Shown: positions 1 through 64,000 of the stretch, in pieces
How the letters are laid out: each line of letters starts with the position of its first letter
How positions within the stretch are numbered: the stretch's first letter is position 1
Assembly (NCBI GenBank): GCA_029237695.1
Contig: CM055271.1
Span: 32,980,462 to 33,044,461, forward strand
Source: Conchocele bisecta
Lineage: Eukaryota > Mollusca > Bivalvia > Lucinida > Thyasiridae
Length of the DNA: 64,000 nt
Direction of reading: 5' to 3'
The notes under the pieces: model-generated
What the model was told of the DNA's origin: nothing
Seen by the model: the letters and a program-made list of their open reading frames with translations, nothing else
The model's database searches: none
Program-made: the position numbers and the translations under genes

Positions 1-235
1 TCAGATCAGGATTATTCTGATTTCAGGGCTGAATATATAGTTTTTTTTATTGTAAATATTCAGTTCTGAGTTTGGGATTTCCCCCCCCCCCCCCCCATGT
101 GTACATGTACTTGAACATGTACATGTACTTGTACAGGTAATATATGGGATTTAGTACTAAACCCATTGACCCGGCCTTAAATGACCTTAGTTGTTGATAG
201 GCCGTTAAACCCCAACAAACAAACAAACAAACTTT
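1..235 (+). mobile_element. SINE-like retroelement, 3' part, (CAAA)n tail
   Basis: It starts mid-element at TCAGATCAGGATTATTCTGA and ends GGCCGTTAAACCCCAACAAA plus CAAA repeats. The same order is seen complementary at 22308-22760 and 51158-51606. It has no coding capacity. The RNA it derives from is not identified. Confidence 0.75.
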
Positions 236-334
236 GTAGACACTTTTGTCACACCATTTTTGTTTTGAGGTCTATCAATGCAACTTGTAATTGTTTCTCT
301 GTATGGTTCGTTCCAGTGTCACCTGGATTTCATT

Positions 335-899
335 TAACCCTTTGAACCCGAAAGCCCGCTATAGCACAGTGTCCGTGGAAGTCGTCAGACTTGTCCGTTA
401 AAATTGCCGCCGATCCGACGGTAAACCGCAAGTCGCCGGATTGAATGTCCGACTATTTTTATTATTTTTTTACTTTTCTATTCTAAGCTTCAATCAAATC
501 AACTTCCTTCGGTATGCGTTTCTGGTGCTAGCTAGCTTTACTTATATGACTGATATACTTAAAAACGCTCTTAAATATCACACAAAATCAATTTTATTTT
601 TATAAATGTTTTTTTTTTCGGTCTGGTAAATGTTTGTCCGGTCTGGTAAAAATTTTAAGTTTACCTGACCGAATGTCCTGTAAAATTTTGGCAGTTTTTC
701 GGAGACTGATAGTGGTTTATGCAAACAGTGCAGATCCAGATGAGCCGGCTCGTAACGAGCTGTCTCATCAGAATATTTTTGAGGACACACATCCCCTTTT
801 CATAAGTGGACTAGTCTGAAAATCATTTTGTAATGATTGGATGGGTCCGGAAATTAACATATAAAAATCCATTCCAGTGACTTGGGGTGAAAGGGTTAA
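335..899. mobile_element. Foldback F1 carrying a ~345-bp insertion
   Basis: AACCCTTTGAACCCGAAAG and the end GGGGTGAAAGGGTTAAT match F2 and F3. Where they read GCTATAGCGGTTTATGC, F1 reads GCTATAG, then about 345 bp, then TGGTTTATGC. Confidence 0.8.
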
Positions 900-1394
900 T
901 GAAAGCACTGAATATCTTTTCTCAGCCTGGAGCCCAATGGGGGGATTATAGCTAGTTATCTCCCTTTGCAAATCTATAGAAATCCAGTCCTATGCTGTAT
1001 TTCAGCGTTTAATTCTTATTGAATAGTACAAAACTTGAGTTTTGCGAACAGAGTAGACCCAGATCAGACTGCACAGTCTGATCTGAGTCTAAACTGTTTG
1101 CAATAAACTTAATAAGTGTGAAAATATGAACCTGGCAAACACTGCAGCCTCAGATCAGATTGCAAAGATATGTAGGATGATCTGGATTAACGCTAGACGA
1201 AATCACTACAATCGCTCAGTTTCATAGCAACTCTTGATACAATCGCTCATTTTCCAACGCCCTAAACTACATAATGTGGACCGTATTTCTATATTAAATT
1301 CAACAGGAGATAACTAGCTAAGATGCCTCATTATATTGTCAGTTTTTACCCCCTCACCGATAGGTGGGGATATAGCATGAGTTCATGTACGTGC

Positions 1395-1803
1395 GTACGT
1401 ACGTACGTGTGGGTGGAAGGTGGGTGCAAGCGACGGGTAATTTAACGATCGGGGTTCATCCTTACCAGAATTCCGAATGGAGACCTGGTTTGGCCCTCAC
1501 ATACGTCTTTGGCATTTTGTATGTGACAGTTGAATCTGGTTATACCCCTTATGTGAGTATTACGATTATTCGTAATCCTATTTTAGGGGAAGGGGCCAAG
1601 TGACTTTGGTGTGGTATGGACCTGACACCAGGTCGGGTTATTCTAATTTCAGGGCTGAATATATTGTTTCTCGATGTAAATATTCAGTTCTGATTTTGGA
1701 ATTTTCCCCATAATGCAGCAGGTTAAAACTAGATCGAACCCGTTTGCCCGGCCTTACATGACCTTAGCTGTTGATAGGCCGTTAAACAACAATAAACAAA
1801 CGT
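1395..1803 (+). mobile_element. SINE-like copy, variant head
   Basis: The head GACGGGTAATTTAACGATC is followed by GGGGTTCATCC, then TGGCCCTCACATACG, GGACCTGACACCAGGTCGGG and a CAACAATAAACAAAC tail. It resembles other copies from the middle onward. Confidence 0.75.
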
Positions 1804-1830
1804 ACGTACGTACGTACGTACGTACGTACA
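1797..1830. repeat. (ACGT)n microsatellite
   Basis: Eight ACGT units directly follow the CAAAC tail of a SINE-like copy. A shorter run is at 1388-1408. Confidence 0.95.
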
Positions 1831-1978
1831 TTCGTAACACCTTTTATTTTTCAATAACTTTTTTGATAATATTGGCCACATTATGTGTCTAGGGATGGTG
1901 CTTTGTTTTGCATACGACCAACGTCCGACCACCCAAGCCTTAAATTACCTTAGCTGTTGATACGTCGTTAAACATCAA

Positions 1979-2175
1979 TAATTCCAGCACAAAAATATTT
2001 ACACAATTCCCTAACATTTGATTGGTCCGTAGCAAGTCTCTGTCCAGAATTTATATCCCAGTAAACTCCATGCCGAACTACTTTCCGTAACCGTGAGGCG
2101 CAGTTAAAATAATTCTTAAGAAAATGGAAAATAAACACATTTTCTTGATGAATTTATTTCAAATGCTGGAATTAC
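1979..2175. mobile_element. MITE K1
   Basis: TAATTCCAGCA at the left and TGCTGGAATTA at the right. About 195 bp, not a hairpin inside. It is the inverted copy of K2 over its whole length. Confidence 0.88.
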
Positions 2176-2179
2176 AGGC

Positions 2180-3180
2180 CACACTCACTTACTCGAATTC
2201 GAAGGGAGATAAAAAAATACTTTGAGTTAACCGTAGTTTGACGTATCCGTAGTACGCAACCTGTCGGACAACAAACTATTTTATTGACAGTTAGAACCAA
2301 ATGATTACTTGCTGATGTAGCCTTGAGTAGTAAATATGATTTATTTTAGCAATTAAATGTACATGGATACATGTTAAATGCTGTTTCTAAGACAAATCAT
2401 ATTTAAACACTTTTGGTTTGTTTACAAATACACATATGCATGTCTGTGTGTAATTAATAGATAACCCGGATGTGGCACACGTGACATGCGCATGTAGCGA
2501 TATGTACATATTCAGTTCACCAATGAAATAAATAATAACAAGAACATAATATTTTATGAAATATTTTAATAAATTATACACGGAAACAACACAAAACAAC
2601 ACGAAATACTGATTTGTAACACTATTATAAATGATTATTTCTGACCAGACTTGATTGTACAAACTAATAATGTTTAGAACATAAAACTCGCCCATTCAAT
2701 GTTTCGTCCCTATACTGTATAATCTGAATCCACACCAGTTTCAATTGTTGCACTGTATGTAATTACAGTTTTAAATTAAACACAAAAGCATCTAATGCCA
2801 GTCCAATTAAAATAGTTGCCATTTATTGCTCACCACTTAATGATCACCGACGGTCATTTCGGGAGTCCTGTTTAATCAGTGTCAACGCAAACACCTTTAG
2901 CTACGGTCTGAATACCCGACTTTGATCAGGTAAACTGCAGGTGACAAACTTCTACTTACCTCCGCAAATTGACATTTCGACTTAACGAGTGAAATACAGT
3001 AGATTTACGTTTTCGGGACCTAAATATACCTTCGAATAAACGGAAAATTTGAGTTATCGAAATTTGACTTAACCGAACTTAGTTATATGGAAAATAGTAG
3101 GATTTTAAACGGGACCGTGCTAGTAATTCGACGTAACCGGTGATTTCGACGTAAGCGACTTTGAGTAAACGAGCGTAGCC
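2180..3180. other. AT-rich stretch without recognised features
   Basis: No gene or family recognised. The longest open frame (minus, 2387-2695, 102 codons) has no domain and no coding-like base use. Confidence 0.5.
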
Positions 3181-3184
3181 TGTA

Positions 3185-3311
3185 TAAGGAATGAATGGCC
3201 TTTTTGTGGAATTTATCGGGGATATAAACTTCCGGCCTTCGTCCAGTATTCCCGCGACTTTTCCAAGTTTATACCCCGATAAATTCAACAAAAAGGCCAT
3301 TCATTCCTATA
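3185..3311. mobile_element. Foldback J1
   Basis: GGAATGAATGGCCTTTTTGT and its inverse enclose TTCCGGCCTTCGTCCAGTAT. The ends read TATAAGGAATG and CATTCCTATA. Confidence 0.87.
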
Positions 3312-3317
3312 ATAAAC

Positions 3318-3382
3318 AAAACAAACCGACCGCCCAAAACTGACCGCCCAAAACCGACCGCCCAAAACCGACCGCCCAAGGT
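3318..3382. repeat. 14-15-bp tandem repeat (CCGACCGCCCAAAA)n
   Basis: Four units, followed by AAGGTCACTGAAGACTTACG. It is next to foldback J1. Confidence 0.9.
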
Positions 3383-3685
3383 CACTGAAGACTTACGTTC
3401 ACCTTGTTTGTAAAAAACTGTTTTTTTTTCTTTGTTATTATTATCAAGGCTCAAGCGAGGGGATTTGCTTTATAGTGATAACGATGCCCTTGTTTTTATT
3501 TTTATCAAGTTGTATTCAGGTTTCAACTGTGAAACTTTTATTGATAAATAGTTTAACATTTTATATTCTACTAAATATAATAGTACATGTCATTTAATGT
3601 TGTTGTTTGTTTACTAAGATATGCATGCTGTTTCAATGATAGTGTACCACGTTATTATGCACCTGCTAATGATTCCCGAGCCCTT

Positions 3686-3925
3686 GGGGCCGTTTCACTA
3701 AACTTCGTACGACTATAATGTTCGTAAGTGCAAATTTAGGATCGTCTGGAAATTTCAATTATTGTATTTACATTTATTGAGCATAGGCTGCATATGCAGC
3801 CTATGCTCAATAAATGTAAATCCAATAATTGCTTACAAGAAAACATTGATAATGTGAAATTTACAGACTCATAATTTTGCAGTTGCAAACATTTTAGTCG
3901 TACAAAGTTTAGTGAAACGGCCCCC
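3686..3925. mobile_element. Foldback element A1
   Basis: The outer arms read GGCCGTTTCACTAAACTTCG and, inverted, AAGTTTAGTGAAACGGCC. The centre is AGGCTGCATATGCAGCCT. A remnant without ends follows at 3999-4080. Confidence 0.92.
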
Positions 3926-4079
3926 TTATCTATAAGAAATTATTTATAGCACAACAAAGAATCGTAATGGCCATTTAATGTAAGTATTGAAGCGCCTTTC
4001 GTAAGTGCAAATTTAGGATCGTCTGGAAATTTCAATTGATGGATTTACATTAACAATAAATGTAAATCCAATAATTGCT

Positions 4080-4438
4080 TACTGTCTGTTTCACGAAAGC
4101 TGCCCAAATTTCACGGCCATATGAACAATTCAAAAACAATATTTTTTTCGATAATATTAAATTAAAGGAAAATTTAAGAATGAGCCTTCTTTTTATTTCG
4201 TGAAATTTGGTCAAATATTGATTTTATTAATATTTGACGTTTTAACAGTGCAACCCTGCATTCAATTCTTGATTTATGGCTATTACTTCATTATAGGACC
4301 GAAATTCCAAAAAAATAAAAAGATGGCTCATTGCTAAATTTTGCTGAAAAATGATTTTATGCCAAAAAATAAGAGTTTTAGGGTGTTTAAATAGGTATAT
4401 ATAAAAGTTGGGCAGGTTAACGTGAAACAGGCAGTAGT
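4080..4438. mobile_element. Foldback element C1
   Basis: Left end TACTGTCTGTTTCACG with GCTGCCCAAATTTCACG, right end GTGAAACAGGCAGTAGTG. Arms share ATTAAATTAAAGGAAAATT-type sequence. Confidence 0.75.
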
Positions 4439-4461
4439 GTGTGCGCGATTACGTATGATCC

Positions 4462-4654
4462 TATGGAGCCCGCTCAGGGGACTTATAATTCTTTTTTTTA
4501 TTTGGTTCCCTCGAAATAACAATTCGTCCCATTGTTATATCGTGGTAACGAATTGTCATTTTGTGCCAATGAATTGTTAATGTGAGGGAACAAATTGTTA
4601 ATTCGGGGGAACGAATTAATAAAATAAAATCCACGCCCCCTGCGGGGCTCCATA
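4462..4654. mobile_element. M1: 21-bp-array foldback, short
   Basis: Ends TATGGAGCCCGC and GCGGGGCTCCATA. The inner arms contain a few TTCGTTCCC/GGGAACGAA units with mismatches. Confidence 0.85.
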
Positions 4655-4715
4655 GTATCCTACCATTGTATGTCACAGAATGACATTTTCATATAGAGAC
4701 TTGACAATTCGTGAT

Positions 4716-4934
4716 ACAGTGGAACCTCTCCAAGTCGGACACCCTGGGGGGTACCCAGGGTGTCCGACTTAGAGGTGTTCCACTGTAATTTGGGCAGATG
4801 AGCACTCTTTAAGTCATACATGTGTACTGTACAATCATGAACATGCATTATATTCGGGGAAAGTGACAATTAAATCACAATTAACATGATTAAGCATATT
4901 TGCTGGGTGTCCGATTTAGAGAGGTGCTACTGTA
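4716..4934. mobile_element. E1, CAGTGGAACCTCTC element
   Basis: Begins ACAGTGGAACCTCTCCAAG, has an internal hairpin around ACCCTGGGGGGTACCCAGGG, and ends GATTTAGAGAGGTGCTACTG. Confidence 0.88.
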
Positions 4935-5040
4935 AACTGAATCGATCAATCAGATCTCAGTGTTGAATCCATCCTCATTGGGATACGCAGCTAAATAGTG
5001 AATCCCCAAATGTTAACATTATAGGAATTCACTTTTCTCT

Positions 5041-5575
5041 GGTGAGTGGGTGGCAGGTGGGAGCATGCGACGGGTAATTTAACGATCTGTAGCCTATTTC
5101 ATCAACATTGCAAAGTATACTTTACTAGCAAAGTATACTTTGAGGGAGTAATCATTTATTTTTCCTGAAATACATTATTTCATATAGAACTAACAAATGC
5201 ATATATTTCATGATTAAAAGTATGCAGAATTATTATACTGAATGTATTACATTATCACAGCCAAATTGGCTGTGATAATGTAATAAATTCAGTATAATAA
5301 AAATTAATAAATTTATCATAAAATTGAAAATTTCTCCCTCAAAGTATACTTTGCTACTAAAGTATACTTTGCAATGTTGATGAAATAGGCTACAGGATTC
5401 ATCCGTACCAGAATCCCGACCATGTTTGGCCCTCTTTGGCATTTTGTATGTGACAGTTGAATCTGGTTATACCCCTTATGTGAGTATTACAATTATTCGT
5501 AATCCTATTACTTTTAGGGGAATGGGCCAAGTGACTTTGGGAGTCCCCCAGGATGTCCGGTTTAAAGTGGTTCCA
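5041..5575 (+). mobile_element. SINE-like copy interrupted by foldback B1
   Basis: The head GACGGGTAATTTAACGATC (5070-5088) resumes at GGATTCATCCGTACCAGAAT (5394). The gap is exactly B1, so B1 inserted after the SINE. Confidence 0.8.
5089..5393. mobile_element. Foldback element B1
   Basis: Ends GTAGCCTATTTCATC and GATGAAATAGGCTAC, doubled AAAGTATACTTT motifs in each arm, and centre ACAGCCAAATTGGCTGT. It is inserted within a SINE-like copy. Confidence 0.93.
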
Positions 5576-5985
5576 CTGTAGGATAATTCATAATCCTATT
5601 ACTTCTTATTTACATCATTTCCAAGCTATCTCGCCAGGTTTCGGAGTCGATTTCTAAAACATTTTGTTTTTCTACGATCCTTCTTTTTGCCCAATGTTAA
5701 ATTATGTTTTTTCATAATAAAATCAATATTTGACGGAATTTCATGAAATAAACGACATTGGGGAGGGTGACTTATTTGTTATTAATGAAAAAATAATTAC
5801 ATGTAAATATTTTATTATCCAAAATTTCGTCGGCAGCAAAACGTGGGCAGAAATGGGGCTTATGGGTTTTGCGACCAGTGTACAAATCCAGAAATTTGAA
5901 ATGTGCATCTGGCTTTCAAGTGGAAAAGACAGTAAGCTGGTCACAGAAGGTGTAAGGTCGCATTTTTTTATGCATGCTGGTCTCG

Positions 5986-6402
5986 AGGTGCATGATCACG
6001 TGGTTTCAACAACCACAACGTCGCCCACTCCAAAGTAAGTATTATTTGATATTTTCCTTAATATGCAACGGATTTTGATGAAATATGACGCAGCAAACGC
6101 GTCTTAAGAGCTGCATTTGGTGGTCCAGGGAGTTCGTCACAGACTTCTGTCATTTTTGCGAAGAATTGATTTCCGTGTTGGTAGACACGGAAATCGATTC
6201 TTCGCAAAAACGACAGAAGTTTGGGCGAAAATACAGAGACCACCAAATGCAGCTTAACAAGACGCGTTTGATGCGCCATATTTCATCAAAATCCGTTAGT
6301 AATAAGTACAATATAAAAGAATACGTACTTTGAATCGGATGGATTCTGGAAGTTTCAGTACTTGTTGTTGTTGTTGTTAGTACCACGTGATCATACACCT
6401 TG
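5986..6402. mobile_element. Foldback element D1
   Basis: Ends AGGTGCATGATCACGTGG and CCACGTGATCATACACCTT. Arms carry GACGCGTTTGATGCGCCAT and TGCATTTGGTGGTC. The centre is GTAGACACGG. The left arm carries a shortened exon-like module ending CCACTCCAAAGTAAGTATT. Confidence 0.9.
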
Positions 6403-6527
6403 GGTCTATATGCTGAGCAATGCCCACTATATGCTTATTATTACCGTAATGACCCTAATATTCGGACACAATTTATTCTAGGAGACACCTGTAAATATTT
6501 GGTCTCCCACAGCAAATAATGTCATTG

Positions 6528-6749
6528 TACAATGAAACCTCTCTAAACCGGACACCCTGGGAGGTCCCCAGGGTGTCCGGCTTAGAGATGTTTCAACGTA
6601 AATCAGGCATTTGATTATTCCGAGCCGTAGTTGTGTGCTTTGCGATCACGAACAGACAATATCACCCAAGAGAAATGACCCAAGAAACTCATAAAAAACA
6701 AGATCACTTGTGTTTTCTTGGTGTCCAGTTTAGAGAGGTTCCACTGGAC
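6528..6749. mobile_element. E2
   Basis: Begins TACAATGAAACCTCTCTAAA, has a hairpin at GACACCCTGGGAGGTCC, and ends TTTAGAGAGGTTCCACTG. Confidence 0.88.
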
Positions 6750-6911
6750 TGGTTTATCGCAATAACAATGTATTTGGATACCCCAAACAAATGGTGTCCA
6801 AATATTTAGGGTTATTACACACGGGTAGGCACGTGTATGTTTTAGCACAGCAGGATTGGGCTTATTGAGTTTGTGGACCAGTGTAGCCCCAGATCAGGCT
6901 GTATACCATTT

Positions 6912-6987
6912 TGATGGTCTAGTAACATAAGGTCGTAACTGCTATGCTTTAGCATAGCAGTTATGATCTTATGTTACTAGACCATTG
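6912..6987. repeat. Hairpin, 38-bp arms
   Basis: GGTCTAGTAACATAAGGTC and its inverse around GCTATGCTTTAGCATAGC. Confidence 0.9.
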
Positions 6988-7535
6988 ATTTTTTATCGAG
7001 TTACTGCCTGCAAAAAAGACATTTTAATTCATATCGGTTGGTTTCGGACATGTAACAACCCTGCAATGATTTCTTACAGACGATAAAGCAGTTTTTGCAA
7101 GTCTACACTCGTTTACTCCAAGTCCAATGGACGGTGGAAAATACTTTCAGTTAACAAGAGTTATTATATAGAAAAACATGTACTTGGGGCCGTGAATTTA
7201 ACTTTTGAGTTATCGGGTTGTTTTTTTTGTTTATAGTTTTTTTTATTTCCACACAAAAACATGTACAAACAAGACGTATTACTCGTAACATGCATGTGCA
7301 TAATTGCATTCCATTCCATATTTCTACATTACTGAGTAAATATATAGTACACGTGTAATTACCTGTTTGTATATGTATATGTTTGAAAGTTTTTATAAAG
7401 AAAAAAAAAAAATACAAGAAAAAAAATAGTTATCAATTAATAATAGAGAGAAAAAACAAATAGAGGAAGTAAAAAAAAAAAATAGACCCATAGAAAAAAA
7501 AGGGTTTAATTAGATAAGTTATCAGTAGTTGGACT

Positions 7536-7883
7536 TACTGTCTGAAAGCTGCCCAAATTTTACGGCTATACAGTGTATAGACAATTCAAAAACAATATTT
7601 TTTTGATAATATTAAATTAAAGGAAAATTTAAGAATGAGCCTTTTTATTTCGTGAAATTTGGTCAAATATTGATTTTATTACGAAAAAATTATTTCTCTA
7701 TGGGAATTTAACATGGGGGACATTTTTTTCGCAATAAAATCAATATTTGACCAAATTTCACGAAATAAAAAGAAGGCTCATTCTTAATTTTTGATAACAT
7801 TTAATATTATCGAAAAAAATAAATGTTTTTGAATTGTTTGTATGGGCGTAAAATTTGGGCAGCTTTCGTGAAACAGACAGTAG
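7536..7883. mobile_element. Foldback element C2
   Basis: Arms around a short centre near GGGAATTTAACATGGGGG. Both arms include GAATGAGCC and ATTTCGTGAAATTTGG or its inverse. Confidence 0.85.
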
Positions 7884-8006
7884 AGAGAGTTTGAGGTAAC
7901 AAGTGTAGACTGTATATATCAGTGTACAAGCTGATGAGAGGTTCCCTGGTGAAAAACCTGTTAAACCCCCTTTTATTATGACCTGACATGTTCACAGCTA
8001 CCTGGT

Positions 8007-8256
8007 TAACCCTTAGACCGCTACACACAACAATTGTCGTCTGCTGTTGCTTTCATATATTGCCTTATTTCTCAATAAAAACATGGTTTGACAGCACTTC
8101 AGAATCATTTCCAATGGAAATGATTCTAAAGTGCTGTCAAACCATGTTGTAAATTATTATAAAGTACTGTCAAAGCATGTTTTTGACGATAAAAATGGAA
8201 AATAGAAAATAAACAGCAGACGACAACAAATTAAGATAGCGGTTTTAGAGGGTTAA
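8007..8256. mobile_element. Foldback G1
   Basis: Ends TTAACCCTTAGACCGCTAC and AGCGGTTTTAGAGGGTTAA. Centre AATCATTTCCAATGGAAATG. One arm has an extra AAGTACTGTCAAAGCATG copy. Confidence 0.88.
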
Positions 8257-8524
8257 ACTCCATTATTGGCATTAACTCACTTAATATTGCTAGTTTCACA
8301 CATTGTCAAATTTTCAACAATTTTAATATTGTCCAAGTATTTCTTACATGTAATATGATTCTGCTGTTTTTATATAAAATGCAATACTGTCGATCTGGGT
8401 TCTCTTGATTTGTTGCCACGGTGGTCATTATGCCACACGGCAATAGCTGTGTTGTATAATTATGGTGTTCTGTTAAGGCCATCGTAATATCACTATCGGA
8501 TTGATACATGTACTATGAAAGCAC

Positions 8525-9310
8525 CACATTGGCATTTTGTATGTGACATTTAAATCTGGTTATGCCCCTTATGTGAGTATTATGATTATTCGTAATCCTA
8601 TTTTAGGGGAAGGGGCCAAGTGGTTTCGGTGTGGTATGGGCCCCATACAGGCACCGGGGCGGGGTCAACTGATCCTGAGAATAGTGCTGCAGTAGCCATT
8701 GCTTGTCGTAAAAGGCGACTAAACTGGCTTAACGATTGGGTTCATACTTTCCGGAACCCACTATACCGGATTTGGCCCTCATGTACATTTTTGGCTTTCT
8801 TGTATGTGAGAGTTGAGTCAGGCTATGCCCCATATATAAAAGTAAGATTAGCGCTAATCCTATTACTTTTAGGGGATGGGATAAATGATGCTGGTGTGGC
8901 GAGGGCCTGGCACCAGATCAGGTTCTAATTTCAGGACTGAATATATATTTTGATTGTAAATATTGAGTTCTGAAGTTGGGATTTACCCCCCTCGGACAGG
9001 TGGATACGGGACACGACCCCGTTGACCCGTCTGCGTGTAGACTCCCTGAGGCTTGTACTTCTATGTCAGAAAAGCGGACGTTAAACCCTATTCACTCACT
9101 CACTCGCTCAGTGTGGTATGGACCTGTCACCAGGTCGGGTTATTCTAATTTCAGGGCTGAGTATATGTTTATGTTTTCTCGATGTAAATATTTTGTTCCC
9201 CCCCCCCTACCCCCCCCCCCCTCCCCCCCCCCCCCATTGCAGCAGGTAAAATACGGGATTGAACCCGTTCAGTACTAAATATCATATAGTGCCTGTACAA
9301 GTACATGTAC
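8525..9310 (+). mobile_element. SINE-like cluster, two partial copies
   Basis: It contains GGCATTTTGTATGTGACA, the tRNA-like string TTGTCGTAAAAGGCGACTAA, TTTGGCCCTC, CACCAGATCAGG and GACGTTAAACCCTATTCACT followed by CACTCACT. C-rich runs at 9198-9235 sit where other copies have a short C run. Confidence 0.65.
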
Positions 9311-9399
9311 AAATGGGGGAAAATCCCCAATTCAGAACTGAATATTTACAATAAACCAGATGGCCGAGGCCCGCATGTCGAGCCCGCGGAGGCATTTGG

Positions 9400-10035
9400 T
9401 TATCTCGGAGTGTATTTATTTGAAGTTTGATGCCCAATAAGCATTAAAAGTTTCAAGCAAATCTGACTTACGGTTACAGAGATAGTAGGTATGTGAAAAC
9501 TTTAACGCAAATTTTGACAAACTTTAACGCAAACTTCTAAGTCATTTGGCCTTGACATAGGGGCACAGGGGCCGCATGAGTGGGATTTAGGACTGCAGAG
9601 ATATAAGGTATTTAAAAACTTTAACGCAGATTTCGGAACTCAAACTTCTAAGTCATTTGACCTTGACCTTAGGCACAGGGGCCGCATGAGTGGGATACAG
9701 CATGAATATATGGATGATTACTAATAAGTATATGATGTTTCAAGTCAATGTGACTTAGGACTGCAGAGATATAAGGTACATTATTTAAAAACTTTAACGC
9801 AGATTTCAGAACACAAACTTCTAAGTCATTTGACCTTGGGCACAGGGGCCACATGAGTGGGATACAGCATGGATATATGGATCATGACTAATAAGCATAT
9901 GAAGTTTCAAGTCAATGTGACTTAGGACTGCAGAGATATAAGGTATTTAAAAACGTTAACGCATATTTCGGACGCACGCACGCACAGACACCCGGACGTC
10001 ATTGTGATCACTGTCTCGCTTTCCGCAAGCGGGCT
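9400..10035. repeat. Tandem repeat of about 110-175 bp, 3-4 units
   Basis: It shares ACTTTAACGCAGATTTCGG, AAGTCATTTGACCTTG, GGCACAGGGGCCGCATGAG and GACTGCAGAGATATAAGG. It ends in GCTTTCCGCAAGCGGGCTCG, also found in the 149-bp array, so the two are one superfamily. Confidence 0.85.
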
Positions 10036-10320
10036 CGACAAAAACTATTTATTCAGCCCTGAAATCAGAATAATCCTGATCTGATGCCAGGTCCTCGCCA
10101 CACCAGAATCACTTGGCCCCCTCCAAAAAGCAGTAGGATCAGTAATAATCTTACTACTTTTATAATGGGCAATAACCCAACTCGACTCCCAGGTAACAAA
10201 AAGAGCCAAAGGTGAAAATGTACCCGAGGGCCAAACCAGGCAAATCGTGATTCCTACAAGGAGGAACCCCACCGTTAATTTACACCATCGCGTTCACCCG
10301 ACCAACCACCCACAGGCAAG
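10036..10320 (-). mobile_element. SINE-like copy, head half
   Basis: Reverse-complement match to the head half of the family: CCAGGTCCTCGCCACACC, CAGTAATAATCTTACTAC, GAGGGCCAAACCAGGCAAAT and the end CCGACCAACCACCCAC. Confidence 0.75.
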
Positions 10321-10627
10321 AGGAATAAAAATATGAATACAATTACCAGTGATCAGTGTAATGGATTTATTTGTTGTTGCACACACATACACACACACAG
10401 GTATACATGGTTGTCGACAATTTGAACAAGAAATGGCATAATTAAACGAAGCTAATCCCCTCGCTGTCAGCCTTGGTAATTATTTGTTTTAGCATGTTTG
10501 CCTTACAAACAAGGTGAACGTAAGTCCTCCGTGACCTTGGGCGGTCGGACGTGGGTCGTATGCAAAACAAAACACCACATACGTACATGGACTAACGCTA
10601 TAACCCCTCTTGCCTATCGGCGCGGGG

Positions 10628-10762
10628 ATAACAAACTCGGATTGATGTTGCCACACCAAACTCGGATTGACTGCCGCACCAAACTCGGATTGACTTTGCC
10701 ACAACAAACTCGGATTGACTTTGCCACACCAAACTCGGATTGACTTTGCCACACCAAACTCG
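10628..10762. repeat. 24-bp tandem repeat, about 6 units
   Basis: CAAACTCGGATTGACTTTG recurs with short ACC or CACA spacers. Open frames through it encode only repeats. Confidence 0.92.
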
Positions 10763-11109
10763 AATTTCCCATCTCTCGCTACATCTCACACCATCATATG
10801 CATATTGTAATATAATCTCACGCACACATTGACTAGAATAGATTGATCCCTTCAATAAATATAACACACAAGCTATGACATGTTACCCAATTTGCATACA
10901 CAGTACATACAATAATTTGTTTTACATTATCTGACATAGTTTCAAATTGTTTTCACTATAGGGTAAGCAGTGATCTGTATGAAGCATAGTATTAATATTT
11001 ATTCAGTATTTCAATTGATATCGAACTAGAGAAAATGAGCAGTGACTCGCGTATACCCCCGGCCGCCGCCTGGACCGACACATAAAAAGGCGCAAATGTA
11101 TAAGTAATC

Positions 11110-11460
11110 GAACCGTGGACATGAAGGCTGCATGGGTGTGGTATGGAATAAAAATATGGATGATTATAAGGAAGTATTTGAAGTTTGAATTCAATCCCAC
11201 TTACCGTTGCAGAGATAATGGGTACCCGAAAACATTAGCACAAATTTTACGGACGTAAATTTCCAAGTAAAGATGAAGGCCGCATGAGTAGTACGGAATG
11301 AAAATATGGATGATGATAAGAAAGTTTGTGAAGTTTGAGGTCACTCCGACTTACCGTTACAGAGATAATGGTTACCCAAAAACTTTAACGTGAACGGACA
11401 AACGGACGGACGGAAGGACAGACGGAATTACGGAAACTATCTACTCCTCGACATACTTTA
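11110..11460. repeat. Two diverged units of the same superfamily
   Basis: GAATAAAAATATGGATGAT, TTACCGTTGCAGAGATAATGG and AAGGCCGCATGAGTAG repeat about 170 bp apart. They are followed by a GGACGGACGGAAGG microsatellite. Confidence 0.75.
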
Positions 11461-11479
11461 TATGCTGGCGGTATAATAA

Positions 11480-12000
11480 TCAATTATTGATATCCACAAA
11501 CACTGAATAAATCGTAAAACTGCGTCTCATAGATCTGACCGCAAACATTCATGTGCATGACCAGCAGTGGCATGTGCTTAGACGACACTGAGTTTCAACT
11601 TTCCATCTTCAACTCCAGCACGCATGTTGCAACATCTCACTCCGAATACAATACGAATACCAGACTACGGTGGCCAAATGTAACGGCTTACATATATTTG
11701 CTGTTTTTATTGTTATTTTCATTTTGCTATCTCGGCTGGTCTCCCTAACAGTTGTAACACTTCATATCTCAGCTAACTATCTCTTTAACAATGCCAACGT
11801 TAAACCAGAAGCACAGTGACAGACATAGACACGCCCTCACACACTATAAGTTGTGTTTCACCCCTCAGTAACCTCTAAATAACTGGAATGGATTTTTGAT
11901 ATGTTAATTTTGCAACCAATTTTGCATCACAAAACGACTAGTCCATTTATGAAAAAGGGGTGTTTTTGTTTCTAAACAATAAAGCCAATGTCTCGGATAT
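11480..12000. other. Stretch without recognised features
   Basis: Apparently single-copy sequence. Short open frames have no recognisable product. Confidence 0.45.
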
Positions 12001-12007
12001 AAAGAAC

Positions 12008-12076
12008 AGTTTGTGCCTACTGAGTGGGCATGTACCTTTAAAGGTACATGCCCACTCAGTAGGCACAAACTGTTCA
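12008..12076. repeat. 69-70-bp perfect palindrome of two H ends
   Basis: AACAGTTTGTGCCTACTGAG through GTACCTTTAAAGGTAC to its exact inverse. These are two H-family termini joined head to head. Confidence 0.93.
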
Positions 12077-12528
12077 ATACGTGGGTAATGGTGAATTAAT
12101 GTTTATTTTGCCAGAAAATGTCTCAGCCGATGTCTCTGATATAAAGAACATTTTGTCAGTGAAATAAGGGTAGCTAACTCCTTCACGGAGTTAGCCCTTT
12201 TTTCCATGGACCCATTCACATTATACCGTACCGTACATTTTCATTGACAAAAAATGGCTGTATACTTTCATTGCTAATTGTGTATCAATTGAAAACCAAT
12301 GGTTATTTGGTAATTATATACACATCAGTTTCGTGCACACTGTGAAGGACGAATTCCTTTGTATTATAGTGAATCATTAATGCATTTATATTACTTTGTT
12401 ATTTCACTCTCTGGCCACTGTTGGCATTTTCAATGGTGTGTTGCCTTATTGAAGCAGAATGGCGATTTATGCCACAAGAGGTACATATGAATAAGCACTT
12501 GACATACTAATCTTATAGCACATGTTCT

Positions 12529-12804
12529 GTAGCCTAATTCACCAACATGGCAATGTATACTTATCTAGCAAACTATACTTTGAGGGAGAAATTTTCAATT
12601 TAAGGATAAAGTTATTAATGTTTAGTATACTGAAAAATGTAATCAATTCAGTATACTAATTATGCATGCTTTTAATCTGACATCAAATATACGCAGTCAT
12701 TAGTTCTATATGAAATAATGTATTTCGGGAAAAATAAATGGTTACTCCCTCAAAGTATACTTTGGTGGATAAGTATATTTTGCAATTTTTATGAAATCGG
12801 CTAC
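12529..12804. mobile_element. Foldback element B2
   Basis: Family B ends and AAAGTATACTTTG arms. The centre is reduced to TAGTATACTGAAAAATG. Confidence 0.88.
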
Positions 12805-13320
12805 TGATCGGTTTGAGCCCGTCATATGAACGTGATTATAAAACAAACTTTGCGGACATGTTCATGAAATTCGAACTTTGAGCCGGAGAAACGTCGACAA
12901 ATTAAATTGAATTTCAGTAATATATTCATGAACATGTTTATCAGAAGTTGCATAATCACGTCAATTATTGGCAAGCACCGTGAACATTCTCCAACTAGAT
13001 ATACAGGGACACCAACCAGGGATTCCAATAGGTGGAAGTTCCACTGCGTCGTCCCTGTGTCTGGCTGGAATGGGGTCTGTGATTGTAACATATTCTGAGC
13101 ACTTTCTCAGAGCATATACTCAAAAATCAGGCCTTAATACCAGTACACAGGCTTATTGCATAAAGTGGGCGCTCGCATTGTATTAACACAGTGTAATAAA
13201 AATCATAGTACACTTGTGTAATAAATATGCAAATTAGCTTGGTACAGAAAACGGGTTTGTTGACACGGTACAGCTTCAATGTGTGATCATGTGCTAATGC
13301 AATAAATAGAATCTAACAAT
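12805..13320. other. Stretch downstream of the receptor gene, unassigned
   Basis: Overlapping open frames of 63-89 codons on both strands (12822-13186) suggest no single coding frame. Nothing recognised. Confidence 0.4.
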
Positions 13321-13321
13321 T

Positions 13322-13441
13322 GTGATGATTTAATATGCTATTTATTAAACTCGTTGACTAATTTCATAAGAAACTCGGCATAGCCTCGTTTCTTATGAAA
13401 TCAGTAAACTCGTTTAATAAATATCATATTAAATCGTCACT
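13322..13441. repeat. Hairpin, ~55-bp arms
   Basis: GATTTAATATGCTATTTATT and its near inverse around CGGCATAGCCTCG. It lies downstream of the receptor stop. Confidence 0.88.
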
Positions 13442-13550
13442 CATGTAAGATCCTCTATTTATGTTCCTTTCTAAGCACATTCTCCAAATTCGTAATCTCG
13501 TTTGATTGGCCGAGACTGAGTTGCGTTGTACTCAAACAATTAGACTTCCT

Positions 13551-13779
13551 GGGGCGCGTTTCATTAAATTTTGTACGACTAAAATGTTCGTAAGTGCCAA
13601 TTTAGGATCGTCTTGAAATTTCAATTCATGGATTTACATTTATTGAACATAGGCTGCATATGCAGCCTGTGTTCAATACATGTACATCCATGAATTGTTT
13701 ACAAGAAAGTTGGTTAATGGGAAATTTACATAATTTTGCTCTAACGAACATTTTAGTCGTACGAAGTGAAACGGCCTCC
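13551..13779. mobile_element. Foldback element A2 (in 3' UTR region)
   Basis: It has the same arms and centre as A1, with diverged ends. It lies 80 bp after the receptor stop codon. Confidence 0.9.
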
Positions 13780-13858
13780 AGATCTTGAGCATGAGACTGG
13801 AGTAACTACTCAAGACAGTTTTACAATCACAGACCATGTTATGATCCACGCTCGATAG
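13639..13858 (-). promoter_or_regulatory. Putative 3' UTR with AATAAA signals
   Basis: About 80 bp after the stop codon the transcript runs into a family A foldback element (13551-13779). On the minus strand the first clear AATAAA is at 13644-13639 inside that element, roughly 215 nt past the stop. A second lies at 13346-13341 inside another hairpin. Which one is used cannot be told from sequence. Confidence 0.35.
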
Positions 13859-14100
13859 TTAGCTAGATTTGAACATGTCACACAGGAGCCGCTCGATTGG
13901 GATGGCGCCGATCGTGCGGCGGAAGAATATTTCCTCGATGGCGCGCGGGCTCACGGTGCGCAGGCTCGGGAGGAGAAGCAGCAGCTTGCCGAAGCGGACC
14001 TTGCTGGAGGGGTGGGTCGAGTAGATGTAGTCAGTCAACATCACCTGTGCCTGGTCCTGTAGCATGTCTACTTGGATGTAGTCGCGCAGTCCCTTCACTT
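13859..14100 (-). CDS. Coding exon 7: C-terminal ligand-binding domain, AF-2 and stop
   Basis: The acceptor CACATTGTAG precedes 14100 and TAA ends the frame at 13861-13859. The exon encodes residues 504-582. [13 protein letters not shown] is followed by [14 protein letters not shown], the helix 9-10 block shared by NR2 receptors, then [11 protein letters not shown] and the terminal LLCDMFKSS. The terminal helix is short and lacks a strong acidic AF-2 core, as is known for the repressive TLX and PNR receptors. Confidence 0.97.
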
Positions 14101-17100
14101 CTACAATGTGGAATGAAAATGGGAAAGGGTTTAACGACTTCTCAGCAATAGACAATACAATGATGACATTTTGACCGTTCGGCGACCATCTTGGATGACC
14201 TAATGACTCAATTTTGTATAAATAGGCATCCTCGATTAGTGTCTGGCACATAAAGGCAAATGTATATAAGAGAAGATGTTGATGAAATTGTATATAAAAC
14301 TTAACGCCGCAATTGTGACCACGAATGGTGTCAGATCGATCGCTCATCAATACCTTTGATTTGATATAATAAACACGACTACATTCGGGGAAAAATTAAA
14401 TTTACCCCCTATCCCCCAAGCCATGCACATGTTGACAACAGCGTCACAAATAAGAAAGAGCGTCTCTGCTCTATCATTCCTATAAAGTATCGCCAACATT
14501 TGTTCATCAGCTCGTGAGAAGATTTTTTAAGAAGGTGCGCTCTTTGTTAGATAACGGCCATCTTGGATTATCTGACGACTCTATTTTCTCAAATCTGAAT
14601 ACACTTTACCCAAGGATCATCACTGCGAAGTTTGGCCAATATCGATCGGTCAAACGGACCTTTCGGTTACCATTTTGAATGACCTAATACTCTGATTTAG
14701 ACAGAACTTTCACCAAGGCCGTCGTCCTGTCGATACCATCGACATTATATGACCATATTCGGTCATAACTGCAACTTGACCCCGCCGGGCCACACCCATT
14801 TGTGACCCCAGGTTAACCATGTAATAACAATGTATGCAACGCCAAATCTACATAAACTCAAATAATTAATGCTAGCTCTAAATAGAGATAGAATTAAATA
14901 TTTAGAGCTACATGTAGTTCCAAATCATTTGGAGAACTCTCTAAATCATTTGGAGCTAGTTGTAAATATTTAATGCCAGCTTTTAGAGATAGCAATAATT
15001 ATTTGACTTTCCATACACTTGAGTGTTGGGCTCAGGGGCCCGTTTCACTAAACTTCGTACAACTAAAATGTTCGTAAGTGCAAATTTAGGATCGTCTGTA
15101 AATTCAATTGATGTATATGCAGCCTATGCTCAATAAATGTAAATTCAATAATTGTTTACAACAAAGCATTACTAATGTGAACTTTACATACTATCATAAT
15201 TTTGCAATTACGAACATTTTAGTCGTATGAAGTTTAGTGAAACGGGCGCTTGTGGTGAAGGGGTAAACACCAGCGCTTTCAATGAGGGAACGTGACAATA
15301 GTTGTAAATTAATGAAGCTCTCACCCGATTTAAACAACACGAGTGCCTTCAGACAGGCGAACTCGGTGGAGTCGACTCGCATAGACACGAATCTCGCAAT
15401 CACGTCCTGCAGCGTCTTCAGGTGCATGGCGAACAGCATGCTGCGATCTGATTGGTCGGTCATCGAGTACCCGCATGCCAATAGCAACGAGCCTGCAGAC
15501 AATAAAATAGTACACAATGGGGGAACGCTTTAGCTGATTCATACGGAACGAATTAATAAAAAAAATCCATTTTTTTTATTAATTCGTTCCCACGAAACAA
15601 CAATTCGTTCCCTCAATTTAACAAAACGTTCCCTCGAATTAACAATTCGTTCCCACGATATAACAATTCGTTCCCTCGAATTAACAAATCGTTCCCACGA
15701 AATGACAATTCGTTCCTTCAATTCAACAATTCGTTCCCTCGAATTAACAATTCGTTGCCACGATATAAAAATTCTTTCGCACGAATTACCAATTCGTTCC
15801 CACGGAGAACGAATTGTTAATTCGTGGGAAGGAATTGTTAATTCGTGGGAAGGAATTGTTAATTGAGGGAAGGAATTGTTAATTGAGGGAAGGAATTGTT
15901 AATTGAGGGGAATTGTTAATTGAGGGAAGGAATTGTTAATTGAGGGAAGGAATTGTTATTTCGTGGGAACGAATTAATAAAAAAAAGAATTCTACGTCCC
16001 CTGTGGGGAATCTGACAAGCTTTATAGATACAATACATTTCGTCCATCGTCTGAGAAAAGGTACCTTATGGTGTGAGCCCCACCCTCACCACCCCACCCC
16101 ACCCCACCCCGAACAGTATGTGCACCTACATAGTTTGATCAGGGGCTATGACAGACACTAACTTGACTTCCTGCCGTCGGAAAATGTATTAATTAACCAC
16201 CATGTGTTATAAAGCCAACGGCCACCCCCCTCCCCTCCACACACCCCCCCCCCCCCCGCTCCCTCCCTCACACACACCCACCCACAAACCCAGTACTGCA
16301 TTGAGGTCCACTTACTCATGAACTATATGCGCTCAGTCTTTTTCTGAGAATGCAGGAAATGACGTTTCAGACCACCTGGATTTTCTGGGGTAGCACTATT
16401 ATCTGACTTTGGGGCATCGAAAACTCACACCCCTTCAAACATATCTACTTACTAACGTCTATCGGCAGCGACCATTGTGCAGCACTGAGTATGAACAGCT
16501 CGCTCCACGATTCCTCCAATAGGATCGCCTGGTCACGGAACGGAAGTGTGAGGAATGACGGGATATTTCGCGCCCATTTTATTGTCATAAACAGAAGTTT
16601 CGCCGCGGTTTCGTACGTCGTATCGAGGCGACTGCTTGTGTATGGCGTGTTGTCAAGTCGCTCGCCAGCCGGCGGATAGAGCGTGCTCATGTTGAATAGG
16701 CTGTTGCTGGGGATGTAGCCCGACCGGTAGCTGGCGTAATCATCGGCGGAGGAAGTAACGGTTGACGTCACCACGGGGCTGCTGCTTCTTGGTGGGTCGT
16801 GGCGCACTGAAACACAGGTATAGTCGGCATATAGATATGAGACAAGAAATGTGAGTTTCTATTAGATGAGGGGAAAATAAATTGCTGCCGACGAACATTT
16901 GGCCATTAAACACATTAAATCTAAAAAATATTTAAAAGTAAGTACTTTTTCATCAATAACAAAAAATTCACCCTCCACAAAAAAATAAATATTGATTTTA
17001 TTGCGAAAAAAAGATCTTCCTATGGGGATTTAACATGGGTAGTCAATTTTTTCGTTTTTCCAAAAATTGGAAATTGACTCCGAAACCTGGTGAGATAGCT

Positions 17101-20100
17101 TGAAAATGATTTTGAAAATCGGTCCACAAATAAAAAAAATATTAAAAAAAAATCTATGTTTAGCCCCCATGTTAAATTCCCATAGGAAAATCGTTTTTTC
17201 ACAATAAAATCAATATTTGATGGAATGTCATAAAATAATTTTTTTTGGAGAGGGTGACTTTTTTGTTATTTATGAAAAAGTACCTACAATTAAATATTTT
17301 TTACATTTAATGTGTTTAATAGCCAAAAGTTTGTCGGCAACGAAACGTGGAACAGACAGTAGTATCTTCTGTAAATGACGTCGAATAGCAAATGCGGAAT
17401 TCTATTCTCGTATTTCCGCATTCAATTCATTTGACTGGAATATAGATTTAAAATGTATGACCGAAGATAGTTGTTTTGAATATTTAGTACGGGTGCTTAA
17501 TTGCCATAGACTATGGAGAAATAACCGTTCATTTGTTTCGATGCAAGATTCGTGTTTCGCAGCTTACTGGCATGAATGACCTATTCCTATGGAACGCCAA
17601 ATCTACATAAACTCAAATGATTAGTGCTAGCTGTAAATAATTAGCATTAAATATTTAGAGCTAGCTCTCTAAATCAGTTGAAGCTAGCTCTCAATAATTT
17701 GAGATGATTACATGATTGTAGCAATAATTATTTGAGTGTGTAGATTCGGCGTCCCAGGAACGCCAACTCTACATAAACTCAAATTATTAATGCTTGCTCT
17801 AAATATTTAATGCTGGCTCCAATTATTTACAGCTAGCATAAATTGTGCGTGACTTGTTTCATAAATAAACATTATATCAAATGGAAACTCGTTTGAGATC
17901 CTCTATAAATGGACACAATCACTGATCAGACTACACTGGTGCAATCCTGTCATGTGACTTACGTTTCTTCTCTCTGGGCGGCGTGGTCGGCGACCGGTCC
18001 GGCGACGATTTCCCAGTCGACGACGATTGGCCCGAGTCAGACTGTACCGAAGGTGGCGAAAGCGACATCGACTTCCGGCCCCTCATATCGTCGTCGTCAT
18101 CGGACTTGTCCGGCCCGTTGTCGCCGTCGACCGTCGGTTTAGTCTGCTTCCCCGTCGGCGTGAAAAGGCCGCCGGGAGACCCGGGTTTATGGCCGTGGAA
18201 TATCCCGGGTAACGTCGTCGGCGCCGCCGTCAGTAGATTAATGTTGGAATGGTTCACGCCAGTCATCTCGGCCTTCACGCCATTTGCATATGCAAATGAT
18301 GAGCCGTTGCCGCCATTGGCCATCCCAGTCATGTGTTGCGTAGCGCCATTGGTGAATCCATTCAAATGGTAATTGTGCGGCGCGCCATTGGTCAGTGCAC
18401 CGAAGCGTGGCGGCGCACCATTGGTTATGTGATGGAACCCGTTGCGCCGGGTGTCGAAGAGATTGTAGGAAGGGTGGGGTAGCGGGTAGCCGTAATCAGG
18501 CGGGAGGGCGGTGGGCGTATGGTGGTACTGGTGGTATTGTCGGTGCTCGTACCTGCAAGGCGAGGAGACATGGTTAGGCCATGCCATTTTATTTTTTATG
18601 TTAAGCGTACACATAGATGTTCAAAACCTACTACGTATCCGCTGGGTCGAATAGTTGATAGTCCCAGCTGGTATTCGGTAGAAACAATCAAAGCCTTGAA
18701 AAACTAGGAAATGTGTTCATAGAACACGGAGGCCCCACATATCGCTTTGATAACAAACGAGGCAAAATTTCAAGTCCAAAAGGGGAGATAATCTATGACT
18801 TGGGTGTCGATTCAACAATCGAAATAAACTTTGCGTATCTATTCATCATAAGGAAGCTACATACCAAGGTTCAAACCTGTAGCTGTTTCGGGTTACAAGT
18901 TTTACGAGTTACAAGGCAAAATTGCCATATTCTAAGTAGAAAAGGGGGAGATAATCAATGACCCCAAGGTCGACTAAAAAATCGAAATAAGCTTTGCGCA
19001 TCTACTCGTCATAAGCAACATACATACCAAAGTTCAGGTATGTAGCTAGTACGGCTTAAAAGTTTTACGAGTTACAAGGCAAAATTTCCAAATTCCAAGT
19101 CGAAAAGGGGCAGATAATCCATGATCGAGATAAATTTTGCGCATCTACTCATCATAATGAAGCTACATGTACATACCGAGTTTCAGGTCTGTAGCTATTA
19201 CGGTTTAAAAGTTTTACTAATCACAAGGCCAAATTGCCAAATTCTAAGTAGAAAAATGGGAGATAATCCATGACCGGGGATCGAATCAAAAATTAAAATA
19301 AACATTGCGCATCTACTCCTCATCAGGAGGCTACATACCGAGTTTCAGTAGCCCATTTCATCAACATTGCAAAGTATACTTTAGTAGCAAAGTATACTTT
19401 GAGGGAGAAATTTTCAATTTTATGATAAATTTATTAATTTTTATTATACTGAATTTATTACATTATCACAGCCAATTTGGCTGTGATAATGTAATACATT
19501 CAGTATAATAATTCTGCATACTTTTAATCATCAAATATATGCATTTGTTAGTTCTATATGAAATAATGCATTTCAGGAAAAATAAATGATTACTCCCTCA
19601 AAGTATACTTTGCTAGTAAAGTATACTTTGCAATGTTGATGAAATAGGTTTCAGGTCTGTACCTATTACGGTTTAAATGTTTTACGAATCACGAGGCAAT
19701 ATTGTCAAATTTTAAGTCGAAAAACGGGAGATAATCCATGACCGGAGGTCGAATCAAAAATCGAAATAAACTATGCGCATCTATGTTGATGAAATAGGTT
19801 TCAGGTCTGTACCTATTACGGTTTAAATGTTTTACGAATCACGAGGCAATATTGTCAAATTTTAAGTCGAAAAACGGGAGATAATCCATGACCGGAGGTC
19901 GAATCAAAAATCGAAATAAACTATGCGCATCTACTCATCGTAAGGAAGCTACATACCGAGTTTCAGGTCTGTAGCTATTACGGTTTAAAAAGCACAAGGC
20001 AAAATTGCCAAATTCGATTGCAAGTCGAAAATGGGGAGATAATCCATGACCAAGGGTCGAATAAAAAATTGAAATAAACTTTTCTCATCTACTCCTCATC

Positions 20101-23100
20101 AGGAGGCTGCCTCCTCCAGTTTAGTTTAAACATAGTTTATTGCATATAAATACAATAGGCTCGGGCTACAAGTTCTCTCAACATTAATTACAGCCCTCAC
20201 CTAACAGCCCTCAACATTAATTACAGCTGCCTCCTCCACTATAGTGGTGGGACATAACAAGCACAGGTACATTTATGTTAAAAACATCCTCAACCTTCTG
20301 CAGTGTGTTTTACAGTGGAACCTCTCTAAACCGGGCACCCTGGGGACCCTTATTCCGAGCCATAGTTGTGTGCTATGCGATCATGGACAGGCATTATCGC
20401 CTTGAGATATATGACCAAGAAACCCATCAACATTATGATCACATGTTTCTTGTTGTCCGGTTTAGAGAGGTTCCACTGTATAACCAGTTTTGTTACTTTT
20501 TGACCAGTCCATGTACCTGGCCAGGTCGAGGTTTCCGATTTAAGCCTTCACATATGCCAACCAAAGCCATTAACCCTTACAATGGTGCATTAAATAGTGC
20601 CGTTTGGTTTTTATTTTTTTATTTTTATTTTTTCTCATAACAAAACGTGGTTTGACAGCACTTGAGAATCATTTCCATTGGAAATGATTCTCAAGTGCTG
20701 TCAAACCATGTTTTTATTGACAAGGAAGACACAATACAAAGTAACCGCGGAGGACAATTTACGTTTCCCGCGTTAGCCTTTCAAATAAAGCGTTATATAC
20801 TTGGCGCGGATCTATTGTTTACACCGGATTTACGGCGGCGCTCATGATGTCTCTTCTTTTAATGATGACCATGTTCCATGGTGGATACCTCATGGGCGTA
20901 CCCTGTTACCTATAAATGATATCTACGATTAGATTTTGACCACAGTCTCATTACTTTTTGACCATCCCACATACCTGGCGCGGTCGAGGTATTCGCCGAC
21001 GGGGTAGGGCGAGTGGCGGCCGTGACCGTCGGGCGGGCGGCCGCTGTCCGGGCAATCGTGTCGGTACTGGTAACATCGGGGCGCCCGCTCGTGCTGCACC
21101 GCTGGGCAAATAGAAGAGAACGATGTATGGTCACGTGGTCACAATGTCAATGGTACACCACCGTCTACGCTATTCTTGCCAATGTTCAAGGTGTATGATC
21201 ACGTGGTACTAACAACAACAACGAGTACTGAAACTTCCAGAATCCATCTGATTCAAAGTACGTATTATTTTATAGTGTCCTTATTACGTAACGGATTTTG
21301 ATGAAATTTTGATGAAATATGGCGCATCAAACGCGTCTTGTTAAGCTGCATTTGGTGGTCTCTGTATTTACGGCCAAACTTCTGTCGATTTTGCGAATAA
21401 TCGATTTCCGTGTCTACCGACACGGTAATCGATTCTTCGCAAAAACGACATAAGTCTGTGCCGAACTCCCTGGACCACCAAATGCAGCTCATGAAGAGCC
21501 ACGTGATCATGCACCTTGATGTTTGTCAATTGTTTTATTTCAAATTGCTTCAACCGTTAGACCGCTACTCACAACAATTGTCGTCTGCTGTTGCTTTTAT
21601 ATCTTGCCTTATTTCTCAATAAAAACATGGTTTGACAGCACTTTAGAATCATTTCCTGGAAATGATTCTGAAGTGCTGTCAAAGCATGTTGTAAATTATT
21701 CTAAAGTGCTGTCAAAGCATGTTTTGGTGATAATAATGGAAAATAGAAAATAAACAGCAGACGACGAACAAATTAAGATAGCGGTGTAAGGGTTAATATT
21801 GTGCTTCTAAATCAAGCAGATTGATTGGCTGAGCCTGGGCTGTGTACAGCCGGCTGGACTCATATTATCACATCGACAAGATATGTGCCGGTGACTAGGG
21901 AAATGGTTATAGTCGGCTACAGGGGGCCGTTTCACTAAACGTCGTACGACTAAAATGTTCGTAAGTGCAAATTTAGAATCGTCTGGATATTCCAATTGAT
22001 GGAATTACATTTAATGATATGCAGCCTATGCTCAATAAATGTAAATCCAATAATTGTTTACAAGAAAACATTGTTAATGTGAAATTTGCAGACTAAATGT
22101 AAATCCAATAATTGTTTACAAGAAAACATTGTTAATGTGAAATTTACAGACTATCATAATTTTGCACTTACGAACATTTTAGTCGTACGAAGCTTAGTGA
22201 AACGGCCCCCAGGAGTGCACTATGTGACCAAGATCTATATTGGTGACAAATTACATAAGCCCCATTTCTCCAGGCACGGCCACATATCAATTACAGTCAC
22301 CGAACACCAAGTTTGGTTTGTTTGTTTGTTGGGGTTTAACGGCATATCAACAGCTAAGGTCATTTAAGGCCGGGTGAATGGGTTTAGTACTAAATCCCAT
22401 ATATTACCTGTACAAGTACATGTTCAAGTACATATACAAATGGGAGGTGGGGGATCACGAAATCATAACTGAATATTTGCAATAAAAAAACTATATATTC
22501 AGCCCTGAAAGCAGAATTACCCTGGTCTGATGCCAGGTTCTCGCCACACCAAAATCACTTGGCCCTCTCCCAAAAGCAGTAGAATCAGTAATAATCTTAC
22601 TAATTGGTCGATAACCCAATTCAACTCATAGGTAACAAAAGAGCCAAAGATAAAAAACGTACCTGAGGGCCAAACCAGGCAAATCGTGATTCCTATAAGG
22701 AGGAACTCCTACCATTAATTTACGCCGTCGCATTCGCCCGACCAACCACCCACCCAATATTCGACTGAGTTGTCGGTGCGGTTAACACCGGGAACCACAT
22801 ACGAGAGACGCCATGTGACTTTATACCTATGAACATGTGCGATTTTTCAGGAAATATATTTACAAAATTCGTGATATTTTCTGCAAATGATCTCGAAAGA
22901 TGACGAAATTTTCATAGCAAATGCGGAATTATATTCCGCATTTGCAAAGAAAATGTCGTCATCTTTCGACGTCATTGAAAATGTAAATTTTGTAAATATG
23001 TTTCATGAACAATCGCACATGCTCTTAGGTGCACAATCACATGGATTTGTGTACCTTCGGACATCTGCGTAATTTCATTAAATACGTTTACAGTATTTAC

Positions 23101-26100
23101 AATATGTTTCATAAATTCAGTCAAAAGTCAGAAAATATAATTGTAAATTTTGTAAACGTATTTCATGAAATTACGCAGATGTCCGAAGGTACAAAATCAC
23201 ATGGCGTGCGTCATCTGAGACCAGACATGTTATTTTGTACCTTCGGATATGTACGTAATTTCATTAAATACGTTTACAAAATTTACAATATGTTTCATAA
23301 ATACAGTCAAAAGTTTACAAATCTTTCAGAGTACATGCGTAATTATATTCCGCATGTACTCTGAAAAATTCGTCAACTTTTGATGCCATTCACGGAAAAT
23401 ATGGTAAATTTTATAAACGTATTTCATGAAATTACGCAGATGTCCGAAGGTACAAAATCACATGGCGTGCGTCATCTGAGACCAGACATGTTATTTTGTA
23501 CCTAAGAAGATGTGCTTTTCAGGAACAATATTTACGGAAACTGTGATGTTTTCTGTTTAATGACGCCGAAATTTGACGAACTGCGTACAGCGATTGCGGA
23601 ATCAATCATCTACGTTCGACGTCAGTTGCGAACAATAATATATATTTTGTAATTATTACACAACTGCCATCATAATTGATCAGTTCCGGAAATACGCTTC
23701 AAATCGAAAACAATTTCTTTCTAAATCACCACTAATTTGTTTATTTTAATTATCATTGTATACTTTGTGAAGCGCATATAAATTTAGAATGATGTACGTA
23801 TATAATAACAACAGTGCCAAAGGTCACAATATACACCCGTCGAGGCAAGGCCAGTCAACAAGGGGAGATAAGTAATTGAAAGCCAATAGGGTTCTTCATC
23901 TTGCCTTGATAAACATGTATACTGAATTTGGTTATGATCAGTCAAGTAAAACTTGAGTTATTGCGTGGACAAGGATACAGACTGCAAAAAATAAAACTGG
24001 CCGCCAAGGGGAAATAAGTCAACGGAAATTATGAACACTGCGTCAATTTGCAACATCATTTACCAAAATATGGTAAATTTTGTAAATTTAGTTCAAGAGA
24101 TATCGCATATCTTCTTTGGTACGCAATCACATGGCTCGTCTCATATTGAATATCTGAGAAATTATCTGAGACATTATGTGAGACACGGTGCCTAATATCA
24201 TACTTGTGTAACCTCGAACGCTGGTTGTCTTACAATGTATCACGTTTGGCTCAATACGTAAACACGATCCGCAACTACCGATATAAAGGTTTCTATTAAA
24301 ATGAGCCGAATTTTACTTTAATGATCTCTTATCCCGCGCTTGCCGCTACTTCCCGCTACTTGTGGTTAAGTGATTGAGAAGAAACCGCGACAGAAGCACC
24401 CTCCAGCGGCGATGGGAATTGATCTCTATGCCTCTCCAGGGCCCATACACCGGTCTGGAGTGGCCCAGGAACGTGCATTAACGCATCTCGAGATTCCCCT
24501 CGTGGACAAGGGCGACGTTTGGGCGAATTATCCAAATAAACGTCCATCAACTCGCGGAGTGTAAGTTGTTATCAATCAAAGGCGATTGGTGAGAGTTATA
24601 ATGAGTGGTTTGGTTTCATTGATTGGGTCACGAATACTCGCGCGCCGACATCGCCCATCTACGGTGCCCCGCAGGGGACGTAGAATTCTTTCCTGCTTTA
24701 TTAATTCGTTCCTACAAAATAACAATTCGTTCCTTCAATTTAACAATTCGTTCCCACGAATTAACAATTAGTTCCCACGAATTAACAATTAGTTCCCATG
24801 AATTAACAATTCGTTCCCTCAATTTAACAGTTCGTTCCCACGAAATAACAATTCGTTCCCACGGGAATAAATTGCTAATTCTAGGGAACGAATTGTTATA
24901 TCGTGGGAACGAATTGTTAATTCGAGCGAACGAATTGTTAAATTGAGAGAGCGAATTGCTATTTCGTGGGAACGAATTAATAAAAAAAAATCTATGTCCC
25001 CTGCCGGGCTCCGTACCAATCGGATCTCCGACTATAGACGCGATACTCGAGTTGTATATTATCTTAATTTATACTAAGAGTACGGTGATCAGTTTAGGCC
25101 ATATACTATTGCTATTGGGTCGATACAACGTAGCACGATAGCACGATAACGATAGTACGATATCACGATACTACGATGGCGATAATACGAAGCCACGATG
25201 ATAGTACGATAGCACAAGTCAATGAATGCATACAAATTCATACGCAGATGCAAACGCCCCCAAACATTATAAAATGCATTTCTGTTCGAAAATGTGGTTC
25301 AAAATGTAATAAATAGGATACTCCGTCGTCTCTGTTTGAATAGCTTGAAATAATACACTCGTACTCGACGTACACTCGTGTATATTATTTCATGCTATTC
25401 AAACATATACGATGGAATATCTTCTATATATCTGGATGTAAAATGTCCTGTTCCGTACACCACCGCGATCTTTATAGATCTTACTAATACACGATAACGA
25501 CGTACAAATCACCGCGTGTATTAGTCAAAGTATATGATCACGTGGTTACAACAACAACAACAAGTACTGAAACTTCCAGAAGCCCTCCGACTCAAAGTAC
25601 GTATTCTTTAATTGTATCCTTATCATGTAACGGATTTTTATGAAATATGGCGCATCAAACGCGTCTTGTTAAGCTGCATTTGGTGGTCTCGGTACTTTGG
25701 CCCAAACGTCTGTCGTTTGTTTGCGAAGAATCGATTTCCGTATCTACTGACATTGAAATCGATTATTTGCAAAAACTACATAAGTATGTGCCGAACTCCC
25801 GGGACCACCAAATGCAGCTCATGAAGACGCGTTTGCTGCGCCATATGTCATCAAAATCCGTTTCCTATTAAAGAAAATATCAAATAATACTTACTTGGGA
25901 GTGGGCGCGCTTTCAACACTTTCAGCCATTGTTTTTGTTGTTGTAACCAGGTAACCACGTGATCATGCACCTTGCTAGTTATGCTCCGTGAAGTACCTAC
26001 CATCTTTATTCATGCTCACGTCCAGACATTTCTTGAACCTGCAGGCCTGGCACTGGTTTCGTCGGGCGAGGTCGACGGTACAGTTGCCGCTCTCCTTGCA

Positions 26101-29100
26101 CACGTAGTCGAGGTTCCGGCGGATGCTGCGCTTGAAGAAGCCCCGACAGCCGTCACAACTCTGTACGCCATAGTGCTTGCCGGACGCCTTGTCGCCGCAC
26201 ACTAGACACAGCGAGTCGCACTTCCGGCCCGGGCTCGTCTCGCCTGCAGTGGACAATTGGTTGTTTGATTGGTTATGATTGAGTTGCTGTGTCAGGTGTT
26301 AGGACCCACTTTTTACCGTTGTATCGCAATGTAAATATAATATTAAATTGTTTTCGATAACATTAAATTTTAGCATACTTTAAGGACTGACTTATTAGAT
26401 TGATTGATTGGTGTTAAACGGCATATCAACAGATAAGGTCATTGAAGGCCGGGCCAACGGGTTCGACCACGTATTTAACCTGCTGCATTTGTGGGCGGGT
26501 ATTCCAAAATCAGAACGGAATATTTACATCGAAAAACAATATAACCAGACCTGGTGCCGGGTCTATACACCACCAATGTCACTTGTCCCATTCCATTAAA
26601 GGTAATAGGATTACGAATAATCGTAATACTCACACAAGAATTCCGCCACGGAAACGGTGTCGCGCCTGCCGAGGCATTTGACCGTGAACATTACAAGTAA
26701 GTAAATGACCTTGACCTTCAGAATTTGGATGTGTGGGTGTGCATAATGAAGCATCATCCGTAGACAAACATTGATGTGAAATATTATCAAAGTCTGGCAC
26801 GCAGTTAAAGAGATATTGTGAAAAAACAACTAGAAAAAGTCGATGGCGCGCCATCGCAATATACCCACTTTCCCCAAATGCTAAGTCCGAAAGGGGGAGG
26901 TAATCCATGATGGAGGGTCGGATAAAAAATCCGAATTCACTTTGCGCATGTGCACATGATAACGAAGCTACATAGCAAATATGAGGCGCGTATGTATGAA
27001 GGTGAAAAAGTTTTTCGAGTTACAAGGAAAAAATGGGAAATTCTGAGTGGGAAAGGGGGAGGTAATCGATGATGGAGGGTCGGATCAAAAATGGGAATTC
27101 ACTTTGCGCATCTGCACATGATAACGAAGGTACATACTAAATATCAGGCGCATAGGTATGAAGGTGAAAAAGTTTTTCGAGTTACAAGGAAAAAATTGGA
27201 AATTCGGAGTCCGAAAGGGGGAGATAATCCATGATGGAGGGTCGGATGAAAAATCCGAATTCACTTTGCGCATCTGCACATGATAACGAAGCTACATAGC
27301 AAATATGAGGTGCGTAGGTATGAAGGTGAAAAAGTTTTTTCGAGTTACAAGGAAAAAATGGGAAATTCTGAGTCCGAAAGGGGGAGATAATCCATAATGG
27401 AGGGTCGGATCAAAAATCCGAATTCACTTTGCGCATCTGCACATGATAACGAAGCTACATAGCAAATATGAGGCGCGTAGGTATGAAGGTGAAAAAGTTT
27501 TTCGAGTTACAAGGAAAAAATGGGAAATTCTGAGTCCGAAAGGGGGAGATAATCCATGATGGAGGGTCGGATGAAAAATCCGAATTCACTTTGCGCATCT
27601 GCACATGATAACGAAGCTAAATAGCAAATATGAGGCGCGTAGGTATGAAGGTGAAAAAGTTTTTCGAGTTACAAGGAAAAAATGGGAAATTCTGAGTCCG
27701 AAAGGGGGAGATAATCCATGATGGAGGGTCGGATGAAAAAATCCGAATTCACTTTGCGCATCTGCACATGATAACGAAGCTACATAGCAAATATGAGGCG
27801 CGTAGGTATGAAGGTGAAAATGTTTTTCGAGTTACAAGGAAAAAATGGGAAATTCTGAGTCCGAAAGGGGGAGATAATCCATGATGGAGGGTCGGATCAA
27901 AAATCCGAATTCACTTTGCGCATCTGCACATGATAACGAAGCTACATAGCAAATATGAGGCGCGTAGGTATGAAGGTGAAAAAGTTTTTCGAGTTACAAG
28001 GAAAAAATGGGAAATTCTGAGTCCGAAAGGGGGAGATAATCCATGATGGAGGGTCGGATGAAAAATCCGAATTCACTTTGCGCATCTGCACATGATAACG
28101 AAGCTACATAGCAAATATGAGGCGCGTAGGTATGAAGGTGAAAAAGATTTTTCGAGTTACAAGGAAAAAATGGGAAATTCTGAGTCCGAAAGGGGGAGAT
28201 AATCCATAATGGAGGGTCGGATCAAAAATCCGAATTCACTTTGCGCATCTGCACATGATAACGAAGCTACATAGCAAATATGAGGCGCGTAGGTATGAAG
28301 GTGAAAAAGTTTTTCGAGTTACAAGGAAAAAATGGGAAATTCTTAGTCCGAAAGGGGGAGAATAATCCATGATGGAGGGTCGGATCAAAAATCCGAATTC
28401 ACTTTGCGCATCTGCACATGATAACGAAGCTACATACCAAATATCAGGCGCGTAGGTATGAAGGTGAAAAAGTTTTCGAGTTACAAGAAACGTGACGGAC
28501 GGACGGACGGACGTACGGACGTACGGACGGACGGACGTACGGACGGACGGACGGACGGACACCCGTGACGAAAACAATATACCCATTTTTTTTTTACAAA
28601 AAAGTGGGTATAATAACTTTAACGTATTTCTGTTACAAAACCGGTGAACATTACAAGTAAATAAATGAACTTGACCTTCAGAATTTGGATGTGGGGGTGT
28701 GCGTAATGAAGCATCATCCATAGACAAACATTGATGTGAAATATTATGAAAGTGTGGCAAGGGGTTAAAGAGATATTGTGAAAAAACAATAACTTTAACG
28801 CATTTCTGTTACAAAACCGGTGAACATTACAAGTAAATAAATGACCTTGAAGTTCAGAATTTGGATGTGCGGGTGTGCGTAATGAAGCATCATCCATAGA
28901 CAAACATTGATGTGAAATATTATCAAAGTCTGGCAAGCGGTTAAAGAGATATTGTGAAAAAACAATAACTTTAATGCATACCTGTTACAAAACCGTTGAG
29001 CATTACAAGTAAATAAATGACCTTGACCTTCACAATTTGGATGTGGGGGTGTGCGTAATGAAGCATCATCCATAGACAAACATTGATGTGAAATATTATC

Positions 29101-32100
29101 AAAGTCTGGCAAGGGGTTAAAGAGATATTGTGAAAAACCAATAACTTTAAAGCATTCCTGTTACAAAACCGTTGAACATTACAAGTAAATAAATGACCTT
29201 GACCTTCACAATTTGGATGTGGGGGTGTGCGTAATGAAGCATCATCCCTAGACAAACATTGATGTGAAATATTATCAAAGTCTGGCAAGGGGTTAAAGAG
29301 ATATTGTGAAAAAACAATAACTTTAAAGCATTCCTGTTACAAAACCGGTGAACATTACAAGTAAATAAATGACCTTGATCTTCAGAATTTGGATGTGGGG
29401 GTGTTCGTAATGAAACATCATCCCTAGACAAACATTGATGTGAAATATTATCAAAGTCTGGCAACGACGACGGAAAAAGCGACGACGACGACGGAAAAAG
29501 CGCCGACTATAGTCGCACCTCTGCTAAAGCAGGCGCGACAAAAATGGGTATAACCAGATTTAACTGTCACATACAATAATGCCAACGACGTACGTGAGGG
29601 CCAAACCAGAGGGCAGTCACTAAGCTTCGTACGACTAAAATGTTCGTAAGCACAACATTATGATAGTCTGTAAATTGCTCATTAGCAGTGTTTTCTTGTA
29701 AACAATTATTGCATTTACATGTATTGAGCATAGGCTGCATATGCAGCCTATGTTCAATAAATGTAAATACATCAATTGAAATTTACAGACGATCCTGAAT
29801 TTGCACTTACGAACATTTTAGTCTTAACAAGTTTAGTGAAACGGGCCCCAGGTCTCCTGTCGGTATTCCGGTAATAATGAACCCCGATCGTTAAATTACC
29901 TATCGCATGCTCCCACCTGCCACCCACCTGACTTTATAGAATATGACCTTTAGTTTCAAATGTAGTAGCATCATACATGTGACTGCATATCAATATAAAG
30001 TATATCCGCCATTTTAGTTTGTACATGCTATCAGACAGTTTGCATCACTTGTAGCGTTTGACACATACAACAAATAATATGGCAGAAAATCGAATGCAAT
30101 TTGGTGCAATACGTCCCAGATATATATGACGATAAAGTCCTATAAATACACAAAATACAGACTACACAAAAAAAAAGATAGTTGAGCTTTTCTATCATCA
30201 CTCACAAAATATACAATGGACCCTTTTCAATGGGTAAAATGTCAAACTGATGCACTGTATATTACTAGAAGTACATCTGCCACAAGCAAATACTTATTTA
30301 CTCGCATAGTAGGCAAGTAAACGATGGCCGACATGGCAACTGCATACACCGTGTAGGCTATAGTGAGAACAGAATATTCACATTTATTATATACCTACCC
30401 ATGAAATACATAGTTATACGATGTAAATACAAGTCGTATGTTCTCATCGATGAAATAAACAACTTCCGGTGAAAATACGACTACTTCCGCTATCTATATT
30501 CATAACGCGCACCTGCAGTGCCGGACTGCAAATAGGCTGCAAACACACATTCTACCGTATACAGTCTAAAAAAAACAGCTAATTTCCGTGGAGCGGTATA
30601 TAATAAATAGAATATTCATATTTTTGCAACGAATATGACATATATGTTCATCTCGTGGTGTGACATGTCCATAGTTCACTCGTGCCTAACGGCACTTGTG
30701 AAATATGGACATTCCACACCACTCGATGAACATATATGTCATATTCGTTGCAAAAATATGAATATCCTCTATGTAATATATGTTATGTATATATTCCAAC
30801 ACATTTACGAAGCAATTATGCATGAATCATAGGATGATCCGGGGTTTTCTAATGTTGTCTCTAGAATAGGGAATACGAGGCTCGTTTATTATAGGAATGA
30901 ATGGCCTTTTTGTGGAATTTATCGGGGTATACACTTGGAAAAGTCGCGGGAATACTGGACGAAGGCCGGAAGGCCTCGTCCAGTATTCCCGCGACTTTTC
31001 CAAGTTTATATCCCCGATAAATTCCACAAAAAGGCCATTCATTCCTTATAATTCCAGCATTTGAAATAAATTCATCAAGAAAATGTGTTTATTTTCCGTT
31101 TTCTTAAGAATTATTTTAACTGCGCCTCACGGTTACGGAAAGTAGTTCGGCATGGGAGTTTACTGGGATATAAATTTTGGACAGAGACTTGCTACGGGCC
31201 AATCAAATGTTGGGGAATTTTGTAAATATTTTTGTGCTGGAATTATCAGGCAATGCATACGTAGAAAAGGTGAAAGTGGAAATGGGTTTTACGTACCAGC
31301 AACAGTTAATATCATATAGAGACGGGACCATCGTTAACAGTCTCATCCGACAGACCAGCGGGATGGAAATACAATGTTAGAATGTTTCACAACTACGATG
31401 AGGATTGAACTCACAGCTTTCAATAATGAAGTCCAATACAATATCCCCTAGGCCACGGCCCATCCCTGAAATACGTAGGAATTCATACCGTTTCAGGGAC
31501 GAGTCTGGGGGCCGTTTCACTAAACTTCGTAAGACCAAAATGTTCGTAAGTGAAAATTTAGAATCGTCTGGAAATGTCAATTGATGGATTTACATTTATT
31601 GAGCATAGGCTGCATATGCAGCCTATGCTCAATAAATGTAAATCCAATAATTTGTTTCAAGAAAACATTGTTAATGTGGAATTTACAGACTATCATAATT
31701 TTGCACTTACGAACATTTTAGTCGTACGAAGTTTAGTGAAATGGCCCCCCAGGTGTACTAGAGTGTCCTTTCATAAAGAATACCAGACTACTGTCTGTTT
31801 CACGAAAGCTGCCCAAATGTTACGGCTATATAAACAATTCAAAAACAAGATTTCTTTTGATAATATTAAATTAAAGGAAAAATTAAGAATGAGCCTTCTT
31901 TTTATTTCGTGAAATTTGGTCAAATATTGATTTTATTTCGAAAACAAAATTTCCCCATGTTAAATCCCCATAGACATCTTCACGGAGTGTCTCTATGGGG
32001 ATTTAACATGGGGAAATATTTTTGAATTTTAGAAATACTGGACCGATTTTTAAAATTTAACTTTTGTTTTATTAGTTAGATCATATCCAAGCTATCTAGT

Positions 32101-35100
32101 CAGGTTTCGGAGTCAATTTCCAAATTTTTTCGTTTTTTTACTAATCCCACACTCCTTTACCTCTTTTTCCCCCATGTTAAATTCCCATAGACAAATCAAT
32201 TTTTCGTAATAAAACCAATATTTGACCGAATTTCACGAAATAAAAAGAAGGCTCATTCTTAAATTTTCCTTTAATTTAATATTATCGAAAATAATATTGT
32301 TTTTGAATTGTCTATATAGCCGTAAAATTTGGACAGCTTTCGTGAAACAGACAGTAGTGTCTTTAGTTACCATGCCTTAGATGTACATGCCCGCTCATTA
32401 GGCGCAAACTGCTCTTTATAGGAATTAAATCAGGTAGTTTTGTATATTAAGTAGATATGAAATTTTCTGGCAAAATAAACATTTATTCACCATTACCCCA
32501 CGTATTGATTGGCATTATTATACATTTAAATCAGATGTAAATGTCCACACAGATATCAGGGGCGATAACCGTGTTTCCTTAAAATGTTAACGGACATTAC
32601 TATTTATTCTCTGTAAATATGTTTTTATCTGCAATGATCATACTTTATAATCTGCCGAAAATATTATTTTTTCAGGTGTCGCATTTAATTAGTATAAATA
32701 ATTAAAAATAGCGTGCCTCATTTGCATATGAAAATAGCCTGATACCACCGCGAGTCACTATCAGTAAAATAAATAGCGACACAATTATACACTTATGTAA
32801 TTCCCATAAAGAACAGTTTGTACCTACTGCATGTATCTTTAATATCAGGCAAACTTGGAAATGCGTACGAGTTCCACAGCTCGTTGAGGGACCGAGCCTG
32901 TAAAAGTTATGTCAAGACACTAGCATGGTATTTTGGGGGGGTCAAAAAATCAGAACGGAATATTTACATAGAGAAAAAATGTATTCAGCTCTGAAATTTG
33001 AATAAACTGACCTGGTGCCAGGTCCATACCACCCCAAAGTCACTTTTCCCCTTCCCCTAAAATAGGATTACGAATAATCGTAATACTTACATAAGGGATA
33101 TAACACATTCAACTGTCACATACTAAATGTCAAAGACGTATGTGAGGGCCAAACCAGGGGCCCGTTTCACTAAACTTCGTACGACTAAAATGTTCGTAAG
33201 TGCAAATTTAGGATCCTCTGTAAATTTCAATTGATGGATTTACATTTATTGAGCATAGGCTGCATATGCAGCCTATGCTCAATAAATGTAAATCCAATAA
33301 TTGTTTACAAGAAAGCATAATTAATGTGAACTTTACAGACAATCACAATGTTGCACTTACGAACATTTTAGTCGTACGAAGTTTAGTGAAAAGGGCGCCA
33401 GGTCTCCAGTCATGATTCCGGTAAGGATGAACTCCGATTGTTAAATTACCCATCGCTTGCTCCCACCTGCCACCCACCTCTAAACCGGACAGAACGATAT
33501 GTTAGTTGTACTTAATTTTGCCATTTACATCCAATGATAATGTATGTTCATGATCGCAAAGCATCCACGCGTTTCTTGAAATAGTCATCTGTCTGTTTTA
33601 CAGTGGAAAATCTCTAAACCCGACACACTGGGGACCTCCCAGTGTGTCTGGTTTAGAGATGTTCCACTGTAACAGGGTTCCTTGAAAAGAACGCAGACTT
33701 GTTCACGCTGTGTCACTACACCGATACTATTCGGTAGTGGCATGTGACGTCGGTCAACCAATGAAACGCCAGGGATAGTAGTTTTGAATCGCTGTGACCC
33801 GGATGTGGGTATAATCTAGTGAATGCGGGATACGATCATTATATGTAGTTATCATTCAGTGTGTAGCAGGTCAATGCAAAGCTTGCTACCTGATAAAATG
33901 CATTTATGCGCGCAAAAACATGTGGGTTGTGGTTTATGAATGTGTGATGTTTCATGAAACTACATGGATTTCAAAGGGTGTTCAAGTTCGGGGGGCCGTT
34001 TCACTAAACTTCGTACAATTAAAATGTTCGTAAGTGCAAATTTAGGATCGTCTGGAAATTCCAATTGATGGATTTGCATTTATTGAGCATATGCAGCCTC
34101 TGTTCAATAAATGTAAACCCATTAAATACTTACAAGAAAACATTGTTAATGTGAAATTTACAGACTACCAAAGTTGTCACTTACGAACATTTTAGTCGTA
34201 CGAACTTTAATGAAACGTCCCCCGGGTACGAACAAGACTGTTACAGCGGCGGATGAGGCGGCACCGGAACGACGTCAAATCCGTACTAGCGCCCGACTTA
34301 CACTATCTTATATACATTACAAACAAACAAGAAAACTGAATAATACATGTACTAATTAATAATTATACAAACCTAAAACACGAGGCAAACAATTTCACAA
34401 GCTCGCACATGACCAGTCACGACAAAAATGGCTTATTAACCTGTGTTTCATTATCATACAATTGAATTTCTTATATTTAAGGGTGGGAAATGGCTCGAAG
34501 ACCTTCCATACCCGGGCATGTGCCCGTAAATGATCAGGCCAATGGCCGTTGTCCCATTTGTTTCCGAATTTACTAATATATGCGATACAGTCGAAATATG
34601 TGCATTAAATGAAGGAGACGATGAGGCGGTGAGTTTAACCTAATTAGTTCATTCTCCTATTGCACAATGCCGATATGTCAGACCGTGAAGAAGGCCGAGT
34701 GTGCGTGCACATGATATATGGATACTCAGCCGTTGCATTGTTATATTACCTGCTAATGCTATTAGAGGGTTGGACGAGGCAAGACAGACCAAGCAGAGAC
34801 GGATCCACGTGATATGGACAAATCCAACGCCCACAGACGAGCAACAGCGCAGGCTCATTATCATAACACATCATTGAAGCTTTATACCGATTTACCTACC
34901 CTAGTTTCTCGACCAATGAAAGAACGGCACTTTGTCTCAATTAATCGCATATTGCGACGCTTTCGCAAATATGTATTAAATTAATGATTAAATGTTCAGC
35001 GCTATATTTAGAACTGATTGTATGCATTGTTGTCATCAGTTCACGAGACTCAAAGCATATTACCGCCCACACACGCTCTCACTTCGTTTCACACAGCCAA

Positions 35101-38100
35101 TCACATACTAGTATAGCGATTCGAAATCACTGTTAGGGGCGGAGCTTCGCGATTTGGCTGGGTAAACGATAAGTACGTTATAGTTCACATATTGAATGTT
35201 TAATAAATTAATTTCGTAGCGAGCTACGAAATTAAATTTATTAAACATTCAATATATGAAATATAACTATTAAGTATAGCTACACGTTTCCTGCGTTATA
35301 GGAAATATGTTGCAATATATCGCTACACCACAGTCAACGGTAAACATAATGCGGAATAACATTTCAATTTCGCGCACTAATATATAGAATTAAGCTGCAG
35401 AGTGTTGACATTCATACTTCGCTATATTGTTAGTTAGAGAACATTCTACAATACGAGACAAACATATGATAAACTCACCTAATAAAGTGTGTAATAGCAA
35501 ACAGTTTAGGTCACTCTCCACGATGTAGAAAGTAAACAAAGAACGCTTAACACGCAAATTTGGAAATACTACTCCGTGACAACACTTACGTAACGCATTG
35601 TAATGTAATGTAATGTAATGTAATGTAATGTAATGTAATGTAATGTAATGTAATGTAATGTAATGAGAGTTATGTACTCCGAACTAACCGATGTATAGTG
35701 TTCGTTGGAGATGTATTCCATTACAACACGGCGAATTATCGTTTTCCTTGATCTGTAGCCGATTTCACCAACATTGCAAAGGATACTTATCTAGCAAAGT
35801 ATACTTTAAGGGAGTAATCATTAATTTTTCCCGAAATGCATTATTTCATATAGAACTAACGACTGCATATATTTGATGATTAAAAGTATTGAGAATTATT
35901 ATACTGAATTTATTACATTATCACAGCCAAAATGGCTGTGATAATGTAATAAATTCAGTATAATAAAAATTTATAAATTTATCTTTAAATTGAAAATTTC
36001 TCCCTCAAAGTATACTTTGCTAGATAAGTATACTTTGCAATGTTGGTGAAATAGGCTACTGGATCAACAGCGGCTATCATGACAAACACTGCCCACATAT
36101 TCACGTGTGAACTCGACAATATGCCACAATTGGACAATATACGTGTATAAACAAACAACTACTACAATACGTAACAAACTATTATTAATTCAAATACATG
36201 TACTGCAAAACAATTAAAGAAACATTTGATCCAAAACAAAACTGCTTTATCAACCGTTTCTGTAAAGGCCCAGACATAAAGAGGCTTAAAGGGGCATATC
36301 AGGATTTTTTGAGAGAAAAAAAAGAAGAAAAAAAGAAAAAACGTGTTTTCATCATGGCCCTGTATAAAGTGGTCTAATTGACGATATATATCGTCAATTA
36401 GACCACTTTACACAGGGCCATGATGAAAACACGTTGTTTTTTTTATATATATATATATTACGATACTAGTACGCTGTGTTATTTATATAGGTACATATAA
36501 ATATCGGATTTCCTATATTGTTGCGCTCAACAAGATAGAACATCTGATACTTATGTACCGATATCGGTGTAAACTGAAACAACCCAGCCGTCCTAGTATC
36601 ATCATATATCTTCAACAAGAACTGACATCGTTACATGAAGCGAATCCCCTCGCCGGCAGCCTTAATACAAACATTATAAACAAGAAATGCGTATGTCGAA
36701 CGCGGATGCCACCTGCAGCATATTTGAGAAACTGTGACAAAGTGGTTAACCGAAAAGTGTGACGGCCGGACAGACAGACGGACGGACAGACGGACAGACG
36801 GACGGTCCAAACACTATATGCCACCCGTTTCTTCGAAACCCGGTGGCATAAAAATGAAAAATCCTCAGTGACCTTGACCTTGGGCAGCATCCCTAGACAC
36901 ACATTGTGGCCCAATATTATCAAAATCGGTTAAGCGGTTCATCAGTTATTGAAAAAAGAAAAACACTTTAACATTTTTGCCTTACAATGTGAACACAAAT
37001 ACTCGGTGACGACCTTGACCTTGGGCGGTCGGACGTGGCTCGTATGAAAAACAAAGCACCATCTATAGACCCACATTGTGGCCAAATATTATCAAAATTG
37101 GAGAAGCTGTTAATGAGTTATTGAAAAATGAAACTAACGTACGTACGTATGTATGTACATGGACTAACGCTATACGACAAGGATACAGAGTGCGAAAATT
37201 AAAGATGGCCGCCATGGGGAGATAAGTCATCAAAATCAATAGGAGTCTTTGTCTTGCCGTGATAAACATGTACAGTGGAACCTCTCTACAACAGCCACCC
37301 ATGGGAAGACGCAAAATTGTCTGTTATAGAGAGGTGGCTGTTGTAGGGAGGTTAATGCTGAATTAAATTTTATCGTCTGATGTTTATTTATTTTCTTCAA
37401 TAATTCTCAATAAAACATGTTTTGACAGCATTTTAGAATCATTTCCAATGGAAATGATTCTAAAGTGCTGTCAAAACATGTTTTTATTCAGAAAGAACGC
37501 AAAATCAACATCAGACGACAATTGTCATGCTCAGCAGTCTAAGGGTTAGATATAGAGGAAATCATCCATTTGGGATATAAAATAGCGGCTGTTACAGAGA
37601 GGGTGTTGTTGTAGAGAGGTGGCCGTTCGGGGAGGTTCGACTGTATAACGAATTTGGTTACACTCCGTCAAGTTGAACTCTTTGTTATTGCGTGGACAAG
37701 CTGTGACCGCCCACCCTCTCACCCGCCGCCCGTACAAGGTGAATACATAATACGTCCGGTTTTTTTAAACGGGCGTATAATGTAGAGAATAGTAGGTTAG
37801 TGCCGTGAATGGGACAAAACTATCTGGCAAGGCTCAGGAAACGGGATGGGCGAGGCTCTGCCGAGCACATCCCGTTTCCGTGCCGCGCCAGATATTTTTT
37901 CCCATTCACGGCACTAACCTACTATTCTAGTTATCCCGTCAACACCTACAAATGGCTGTAAAATGCAAAAATTGTATTGACTGGATATCAAAAATGTTTC
38001 ACGGCACCGTGTTTCACGGCACATACGCACTGTGTTGACGGGATGAAATGTAATTGTAGATTCGAAAAAAAAATGCTGAACCCTAATTGTGTTAAAATGT

Positions 38101-41100
38101 TGATAATGCAATGCAGAAAACATAACTAGAAATTCTGCTTTTGTACGATTCGTGGTTACTAATTAAAGTTTATTGGAATTAAAATAAATTTAGCCTATGC
38201 CTGAGTAGTAATTATATTTGTAAATGTGCCAATATCACAGAAAATGCAGTTTGGTTCACAAATTGTATTTGGTTGACTGTTTGCATAAGAGAAAATAAAT
38301 AAGTGTCCATAAATGGAGGAATTTTTTTTTTATATCCATCTGAAATATCTAATGATACACAATGCTTTTCACATGCAAGATATAAAGGTTGTTTTTTTTT
38401 AAATATTTTTTCCCAAATGTTTGCTAGTGTAGCAGTATTTTATTATTTTATTATTTTTTATCGAATCCGCAACGAAACATTCCAACATGCCAGTCTGTAT
38501 TAATTAGCAGAATTAATTAATTATAACTATAATTACTAAAACAATCACCTGTATTAAAACGTGAAGATGGGTCCAAATTGATAATATCCAACATATTGAC
38601 ACAGAACTGTCCCTTGTATAACCGCTCAACTATATTCTCCAAACTGGATCCCCCGTCAACGATCATAGAATCCTCACCTTATTCTGGGGGGGAGAAAACA
38701 TTGTCATCGGTTCACAGGAAAACGTACCTGTTTACATTTGCTACCAGCGTGGACCCAGATCAGACTGCACATCTGTGCAGTCTGATCTGGGTCTACGCTG
38801 GTTGCAATATATGTATTGTATTAATATTAAAACGCCGTGAAAAAACGGGTATTCCCGGATACTGCGCGTATGTGTCTACACTTTTGATAGGCTGGTTTTA
38901 AAGAAACATAATTTTTGAGTTTTCGCGTGTGCACCTTCATATTATGTTGCTATGAAAGATTAACGTATTGCGCAAAGATTATGTTTTTTAAGGTAAGTCA
39001 ATTGACTTACTATGCAGCAGATTATCATTATCCACCGCAGAACAGGTGATCAAACTGAGATAATCCGCGTTTTTTTCTTTTTTCTGTGTGCAAGCGTGAT
39101 CTTGTCACGATCTGACGTTTGACGTTATAACCACGGGCCGTCGCGGGAATCAAACTGCGAGTTCATTCGTTTTTTTTTCGTCTGGAAACTGCTCCCATGG
39201 CTTAATGATTGGAGACAAATCTGGTGACGATGTTCGCAGATATTTCGTCACAAAAAAAATCTACGGACTTTGATTTGGTTGCCAGACAGGTGGGGTTATG
39301 GGAATCAAACTGTAGTGTGTTTTTCTTTAACAGTTTTTTTTATTAATTCGTTCCCACGAAATAACAATTCGTTCCCTCAATTTAACAATTCGTTCCCTCG
39401 AATTAACAATTCGTTCCCACGAAATGACAATTCGTTCCCACGATATAGCAATTCGTTCCCACGAAATGACAATTCGTTCCCTCGAATTAACAATGCGTTC
39501 CCACGAAATGACAATTCGTTCCCACGATATAACAATTCGTTCCCACGAAACGACAATTCGTTCCCACGATATAGCAATTCGTTCTCACGAATTAACAATT
39601 CGTTCCATTGGGAACGAATTGTTATTTCGCGGGAACGAATTGTTAAATTGAGGGAACGAACTGATAATTCGTGGGAACGAATTAATAATAATAAAAAAAA
39701 GTATACGTCCCCTGTTTGCTGACTTGATTGTAGGAACATAAAACATAGTTTAAATATTGTTTCTTGGCGAAAGTGGCCGAAATTAAAGGTACATGCCCAC
39801 TCAGTAGGCACAAACTGTTCTTTATGTGAATTAAATAAGTGTATAATTGTGTCGCTATTCCACCAGTTCTAAGAATTACGAGTGCCCGTTATTCAGATAT
39901 AATAATTTAATAATATGTATTTTACTGATAGTGACGCGCGGTGGTATCGGGCTTTTTTCATATGCAAATTAGGTATGGTATTTTTAATTATTTATACTAA
40001 TTAAATGCGTCACCTAAACAAATAATATTGTTGACAGATTATAAAGTATGACCATTGCACATCATAAAATATATAGAGAATAAATATTAACGTCCGTTGA
40101 GTATTTTAATGAAACATGGTTATCGCCCATGATATCAGTGTGGAAATTTGCCTCTGATATAAAATGTATAATACTGCCAATTAATAGGTGGGGAAATAGT
40201 GAATGAAAGTTGATTTTGCCAGGAAATGTCTCTGATGATGTCTCTGATATAAAGAACATTTTGTGCCTACTGAGTGGGCATGTACCTTTAAGACTTGTGT
40301 GTCTTGTTTTTCCTCCAGAAACGTCTAAATATGTAGGGTGGGTTGCAAATCACTGGTCTGTTCGGCCCAAAATTTACGACCTTATAAACAATGCAAAAGC
40401 AATAGTTTTCTCTATAATATTGAATCATGATTATAGCACAATTTAAAAATGAGCTTCTTTTTATTTCGTGAAATTTGGTCAATTATTGATTTTATTACGA
40501 AACATTGATTTATCTATGGGAATTTAATATGGGAGAATAGGAGGTGGATGAGCTGGGGGACGAGTAAAAACACGGGGAAAACATGGAAACTGACTCCGAA
40601 ACCCGGTTAGATAGCTTGAAAATCTGTTCACTATAATTATTTCTGAAATTCGGAAAATAAATCCAGTGTTAAATACCCATAGACATGGAGATTCAACATG
40701 GGTAAATTGCTTTTTTCGTAATAAAATCAATATTCGACCAAATTACACGAAATCAAAAGAAAGCTCCTTCTTTATTTGGATAAAACAAAATGTATTATTA
40801 TCCATTTTTGTTTTCAATTTTGGGCAGGTTTCGTGAAGCAGTAGGAAGGGTCGGGTTGCTCGCACCGCAGGAAACAACATAGAGAATAGTGGTAGGTTAC
40901 TGCCGTGAATGGGAAAAATATCTGACAAGGCTTAGGAAACGGGATCTGCCTCGCCCATCCCATTTCCGTGCCGCGTCAGATATTTGTTCCCTTTCACGGC
41001 ACTAACACTACACATAGCTTTAAAATGCAACAAAAATAACCCAGCCGCATTGTCAAAATCGGAGTATGACAACCGCACATATTGATACGCAGTGATTAGG

Positions 41101-44100
41101 TCGTATAAGATATCAAACATGTTTCACAGTACCGTGTTTCACGGCACATACGCACAGTGTTGACAGGATATTAAAAACACATCATGTAATTAAACATTGC
41201 AAGGGTTAATAAACCCTTATGTAATATATTCATTAATAAATGATATTGCGCATGAACGGGTGACGTAACTTACGTCATAAGCCGGACCAATAACGACATA
41301 ATGGCGACCAACAATTGCCCATTACCCGAGCGATTGCCAGAAGGTCAGCAAATCTACATAGAATATTTGAGTCAAGCCATGTGAGTTTGTACCTAAGAAT
41401 GTGTGACATCTCATAAAAAATATTTATAACATTTACGATATATTCCGTAAATGCCGTCGAAAGTTGATAAAATGTTCAGAGCAAATGCGGAATAGGATTC
41501 CACATTTGATATGAAAATTTCGTCATCTTTGTACGTCACTTACAGAAGATATCACAGTTTTTGCAAATATTTTTCATGAAAAATCGCACATTTTCTTAGG
41601 TACAAAATCACGCAGACTGTCTATAATTATATAATGAGTCAGAAAAGTCAAAACAATAAATGATCTCGTGGCTTATAGGGTCCATCTTACGGAGCCCCGC
41701 AGGGGACATGGATGTTTTTATTAATTCGTTCCCACGATATACCAATTCGTTTCCTCCATTTAACAATTCGTTCCCTCGAATTAGCAATTCGTTCCCACGA
41801 TATAACAATTCGTTCCCTTGAATTAACAATTTGTTCCCACGAAATGAAAATTCGTTCCCTCAATTTAACAATTCGTTCCCTCGAATTAACATTACGTTCC
41901 CACGATATAACAATTCGTTCCTACGAATTAACAATTCGTTCCCGTGGGAACGAATTGTTATTTCGTGGGAACGAATTGCTAAATTGAGTGAACGAATTTT
42001 TAATTTGTGGGAACGAATTGTTAAATTGAAGGAACGAATTGAACGAATGTTAAATTGAAGGAACGAATTGTTATTTCGTGGGAACGAATTGTTAATTAGT
42101 GGGAACGAATTGTTAAATTGAGGGAACGAATTGTTATTTCGTGGTAACAAAGTGTTTATTTCGTGGGAACGAATTTATAAAAAAAAAAATTCTACGTCCC
42201 CTGCGGGGCTCCGTACCATCGGGGTGATGAATTTACGCCTTTCACGAAGTCGAAACGCAATAACGCGATATTATCATTTCACGTTTTCGCTTTGACACCG
42301 TTCGACCAATGAAAATACCGTTTCTAACCCAGATATTCGTATCCGGTTAATGCGTATGAATAAGTACGTATTCGGCCAATACAGAGCTCGTTACTTGAAG
42401 CATTAACGCTTTGAACCCGAAATCCCGCTATAGCCGTTTATGCAAACAGTGCAGATCCAGATGAGCCGGCTCGTAACGAGCCGTCTCATCAGGATCTGCA
42501 CTTTTTGAAAGTAATTTTCATATTTTTGAGAACAAAAATATCAAAATCCATTCCAGTTACTTAGGGGTGAAAGGGTTAATATATGGGTGTGCCAGCATTA
42601 TAATGTGTTCTAGTTGTCCGTGTTTCCCGTGAAAGAAGAGATGGAGATCACGTGACCCCCAGTGTTAAGTGTAGCAGAAGTCAAACGGTAATCATTGGTC
42701 ATCAATGGTCATCATTGAACGAAAACATGCAACAGTTGCATAAATAATGCCCAGATTAAAGATTAAACACTCATCCGATTAGGTTTTATTATTTAACTCC
42801 CGAACGTGTGTCCCAACCGCGAAAATGGACACAACAAACACGGCTTATAACATTTTCAGTTTAAGCAGATTTTGTTGAACATCCAGCGTCACGTCAAGGC
42901 ATGCGCTATGAGTGGCGGATCCAGCATTTGGGGAACGGGGGTTGTTTAGTTGCGATGATAACTCTTGCAATCTACTCCCACACCAGCTAGCTACGGACGG
43001 TACGGAAATAATTGCCAGAGTTACCGTTCGAAACTAGGGGTTGTCCTATTTTTTAGCTCTTCGATATTCACTTTCCTGTGTTTTTCGGCATTTAAATTCA
43101 GACTCCAACTGGTGGTAAACTGTGATCTATGTAAACTCCGTGGCTGAACGGGGTGGGGGTGCAACCCCGGAAACCCCACCCTCCAGATCCGCCCCTGGCT
43201 ATTCGTTTACAGGACTTCATAGGTGACGATTATGATCAGGCCGTTCTGATTCACATGCCAGCCCGAGTCTACACCGGCCATTAAGACAGTCAGCTCAATT
43301 GTGTCCAGTGTTGGTAAAATCCGTGGATTGAAGTTGTTTGGAAGCGATCTGGTGTTTTGTCCCGATTGTGTTAATAGTTGATCCCGTTTTGGGGGTAACT
43401 GTTGAGCCAGTTTGTGTGTTGTAAGTACCTCCCGAACAATGGCATTAACTCCAGATTAAAGGTACATGCCCACTCAGTAGGCACAAAATGTTATTTATAG
43501 AAAATAAATAAGTGTATAATTGTGTCACAATTCCACCGGTTCTAAAAATTACGAGTGCCCGATATACAGCTAAAATCATTTAGTACTATTTATTTTACTG
43601 ATAGTGACGCGCGGTGGTATCAGGCTATTTTCATATTCAAATGAGGCATGATATTTTTTAATCATTTATACTAATTAAATTTTAATGAAACACGGTTATC
43701 GCCCCCGATATCAGTGTGGATTTGTCTCGATATAAAATGTATAATAATGCCAATCAATACGTGGGGTAATAGTGAATGAATGTTTATTTTGCCAGAAAAT
43801 GTCTCAGATGATGTCTCTGATATAAAGAACATTTTGTGCCTACTGAGTGGGCAGGTACCTTTAATGCATTATTTCATATAGAACAAATTTCTGTTTATAA
43901 TTGATGATTAAAATTATATAGCCTTCACATGCTTTTTTGATTACATTACCACAACCATGGTTTTGATCTTATTACTCCCCCAAAATATACTTAGCGATGT
44001 TGGTGAAATCGGCTACAGTGCCGGACTCATTTGCGTCGCACCATTCTTAACACGGGGCTTGTTGACTTTTCTACGAGTGACCTACATATCGTGACCTTAT

Positions 44101-47100
44101 AGACCATGTGACACTAGGTCCTGAATTGGCCATTGAGTTCCGCCACCCCCTAATTGGTATTAAATTCGTATTATATATAAATCATGAATTGTTATTCTGA
44201 ACATCAGGGGACCGTTTCACTAAACTTCGTAAGATTAAAATATTCGTAAGTGCAAATTTAGGATCGTCTGTAAATTTCAATTGATGCAGCCTATGTTCAA
44301 TAAATGTAAATTCAATAACTGTTTACAAGAAAACAGTGTTAATGTGCAATTTACAGACTATCATAATGTTGTACTTACTAACATTTTAGTCGTACGAAGT
44401 CGTACGAATGTTCGTAAGTGAAAATTATGATACTCTGTAAATTTCATATTAACAATGTTTTCTTGTAAACACTTATTGGATTTACATTTATTGAGCTGTG
44501 ATAATGTAATAAATTCAGTATAATAATTATGCATTCTTTTAATCATTAAATATATGCAGTCGTTAGTTCTATATGAAATAATGTATTTCGGGAAAAATAA
44601 ATGATTACTCCCTCAAAGTATATTTCGCTAGATAAGTATACTTTGCAATGTTGGTGAAATCGGCTACTGATATTCACATATCTGCGAAAAAATCATGCAT
44701 TTTTGTCAAAATTATAGTAAAATAAAAAATGCAGGTGTATGTTTGTAAACAGTAAACTACTGTCTGTTTCACTAAAGCTGCCCAAATTTTACGGCCATAT
44801 AAACAATGCAAAAACAATATTTTTTTCGATAATATTAAATTAAAGCAAAATTTAAGAATGAGCCATCTTTTTATTTCGTGAAATTTGATCAAATATTGGT
44901 TTTATTACGAAAAATTGATTTCTCTATGGGAATTGAACATGGGGGAAAAAGAGGTAAGGGATTGTGGGAGGAGTCAAAAAACTAAAAAATTTGGAAATTG
45001 ACTCCAAAACCTAGCTAGATAGCTTGGAAATGATCTAACTAAGAAAACAAAAGTTAAATTTTAAAAATCGGTCCAGGATTACTGAAATTCTAGAAATGTC
45101 TATGGGGATTTAACATGGGGAAATTTTTTTCCGCAATAAAATCAATATTTGACCAAATTTCACGAAATAAAAAGAAGGCCAAAATGCCGACTATATCACG
45201 CTTTCCGCAAGCGGGCGCGACAATGATGATAAACACCCATGTGAAGTATCAATGTAATGGGTGAAGCAGTTGCAGAGATATAGTACACGAAAAAACTTTA
45301 ACAAAAAAATTCAAAGTAATTTGACCTTGACATTGGGCACAGGGGCCGCACGGTTGGGGGGTAGAATGAAAATATGGATGATGATAAACACCCATGTGAA
45401 GTTTCAAGGTAATGGGCGAAGAAGTTGCAGAAATATAGTATAACGAAAAACTTTTAACCAAAAAACTTTAACCAGACGTACGTTAAAAAGTTAACGTTGA
45501 AAATCGCTAACGCTATTCGGAAAATTAAAAAACTTTTTTAATTTGTTACTGTTTTCGATATGCCACGGCTTTCCGAAAACGAGCGAAATCAGGCAATTGG
45601 GATGCTTGCGGTTGGGATGGCCGCCAGGGCGGTCGCGCCTCGGTTTGGTTGCTGTCGGAAGACGATTGATCGTCTTGCAGCCCGGTACCAGCAGACTGGG
45701 GCTGTTCACGACCGGCAGCGACCTGGTAGGCCTCGTGTAACGACGGCTAGAGCCGATCGTTACATTACGTTGACGCACTTACGTCAACGTCGATTGGCAG
45801 CCACAGTCACTGCTAGGCGATAAGGTGTCTCAGGGCAGACCATTCGCAACCGGTTACGTCGTAACGCCCAACCAATCCGGGCACGCCGCCCGTACACTGG
45901 TCAGATAATGACCCAACGTCACCGTGCTGCCAGACTGTTATGGGCGCGACGTCATCTGAACTGGAGAAGGGCTGACTGGAACCGAGTTTTATTCACCGAT
46001 GAATCTCGGTTCACAGTTAGTCATGCTGACGGAAGATTACGGGTATACAGGCGTAAAAATGAAAGATTCACCGATTGTTGCATTGTTGAGAAGAACAGGT
46101 TTGGGGGAGGGAGCGTAATGGTCTGGGGTGGGATCATGGGAAACCGGAAGACAGATTTGGTTGTTGTACAGGGCAACATCACTGCACAACGTTATGTTGC
46201 AGATGTGCTAAATGCACATGCCTTACCATTTATCCGTCAGCATGGTCCTGGTGTGACATTGATGCACGACAATGCCCGCCCTCACGTAGCCAGGGTCACC
46301 ACTCAATACTTACAGCAAAACAACGTCGACGTCATGCCATGGCCCGCGGTCTCCCCGGATCTCAATCCCATTGAGCACATATGGGATGAGCTGGGCTGCA
46401 AAGCACGAGCTAACCATCAGATTGACAATGTTCGCGATCTTACACGGGCGTTACAACGGGAATGGAGGAATTTGCCCAACGCACTGGTATTGCGTTACGT
46501 CACGTCGATGCGGCGTAGGATCATTGCATGCATTCATGCAAATGGTGGCCACACTCGGTACTAACGAGATTTACTGAATTTGCCACATTACTTATTGAAA
46601 TTCCATCTCTAAACATTAAGTAACACATTTCTGAGTTTTTGTGATTTTTGATTTTGACCCCTACCGCCCTTGGCCGGTTATCTCTCGAATATTTAACAAG
46701 ATATCCAAATGCAATTTATTGGCTTTGATACAGAAATGAATGAACTTGTTTTTCCATTTTGATTTTTAAAAGTAACCCTTTTGGTTTTTGATGAATCTTT
46801 CCTTAAACATGGAGGGACGTTTCTAGTTTTGCTCAGTATAGAAATAATAGGTGAAGGTAAAAAAAATGGTCACATGTTGGATAGTTGTACGTGGTAGGCA
46901 CCCCTTGGTTATGAAGCTATGAAAGTTTGGTGTTCCTAGGTGGTACAGTACCAAAGAAATGGACTTAAACACGAAAACTTAACATTGTAAATGCGAAAAG
47001 TTAACATTGAAAATGGCTAAGTCGAATGCGTGGAAAAAATGGGTCAAGTTAAAAACAAGAAACGAGGCAAAGCCACGAAGGCCAGGTTTTTTCCAAGCAT

Positions 47101-50100
47101 AGACACTTGGATAGCATAATTATACCCACTTTTTGTAGACTAGATGTCCGTGGCCTGCATGTCGCGCCTTGGGGCGAGGCAAGGACACTAAAAAAATAGA
47201 TATAGTAGATGGAAAAACTTTAACCAAAAAACTTTAACCGGACACACTGACGAACGGACGGACGTATGCCAAAATGCCGACGATATCGCGCTTTCCGCAA
47301 GCAGGTGTGACAATGATGATAAACACCCATGTGAAGTATCAAGGTATTGGGTGAAGCAGTTGCAGAGATATAGTACACGAAAAAACTTTAACAAAAAAAT
47401 TTAAAGTAATTTGAACTTGACATAGGGCACATGATCGCGCTTTCCGCAAGCAGGTGCGACAATGATGATAAACACCCATGTGAAGTATGAAGGTATTGGG
47501 TGAAGCAGTTGCAGAGATATAGTACACGAAAAAACTTTAACAAAAAAATTCAAAGTAATTTGACCTTGACATTGGGCACAGGATCGCGCTTTCCGCAAGC
47601 AGGTGCGACAATGATGATAAACACCCATGTGAAGTATCAAGGTATTGGGTGAAGCAGTTGCAGAGATATAGTACACGAAAACAACTTTAACAAAAAAATT
47701 CAAAGTAATTTGACCTTGAAATTGGGCACAGGATCGCGCTTTCCGCAAGCAGGTGCGACAATGATGATAAACACCCATGTGAAGTATCAAGGTATTGGGT
47801 GAAGCAGTTGCAGAGATATAGTACACGAAAACAACTTTAACAAAAAAATTCAAAGTAATTTGACCTTGACATTGGGCACAGGATCGCGCTTTCCGCAAGC
47901 AGGTGCGACAATGATGATAAACACCCATGTGAAGTATCAAGGTATTGGTGAAGCAGTTGCAGAGATATAGTACACGAAAACAACTTTAACAAAAAAATTC
48001 AAAGTAATTTGACCTTGAAATTGGGCACAGGATCGCGCTTTCCGCAAGCAGGTGCGACAATGATGATACCCACCCTGTGAAGTATGAAGGTAATGGGTGA
48101 AGCAGTTGCAGAGATATATACACGAAAAAACTTTAATTTAACAAAAAAATTCAAAGTAATTTGAACTTGACATAGGGCACAGGATCGCGCTTTCCGCAAG
48201 CAGGTGCGACAATGATGATAAACACCCATGTGAAGTATGAAGGTATTGGGTGAAGCAGTTGCAGAGATATAGTACACGAAAAAACTTTAACAAAAAAATT
48301 CAAAGTAATTTGACCTTGACATTGGGCACAGGATCGCGCTTTCCGCAAGCAGGTGCAACAATGATGATAAACACCCATGTGAAGTATGAAGGTATTGGGT
48401 GAAGCAGTTGCAGAGATATAGTACACGAAAACAACTTTACAAAAAAATTCAAAGTAATTTGACCTTGACATTGGGCACAGGATCGCGCTTTCCGCAAGCA
48501 GGTGCGACAATGATGATAAACACCCATGTGAAGTATGAAGGTAATGGGTGAAGCAGTTGCAGAGATATAGTACACGAAAAAACTTTAACAAAAAAATTTA
48601 AAGTAATTTGAACTTGACATAGGGCACAGGATCGCGCTTTCCGCAAGCAGGTGCGACAATGATGATAAACACCCATGTGAAGTATCAAGGTATTGGGTGA
48701 AGCAGTTGCAGAGATATAGTACACAAAAAAAACTTTAACAAAAAAATTCAAAGTAATTTGACCTTGACATTGGGCACAGGATCGCGCTTTCCGCAAGCAG
48801 GTGCGACAATGATGATAAACACCCATGTGAAGTATCAAGGTATTGGGTGAAGCAGTTGCAGAGACATAGTGCACAAAAAAACTTTAACAAAAAAAATCAA
48901 AGTAATTTGACCTTGACATTGGGCACAGGATCGCGCTTTCCGCAAGCAGGTGCGACAATGATGATAAGCACCCATGTGAAGTATCAAGGTATTGGGTGAA
49001 GCAGTTGCAGAGATATAGTACACGAAAACAACTTTAACAAAAAAAAATCAAAGTAATTTGACCTTGACATTGGGCACAGGATCGCGCTTTCCGCAAGCAG
49101 GTGCGACAATGATGATAAACACCCATGTGAAGTATCAAGGTATTGGGTGAAGCAGTTGCGAGAAATATAGTACACGAAAAAACTTTAACAAAAAAATTCA
49201 AAGTAATTTGACCTTGACATTGGGCACAGGATCGCGCTTTCCGCAAGCAGGTGCGACAATGATGATAAACACCCATGTGAAGTATCAAGGTATTGGGTGA
49301 AGCAGTTGCAGAGATATAGTACACGAAAAAACTTTAACAAAAAAATTCAAAGTAATTTGACCTTGACATTGGGCACAGGATCGCGCTTTCCGCAAGCAGG
49401 TGCGACAATGATGATAAACACCCATGTGAAGTATCAAGGTATTGGGTGAAGCAGTTTGCAGAGATATAGTACACGAAAAAACTTTAACAAAAAAAATCAA
49501 AGTAATTTGACCTTGACATTGGGCACAGGATCGCGCTTTCCGCAAGCAGGTACGACAATGATGATAAACACCCATGTGAAGTATCAAGGTATTGGGTGAA
49601 GCAGTTGCAGAAATATAGTACACGAAAAAACTTTAACAAAAAAATTCAAAGTAATTTGACCTTGACATTGGGTACAGGGGCCGCACGGTTGGGGGTTATA
49701 ATGAAAATATGGATGATGATAAACACCCATGTGAAGTTTCAACGTAATGGGCGAAGCAGTTGCAGAGATATAGTATAACGAAAAAGTTTTAACCAAAAAA
49801 CTTTAACCAGACGTACGTTAAAAAGTTAACGTTGAAAATGGCTAAGTCAATTACGTAGAAATAATAGGTGAAGGTAAAAAAATGGTCACATGTTGGATAG
49901 TTGTATGTGGTAGGCACCCCTTGGTTATGAAGCTGTGAAAGTTTGGTGGTCCTAGGTCTTAAACACGAAAACTTAACATTGTAAACGCGAAAACTTAACA
50001 TTGAAAATGGCTAAGTCGACTGCGCGGAAAAAATGGGTGAAGTTAAAAAAAAAGTAACATGTTGGATAGTGATATGTGGTGGGCACCTCTTGATTAAAGC

Positions 50101-52000
50101 GTGAAAGTTTGGTGGTCCTAGGTGGTACAGTCTAAAGGTGGTCCAGGTACTCCAAAGAAATGGACAAACACGAAAACTTAACATTGTAAACGCGAAAACT
50201 TAACATTGAAAATGGCTAAGTCGACTACGCGGAAAAAATGGGTCAAGATAAAAAAAAAGTAACATGTTGGATAGTGATATGTGGTGGGCACCCATTGATT
50301 ATGAAGCTGTGAAAGTTTGGTGGTCCTAGGTGGTACAGTAACAAAGAAATGGACTCAAACACGAAAACTTAACATTGATTGTGGACGCCGCCCGCCGCCC
50401 GCCGCCCGCCGCCCGCCGCCCGCCCGCCGCCGCCCGCCGCCGCCGCTCGCCCGCCCGCCCGGCTTTCGCCAATCCAATAGCCTGGATTTGTTTTCCAAAA
50501 ACCTGGCTAATGAAGGTGTACGTGAAATTATTTAAAAAAATAGTTTTATTTAAAACATGTTTTATTTACATTTAAAATTGGCCAATTTGTGTGCATGATA
50601 TAGGAAAAGTTATCACATCAGAGGCCAGTTTCACTGAACTTCTTACTATTGAAATGATCGTAAGTTCAAATTTATGATCGTCTGTAAATTTCAATTTATG
50701 GATTTACATTTATTGAGCATAGGCTGCATATGCAGCCTATGCTCAATAAATGTAAATCCAATAACTATTTACAAGGAAACATTGTTAATTTGAAATTTAC
50801 AGACTATCATAATTTTGCACTTACTAACATTTTAGTCGTACGAAGCTTAGTGAAACGCGCCCCTGAACAAAACCTAGTCCAATTGACTCTTTAGTCATCC
50901 GTCTAGTGCAACTAAAACTAGGAAATTGCATAAAATGTCCTAAGTTTGTGCTATAAGCATGTAAACAGACTTACATGTACAGTGGGGTCAGCGTGTAAGT
51001 GCACACACGAACGAACACGACAGGTTGGTTCCAACCTGTCGTGTTCGTTCATGTGTGCACTTACACGCTGACCCCACTGTAGTATATCAACATAAATGTA
51101 AACAAAATTGAGGTGCTGAAGAATGAAAATTGGTTCCTACTCTAGACCATAGGCAATAGTTTTGTTTGTTTGTTGTGGTTTAACGGCCTATCAACATCTA
51201 AGGTCATTTAAGGCCGGGTCAATGGGTTTAGTACTAAATCCCATATATTACTTGTACAAGTAAATCTCCATGTTCAAGTACATGTTCAAATGGGGGGAAA
51301 ATCCCAAAATCAGATATGAATATTTACAATAACAAAACTATGTATTCAACCCTGAAATCAGAATAATCCTGATCTGATGCCAGGTCCTCGCCACACCAGA
51401 ATCACTTGGCCCCCTCCCAAAAGTAATAGGCTCAGTAATAATCTTACTACTTTTATAATGGGCAATAACCCAATTCAACTCCCAGGTAGCAAAAAAGCCA
51501 AATATAAACACGTACATGAGGGCCAAACCAGGCAAATCGTGATTCCTTTAAGGAGGAACCACTACCGTTAATTTACATCGTCGCATTAGCCCGACCACCA
51601 CCCACCCCATAGGCAATAGAGTTAAATCATCCTCCTAACAACAAAGTTTTTAAGTCTCATCCTATCTACAACTATTATTATTTTATGTTAAGTGGAAACT
51701 TTTAATGTTCAATGGTTGGTAGTAACACTGTTGTAATTTCAACGTGCACATTTATACACCAGTGGCCCGTTTCACTAAACTTCGTACGACTTAAATGTTC
51801 GTAAGTGCAAATTTAAGATCGTCTTGAAATTTCAAAAGATGGATTTACATTTATTGAGCAAAGGCTGCATATGCAGCCTATGCTCAATAAACGTAAATGC
51901 AATAATTGTTTACAAGAAAACTTTACTAATGTGAAATTTACAGACTATCATACTTTTGCTATTACGAACATTTCAGTCGTACGAAGTTTAGTGAAACAGC

Positions 52001-52032
<32 letters not shown>

Positions 52033-52909
52033 CCTCTTTCCCAATCTAGATTCACCATGAAGACAAAATGTATGCATTTATCCCCAGGAACAGTTTAAAA
52101 AATAATATTTTCGAAAAACAAGTTTACTAGTTTCATAAGAAACGAGGCTATGCTAGTCAACTAGCTTTAATAAATAGTATATAGTAAATTAATAAAAATG
52201 TTATTTAATGCATAAGCACATAATGATACATCGAAGCTACATTAACCAAGTCGTTATTGACATTGACCTTGGGCGGTCGGACGTGGGTCGTATGCAAAAC
52301 AAAGCACCATCCATAGTAGCTGTTGTAAGTATTCCGCTTTATAGGCAACATGTTGCACTATATCGCTACACCACTATACACAGTAAAACTGTGCATAATA
52401 TCGTTACATTTTACACTTCGCACACTAAATTATAGAAAAAAACCTGCATGGTGTTGACGTTCATACTTCGCTGTATTGTTATTGAGAGACAATTTTTCAA
52501 TATGACATAAAAATGTTACCATAAACTTACGTAATAAAGTGTGTATTAGCAAATTCTTAGGTCACTCTCCACAAAGTAGAAAGTAAACAAAGAACGCTTC
52601 AAACGCACATTTGGGAATACTACTCCGTCATAACGGTTATGTAATGCAGTGTAATGAAATGTAATTAGAGTTATGTACTCAGAACTACATCCATAGACGC
52701 ACATTGTGGCCAAATATTATCGAAATCGGTGGAGTGGTTGAAGAGTTATTGAAAACTGAAAGGTGTTACTAACGTACGCACGTACATGGACTAACGCTAT
52801 ATCTCCTCTTGCCTATCGGCGAAGGGATACTACACATGTATAATATCCTATACGGCTACTTCAAGTATGCATAATAGCACTCACCGTTAGTTTGAACGTC
52901 TGAACTCAT
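13859..52909 (-). CDS. NR2E-group nuclear receptor (tailless/PNR-like), complete, 7 coding exons, 582 aa
   Basis: A ligand-activated or orphan transcription factor acting in the nucleus on AAGTCA/AGGTCA-type half-sites (family knowledge). Coding exons, in order: 52909-52885, 26243-26001, 21101-20975, 18552-17963, 16806-16453, 15492-15325, 14100-13859. They total 1749 nt (582 codons plus TAA), with every junction GT-AG and in phase. Domains: zinc fingers C21/C24/C38/C41 and C57/C63/C73/C76; post-DBD box VQHERAPR at 91-98; hinge about 99-390; ligand-binding domain from about 393, with the signature KWARNIPSF...LPFRDQ...LLEESW at 405-430; AF-2-like end LLCDMFKS at 574-581. The ligand-binding domain resembles vertebrate PNR (NR2E3) more than TLX, whereas the P-box CDGCRG is atypical for both. 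It could be the invertebrate NR2E6/Hr83-like paralogue. At 582 aa it is longer than the roughly 385-410 aa of vertebrate members, because of the hinge. Expression is unknown; the family works in eye and nervous system. Confidence 0.95.
14833..15010. repeat. AGCTCTAAATATTT mosaic repeat (intron 6)
   Basis: Begins ACGCCAAATCTACATAAACT, with repeated AGCTCTAAATA and AAATCATTTGGAG blocks. Two more copies lie in tandem at 17590-17835 in intron 4. Confidence 0.8.
15035..15250. mobile_element. Foldback element A3 (intron 6)
   Basis: The ends GGGGCCCGTTTCACTAAACT and TTAGTGAAACGGGCGC are clear. The central palindrome is partly deleted, leaving only ATGCAGCCTATGCTC. It is 75 bp from the donor of exon 6. 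Confidence 0.9.
15325..15492 (-). CDS. Coding exon 6: middle of the ligand-binding domain
   Basis: The acceptor TTGTCTGCAG precedes 15492 and the donor AATCGG/GTGAGA follows 15325. The 168-nt exon carries residues 448-502. It includes LQDVIARF and the conserved [13 protein letters not shown], typical of helices 7-8 of NR2E and other NR2 receptors. Reading past the donor soon leaves conserved sequence and enters family A repeat, which supports the splice position. Confidence 0.95.
15542..16010. mobile_element. M2: 21-bp-array foldback (intron 5)
   Basis: About 11 units of the TTCGTTCCC type, then about 8 of the inverse type. Several are shortened to GAAGGAATTGTTAATTGAG. The right end TTCTACGTCCCCTGTGGGG is intact; the left end is rearranged. 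Confidence 0.88.
16453..16806 (-). CDS. Coding exon 5: end of hinge and N-terminal ligand-binding domain
   Basis: The acceptor CTGTGTTTCAG precedes 16806 and the donor GTTA/GTAAGT follows 16453. The 354-nt exon carries residues 330-446. After a Ser/Thr-rich linker it enters the ligand-binding domain at [10 protein letters not shown] (about 393). The nuclear receptor signature follows: [15 protein letters not shown] and [10 protein letters not shown], then AQWSLPIDV. This corresponds to helices 3-5, and the spelling is close to PNR. Confidence 0.96.
16890..17362. mobile_element. C-related foldback in intron 4
   Basis: Inverted arms carry CACCCTCC/GGAGGGTG-type blocks, TATGGGGATTTAACATGGG and GTGGAACAGACAGTAG. 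Related half copies are at about 5590-5850 and 59335-59497. Confidence 0.7.
17963..18552 (-). CDS. Coding exon 4: long low-complexity hinge
   Basis: The acceptor CGCCTTGCAG precedes 18552 and the donor GAAAC/GTAAGT follows 17963. The 590-nt exon encodes residues 133-328. In order: a Tyr/His-rich start ([11 protein letters not shown]); an Asn-Gly segment (about 169-222) with TNGA three times; a sumoylation-like VKAE at 224-227; an acidic run of five Asp at 283-287; and a Ser-Pro-rich stretch (292-325) ending PPREKK. Codons are GC-rich, unlike the flanking introns. Such a long hinge is unusual for the group and probably disordered, with a regulatory rather than catalytic role (inference). Confidence 0.94.
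18713..20110. repeat. Diverged tandem array in intron 3, related to the 162-bp repeat
   Basis: About seven units share GGGAGATAATCCATGACC, ATCGAAATAAACTTTGCGCA, CTACATACCGAGTTTCAGG, ATTACGGTTTAAA and TTTTACGAGTTACAAGGC. It is split by foldback B3 (19348-19650). A 149-bp segment is present twice in nearly identical form at 19634-19782 and 19783-19931. Confidence 0.9.
19348..19650. mobile_element. Foldback element B3 (intron 3), inside a tandem array
   Basis: The array text GAGTTTCAG stops at 19347 and resumes as TTTCAGGTCTGTACC at 19651, so B3 inserted into the array. Confidence 0.92.
20311..20480. mobile_element. E3 (intron 3), shortened
   Basis: Ends ACAGTGGAACCTCTCTAAAC and TTTAGAGAGGTTCCACTGTA. 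The internal hairpin is mostly deleted. Confidence 0.88.
20570..20790. mobile_element. Foldback G3 (intron 3), diverged ends
   Basis: The core GTTTGACAGCACTTGAGAAT around CATTGGAAATG is perfect. The outer parts are only loosely similar to G1. Confidence 0.7.
20975..21101 (-). CDS. Coding exon 3: C-terminal extension of the DBD and start of hinge
   Basis: The acceptor TATTTGCCCAG precedes 21101 and the donor CCAG/GTATGT follows 20975. The exon is 127 nt. It completes Ala90 and encodes VQHERAPR (91-98), the conserved T/A-box stretch of NR2E receptors, then a His/Pro/Tyr/Asp-rich segment ending near LDRA. The junction with exon 4 rebuilds AG|G (Arg132). Other open frames over the same bases are out of phase with both neighbours. 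Confidence 0.95.
21187..21516. mobile_element. Foldback element D2 (intron 2), one arm shortened
   Basis: The left arm is complete with AGTACTGAAACTTCCAGAA. The right arm jumps from ATGCAGCTCATGAAGAG to CCACGTGATCATGCACCTT. It lies 85 bp from the exon 3 acceptor. Confidence 0.88.
21551..21796. mobile_element. Foldback G2 (intron 2)
   Basis: Same structure as G1, including the extra arm copy. Ends CAACCGTTAGACCGCTAC and GCGGTGTAAGGGTTAA. Confidence 0.88.
21923..22210. mobile_element. Foldback element A4 with internal duplication
   Basis: AAATGTAAATCCAATAATTG through GTGAAATTTGCAGACT is present twice in tandem (about 22038 and 22097), lengthening one arm. Confidence 0.9.
22308..22760 (-). mobile_element. 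SINE-like copy, near full length
   Basis: It runs from the (TTTG) tail at 22308 through GGTTTAACGGCATATCAACA to CCGACCAACCACCCACCC at 22758. It parallels 51158-51606 throughout. It lies in intron 2 of the receptor gene, in the same orientation as the gene. Confidence 0.8.
22800..23660. repeat. AT-rich interleaved inverted repeats (intron 2)
   Basis: GCGGAATTATATTCCGC, ATTTCATTAAATACGTTTAC and CATCTGCGTAATTTCATTAA recur directly and inverted several times. A related single hairpin is at 41390-41620. Confidence 0.8.
24385..24565 (+). other. GC-richer non-repeat stretch in intron 2, unassigned
   Basis: Open on both strands for about 64 codons. The plus frame starts [10 protein letters not shown] and ends at a donor-like GAGT/GTAAGT. 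No domain is recognisable, and the resemblance of the first ten residues to glutathione transferases does not continue. Confidence 0.2.
24660..25015. mobile_element. M3: 21-bp-array foldback (intron 2)
   Basis: Ends TACGGTGCCCCGCAGGGG and CCTGCCGGGCTCCGTA. Left arm about 8 units, right arm about 5. Confidence 0.92.
25340..25428. repeat. Hairpin (intron 2)
   Basis: TTTGAATAGCTTGAAATAAT pairs with ATTATTTCATGCTATTCAAA. Confidence 0.85.
25526..25973. mobile_element. Foldback element D3 (intron 2), beside the zinc-finger exon
   Basis: Complete. On the minus strand it contains ATGGCTGAAAGTGTTGAAAG (ATG 25929-25927) and then CCCAAGTAAGTATT (GT at 25894-25893). Its edge is 27 bp from the donor of exon 2. 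Confidence 0.9.
26001..26243 (-). CDS. Coding exon 2: two-zinc-finger DNA-binding domain
   Basis: The acceptor is CCACTGCAG just before 26243 and the donor is GATG/GTAGGT at 26000. The exon has 243 nt: 2 nt of Gly9, residues 10-89, and 1 nt of Ala90. Finger 1 is CLVC...SCDGC with P-box residues D39, G40, G43 and R42 between them. Finger 2 is C57-x5-C63-x9-C73-x2-C76 with D-box KESGN. It continues MNKD into the next exon. NR2E members share the RRNxxYxC and NQCxACR spelling. CDGCR in the P-box differs from the CDGCS of tailless and CNGCS of PNR/fax-1 as I recall them, which favours an NR2E6-like assignment. Confidence 0.96.
26396..26650 (-). mobile_element. SINE-like copy, tail half
   Basis: GGTGTTAAACGGCATATCAA, AAAATCAGAACGGAATATTT and ACCTGGTGCCGGGTC match other copies. 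It is about 150 bp upstream of the zinc-finger exon acceptor. Confidence 0.7.
26682..26830. repeat. Isolated unit of the 176-bp repeat
   Basis: It matches the 28.6-29.5 kb array over most of a unit but lies on the other side of the 162-bp array. The two repeat types are therefore interleaved. Confidence 0.85.
26880..28490. repeat. 162-bp tandem array, about 10 units
   Basis: Units carry GGGGGAGATAATCCATGATGG, CACTTTGCGCATCTGCACAT, GAAGCTACATAGCAAATATG and TTTTTCGAGTTACAAGG, with the AATCCATG motif recurring about every 162 bp from 26897 to 28360. Units are highly alike in the middle and diverge at the edges. A GGAC/GTAC microsatellite (28495-28560) closes it. It lies in intron 1, 640 bp upstream of the zinc-finger exon. 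Confidence 0.95.
28610..29466. repeat. 176-bp tandem array, 5 units
   Basis: Units contain ACATTACAAGTAAATAAATG, TGACCTTGACCTTCA, AATTTGGATGTGGGGGTGT, AAGCATCATCCATAGACAAA and TTAAAGAGATATTGTG. Five 105-codon minus-strand frames spaced exactly 176 bp apart are artefacts of the repeat. Confidence 0.95.
29611..29849. mobile_element. Foldback element A5
   Basis: It has standard arms and centre. It follows SINE-like sequence (GAGGGCCAAACCAGAGGG) directly, the same junction type as A7. Confidence 0.88.
29850..30610. other. Intron 1 stretch without recognised features
   Basis: A short SINE-head remnant (GATCGTTAAATTACC, 29887) opens it. The rest matches none of the repeat families seen here. Confidence 0.5.
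30612..30765. repeat. Hairpin, ~70-bp arms
   Basis: ATATTCATATTTTTGCAACG and its inverse. The loop region is CCTAACGGCAC. Confidence 0.9.
30890..31048. mobile_element. Foldback J2, complete
   Basis: Long stem with ACTTGGAAAAGTCGCGGGAA and its inverse around GAAGGCCGGAAGGCCTC. It abuts K2 at 31049. Confidence 0.9.
31049..31246. mobile_element. MITE K2
   Basis: Matches K1 reversed, ending TGTGCTGGAATTA. Two copies in opposite orientation with identical borders define the element. Confidence 0.88.
31507..31750. mobile_element. Foldback element A6
   Basis: Complete arms with GGGGGCCGTTTCAC and GTGAAATGGCCCCCC ends and an intact central palindrome. Confidence 0.92.
31789..32356. mobile_element. 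Foldback element C3, full size
   Basis: The longest copy. Its centre ATGTTAAATCCCCATAG...CTATGGGGATTTAACAT is itself a hairpin, and the right half includes CTAGTCAGGTTTCGGAGTC. Confidence 0.88.
32935..33155 (-). mobile_element. SINE-like copy, middle part
   Basis: It shares AAAATCAGAACGGAATATTT, ACCTGGTGCCAGGTCC, TAATCGTAATACTTACAT and GAGGGCCAAACCAGG. It is interrupted at 33157 by A7, inserted within the SINE. Confidence 0.7.
33157..33399. mobile_element. Foldback element A7
   Basis: A complete copy inserted in the SINE-like sequence at 32935-33155. Confidence 0.92.
33600..33673. mobile_element. E4, minimal hairpin
   Basis: Only the first hairpin is present (ACAGTGGAAAATCTCTAAAC to GTTTAGAGATGTTCCACTGT). 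Confidence 0.85.
33991..34223. mobile_element. Foldback element A8
   Basis: Complete ends, with half of the central palindrome lost (GAGCATATGCAGCCTC). Confidence 0.9.
34224..35165. other. Intron 1 stretch without recognised features
   Basis: No repeats or convincing coding sequence seen. The minus-strand 71-codon frame at 34649-34864 has no domain. Confidence 0.5.
35167..35278. repeat. Hairpin, ~50-bp arms
   Basis: TTGAATGTTTAATAAATT and inverse around TTCGTAGCGAGCTACGAA. Confidence 0.9.
35598..35666. repeat. (TAATG)n microsatellite, about 13 units
   Basis: An uninterrupted TAATG pentamer run. The flank ATACTACTCCGTGACAACAC resembles 52618-52680 and 60845-60920, so the microsatellite arose inside a dispersed repeat. 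Confidence 0.97.
35754..36059. mobile_element. Foldback element B4
   Basis: Complete arms and centre (ACAGCCAAAATGGCTGT). Confidence 0.92.
36336..36445. repeat. Hairpin, ~52-bp nearly perfect arms
   Basis: AACGTGTTTTCATCATGGCC and inverse around GACGATATATATCGTC. Confidence 0.93.
37272..37645. mobile_element. E-related element with G4 nested inside
   Basis: CAGTGGAACCTCTCTACAAC and GAGAGGTGGCTGTTGTAG form one end. GTTGTAGAGAGGTGGCCGTT and GGGGAGGTTCGACTGTA form the other. The G4 foldback lies between. Confidence 0.7.
37375..37549. mobile_element. Foldback G4
   Basis: Core TTTGACAGCATTTTAGAATC with inverse. Nested in an E-related element. Confidence 0.85.
37784..38044. mobile_element. Foldback I1
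   Basis: AGTGCCGTGAATGGGA and its inverse flank GAAACGGGATGGGCGAGGCT. The right flank is CCCGTCAACACCTAC to GTTGACGGGAT. Confidence 0.87.
38045..39330. other. Intron 1 stretch, mostly unassigned
   Basis: It holds one F-related hairpin (38738-38808, GTGGACCCAGATCAGACTG and inverse). Otherwise A/T-rich with nothing recognised. Confidence 0.5.
39333..39716. mobile_element. M4: 21-bp-array foldback (intron 1), ends clipped
   Basis: Thirteen tandem units read TTCGTTCCC on the left, four inverse units on the right. The right end stops at ACGTCCCCTG. Confidence 0.92.
39784..40291. mobile_element. H3, inverted-repeat element
   Basis: Ends TAAAGGTACATGCCCACTC and GAGTGGGCATGTACCTTTA. The interior includes GTGACGCGCGGTGGTATC. 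An internal part without clear ends is at about 32360-32850. Confidence 0.87.
40353..40845. mobile_element. Foldback element C4, degraded
   Basis: Internal blocks (ATTTCGTGAAATTTGGTCAA, GGTTAGATAGCTTGAAAAT, GGGCAGGTTTCGTGAA) are in family order. The ends are diverged. Confidence 0.7.
40880..41169. mobile_element. Foldback I2
   Basis: Same layout as I1 with an extra GATTAGGTCGTATAAG segment. Confidence 0.83.
41688..42215. mobile_element. M5: 21-bp-array foldback (intron 1), complete
   Basis: Ends TACGGAGCCCCGCAGGGG and CCCTGCGGGGCTCCGTA. About 11 left-arm and 10 right-arm units. Open frames encode seven-residue repeats only because 21 is divisible by 3. Confidence 0.94.
42404..42580. mobile_element. 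Foldback F2
   Basis: Ends TAACGCTTTGAACCCGAAA and GGTGAAAGGGTTAAT. Hairpin GATGAGCCGGCTCGTAACGA with CGAGCCGTCTCATC. Confidence 0.85.
42581..43455. other. Intron 1 stretch, mostly unassigned
   Basis: No family recognised except the phrase GGATCCAGCATTTGG...GATCCGCCCCTGGCT, which also appears near 60.95 and 61.37 kb. Confidence 0.4.
43456..43864. mobile_element. H4, inverted-repeat element
   Basis: Same ends and interior as H3, about 100 bp shorter. Confidence 0.87.
43864..44016. mobile_element. Foldback B5, partial
   Basis: Only one arm from ATGCATTATTTCATATAG to GTGAAATCGGCTAC. It begins where H4 ends. Confidence 0.75.
44207..44495. mobile_element. Foldback element A9, rearranged
   Basis: One copy ending near 44399 is fused to an inverted half copy (44400-44495), which runs into a family B fragment. 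Confidence 0.8.
44496..44668. mobile_element. Foldback B6, half element
   Basis: One arm from CTGTGATAATGTAATAAATT to GTGAAATCGGCTACT, fused to A9. Confidence 0.85.
44758..45179. mobile_element. Foldback element C5, right arm cut
   Basis: Left end and centre present. The right arm stops at ATAAAAAGAAGGCC, where satellite begins. Confidence 0.82.
45186..45510. repeat. Short paralogue of the 149-bp array and its tail
   Basis: One array unit, then a variant unit (GGGGCCGCACGGTTGGGG, GGTAGAATG) and the tail AGACGTACGTTAAAAAG. The same order recurs at the far end of the large array (49530-49850). The Tc1 element interrupts the tail here. Confidence 0.85.
45500..46838 (+). mobile_element. Tc1/mariner element containing the broken transposase
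   Basis: The right end is placed at GTTTTGCTCAG followed by TATA near 46838, because the bases after it (GAAATAATAGGTGAAGG) match an uninterrupted copy of the host repeat at 49855-49870. The left terminal inverted repeat, expected to begin ACTGAGCAAAAC, was not found. Only about 70 bp separate host repeat from the start codon, so the left end appears truncated or rearranged. Its exact boundary is uncertain. Confidence 0.75.
45560..46564 (+). pseudogene. Tc1/mariner transposase, DD34E, broken by one in-frame stop
   Basis: A cut-and-paste DNA transposase. Two open segments in the same frame, 45560-45823 and 45908-46564, are separated by one TAA (45821-45823) and 28 further in-frame codons before the next Met. 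The total is 335 codons including the final stop, the usual length for Tc1 elements. The N-terminal part is a paired-type helix-turn-helix with the linker RPGRPR. The catalytic part shows FTDESRF, VMVWGGI, HDNARPH and [14 protein letters not shown]. The last two acidic residues are 34 residues apart, so it is DD34E. Apart from the nonsense codon I see no frameshift, so inactivation looks recent. It is antisense to the receptor gene, in its intron 1. Confidence 0.93.
47265..49675. repeat. 149-bp tandem array, about 16 units
   Basis: Each unit contains GATCGCGCTTTCCGCAAGCA, GATGATAAACACCC, GCAGTTGCAGAGATATAG, ACTTTAAC and TTTGACCTTGACATTGGG. Units start near 47284, 47433, 47583, 47733, 47882, 48031, 48184, 48332, 48480, 48630, 48780, 48928, 49080, 49229, 49379 and 49528. 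The long minus-strand open frames here are the repeat read through, because 149-bp units rotate frame and lack stops. They are not genes. Confidence 0.95.
49676..50370. repeat. Tail units of the 149-bp array (AACATTGAAAATGGCTAAG repeats)
   Basis: Imperfect units of about 180-190 bp begin near 49830, 50000 and 50205. They share AACACGAAAACTTAACATTG, ACATGTTGGATAGT and GAAAGTTTGGTGGTCCTAG. Related units occur at 46847-47060 just after the Tc1 element. Confidence 0.85.
50385..50466. repeat. GC-only (CCGCCCG)n microsatellite
   Basis: CCGCCCGCCGCC-type repeats of about 80 bp abut the tail of the 149-bp array. Pro/Ala/Arg frames across it are artefacts. Confidence 0.95.
50621..50863. mobile_element. 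Foldback element A10
   Basis: Complete copy with diverged left end (GAGGCCAGTTTCACTGAAC). Confidence 0.9.
50978..51081. repeat. Hairpin, 51-bp nearly perfect arms
   Basis: TACAGTGGGGTCAGCGTGTA and inverse around AGGTTGGTTCCAACCT. Confidence 0.93.
51158..51606 (-). mobile_element. SINE-like copy, near full length
   Basis: It runs from TTTGTTTGTTTGTTGTGGT to ACCACCCACCCC, with all internal blocks in the same order as 22308-22760. Confidence 0.8.
51763..52004. mobile_element. Foldback element A11 with C-run expansion
   Basis: A complete copy. The terminal C run has expanded to about 30 C (51999-52029). Confidence 0.9.
52885..52909 (-). CDS. Coding exon 1 of the NR2E receptor (start codon, MSSDVQTN + G)
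   Basis: On the minus strand ATG at 52909-52907 is preceded by GGACGGAGG (purine at -3). The exon ends AACG before the donor GTGAGT (52884-52879), leaving one base of a glycine codon. The zinc-finger exon begins with GC, so GGC (Gly9) is rebuilt exactly and reading continues [12 protein letters not shown] lies in frame 24 nt upstream of the ATG, which fixes it as the first in-frame start. The assignment rests on the phase match, donor, start context and lack of nearby repeats. The link over 26.6 kb is inferred and has no transcript behind it. Confidence 0.75.
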
Positions 52910-53270
52910 CCTCCGTCCTCTCGTTTCTTCTCTCTACCCGTAAACCTTACTTCAATCCTCCCCGTGGCAGTATAAACTTATGTGATATATCCGTCTGTCC
53001 CTGCCTGGTATCCTCGTCTGTCCATGTTATTCCCAGCATTTGACGGGTGACACAACATCGGCCGAAGATTCACGTGATGTTTTGACCCGCCATACATCTG
53101 AGCACGGAGATGGATTCCCGAGTCCCGCAGCATGCTTTCCCCCAATATCGCTGCCCGTCACCATTCACTGGACACACGGCCTCGGACAGTGCATATGGGG
53201 CTATGGATTGAGAAATGGGGGTTGCGGGATTTGTTTCCAGTGTAGCTCTTGATTGAATAACACACACACA
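52910..53270 (-). promoter_or_regulatory. Putative 5' UTR and proximal promoter of the receptor gene
   Basis: This GC-richer stretch shows none of the repeat families found elsewhere in the window. Read on the minus strand it leads into the start codon and contains short upstream reading frames, for example ATG GCG GGT CAA ending TGA, and an ATG GAC AGA CGA frame ending TAA. No convincing TATA box was seen and the transcription start cannot be placed. A (TG)n run at about 53262-53272 marks its upstream edge. Both-strand open frames of 60-70 codons here have no recognisable product. Confidence 0.4.
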
Positions 53271-53307
53271 CCTGGTAACGATCTATATCACGTGTTAGGA
53301 GCATGAC

Positions 53308-53390
53308 GAATGTTTTGTTGATGGCGAACAGTGCAGATTCTGATCAGACTGTGCGGATGCACAGGCTGATCAGAATCTACACTGGCCGCA
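53308..53390. mobile_element. F-related hairpin near the receptor promoter
   Basis: GCAGATTCTGATCAGACTG pairs with CAGGCTGATCAGAATCTAC. Relatives are at 1030-1100 and 38738-38808. It is about 400 bp upstream of the receptor ATG. Confidence 0.75.
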
Positions 53391-53647
53391 AAACCCATAA
53401 GCCCCATTTCGCCAGTCACTGTCACCTATTGAAATGGTATGGTGGTGTATTCCGGACATTATTTCAGTCTGTCGCTGCTTCGCTGCTACGCCCGCTTCGC
53501 CAAATTAGCTACATGTATTTACAAGTTGCAAGTTGGTGTGACCTAGTAAACAAGGCAAACGCTTCTTGACTGGGAGGTCAAAGGTTCTGGACACCTCTCT
53601 GACTGATACGGATGGTTGCTCAGCCGCCAGATAGTTAAATGTACAGG

Positions 53648-53888
53648 TGCCCGTTTCACTAAACTTCGTACGACTAAAATGTTCGTAAGTGCAAAATTAT
53701 GATAGTCTGTAAATTCCACATTAACAATGCTTTCTTTTAAACAATTATTGGATTTACATTTATTGAGCATAGGCTGCATATGCAGCCTATGCTCAATAAA
53801 TGTAAATCCATCAATTGAAATTTCCAGACGATCCCAGATTTGCACTTACGAACATTTTAGTCGTACGAAGGTTAGTGAAACGGCCCCC
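53648..53888. mobile_element. Foldback element A12
   Basis: A complete copy about 740 bp upstream of the receptor start codon. Confidence 0.92.
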
Positions 53889-54078
53889 TGTGAATAACGC
53901 GTAAATTGGTCTAAAATGTTCCTGTTTTTGTACAGAAAACAGCAGAGTGTCAGATAAATATAAATTGCCATGAAACCAACAATCGCCTCTTCTTCTTGTC
54001 GTTCACCTACATGGTGTAATAACATGATACTGTGGTTAGAGAGCGCCTAAATTCGCCTCTAAATGCCTAGTATAATCA

Positions 54079-54400
54079 AGGTGCATGATCACGTGGTTAG
54101 AACAGCAACAACAATGGCTGAAAGTGCTGAAAACGCGCCCACTCCAAAGTAAGTATTTTTTTAATAGGATTTTGATGAAATATGGCGCAGCAAACGCGTT
54201 TTCATGATCTGCATTTGGTGGTCCCGGGAGTTCGGCCCATACGTATGTCGTTTTTGCGAAGAATCTATTTCCGTGGCTGTAGACACGGAAATCGATTCTT
54301 CGCAAAAACGACAGAAGTTTGGGCCAAAGTACCGAGACCACCAAATGCAGCTTAACAAGACGCGTTTGATGCGCCATATTTGTTATTTTACCGTATCAAG
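54079..54400. mobile_element. Foldback element D4, truncated
   Basis: The left arm contains ATGGCTGAAAGTGCTGAAAA and CCAAAGTAAGTATT. The right arm stops after GATGCGCCATATTTG. Confidence 0.88.
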
Positions 54401-54810
54401 GTGTTTATCTGACATTTACATGTACATTTTGAACAACAACTAGAAAAAGGGTGGCTTCCATAAGAAAATGATTTTCCTGTTCTATTATATTTGGTAATTT
54501 ACTAGTTCTACATCAAAGATTATTTGTTTAAAGGTATAAAATATACAGTTTACTAAATTTTAACATAACATCAACAGGTTTGGGTATGCAGTTCAGTTGC
54601 TCACATGTTTTGAATGGGTCAAATTGTAGCCGTAGATAACATATCGGAGGCGAATTATTGTAGCTATGCCGCTTGGTGCCTGGTACAATGGATAGGAATT
54701 GGAAAGTATGGTTAGTTCGATAGTGCCTGAAAAGAATAACAATGTTTGAACTTTTCAATGGATATATAACTATGATGAACAAAAGTGTATGATAATAGAA
54801 TGGGTCATAG

Positions 54811-55069
54811 AGAATATTAGGTTAGTGCCGTGAATGGGAAAAAATATCTGGCAAGGCTCAGGAAACGGAATGGGCGAGGCTCTGCCATGCACATCCCGTT
54901 TCCGTGCCGCGCCAGATATTTTTTCCCATTCACGGCACTGACCCACTATTCTATTTATCCCGTCAACACCTACAAATGGCTGTAAAATGCAAAAATAGTA
55001 TTGACTGGATATCAAAAATGTTTCACGGCACCGTGTTTCACGGCACATACGCACTGTGTTGACGGGATA
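54811..55069. mobile_element. Foldback I3
   Basis: Near-identical to I1, including CGGCACCGTGTTTCACGGCA. Confidence 0.88.
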
Positions 55070-55128
55070 AAGTGGATTACGGGACTAACTTCGCCAATTC
55101 CGGTATATTCCAGTATTCAAAAACGCGT

Positions 55129-55433
55129 GTAGCCTAATTTCACCAAAATTGCAAAGTATACGTATCTTGCTAAGTACACTTTGAGGAAGAAATTTTCAAT
55201 TTAAGGATACATTCATTATTTTTATTATACTGAATTTATTACATTATCACAGCCATTCTGGCTGTGATAATGTAATACATTCAGTATAATAATTATGCAT
55301 GCTTTTAATCATCAAATATATGCGGTCGTTAGTTCTATGTGAAATATTGCATTTCGGGAAAATAAATGATTACTCCCTCAAAGTATACTTAGCTAAATAA
55401 GTATGCTTAGCAATTTTGGTGAAATCTGCTACT
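55129..55433. mobile_element. Foldback element B7
   Basis: Complete element with some arm mismatches. Centre ACAGCCATTCTGGCTGT. Confidence 0.9.
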
Positions 55434-55683
55434 GGACATTTCGTTCCCCGCCTTCTTCGCTCCGCATTGAAAGTGCCAACTTGAAGGTTAATGTCACAAA
55501 CGGTCGATTTATCTCAAACATCTCACACAATTTTACCCTACACATTGTCACTGTGCATTAATCGGAATAAAACACCGTCCTTTTTCCACGAAAGGAAGCA
55601 CTAGCGTTGAAATTATTTCTACGCGGTACCATGATGGCGTTTTTATATTGATTGCTTTCCTCCATGTATTGTTTGAGGTCGAT

Positions 55684-56559
55684 GTAGAGCCGACTATTGT
55701 TCATCGACGACTATTGTTCATCGACGACTATTGTTCACGTGTATGATTAAGTCGGGGAAAAATAACTTCATTTATGTAGCTATTAATTTTCAACTTTACT
55801 GTGGACCGCTGAACATCTTAGGGCGCCTAAGGAACTTTCACCATCGGTGAACATTAGTCGTCGACAATATACAATTATTGTCTTTTGAGTCGGTGTACAT
55901 GAGATTTACGGACCTGAGAACAGTGATGTTCACCCACAGCTGATGGGAACAACTAATCTGATAGTCTGTTGTTACTTGTATAAGATATCTATATATATAT
56001 ACACCGTCATGTGATTTTTTTCCCTGTAACCTGTGTGTTCACCGACGCCGAAGCGGAGGTGAACATCGTGCACTTTTCGAAGGTCCGTAAATCTCATGTA
56101 CACCGACTCAAAAGACAATAATTGTTTTATTATATGACACTTTCTGGCGAATATTTTTTTCAAAATATCCGGCCGAAAAAAAAATCACATGTTCACTTTT
56201 TTTTTGGCTTCACACAATTTTCAATAATTATTCAAAAAATATTTTTTTTAAATTTTAAAATATTTTTTTCAAAATATCCGGCCGAAAAAAAATGTGAACA
56301 TACACACACACACACCCATGTGGTCGTGTTTCGGCCAATGAGAATGACTGAAATATTTAATCATATAATAATAGTCATTGCTGTTAGAGCCGACTATTGT
56401 TCATCGACGACCATGGTTCACGTGCCTGGAAAAATAAGACATATTTGTGTAGCTATTTCAACTTTACTGTGAACCTCTGAACAACTTAAGTTTAACTCAC
56501 CGTTGATGTTCATCATACTCGTGAACAATAGTCGTCGATGAACAATAGTCGGCTCTACA
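55684..56559. mobile_element. Large nested foldback with GTAGAGCCGACTATTG ends
   Basis: Left end GTAGAGCCGACTATTGTTCA with tandem TCATCGACGACTATTGT, right end its inverse. Inside, TTTTGAGTCGGTGTACATGA (about 55883) pairs with the inverse at about 56090. A second end-like copy starts at 56389. Confidence 0.85.
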
Positions 56560-56689
56560 GGGCGACATTGCAGGAAATTCGCAGGCACAACTATAACAGC
56601 ACTGGATTAGCCTCACATGTCACGGAGGAAAAAAAACTTAGGGACGAAGACATGCAAATTATTGAAGGAATACAATCATGGGCTATTTC

Positions 56690-57102
56690 GTTTACTGGGG
56701 TGAACAATACATTTGGTCTGTTTAAAGTGCGAGGAGTCCGAAAGAAGTTACGTTTACTGGGGTGAACAATACATTTGGTCTGTTTAAAGTGCGAGGAGTC
56801 CGAAAGAAGTTACGTTTACTGGGGTGAACAATACATTTGGTCTGTTTAAAGTGCGAGGAGTCCGAAGGAAGTTACGTTTACTGGGGTGAACAATACATTT
56901 GGTCTGTTTAAAAATGGGAGGAGTCCGAAGGAAGTTACATTTACTAGGGTGAACAATACATTTGGTCTGTTTAAAAATGGGAGGAGTCCGAAGGAAGTTA
57001 CATTTACTAGGGTGAACAATACATTTGGTCTGTTTAAAGTGCGAGTCCGGGGCTCCTCGCGAACTTTAAAAATACCAAATGTATTATTCACCCCAGTAAA
57101 CG
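56690..57102. repeat. 62-bp tandem repeat with inverted final copy
   Basis: Six units with GTTTACTGGGGTGAACAATA and TTTGGTCTGTTTAAAGTGCG, then an inverted partial unit (CCAAATGTATTATTCACC) at 57073-57092. One arm of a hairpin was expanded in tandem. Confidence 0.92.
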
Positions 57103-57475
57103 CAACAGCCCATGGCTTTATTACTTATATTTACACAGCATTTTCTGAAGGTTTCAAAAATGTAAATAACCAAATATGGCGTTAAAATTAACAATACTCT
57201 TGTTTTACGTCATTTTGTCGCAATTCCTGGAACAGCGATATTGCGAACTTTAAACCAATCAACAACATCGCGCGACGTCACGTGTGTCTAATGTATTGTA
57301 TTGGGATGTGAACGCAATACGTCGAATGGGCGTTTGTATTATGAATTTATAGATGGTGTAACTATTATAGCGTATTTAACTCTTTGCATGCTGGGTAATT
57401 TGTGGGCTGTAAATAGTTCAAAAATAGCAGCCGACAATTCATTGTATTTTATTTTATTTCTCCCTATAAATATCA

Positions 57476-57547
57476 TGAATATGTCTTGAAATTTCATTAG
57501 AATTGAGTCCTGAGGACTCAATTCTAATGAAATTTCAAGACATATTT
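57476..57547. repeat. Hairpin, ~34-bp arms
   Basis: TTGAAATTTCATTAGAATTG and inverse around AGTCCTGAGGACT. Confidence 0.92.
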
Positions 57548-57621
57548 ACATACAGAGAGAAATAAAACATATACTCCTAATTCGTTTGGCGGATATTTTC
57601 ACCGCTAACACGTAGAGTTAA

Positions 57622-57708
57622 GTGACATTCGCATCGTCGCGTCCATAATGTCGTAGCTGCCCTTGTACGCTTTGACGGACGAATCGACGTACTGTAGGCA
57701 AAGTATAC
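57622..57708 (-). other. Doubtful terminal coding exon, unknown product
   Basis: On the minus strand the acceptor-like CTTTGCCTACAG precedes a 28-codon frame beginning YVDSSVKAYKGSYDIMD and ending STC before TAG, with G/C-rich third positions. A donor-like GAAG/GTATGT lies 66 bp upstream (57758), but its open frame is not in phase with this one. It could be the last exon of an upstream gene or chance. No family is recognised. Confidence 0.2.
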
Positions 57709-58357
57709 AGATCCATATACAGTAGGAAAAGAAGGGAAGATCGGGAGTTGCACATACCTTCGTATATGTTCGTCAGATCACAATTCCGTGCCTGCAGTAT
57801 GGGAGGCGGACGAGCAATACCATCACTGATCGCTTTGTGGCATGGTGCATGTTACGCCTTCAACGAAGCGAAATGATTCCTGTTCTGACATGTACTGTCC
57901 ACCATAGTTGACATGGAATTGTCACCCGAGTTGGCGCCGACCAATGGACGTGCATGGTCATTCATGCCGTCTACATGCACACCCAATGTGACTATTGCCA
58001 ATCGACTGGGAAAAGGGGAACTACGTCACCTGAAATAGTGTACATCGTGATCATTATGCTCCTTCATACAATTCATATTAGGATCCGTTTTCCTTCGAAC
58101 AATGGCAATGCTGATTTAGTATAATGTCCGTCCTGCGAATATCGAAGTCCCTAACTAGACTATTTTGGATACGTTGTTCGCAAACGTGCCCTTTATCTGG
58201 CGGCGTATGTTTGTACCACGTGTACGGTGTTTGTGTTCATACGCCGGCGCATGCACAGACTACATATATACCTGTATACATGTCACCCTATTTCCAAGAA
58301 TTCAGTGTTTGACCAGCGGACATGTACATGACACAAACATCTCTGATACAACGCCTG

Positions 58358-58643
58358 TAGCCTATTTCACCAACATTGCAAAGTATACTTTTCTAGCAAA
58401 GTATACTTTGAGGGAGTAATCATTTATTTTCCCCAAAATGCATTATTTCATATAGAACTAACGACTGCATATATTTGATGATTACAAGTATGCAGACTTA
58501 TTACACTGAATGTATTACATTATCACAGCCAAATTGGCTGTGATAATGAAATAAATTCAGTATAATAAAAATTAATTAATTTATCCTAAAATTGAAAATT
58601 TCTCCCTCAAAGTATACTTTGCAATGTTGGTGAAATCGGCTAC
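58358..58643. mobile_element. Foldback element B8
   Basis: Complete except that the right arm has a single AAAGTATACTTT instead of two. Confidence 0.9.
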
Positions 58644-59740
58644 TGGTCATCTATACAATCCACTGAAATACGGATTCCATGCCCCTTATAATGGCCCATT
58701 CACACCGTTACCACACCCACCCACTTCTATAGACTATACATCGATGTCACTGGTGCTGCACTTCGCGCCGGCGTAAAATGCTTCACGTCTAGAAATGCAC
58801 CGGTTTCCTGGCGAGATGCCACTCATCTCACTCTATTTTAAGCTGTCGCACAAACGCATTTGTGTCGAGTAACCGGCGAAAATTTTTTCCACCGGTTACT
58901 AGACGGACATACGTTGTACGGGCGGACGGACGCACAGGCACTGTTTGTCCAGTCCACGCAATAACTAGAATTGAACTTGACGGATCGTGACCAAATTCGG
59001 TGTACAAGTTTACCACGGTGAGATGAAGAAGCCTATTGATTTTCAAAACAATCCAATGACTTATCTCGCCCTGGCGGCCATTTTTAATTTTCCCACTCTT
59101 TATTCTTGTCCACGCAATACCTCAAGGCCTACTTGATGGATCTAAATATATTCGAGATACGGGAAGACGAAGAACCCTATCAATTTTAAAAAATATCGGA
59201 TGATCCATCTCCCCAGTCTATATACTTGTTCACGCAATAACTAACGTTCTAATGGACGGATCGCAACCAAATTCGGTATACATGTTTATCACGGCAAGAT
59301 GTTGATGACTTATGTTGTAGGAAAATGACATGTGTTATAGGAAAATGTTGTTTTTTTCGCAATAAAATCAATAGTTGATGGAATTTCATCAAATAAATAA
59401 AATTGGAGAGGGTGATTTTTTTTGTTATTGATGAAAACATACTTACATAAAATATACTTTAGATGTAATGTGCGAAGCGTGGAACAGACAGTAGAGTTCT
59501 ACATGACGGATCATAACCAAATTTGGTACATGTATACGTTTGTCATGGCAAGAGGAAGAACCCTATTGCTTTTCAGAAAGTTATCTCCCCTATTGACTGG
59601 CATTGCCTCGACGTACCTCGATATTGTGACCTTCGACACACTTGTTCAATTTGCGTATTGTTTTTCACGTTTTAGTTTCTGAGAGGTATACCCATCAGCG
59701 TTACTGAGTATTGTTTTCATGGAGTTACCCCCCCCCACAC
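58644..59740. other. Dispersed repeat remnants
   Basis: Blocks such as CACGCAATAACTA, GACGGATCGTGACCAAATTC and GACTTATCTCGCCC recur here and at 23870-24030 and 37165-37280. They belong to a diverged, probably once-tandem family. A C-related half copy is at 59335-59497. Confidence 0.6.
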
Positions 59741-59742
59741 AC

Positions 59743-59842
<100 letters not shown>

Positions 59843-60026
59843 ACACACCCCCCCCCCCTCCCCACACACACACACACCCATGTGCTGGCTACACCTCAAC
59901 TGGCGTATATTGCGACATTCGGCACTCGTGTTAAAATAAAACCATTTTGTTGCAAATGGGGGTAGTCTGAACATCGTCTTGTGATAATTGGATCGGTCGG
60001 AAAGTAACATATCGCGGTTCATTCCA

Positions 60027-60254
60027 GGGGCCCGTTTCACTAAACTTCGTACGACTAAAACGTTCGTAAGTGCAAATTTAGGATCGTCTGGCATTTTCAA
60101 TTTATGGATTTACATTTATTGAGCATAGGCTGCATCTGCAGCCTATGCTCAATAAATGTAAATCCATTAGTTGTTTACAATAAAACAGTGCTAATGTGAA
60201 ATTTACAGACTATCATAATGTTGCACTTACGGACATTTTAGTCGTACGAAGTTT
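60027..60254. mobile_element. Foldback element A13, right end clipped
   Basis: Intact left end and centre (GGCTGCATCTGCAGCC). The right end stops at CGTACGAAGTTT. Confidence 0.88.
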
Positions 60255-60510
60255 TGTTATGGTTGGAATGGTTAGATGTGATTTTAAAAAAAGCAGTGGC
60301 CATGACGACGATTATCCTGGTTTACCCTATGCCACCCGATGCTAGAAACATGAATATTCGTGTTTCTATTATCTGGTTACATTTGATGGCTACACTGCAC
60401 GAAATACAATACATAACCGCCTGCGTTAATCTTGCCCCGATTGTCAACGTTCCAAACATATATTGGCATTGTTAGCTCACAATCAAGCTGCTTGATTGTC
60501 TGAGCCTCAG

Positions 60511-60590
60511 ACATGTATAACAAAAAGATTATTGTATTTGTATGTGGATAGTATCCACATACAAATACAATAATCTTTTTGTTATACATG
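60511..60590. repeat. Perfect hairpin, ~40-bp arms
   Basis: CATGTATAACAAAAAGATTA and inverse around GTGGATAGTATCCAC. Confidence 0.93.
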
Positions 60591-60972
60591 TATATATGTA
60601 TATCATTCGCAATTTATATACGCTTCAGAAAATATACAAAATATAAATAAAATAAACAAATTAGTGGTGATTTAGAAGGAACTATTTTGCGATGCGAAAC
60701 GTAGTTCCGGCACTGACCAATATCAACACACGGAGACGTCAATATGGAAAAATATTTACATCTTGCTAAATGCATTGTGTTTCAATGGGAAACGGAAGTA
60801 CGTATATAATAACGGGGCATATTGCGTTGCTCTTGATGGTTCGTACTACTCCGTCATAACGATTATGTAATCTAATACAATGTCACAGTAGATGTAATTA
60901 GAGTTATGTACTCAGAACTAATGTGCAATGCAGGCGCTGATCCAGGATTTCGGGTTAGGGGCGGGGGGCGTA

Positions 60973-61050
60973 ACTATTTTGCAATACTTGACTATATTAT
61001 CGAACGAGCTACGCTCGTTCGATAATATAGTCAAGTATTGCAAAATAGTC
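60973..61050. repeat. Perfect hairpin, ~39-bp arms
   Basis: ACTATTTTGCAATACTTGAC and inverse around CGAACGAGCTACGCTCGTTCG. Confidence 0.93.
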
Positions 61051-61322
61051 GAGATAGCGGTAGGGGGGTCCGGGGGCATTCACACCCGGAACATTTTGCA
61101 AATCTACATCTCATTTCCTGTGTTCTGGCGCATTTTGGAGCAAAAATATTGACACTGTCGCAGTATGTTTAGACATGATTTTTGATTGAAAACGTTTAAA
61201 TTTTGAAACAATAAGAAAACAACCGAAAAATGCATGGAATACATGGCACTTGGCATGAAACGTGCCTTGTAACTTGTAAAAAATCTTTACTCAGCAAATT
61301 TTAGGGGGCGCGCGCCGGGTCC

Positions 61323-61367
61323 GCCCCCCCCCCCCCCCCCCCCCCCCACCCCCCCCCCCCCCCCCCC
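61323..61367. repeat. Poly-C run interrupted by one A
   Basis: About 43 C, at the end of a CGCGCGCCGGGTCCGCC stretch and before TGGATCCGCCCATGCA. Confidence 0.95.
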
Positions 61368-61459
61368 TGGATCCGCCCATGCAATGTGTATTTATATTGA
61401 TGTACATTGCACATATGCATTCACGTACGTATTCTGAATAGTGGCATAGATGGATACTG

Positions 61460-62420
61460 TATATCGTAAGATAATTTACAAACCGTGCAAATCCTGATGA
61501 GACAGCTTTCTATGTGGATCTACGCTGTTGTAAACACTGGGATTATCGTATGTGGTGTCGAAACGGCGAACCGGTTTAGTGTTTTGATCCGTCACTGCCA
61601 AACAAAAACAACTCCTGATTGGGGAATAATGCAAGAAACTTTGTGCTAAGCTCGACAAAATGGGACACTATTATTTATGTAACAATTCGTTGAGTACATT
61701 TCTTGTCAGGTTGTGGAAAAAATAATGCTTTCGGACGTGTGCTAATCTCTGGGACGAGTTTGTATATACAGTGAAACCTCTCTAAACCGGACACCCTGGT
61801 CCCCAGGGTGTCCGGCTTAGAGAGGTTTCACTGTAAATCAGGCATTTGATCATTTGGAGCCATAGTTGGGTGTTATGCAATCACGAATAGACATTATCAC
61901 CCGAGATAAATGACCAAGAAAATCATCACATATAAGATCGCATGTATTTTATTGGTGTCCGGTTTAGAGCGGGTCCACTGTAGTGGCATACATGTAGATG
62001 GATAATATTTTTCGTAAAATAATTTACAAACCGTGCAAATCCTGATGAGACGGCTCGCTGTGAGGGACTTTGTATGTGGATCTACGCTGTTGTAAACACT
62101 GGGATTATCGTATGTGGTGTCGAAACGGCGAACCGGTTTAGTGTTTTGATTCGTCATTGCCAAACCAAAATAACTCCTGATTGGGGAATAATGCAAGAAA
62201 TTTTGTGCTAAGCTCGTCAAAATGGGACACTATTATTTATGTAACAATTCGTTGAGTACATTTCTTGTCAGGTTGTGAAAAAAATAATGCTTTCGGGCGT
62301 GTGATAATCTCTGGGACGAGTTTGTTTATACAGTGAAACCTCCCTAAACCGGACACCCTGATCCCCAGGGTGTACGGCTTAGAGAGGTTTCACTGTAAAT
62401 CAGGCATTTGATCATTCTAA
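61460..62420. repeat. Direct duplication of about 550-bp units
   Basis: Blocks such as ATAATTTACAAACCGTGCAA, GATCTACGCTGTTGTAAACA and GTCGAAACGGCGAACCGG recur at offset about 550, each followed by an E element. Open minus-strand frames of 60 and 107 codons here are duplicate shadows. Confidence 0.9.
61768..61982. mobile_element. E5
   Basis: Complete E element inside the duplicated 61.4-62.4 kb segment. Confidence 0.88.
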
Positions 62421-62543
62421 GTCATAGTTGTGTGCTAGGCAATCACGACCAGACATTATCACCTGAGATAAATGACCAAGAAAATCATCAAAAATAAGAT
62501 CACATGTGTTTTCTTTGTGTCCGGTTTAGAGCGGTTCCACTGT
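62329..62543. mobile_element. E6
   Basis: Second copy, in the downstream member of the duplication. Confidence 0.88.
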
Positions 62544-62545
62544 GT

Positions 62546-62742
62546 GCACAGTGGAACCTCTATAAACCGGGCACCAAGAAAACACCTGTGATCTTATGTT
62601 TTAGTTTCTTGGTCAGGTCTTGATGGGTCACTTTCTCTATGGCCCCAGAATGATCAAATGTCTGATTTACAATGAAACATCTCTAAGCCGGACACCCTGG
62701 GGACCTCCCAGGGTATCCGCTTTAGCGAGATTTTTACTGTAT
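62546..62742. mobile_element. E7, opposite orientation, abutting E6
   Basis: Starts CAGTGGAACCTCTATAAACC two bases after E6, in inverted internal order, so E6 and E7 form a larger palindrome. Confidence 0.85.
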
Positions 62743-62813
62743 AACGATTTCAACTCCTTTAAATGATGGGCTTGTGTGTCCGAGTCTGACGGCGACCAAT
62801 TTTCTGTTTTAAT

Positions 62814-63026
62814 TAACCCTCGCTACGCGGGAGACGAAAATTGTCGTCTGCTGTTTTTCATTTTCACCTGAATTCTTAACAAAAAACCTGTTTTGACAGC
62901 GCATGAGAATCGTCTCCAGTGGAGACGATTCTTATGCGCTGTCAAAACAGGTTTTTATCGAAAAATATTGAAAATAAAACATTTCCAGCAGACGACAAAA
63001 TTTAATTCAGCGTAGTAAGGGTTAAA
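62814..63026. mobile_element. Foldback G5
   Basis: Ends TTAACCCTCGCTACGCGG and CGTAGTAAGGGTTAA. Centre CGTCTCCAGTGGAGACG. Compensating changes on both arms keep the stem. Confidence 0.88.
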
Positions 63027-63210
63027 GCCGACGTGGTAAAATGTTACACGTCCAAATAGGCGCCAGATTCCTGACAAATTCCCATTCAACTACATGCAGA
63101 AGATACCGCATTCACACATATTGGTCTAGTAACCGGCGCAAGAAATTCGCGCTGGTTACTAGACGAACTAGACATTATGTTTGGAAATGGCCCCATGGCA
63201 TACTGGACTT

Positions 63211-63456
63211 TAACCCTTTGAACCCGAAAAACCGCTATAGCGGTTTATGCAAACAGTGCAGATCCAGATGAGCCGGCTCGTAGCGAGCCGTCTCATCAGG
63301 ATCTGCACTTTTTGCAAGTAATTTTCATATTTCTTAGAACAAAAACACCTCCTTTTCATAAATGGACGAATCTGAAAATCATTTTGTGACCATTTGATTG
63401 GTCGGAACATTAGCATATCACAGTCCATTCCAGTTCCTTAGGGTTGAAAGGGTTAA
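63211..63456. mobile_element. Foldback F3
   Basis: Complete copy with GCAGATCCAGATGAGCCGGC and its inverse around GTAGC. Confidence 0.87.
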
Positions 63457-64000
63457 TAGCTAGAGAGTGGGTGTAAAAAGAAAACTTTAAATTTACACAA
63501 ATTTCAAAATCATTTGAGAAAGTCTTACAAACTTTTTGACGTAAACAAATTGCTTTAGTGTTCATCACCATTTTGAAGGTCACACTGTCAAGGTCATGGC
63601 ATTGGTGCTGTGATTGTTTCACACATGTTCAGGGGAATAAAGTACCCAAATATTAAAGCAATCCTTCAAGTAATATTGAAGATATTACATGTACATGATG
63701 GAGAAACACTTACAAACTTTTCGACGTAAGAAAATGGCTAAGTGTTTCAGCACCATTTCGAAGGTCACCGAGGTCAAAGTGATGTCATTGGTGGTGCGAG
63801 TCTGTCACACATGTTCATGTGAATTAACTGTCCAAATATTAAAGCAATCCTTAAAGAAATTAAAGCAACCCCTTTGCTATCGCATATGGGGCATAACATG
63901 TGTTTATGCGATAGCTCTAATGAAAGATTAGTAGCATCTCGTCAGGAAACGATCTAAACTAAAATTGTGGCATATCGGCACACGAATTCCTCCTTTTGGC
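63457..64000. repeat. Two diverged ~240-bp units at the window edge
   Basis: ACACTTACAAACTTTTTGACG-type, CCATTTTGAAGGTCAC, CACACATGTTCA and CAAATATTAAAGCAATCC recur at offset about 185-240. A small hairpin (TTTGCTATCGCAT/ATGCGATAGC) is at 63872-63915. Confidence 0.75.

Follow-up and report, generated by a model that had tools for sequence, protein, structure and literature searches.

The M family, of which five related copies lie in the 64-kb stretch of DNA analysed here (hereafter the window), is likely a non-autonomous IS3EU-type cut-and-paste transposon that has adopted the foldback plan. Its two arms are different higher-order arrays, which we call types I and II, and are not mirror images of each other. 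Inverted arms built of variable-number arrays are the known plan of foldback elements (Tm1, FB, Galileo, Tetris); what is new here is an IS3EU-type foldback and the organization of its two arms as different higher-order arrays.

Each M copy consists of two facing arrays of a 21-bp unit, itself made of AATTCGTTCCC and a 10-bp linker, laid out as end, short T-rich stretch, array, a turn of a few bases, reversed array and inverted end (Table 1). Neither a gene nor a middle region was seen between the ends, only the two facing arrays. In the window, the unit core CAATTCGTTCCC was found 68 times with at most one mismatch (0.38 expected), and the 18-bp end five times with at most three mismatches, as against 0.01 expected from shuffled sequence. 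As a preliminary description of this DNA had stated, the number of units differs from copy to copy and from arm to arm, and the linkers are of few kinds, most of them sorting into five classes (a, b, c, d and e). The overall plan that it had set out is likewise recognisable in all five copies, but both ends are intact only in M1, M3 and M5, the only copies with a GGAGCCC-type end on both sides; M2 is devoid of the last 7 bp on its right side, while M4 has no left end and stops on its right side after CCCCTG. M3 is inserted in the orientation opposite to M5. The strands of M1 to M5 fold back on themselves into a long hairpin, the single-strand fold of M5 reaching -194.5 kcal/mol (z = -25.4 versus shuffles). 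The 18-bp ends of M5 are an exact inverted match, and the likeness continues, with mismatches and gaps, through the sub-end and the arrays.

Table 1. Positions in the window of the five M copies and of the component parts of M5.
Feature	Position	Strand	Description
M1	4462..4654	+	Complete, short and diverged, 193 bp, TATGGAG..CTCCATA
M2	15542..16008	+	End-damaged; left arm with type I class order
M2 left end	15542..15591	+	TACGG followed by a 22-bp inverted copy, without mismatches, of the sub-end next to it; gap of 2 nt
M3	24660..25015	+	Complete, 356 bp, TACGG..CCGTA; left arm type II, right arm type I
M4	39334..39714	+	End-damaged; 12 classed units in left arm, 3 in right arm
M5	41688..42215	+	Complete, 528 bp, TACGGAG..CTCCGTA; arms of type I (left) and type II (right)
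M5 left target duplication copy	41682..41687	.	6 bp, CCATCT; 5/6 versus right copy
M5 left terminal inverted repeat	41688..41705	+	18 bp, 0 mismatches
M5 left array	41723..41943	+	Type I, with unit classes running inwards as c d e c e b d e c a
M5 turnaround	41944..41945	.	GT between facing units
M5 right array	41946..42175	-	Type II, with unit classes running inwards as b b d a b d d a d b
M5 right terminal inverted repeat	42198..42215	-	18 bp, 0 mismatches
M5 right target duplication copy	42216..42221	.	6 bp, CCATCG

A scan of the window for TAYGG..CCRTA pairs, requiring 4 or more of 6 flanking bases and 12 or more of 16 end bases to agree, returned M3, M5 and the interval 31821-32324. The last was discarded as a further element, as it lies inside a larger inverted repeat and its apparent ends are probably not ends. 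Long inverted repeats other than the M copies were seen at 31787-32358, 23175-23515, 54178-54381, 25595-25896 and 16886-17339; the inner sequence TATGGCGCANCAAACG is common to 25646-25845 and 54181-54378, which look like members of one hairpin family. The window also carries three long minisatellite arrays (26876-28487, 28612-29464 and 47285-49800, with units of about 162, 176 and 149 bp, respectively), a 136-bp C-rich homopolymer-like tract (59728-59863), and a 246-aa Tc1-type transposase frame on the + strand (45824-46564), in which DDE_3 scored over the cut-off and HTH_Tnp_Tc3_2 just under it. Exons for an NR2E3/NR2E1-like nuclear receptor ligand-binding domain were recognised on the - strand at 13859-14395 and 16445-16858, and M2 lies between them, presumably in an intron. 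The database protein closest to this receptor, with 85% identity across 82% of the query, carries the label of a Sedimenticola metagenome bin, and looks like animal DNA binned with a bacterium. Published work deals with Sedimenticola and further symbionts of lucinid and thyasirid clams, and the host is likely to be a bivalve. Beside M5, at 42477-42500, lies CGAGCCGTCTCATCAGGATCTGCA, which also occurs just inside the M end at locus L135 (from base 229); since it is found at both places, it probably marks where a different mobile element ends.

The preliminary description had taken the TA that borders M1, M3 and M5 for a target duplication. TA is indeed present at both ends of these copies, but the element itself begins and ends with this dinucleotide, and the target duplication, of 6 bp, lies outside it. 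The flanks of M1 (TGATCC and GTATCC) are alike at 4 of 6 positions and those of M3 (CCCATC and CCAATC) at 5 of 6; with those of M5 added, 14 of 18 positions match, a score reached in 2 of 200,000 random trials, the length of 6 bp having been picked after looking, among 11 lengths and 3 offsets. We then turned to a genome sample, which was taken from exact ends listed for the initial 16.5 Mb of contig C1 and was thus not drawn at random. Among its 58 complete copies, the 6-bp flanks match perfectly in 21, at 5 of 6 positions in 12, and at 4 or fewer in 25. The mean flank match is 0.70 at 6 bp versus a chance-level 0.17-0.30 at lengths 2-5 and 7-12, and perfect matches at every other length from 2 to 12 combined amount to 4. 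Four insertions are present twice in this set; after removal of the second copy of each, 54 remain, 20 of them with perfect flanks and 32 with flanks alike at 5 or more positions. Duplications of 8, 9 or 10 bp matched at chance level, with none of the 58 copies perfect, and one copy (L026) shows a perfect 5-bp match instead of a 6-bp one. Within the first 42 copies, 25 have flanks alike at 5 or more positions, and the target of these duplications is S-W-W-W-W-S-like (n = 25). The first sample set dropped ends with fewer than 700 bases downstream, so that L015 to L018 remained uncounted; their 6-bp flanks match at 5, 6, 5 and 1 positions, respectively. For two-ended copies reached through arrays without an exact end, 3 of 8 match at 5 of 6 positions and 5 of 8 at 0 to 2. 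At L136, a 127-bp copy (bases 201-327) has lost nearly all of one arm, yet its 6-bp duplication, CATTTA, is perfect. A second M right end lies some 690 bp beyond it (to about 1016), followed by the same CATTTATAGCC; it looks as if site and element had been duplicated there in tandem.

The preliminary description had also proposed a search for empty sites, and sites without the element do exist for one insertion, L072, which is flanked by GATATG on both sides and inserted in a dispersed repeat. Once joined, the L072 flanks gave 41 matches (40 of 120 candidates scored), 37 of which span the junction, while the remaining 4 correspond to the two filled loci, namely L072 and its duplicate L075. Eight of these 37 were fetched; each is uninterrupted and has one target only, which reads GATCTG in 6 cases and AATCTG in 2. 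They are relatives of the repeat, with 76-92% identity to it, and are not alleles of the L072 site. For M5, a search of this assembly for an empty site found just its own two flanks.

In the 1.89 Gb genome, the exact 18-bp end occurs 11,554 times and the same pattern read backwards 0 times; ends of the TATGG form number 708, and exact two-unit stretches 77,591 (reversed pattern, 0). A very rough extrapolation, based on 41 array clusters (gaps >600 bp) counted by eye in the first 2.99 Mb of contig C1 and assuming an even spread, gives about 26,000 M copies. An array begins no more than 90 bp from the end in 87 of 90 sampled ends (62 of 64 in the first set, 25 of 26 in the second), which, together with the count of exact ends, bears out the earlier proposal of a transposon-like family with conserved ends. 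Among the exceptions, L010 and L036 carry foreign sequence nested between the end and the array, as does the copy L078. L009, L010 and L013, which at first had the appearance of long elements, resolved into shorter copies or mispaired ends. No partner end was found for 21 of the 64 sampled ends in the first set. Looking from the arrays outwards, we took 20 arrays near which no exact end was listed: two recognisable ends were found for 8 of them, one for 9 and none for 3, i.e. 17 of 20 retain at least one, versus 0 of 400 shuffled flanks. Arrays that are mostly borderless, which the preliminary description had named as evidence against its reading, were thus not what we found; one-ended copies such as M2 and M4 are common, given that 9 of these 20 arrays have a single end. 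The exact end and unit patterns gave 0 matches in viral contigs and in prokaryote genome contigs, and a full-text literature search for TACGGAGCCCC returned matches only under medical titles.

As regards the superfamily, IS3EU families of rust fungi are described as having 6-bp duplications, terminal repeats >30 bp and TAYGG..CCRTA ends (PMC12730594, in the passages cited), and complete IS3EU families as always having TA..TA termini and usually 6-bp duplications (PMC10045372, likewise). M1 (TATGG..CCATA) as well as M3 and M5 (TACGG..CCGTA) fit the TAYGG..CCRTA pattern, a rule stated for fungal families with terminal repeats >30 bp, and the 6-bp duplication is found in the window, in the 58 genome copies and at the empty sites. 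The genome holds at least 150 integrase-core matches to PF24764 (rva_4), which we take to be a marker of IS3EU. At four of these integrase-core loci, no M-like ends occur within the 6.5 kb fetched, and 7 of 24 unusual M ends, each with 4 kb, contain no open frame longer than 171 aa; no transposase linked to M ends was found at these four loci and seven ends.

Three other readings of the family have to be weighed against the IS3EU-type one. That M is a MITE resembling Tc1/mariner or PIF/Harbinger elements and duplicating TA at its target is suggested by the TA at both ends of M1, M3 and M5 and, for Tc1/mariner, by the Tc1-type transposase frame in the window; however, TA duplications would leave the outer flanks unmatched, so that the 6-bp match outside TA in these three copies, and at 5 or 6 positions in 33 of 58 genome copies, contradicts such an origin, as do empty sites carrying a single 6-bp target, and we give it a very slight probability. 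It is less far-fetched, though still unlikely, that the M ends are mobilised by GingerRoot, hAT6 or a superfamily not yet described, in each case one that duplicates 6 bp. GingerRoot, which is related to IS3EU, likewise shows 6-bp duplications and mostly TA..TA termini (PMC10045372, in the passages cited), 6-bp hAT families exist (PMC12730594), and the loci examined yielded no transposase linked to M ends; against this, TAYGG..CCRTA is the pattern stated for IS3EU families (PMC12730594, same passages). Since IS3EU and GingerRoot are treated as one superfamily in the cited part of PMC10045372, this alternative may in part be a mere matter of naming. The family could also be thought of as a satellite or microsatellite spread by recombination, with the ends joined to it by chance, given the 77,591 exact two-unit matches and the 3 of 20 arrays without ends, but ends adjoin an array in 87 of 90 cases, 17 of 20 arrays without an exact end keep a recognisable one, and target duplications and empty sites are present, which leaves this possibility a negligible one.

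The preliminary description knew of no named family with this plan, which does not hold, as foldback elements such as Tm1 have it (PMC3169594, in the part cited). The foldback features found in M are inverted arms made of tandem short repeats, a variable number of units, and a strand that folds back. The FB element of Drosophila has long internally repetitive inverted repeats, each of which can vary in length independently of the other. Tm1, a Mutator/Foldback element of root-knot nematodes, has 13-15 bp units in inverted arms, their number differing between ends and copies as in M, and also has MITE-like forms; unlike M, it has 9-bp duplications, asymmetric 7-bp terminal motifs and a Phantom/Mutator-type transposase (PMC3169594, in the part cited), whereas M shows 6-bp duplications, the TACGGAGCCCCGCAGGGG end, a 21-bp unit and no visible middle region. 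Galileo and Tetris, both from Drosophila, resemble M in having repetitive inverted repeats whose length varies independently at each end, but Galileo belongs to the P superfamily, with a unit of about 210 bp in Galileo F, while for Tetris Mutator has been suggested, with 8-10 bp duplications and a unit of 220 (PMC4079207 and PMC3573991, in the excerpts cited). The tandem repeats of Galileo have been reported to hold secondary transposase-binding sites (PMC3573991, in the excerpt cited). M does not fit the Mutator foldbacks, because 8-10 bp duplications are absent. It shares with IS3EU the 6-bp duplications, TAYGG..CCRTA and TA..TA termini; the TET-carrying IS3EU families, for which terminal repeats >30 bp are stated, encode a transposase, and no IS3EU family is described with tandem-array arms in the cited passages of PMC12730594 and PMC10045372. 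The bivalve pearl family and DTC84 are, like M, small non-autonomous mollusc elements with internal tandem repeats, but these repeats resemble satellite monomers, and facing two-arm arrays are not described in the excerpt of PMC5139131 cited. In the open-licence literature, to which our search was confined, no IS3EU foldback was found described among the titles and opening lines of abstracts listed. Of the 35 papers there that name IS3EU, one (PMC8268682) also contains 'foldback' and none 'fold-back'; a table in PMC8268682 likens two oyster satellites to IS3EU, and in the portion of that article cited 'foldback' appears just in the references.

We then compared the two arms of each copy by the order of their linker classes. 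Type I arms most often end ..c a at the turn, and type II arms most often ..d b. The left arms of M2 and M5 have 9 of 10 classes in common, in order (b or c, then d e c e b d e c a, inwards); the right arm of M3 carries the outer five of these classes, while the left arm of M4 starts b d e and finishes c a. In an ungapped test, the six pairs among these four arms gave p = 0.002-0.078 and the other 22 arm pairs p >= 0.196; in a gapped test of the class strings, the pairs among the left arms of M2, M4 and M5 hold (p = 0.0002-0.008), whereas the right arm of M3 no longer passes. A sample of 44 copies (42 fetched, plus M3 and M5) included 30 with both arms typed, of which 28 are I/II, 1 is I/I and 1 is II/II, the remaining 14 being not fully typed. 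The 28 I/II copies in 44 compare with a null mean of 15.2 (p = 0.0002), the I/II rule having been set after viewing this first sample. Among 16 held-out copies, which include two duplicated insertions present twice and one duplicate of a first-sample copy, 7 are I/II (null 3.75; p = 0.025) and 1 is II/II, typing being incomplete for the other 8. The arms carry 1 to 22 units, are equal in only 5 of 44 copies, and show a size correlation of 0.14.

The arms had been described earlier as symmetric, with growth by slippage or by gene conversion in a hairpin. The long hairpin into which the strand folds would suit conversion that keeps the arms alike, and the right arm of M2 repeats a private 20-bp unit, with the core AATTCCTTCCC present six times there and nowhere else in the window, which indicates that local spread within an arm does occur. 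However, left and right arms belong to different class orders, none of the four own-copy left-right pairs in the window passes 0.05 in the ungapped test (p = 0.198-0.978), and the identity between a copy's own left and right arms (0.825) equals that between shuffled partners (0.825; p = 0.51; 39 copies). As own-copy arms are no more alike than random partners, the source probably had unlike arms to begin with, a difference that hairpin conversion has not erased since. Growth by one-unit slippage, the other half of that explanation, sits badly with the finding that neighbouring units are the least alike: mean identity is 0.775 for adjacent units, 0.802 for units 2-4 apart and 0.809 for those further apart (means, no test), an order expected if whole blocks get copied. 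Taken as a whole, hairpin conversion with one-unit slippage is a very improbable account of these arms.

Duplicates of single insertions show that whole blocks are gained or lost in arms that stay in place. Between L051 and L052 the length difference is exactly 42 bp, or two units; L092 and L094 are 42 + 13 bp apart in their arrays and 2 + 7 bp near their ends; L072 and L075 are 28 bp apart at the turn and 8 + 2 bp elsewhere; and the 6-bp length difference between L010 and L078 lies inside the foreign insert. The in-place differences thus include 42-bp blocks, which, like the low identity of neighbours, argues against single-unit slippage as the main mode. We found no support for purifying selection that would preserve the core of the unit as a binding site, the core showing 0.049 and the linker 0.060 changes per site, with 0.035 for the first six linker bases (57 of 60 21-nt units, each linker compared with its own class, and the right arm of M2 left out).

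The IS3EU-type reading can be put as a sequence of steps. A putative IS3EU-like transposase, acting in trans, would recognise the 18-bp TACGGAGCCCCGCAGGGG ends, and the element would insert at S-W-W-W-W-S-like sites, the insertion and the duplication of 6 bp being themselves observed. The copies probably descend from a source with unlike arms, one of type I (b d e c e ... c a) and one of type II (b d a ... d b). Once a copy is inserted, its arms would gain or lose blocks of units through recombination within the array or through replication slippage, a direction and mechanism that we infer from the present copies, with one block change placed at the palindromic centre. Ends may sometimes be lost, or patched by fold-back repair: the 22-bp inverted copy at the left of M2, with its 2-base gap, has the form of the fold-back templated insertions described at breaks in yeast (PMC11724301, in the part cited).

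It is conceivable, though we consider it doubtful, that this is the first foldback family of the IS3EU superfamily and that its distinct arms have been kept apart across very roughly 26,000 copies, the arms being non-equivalent working parts. If so, transposase might, for example, be loaded onto a left array and a right array that together give the synaptic complex its polarity, and a copy with two like arms would not transpose. Repeated origins of foldback arms, in transposon lineages not related to each other, are proposed in the cited passages of PMC3169594 and PMC4079207, and an IS3EU-type case would extend such arms to a further superfamily. Since the family is abundant and its unit classes serve as markers, growth and loss of the arrays can be read copy by copy, so that the long-standing question of how foldback arms lengthen becomes directly countable, including in duplicated insertions that differ by blocks.
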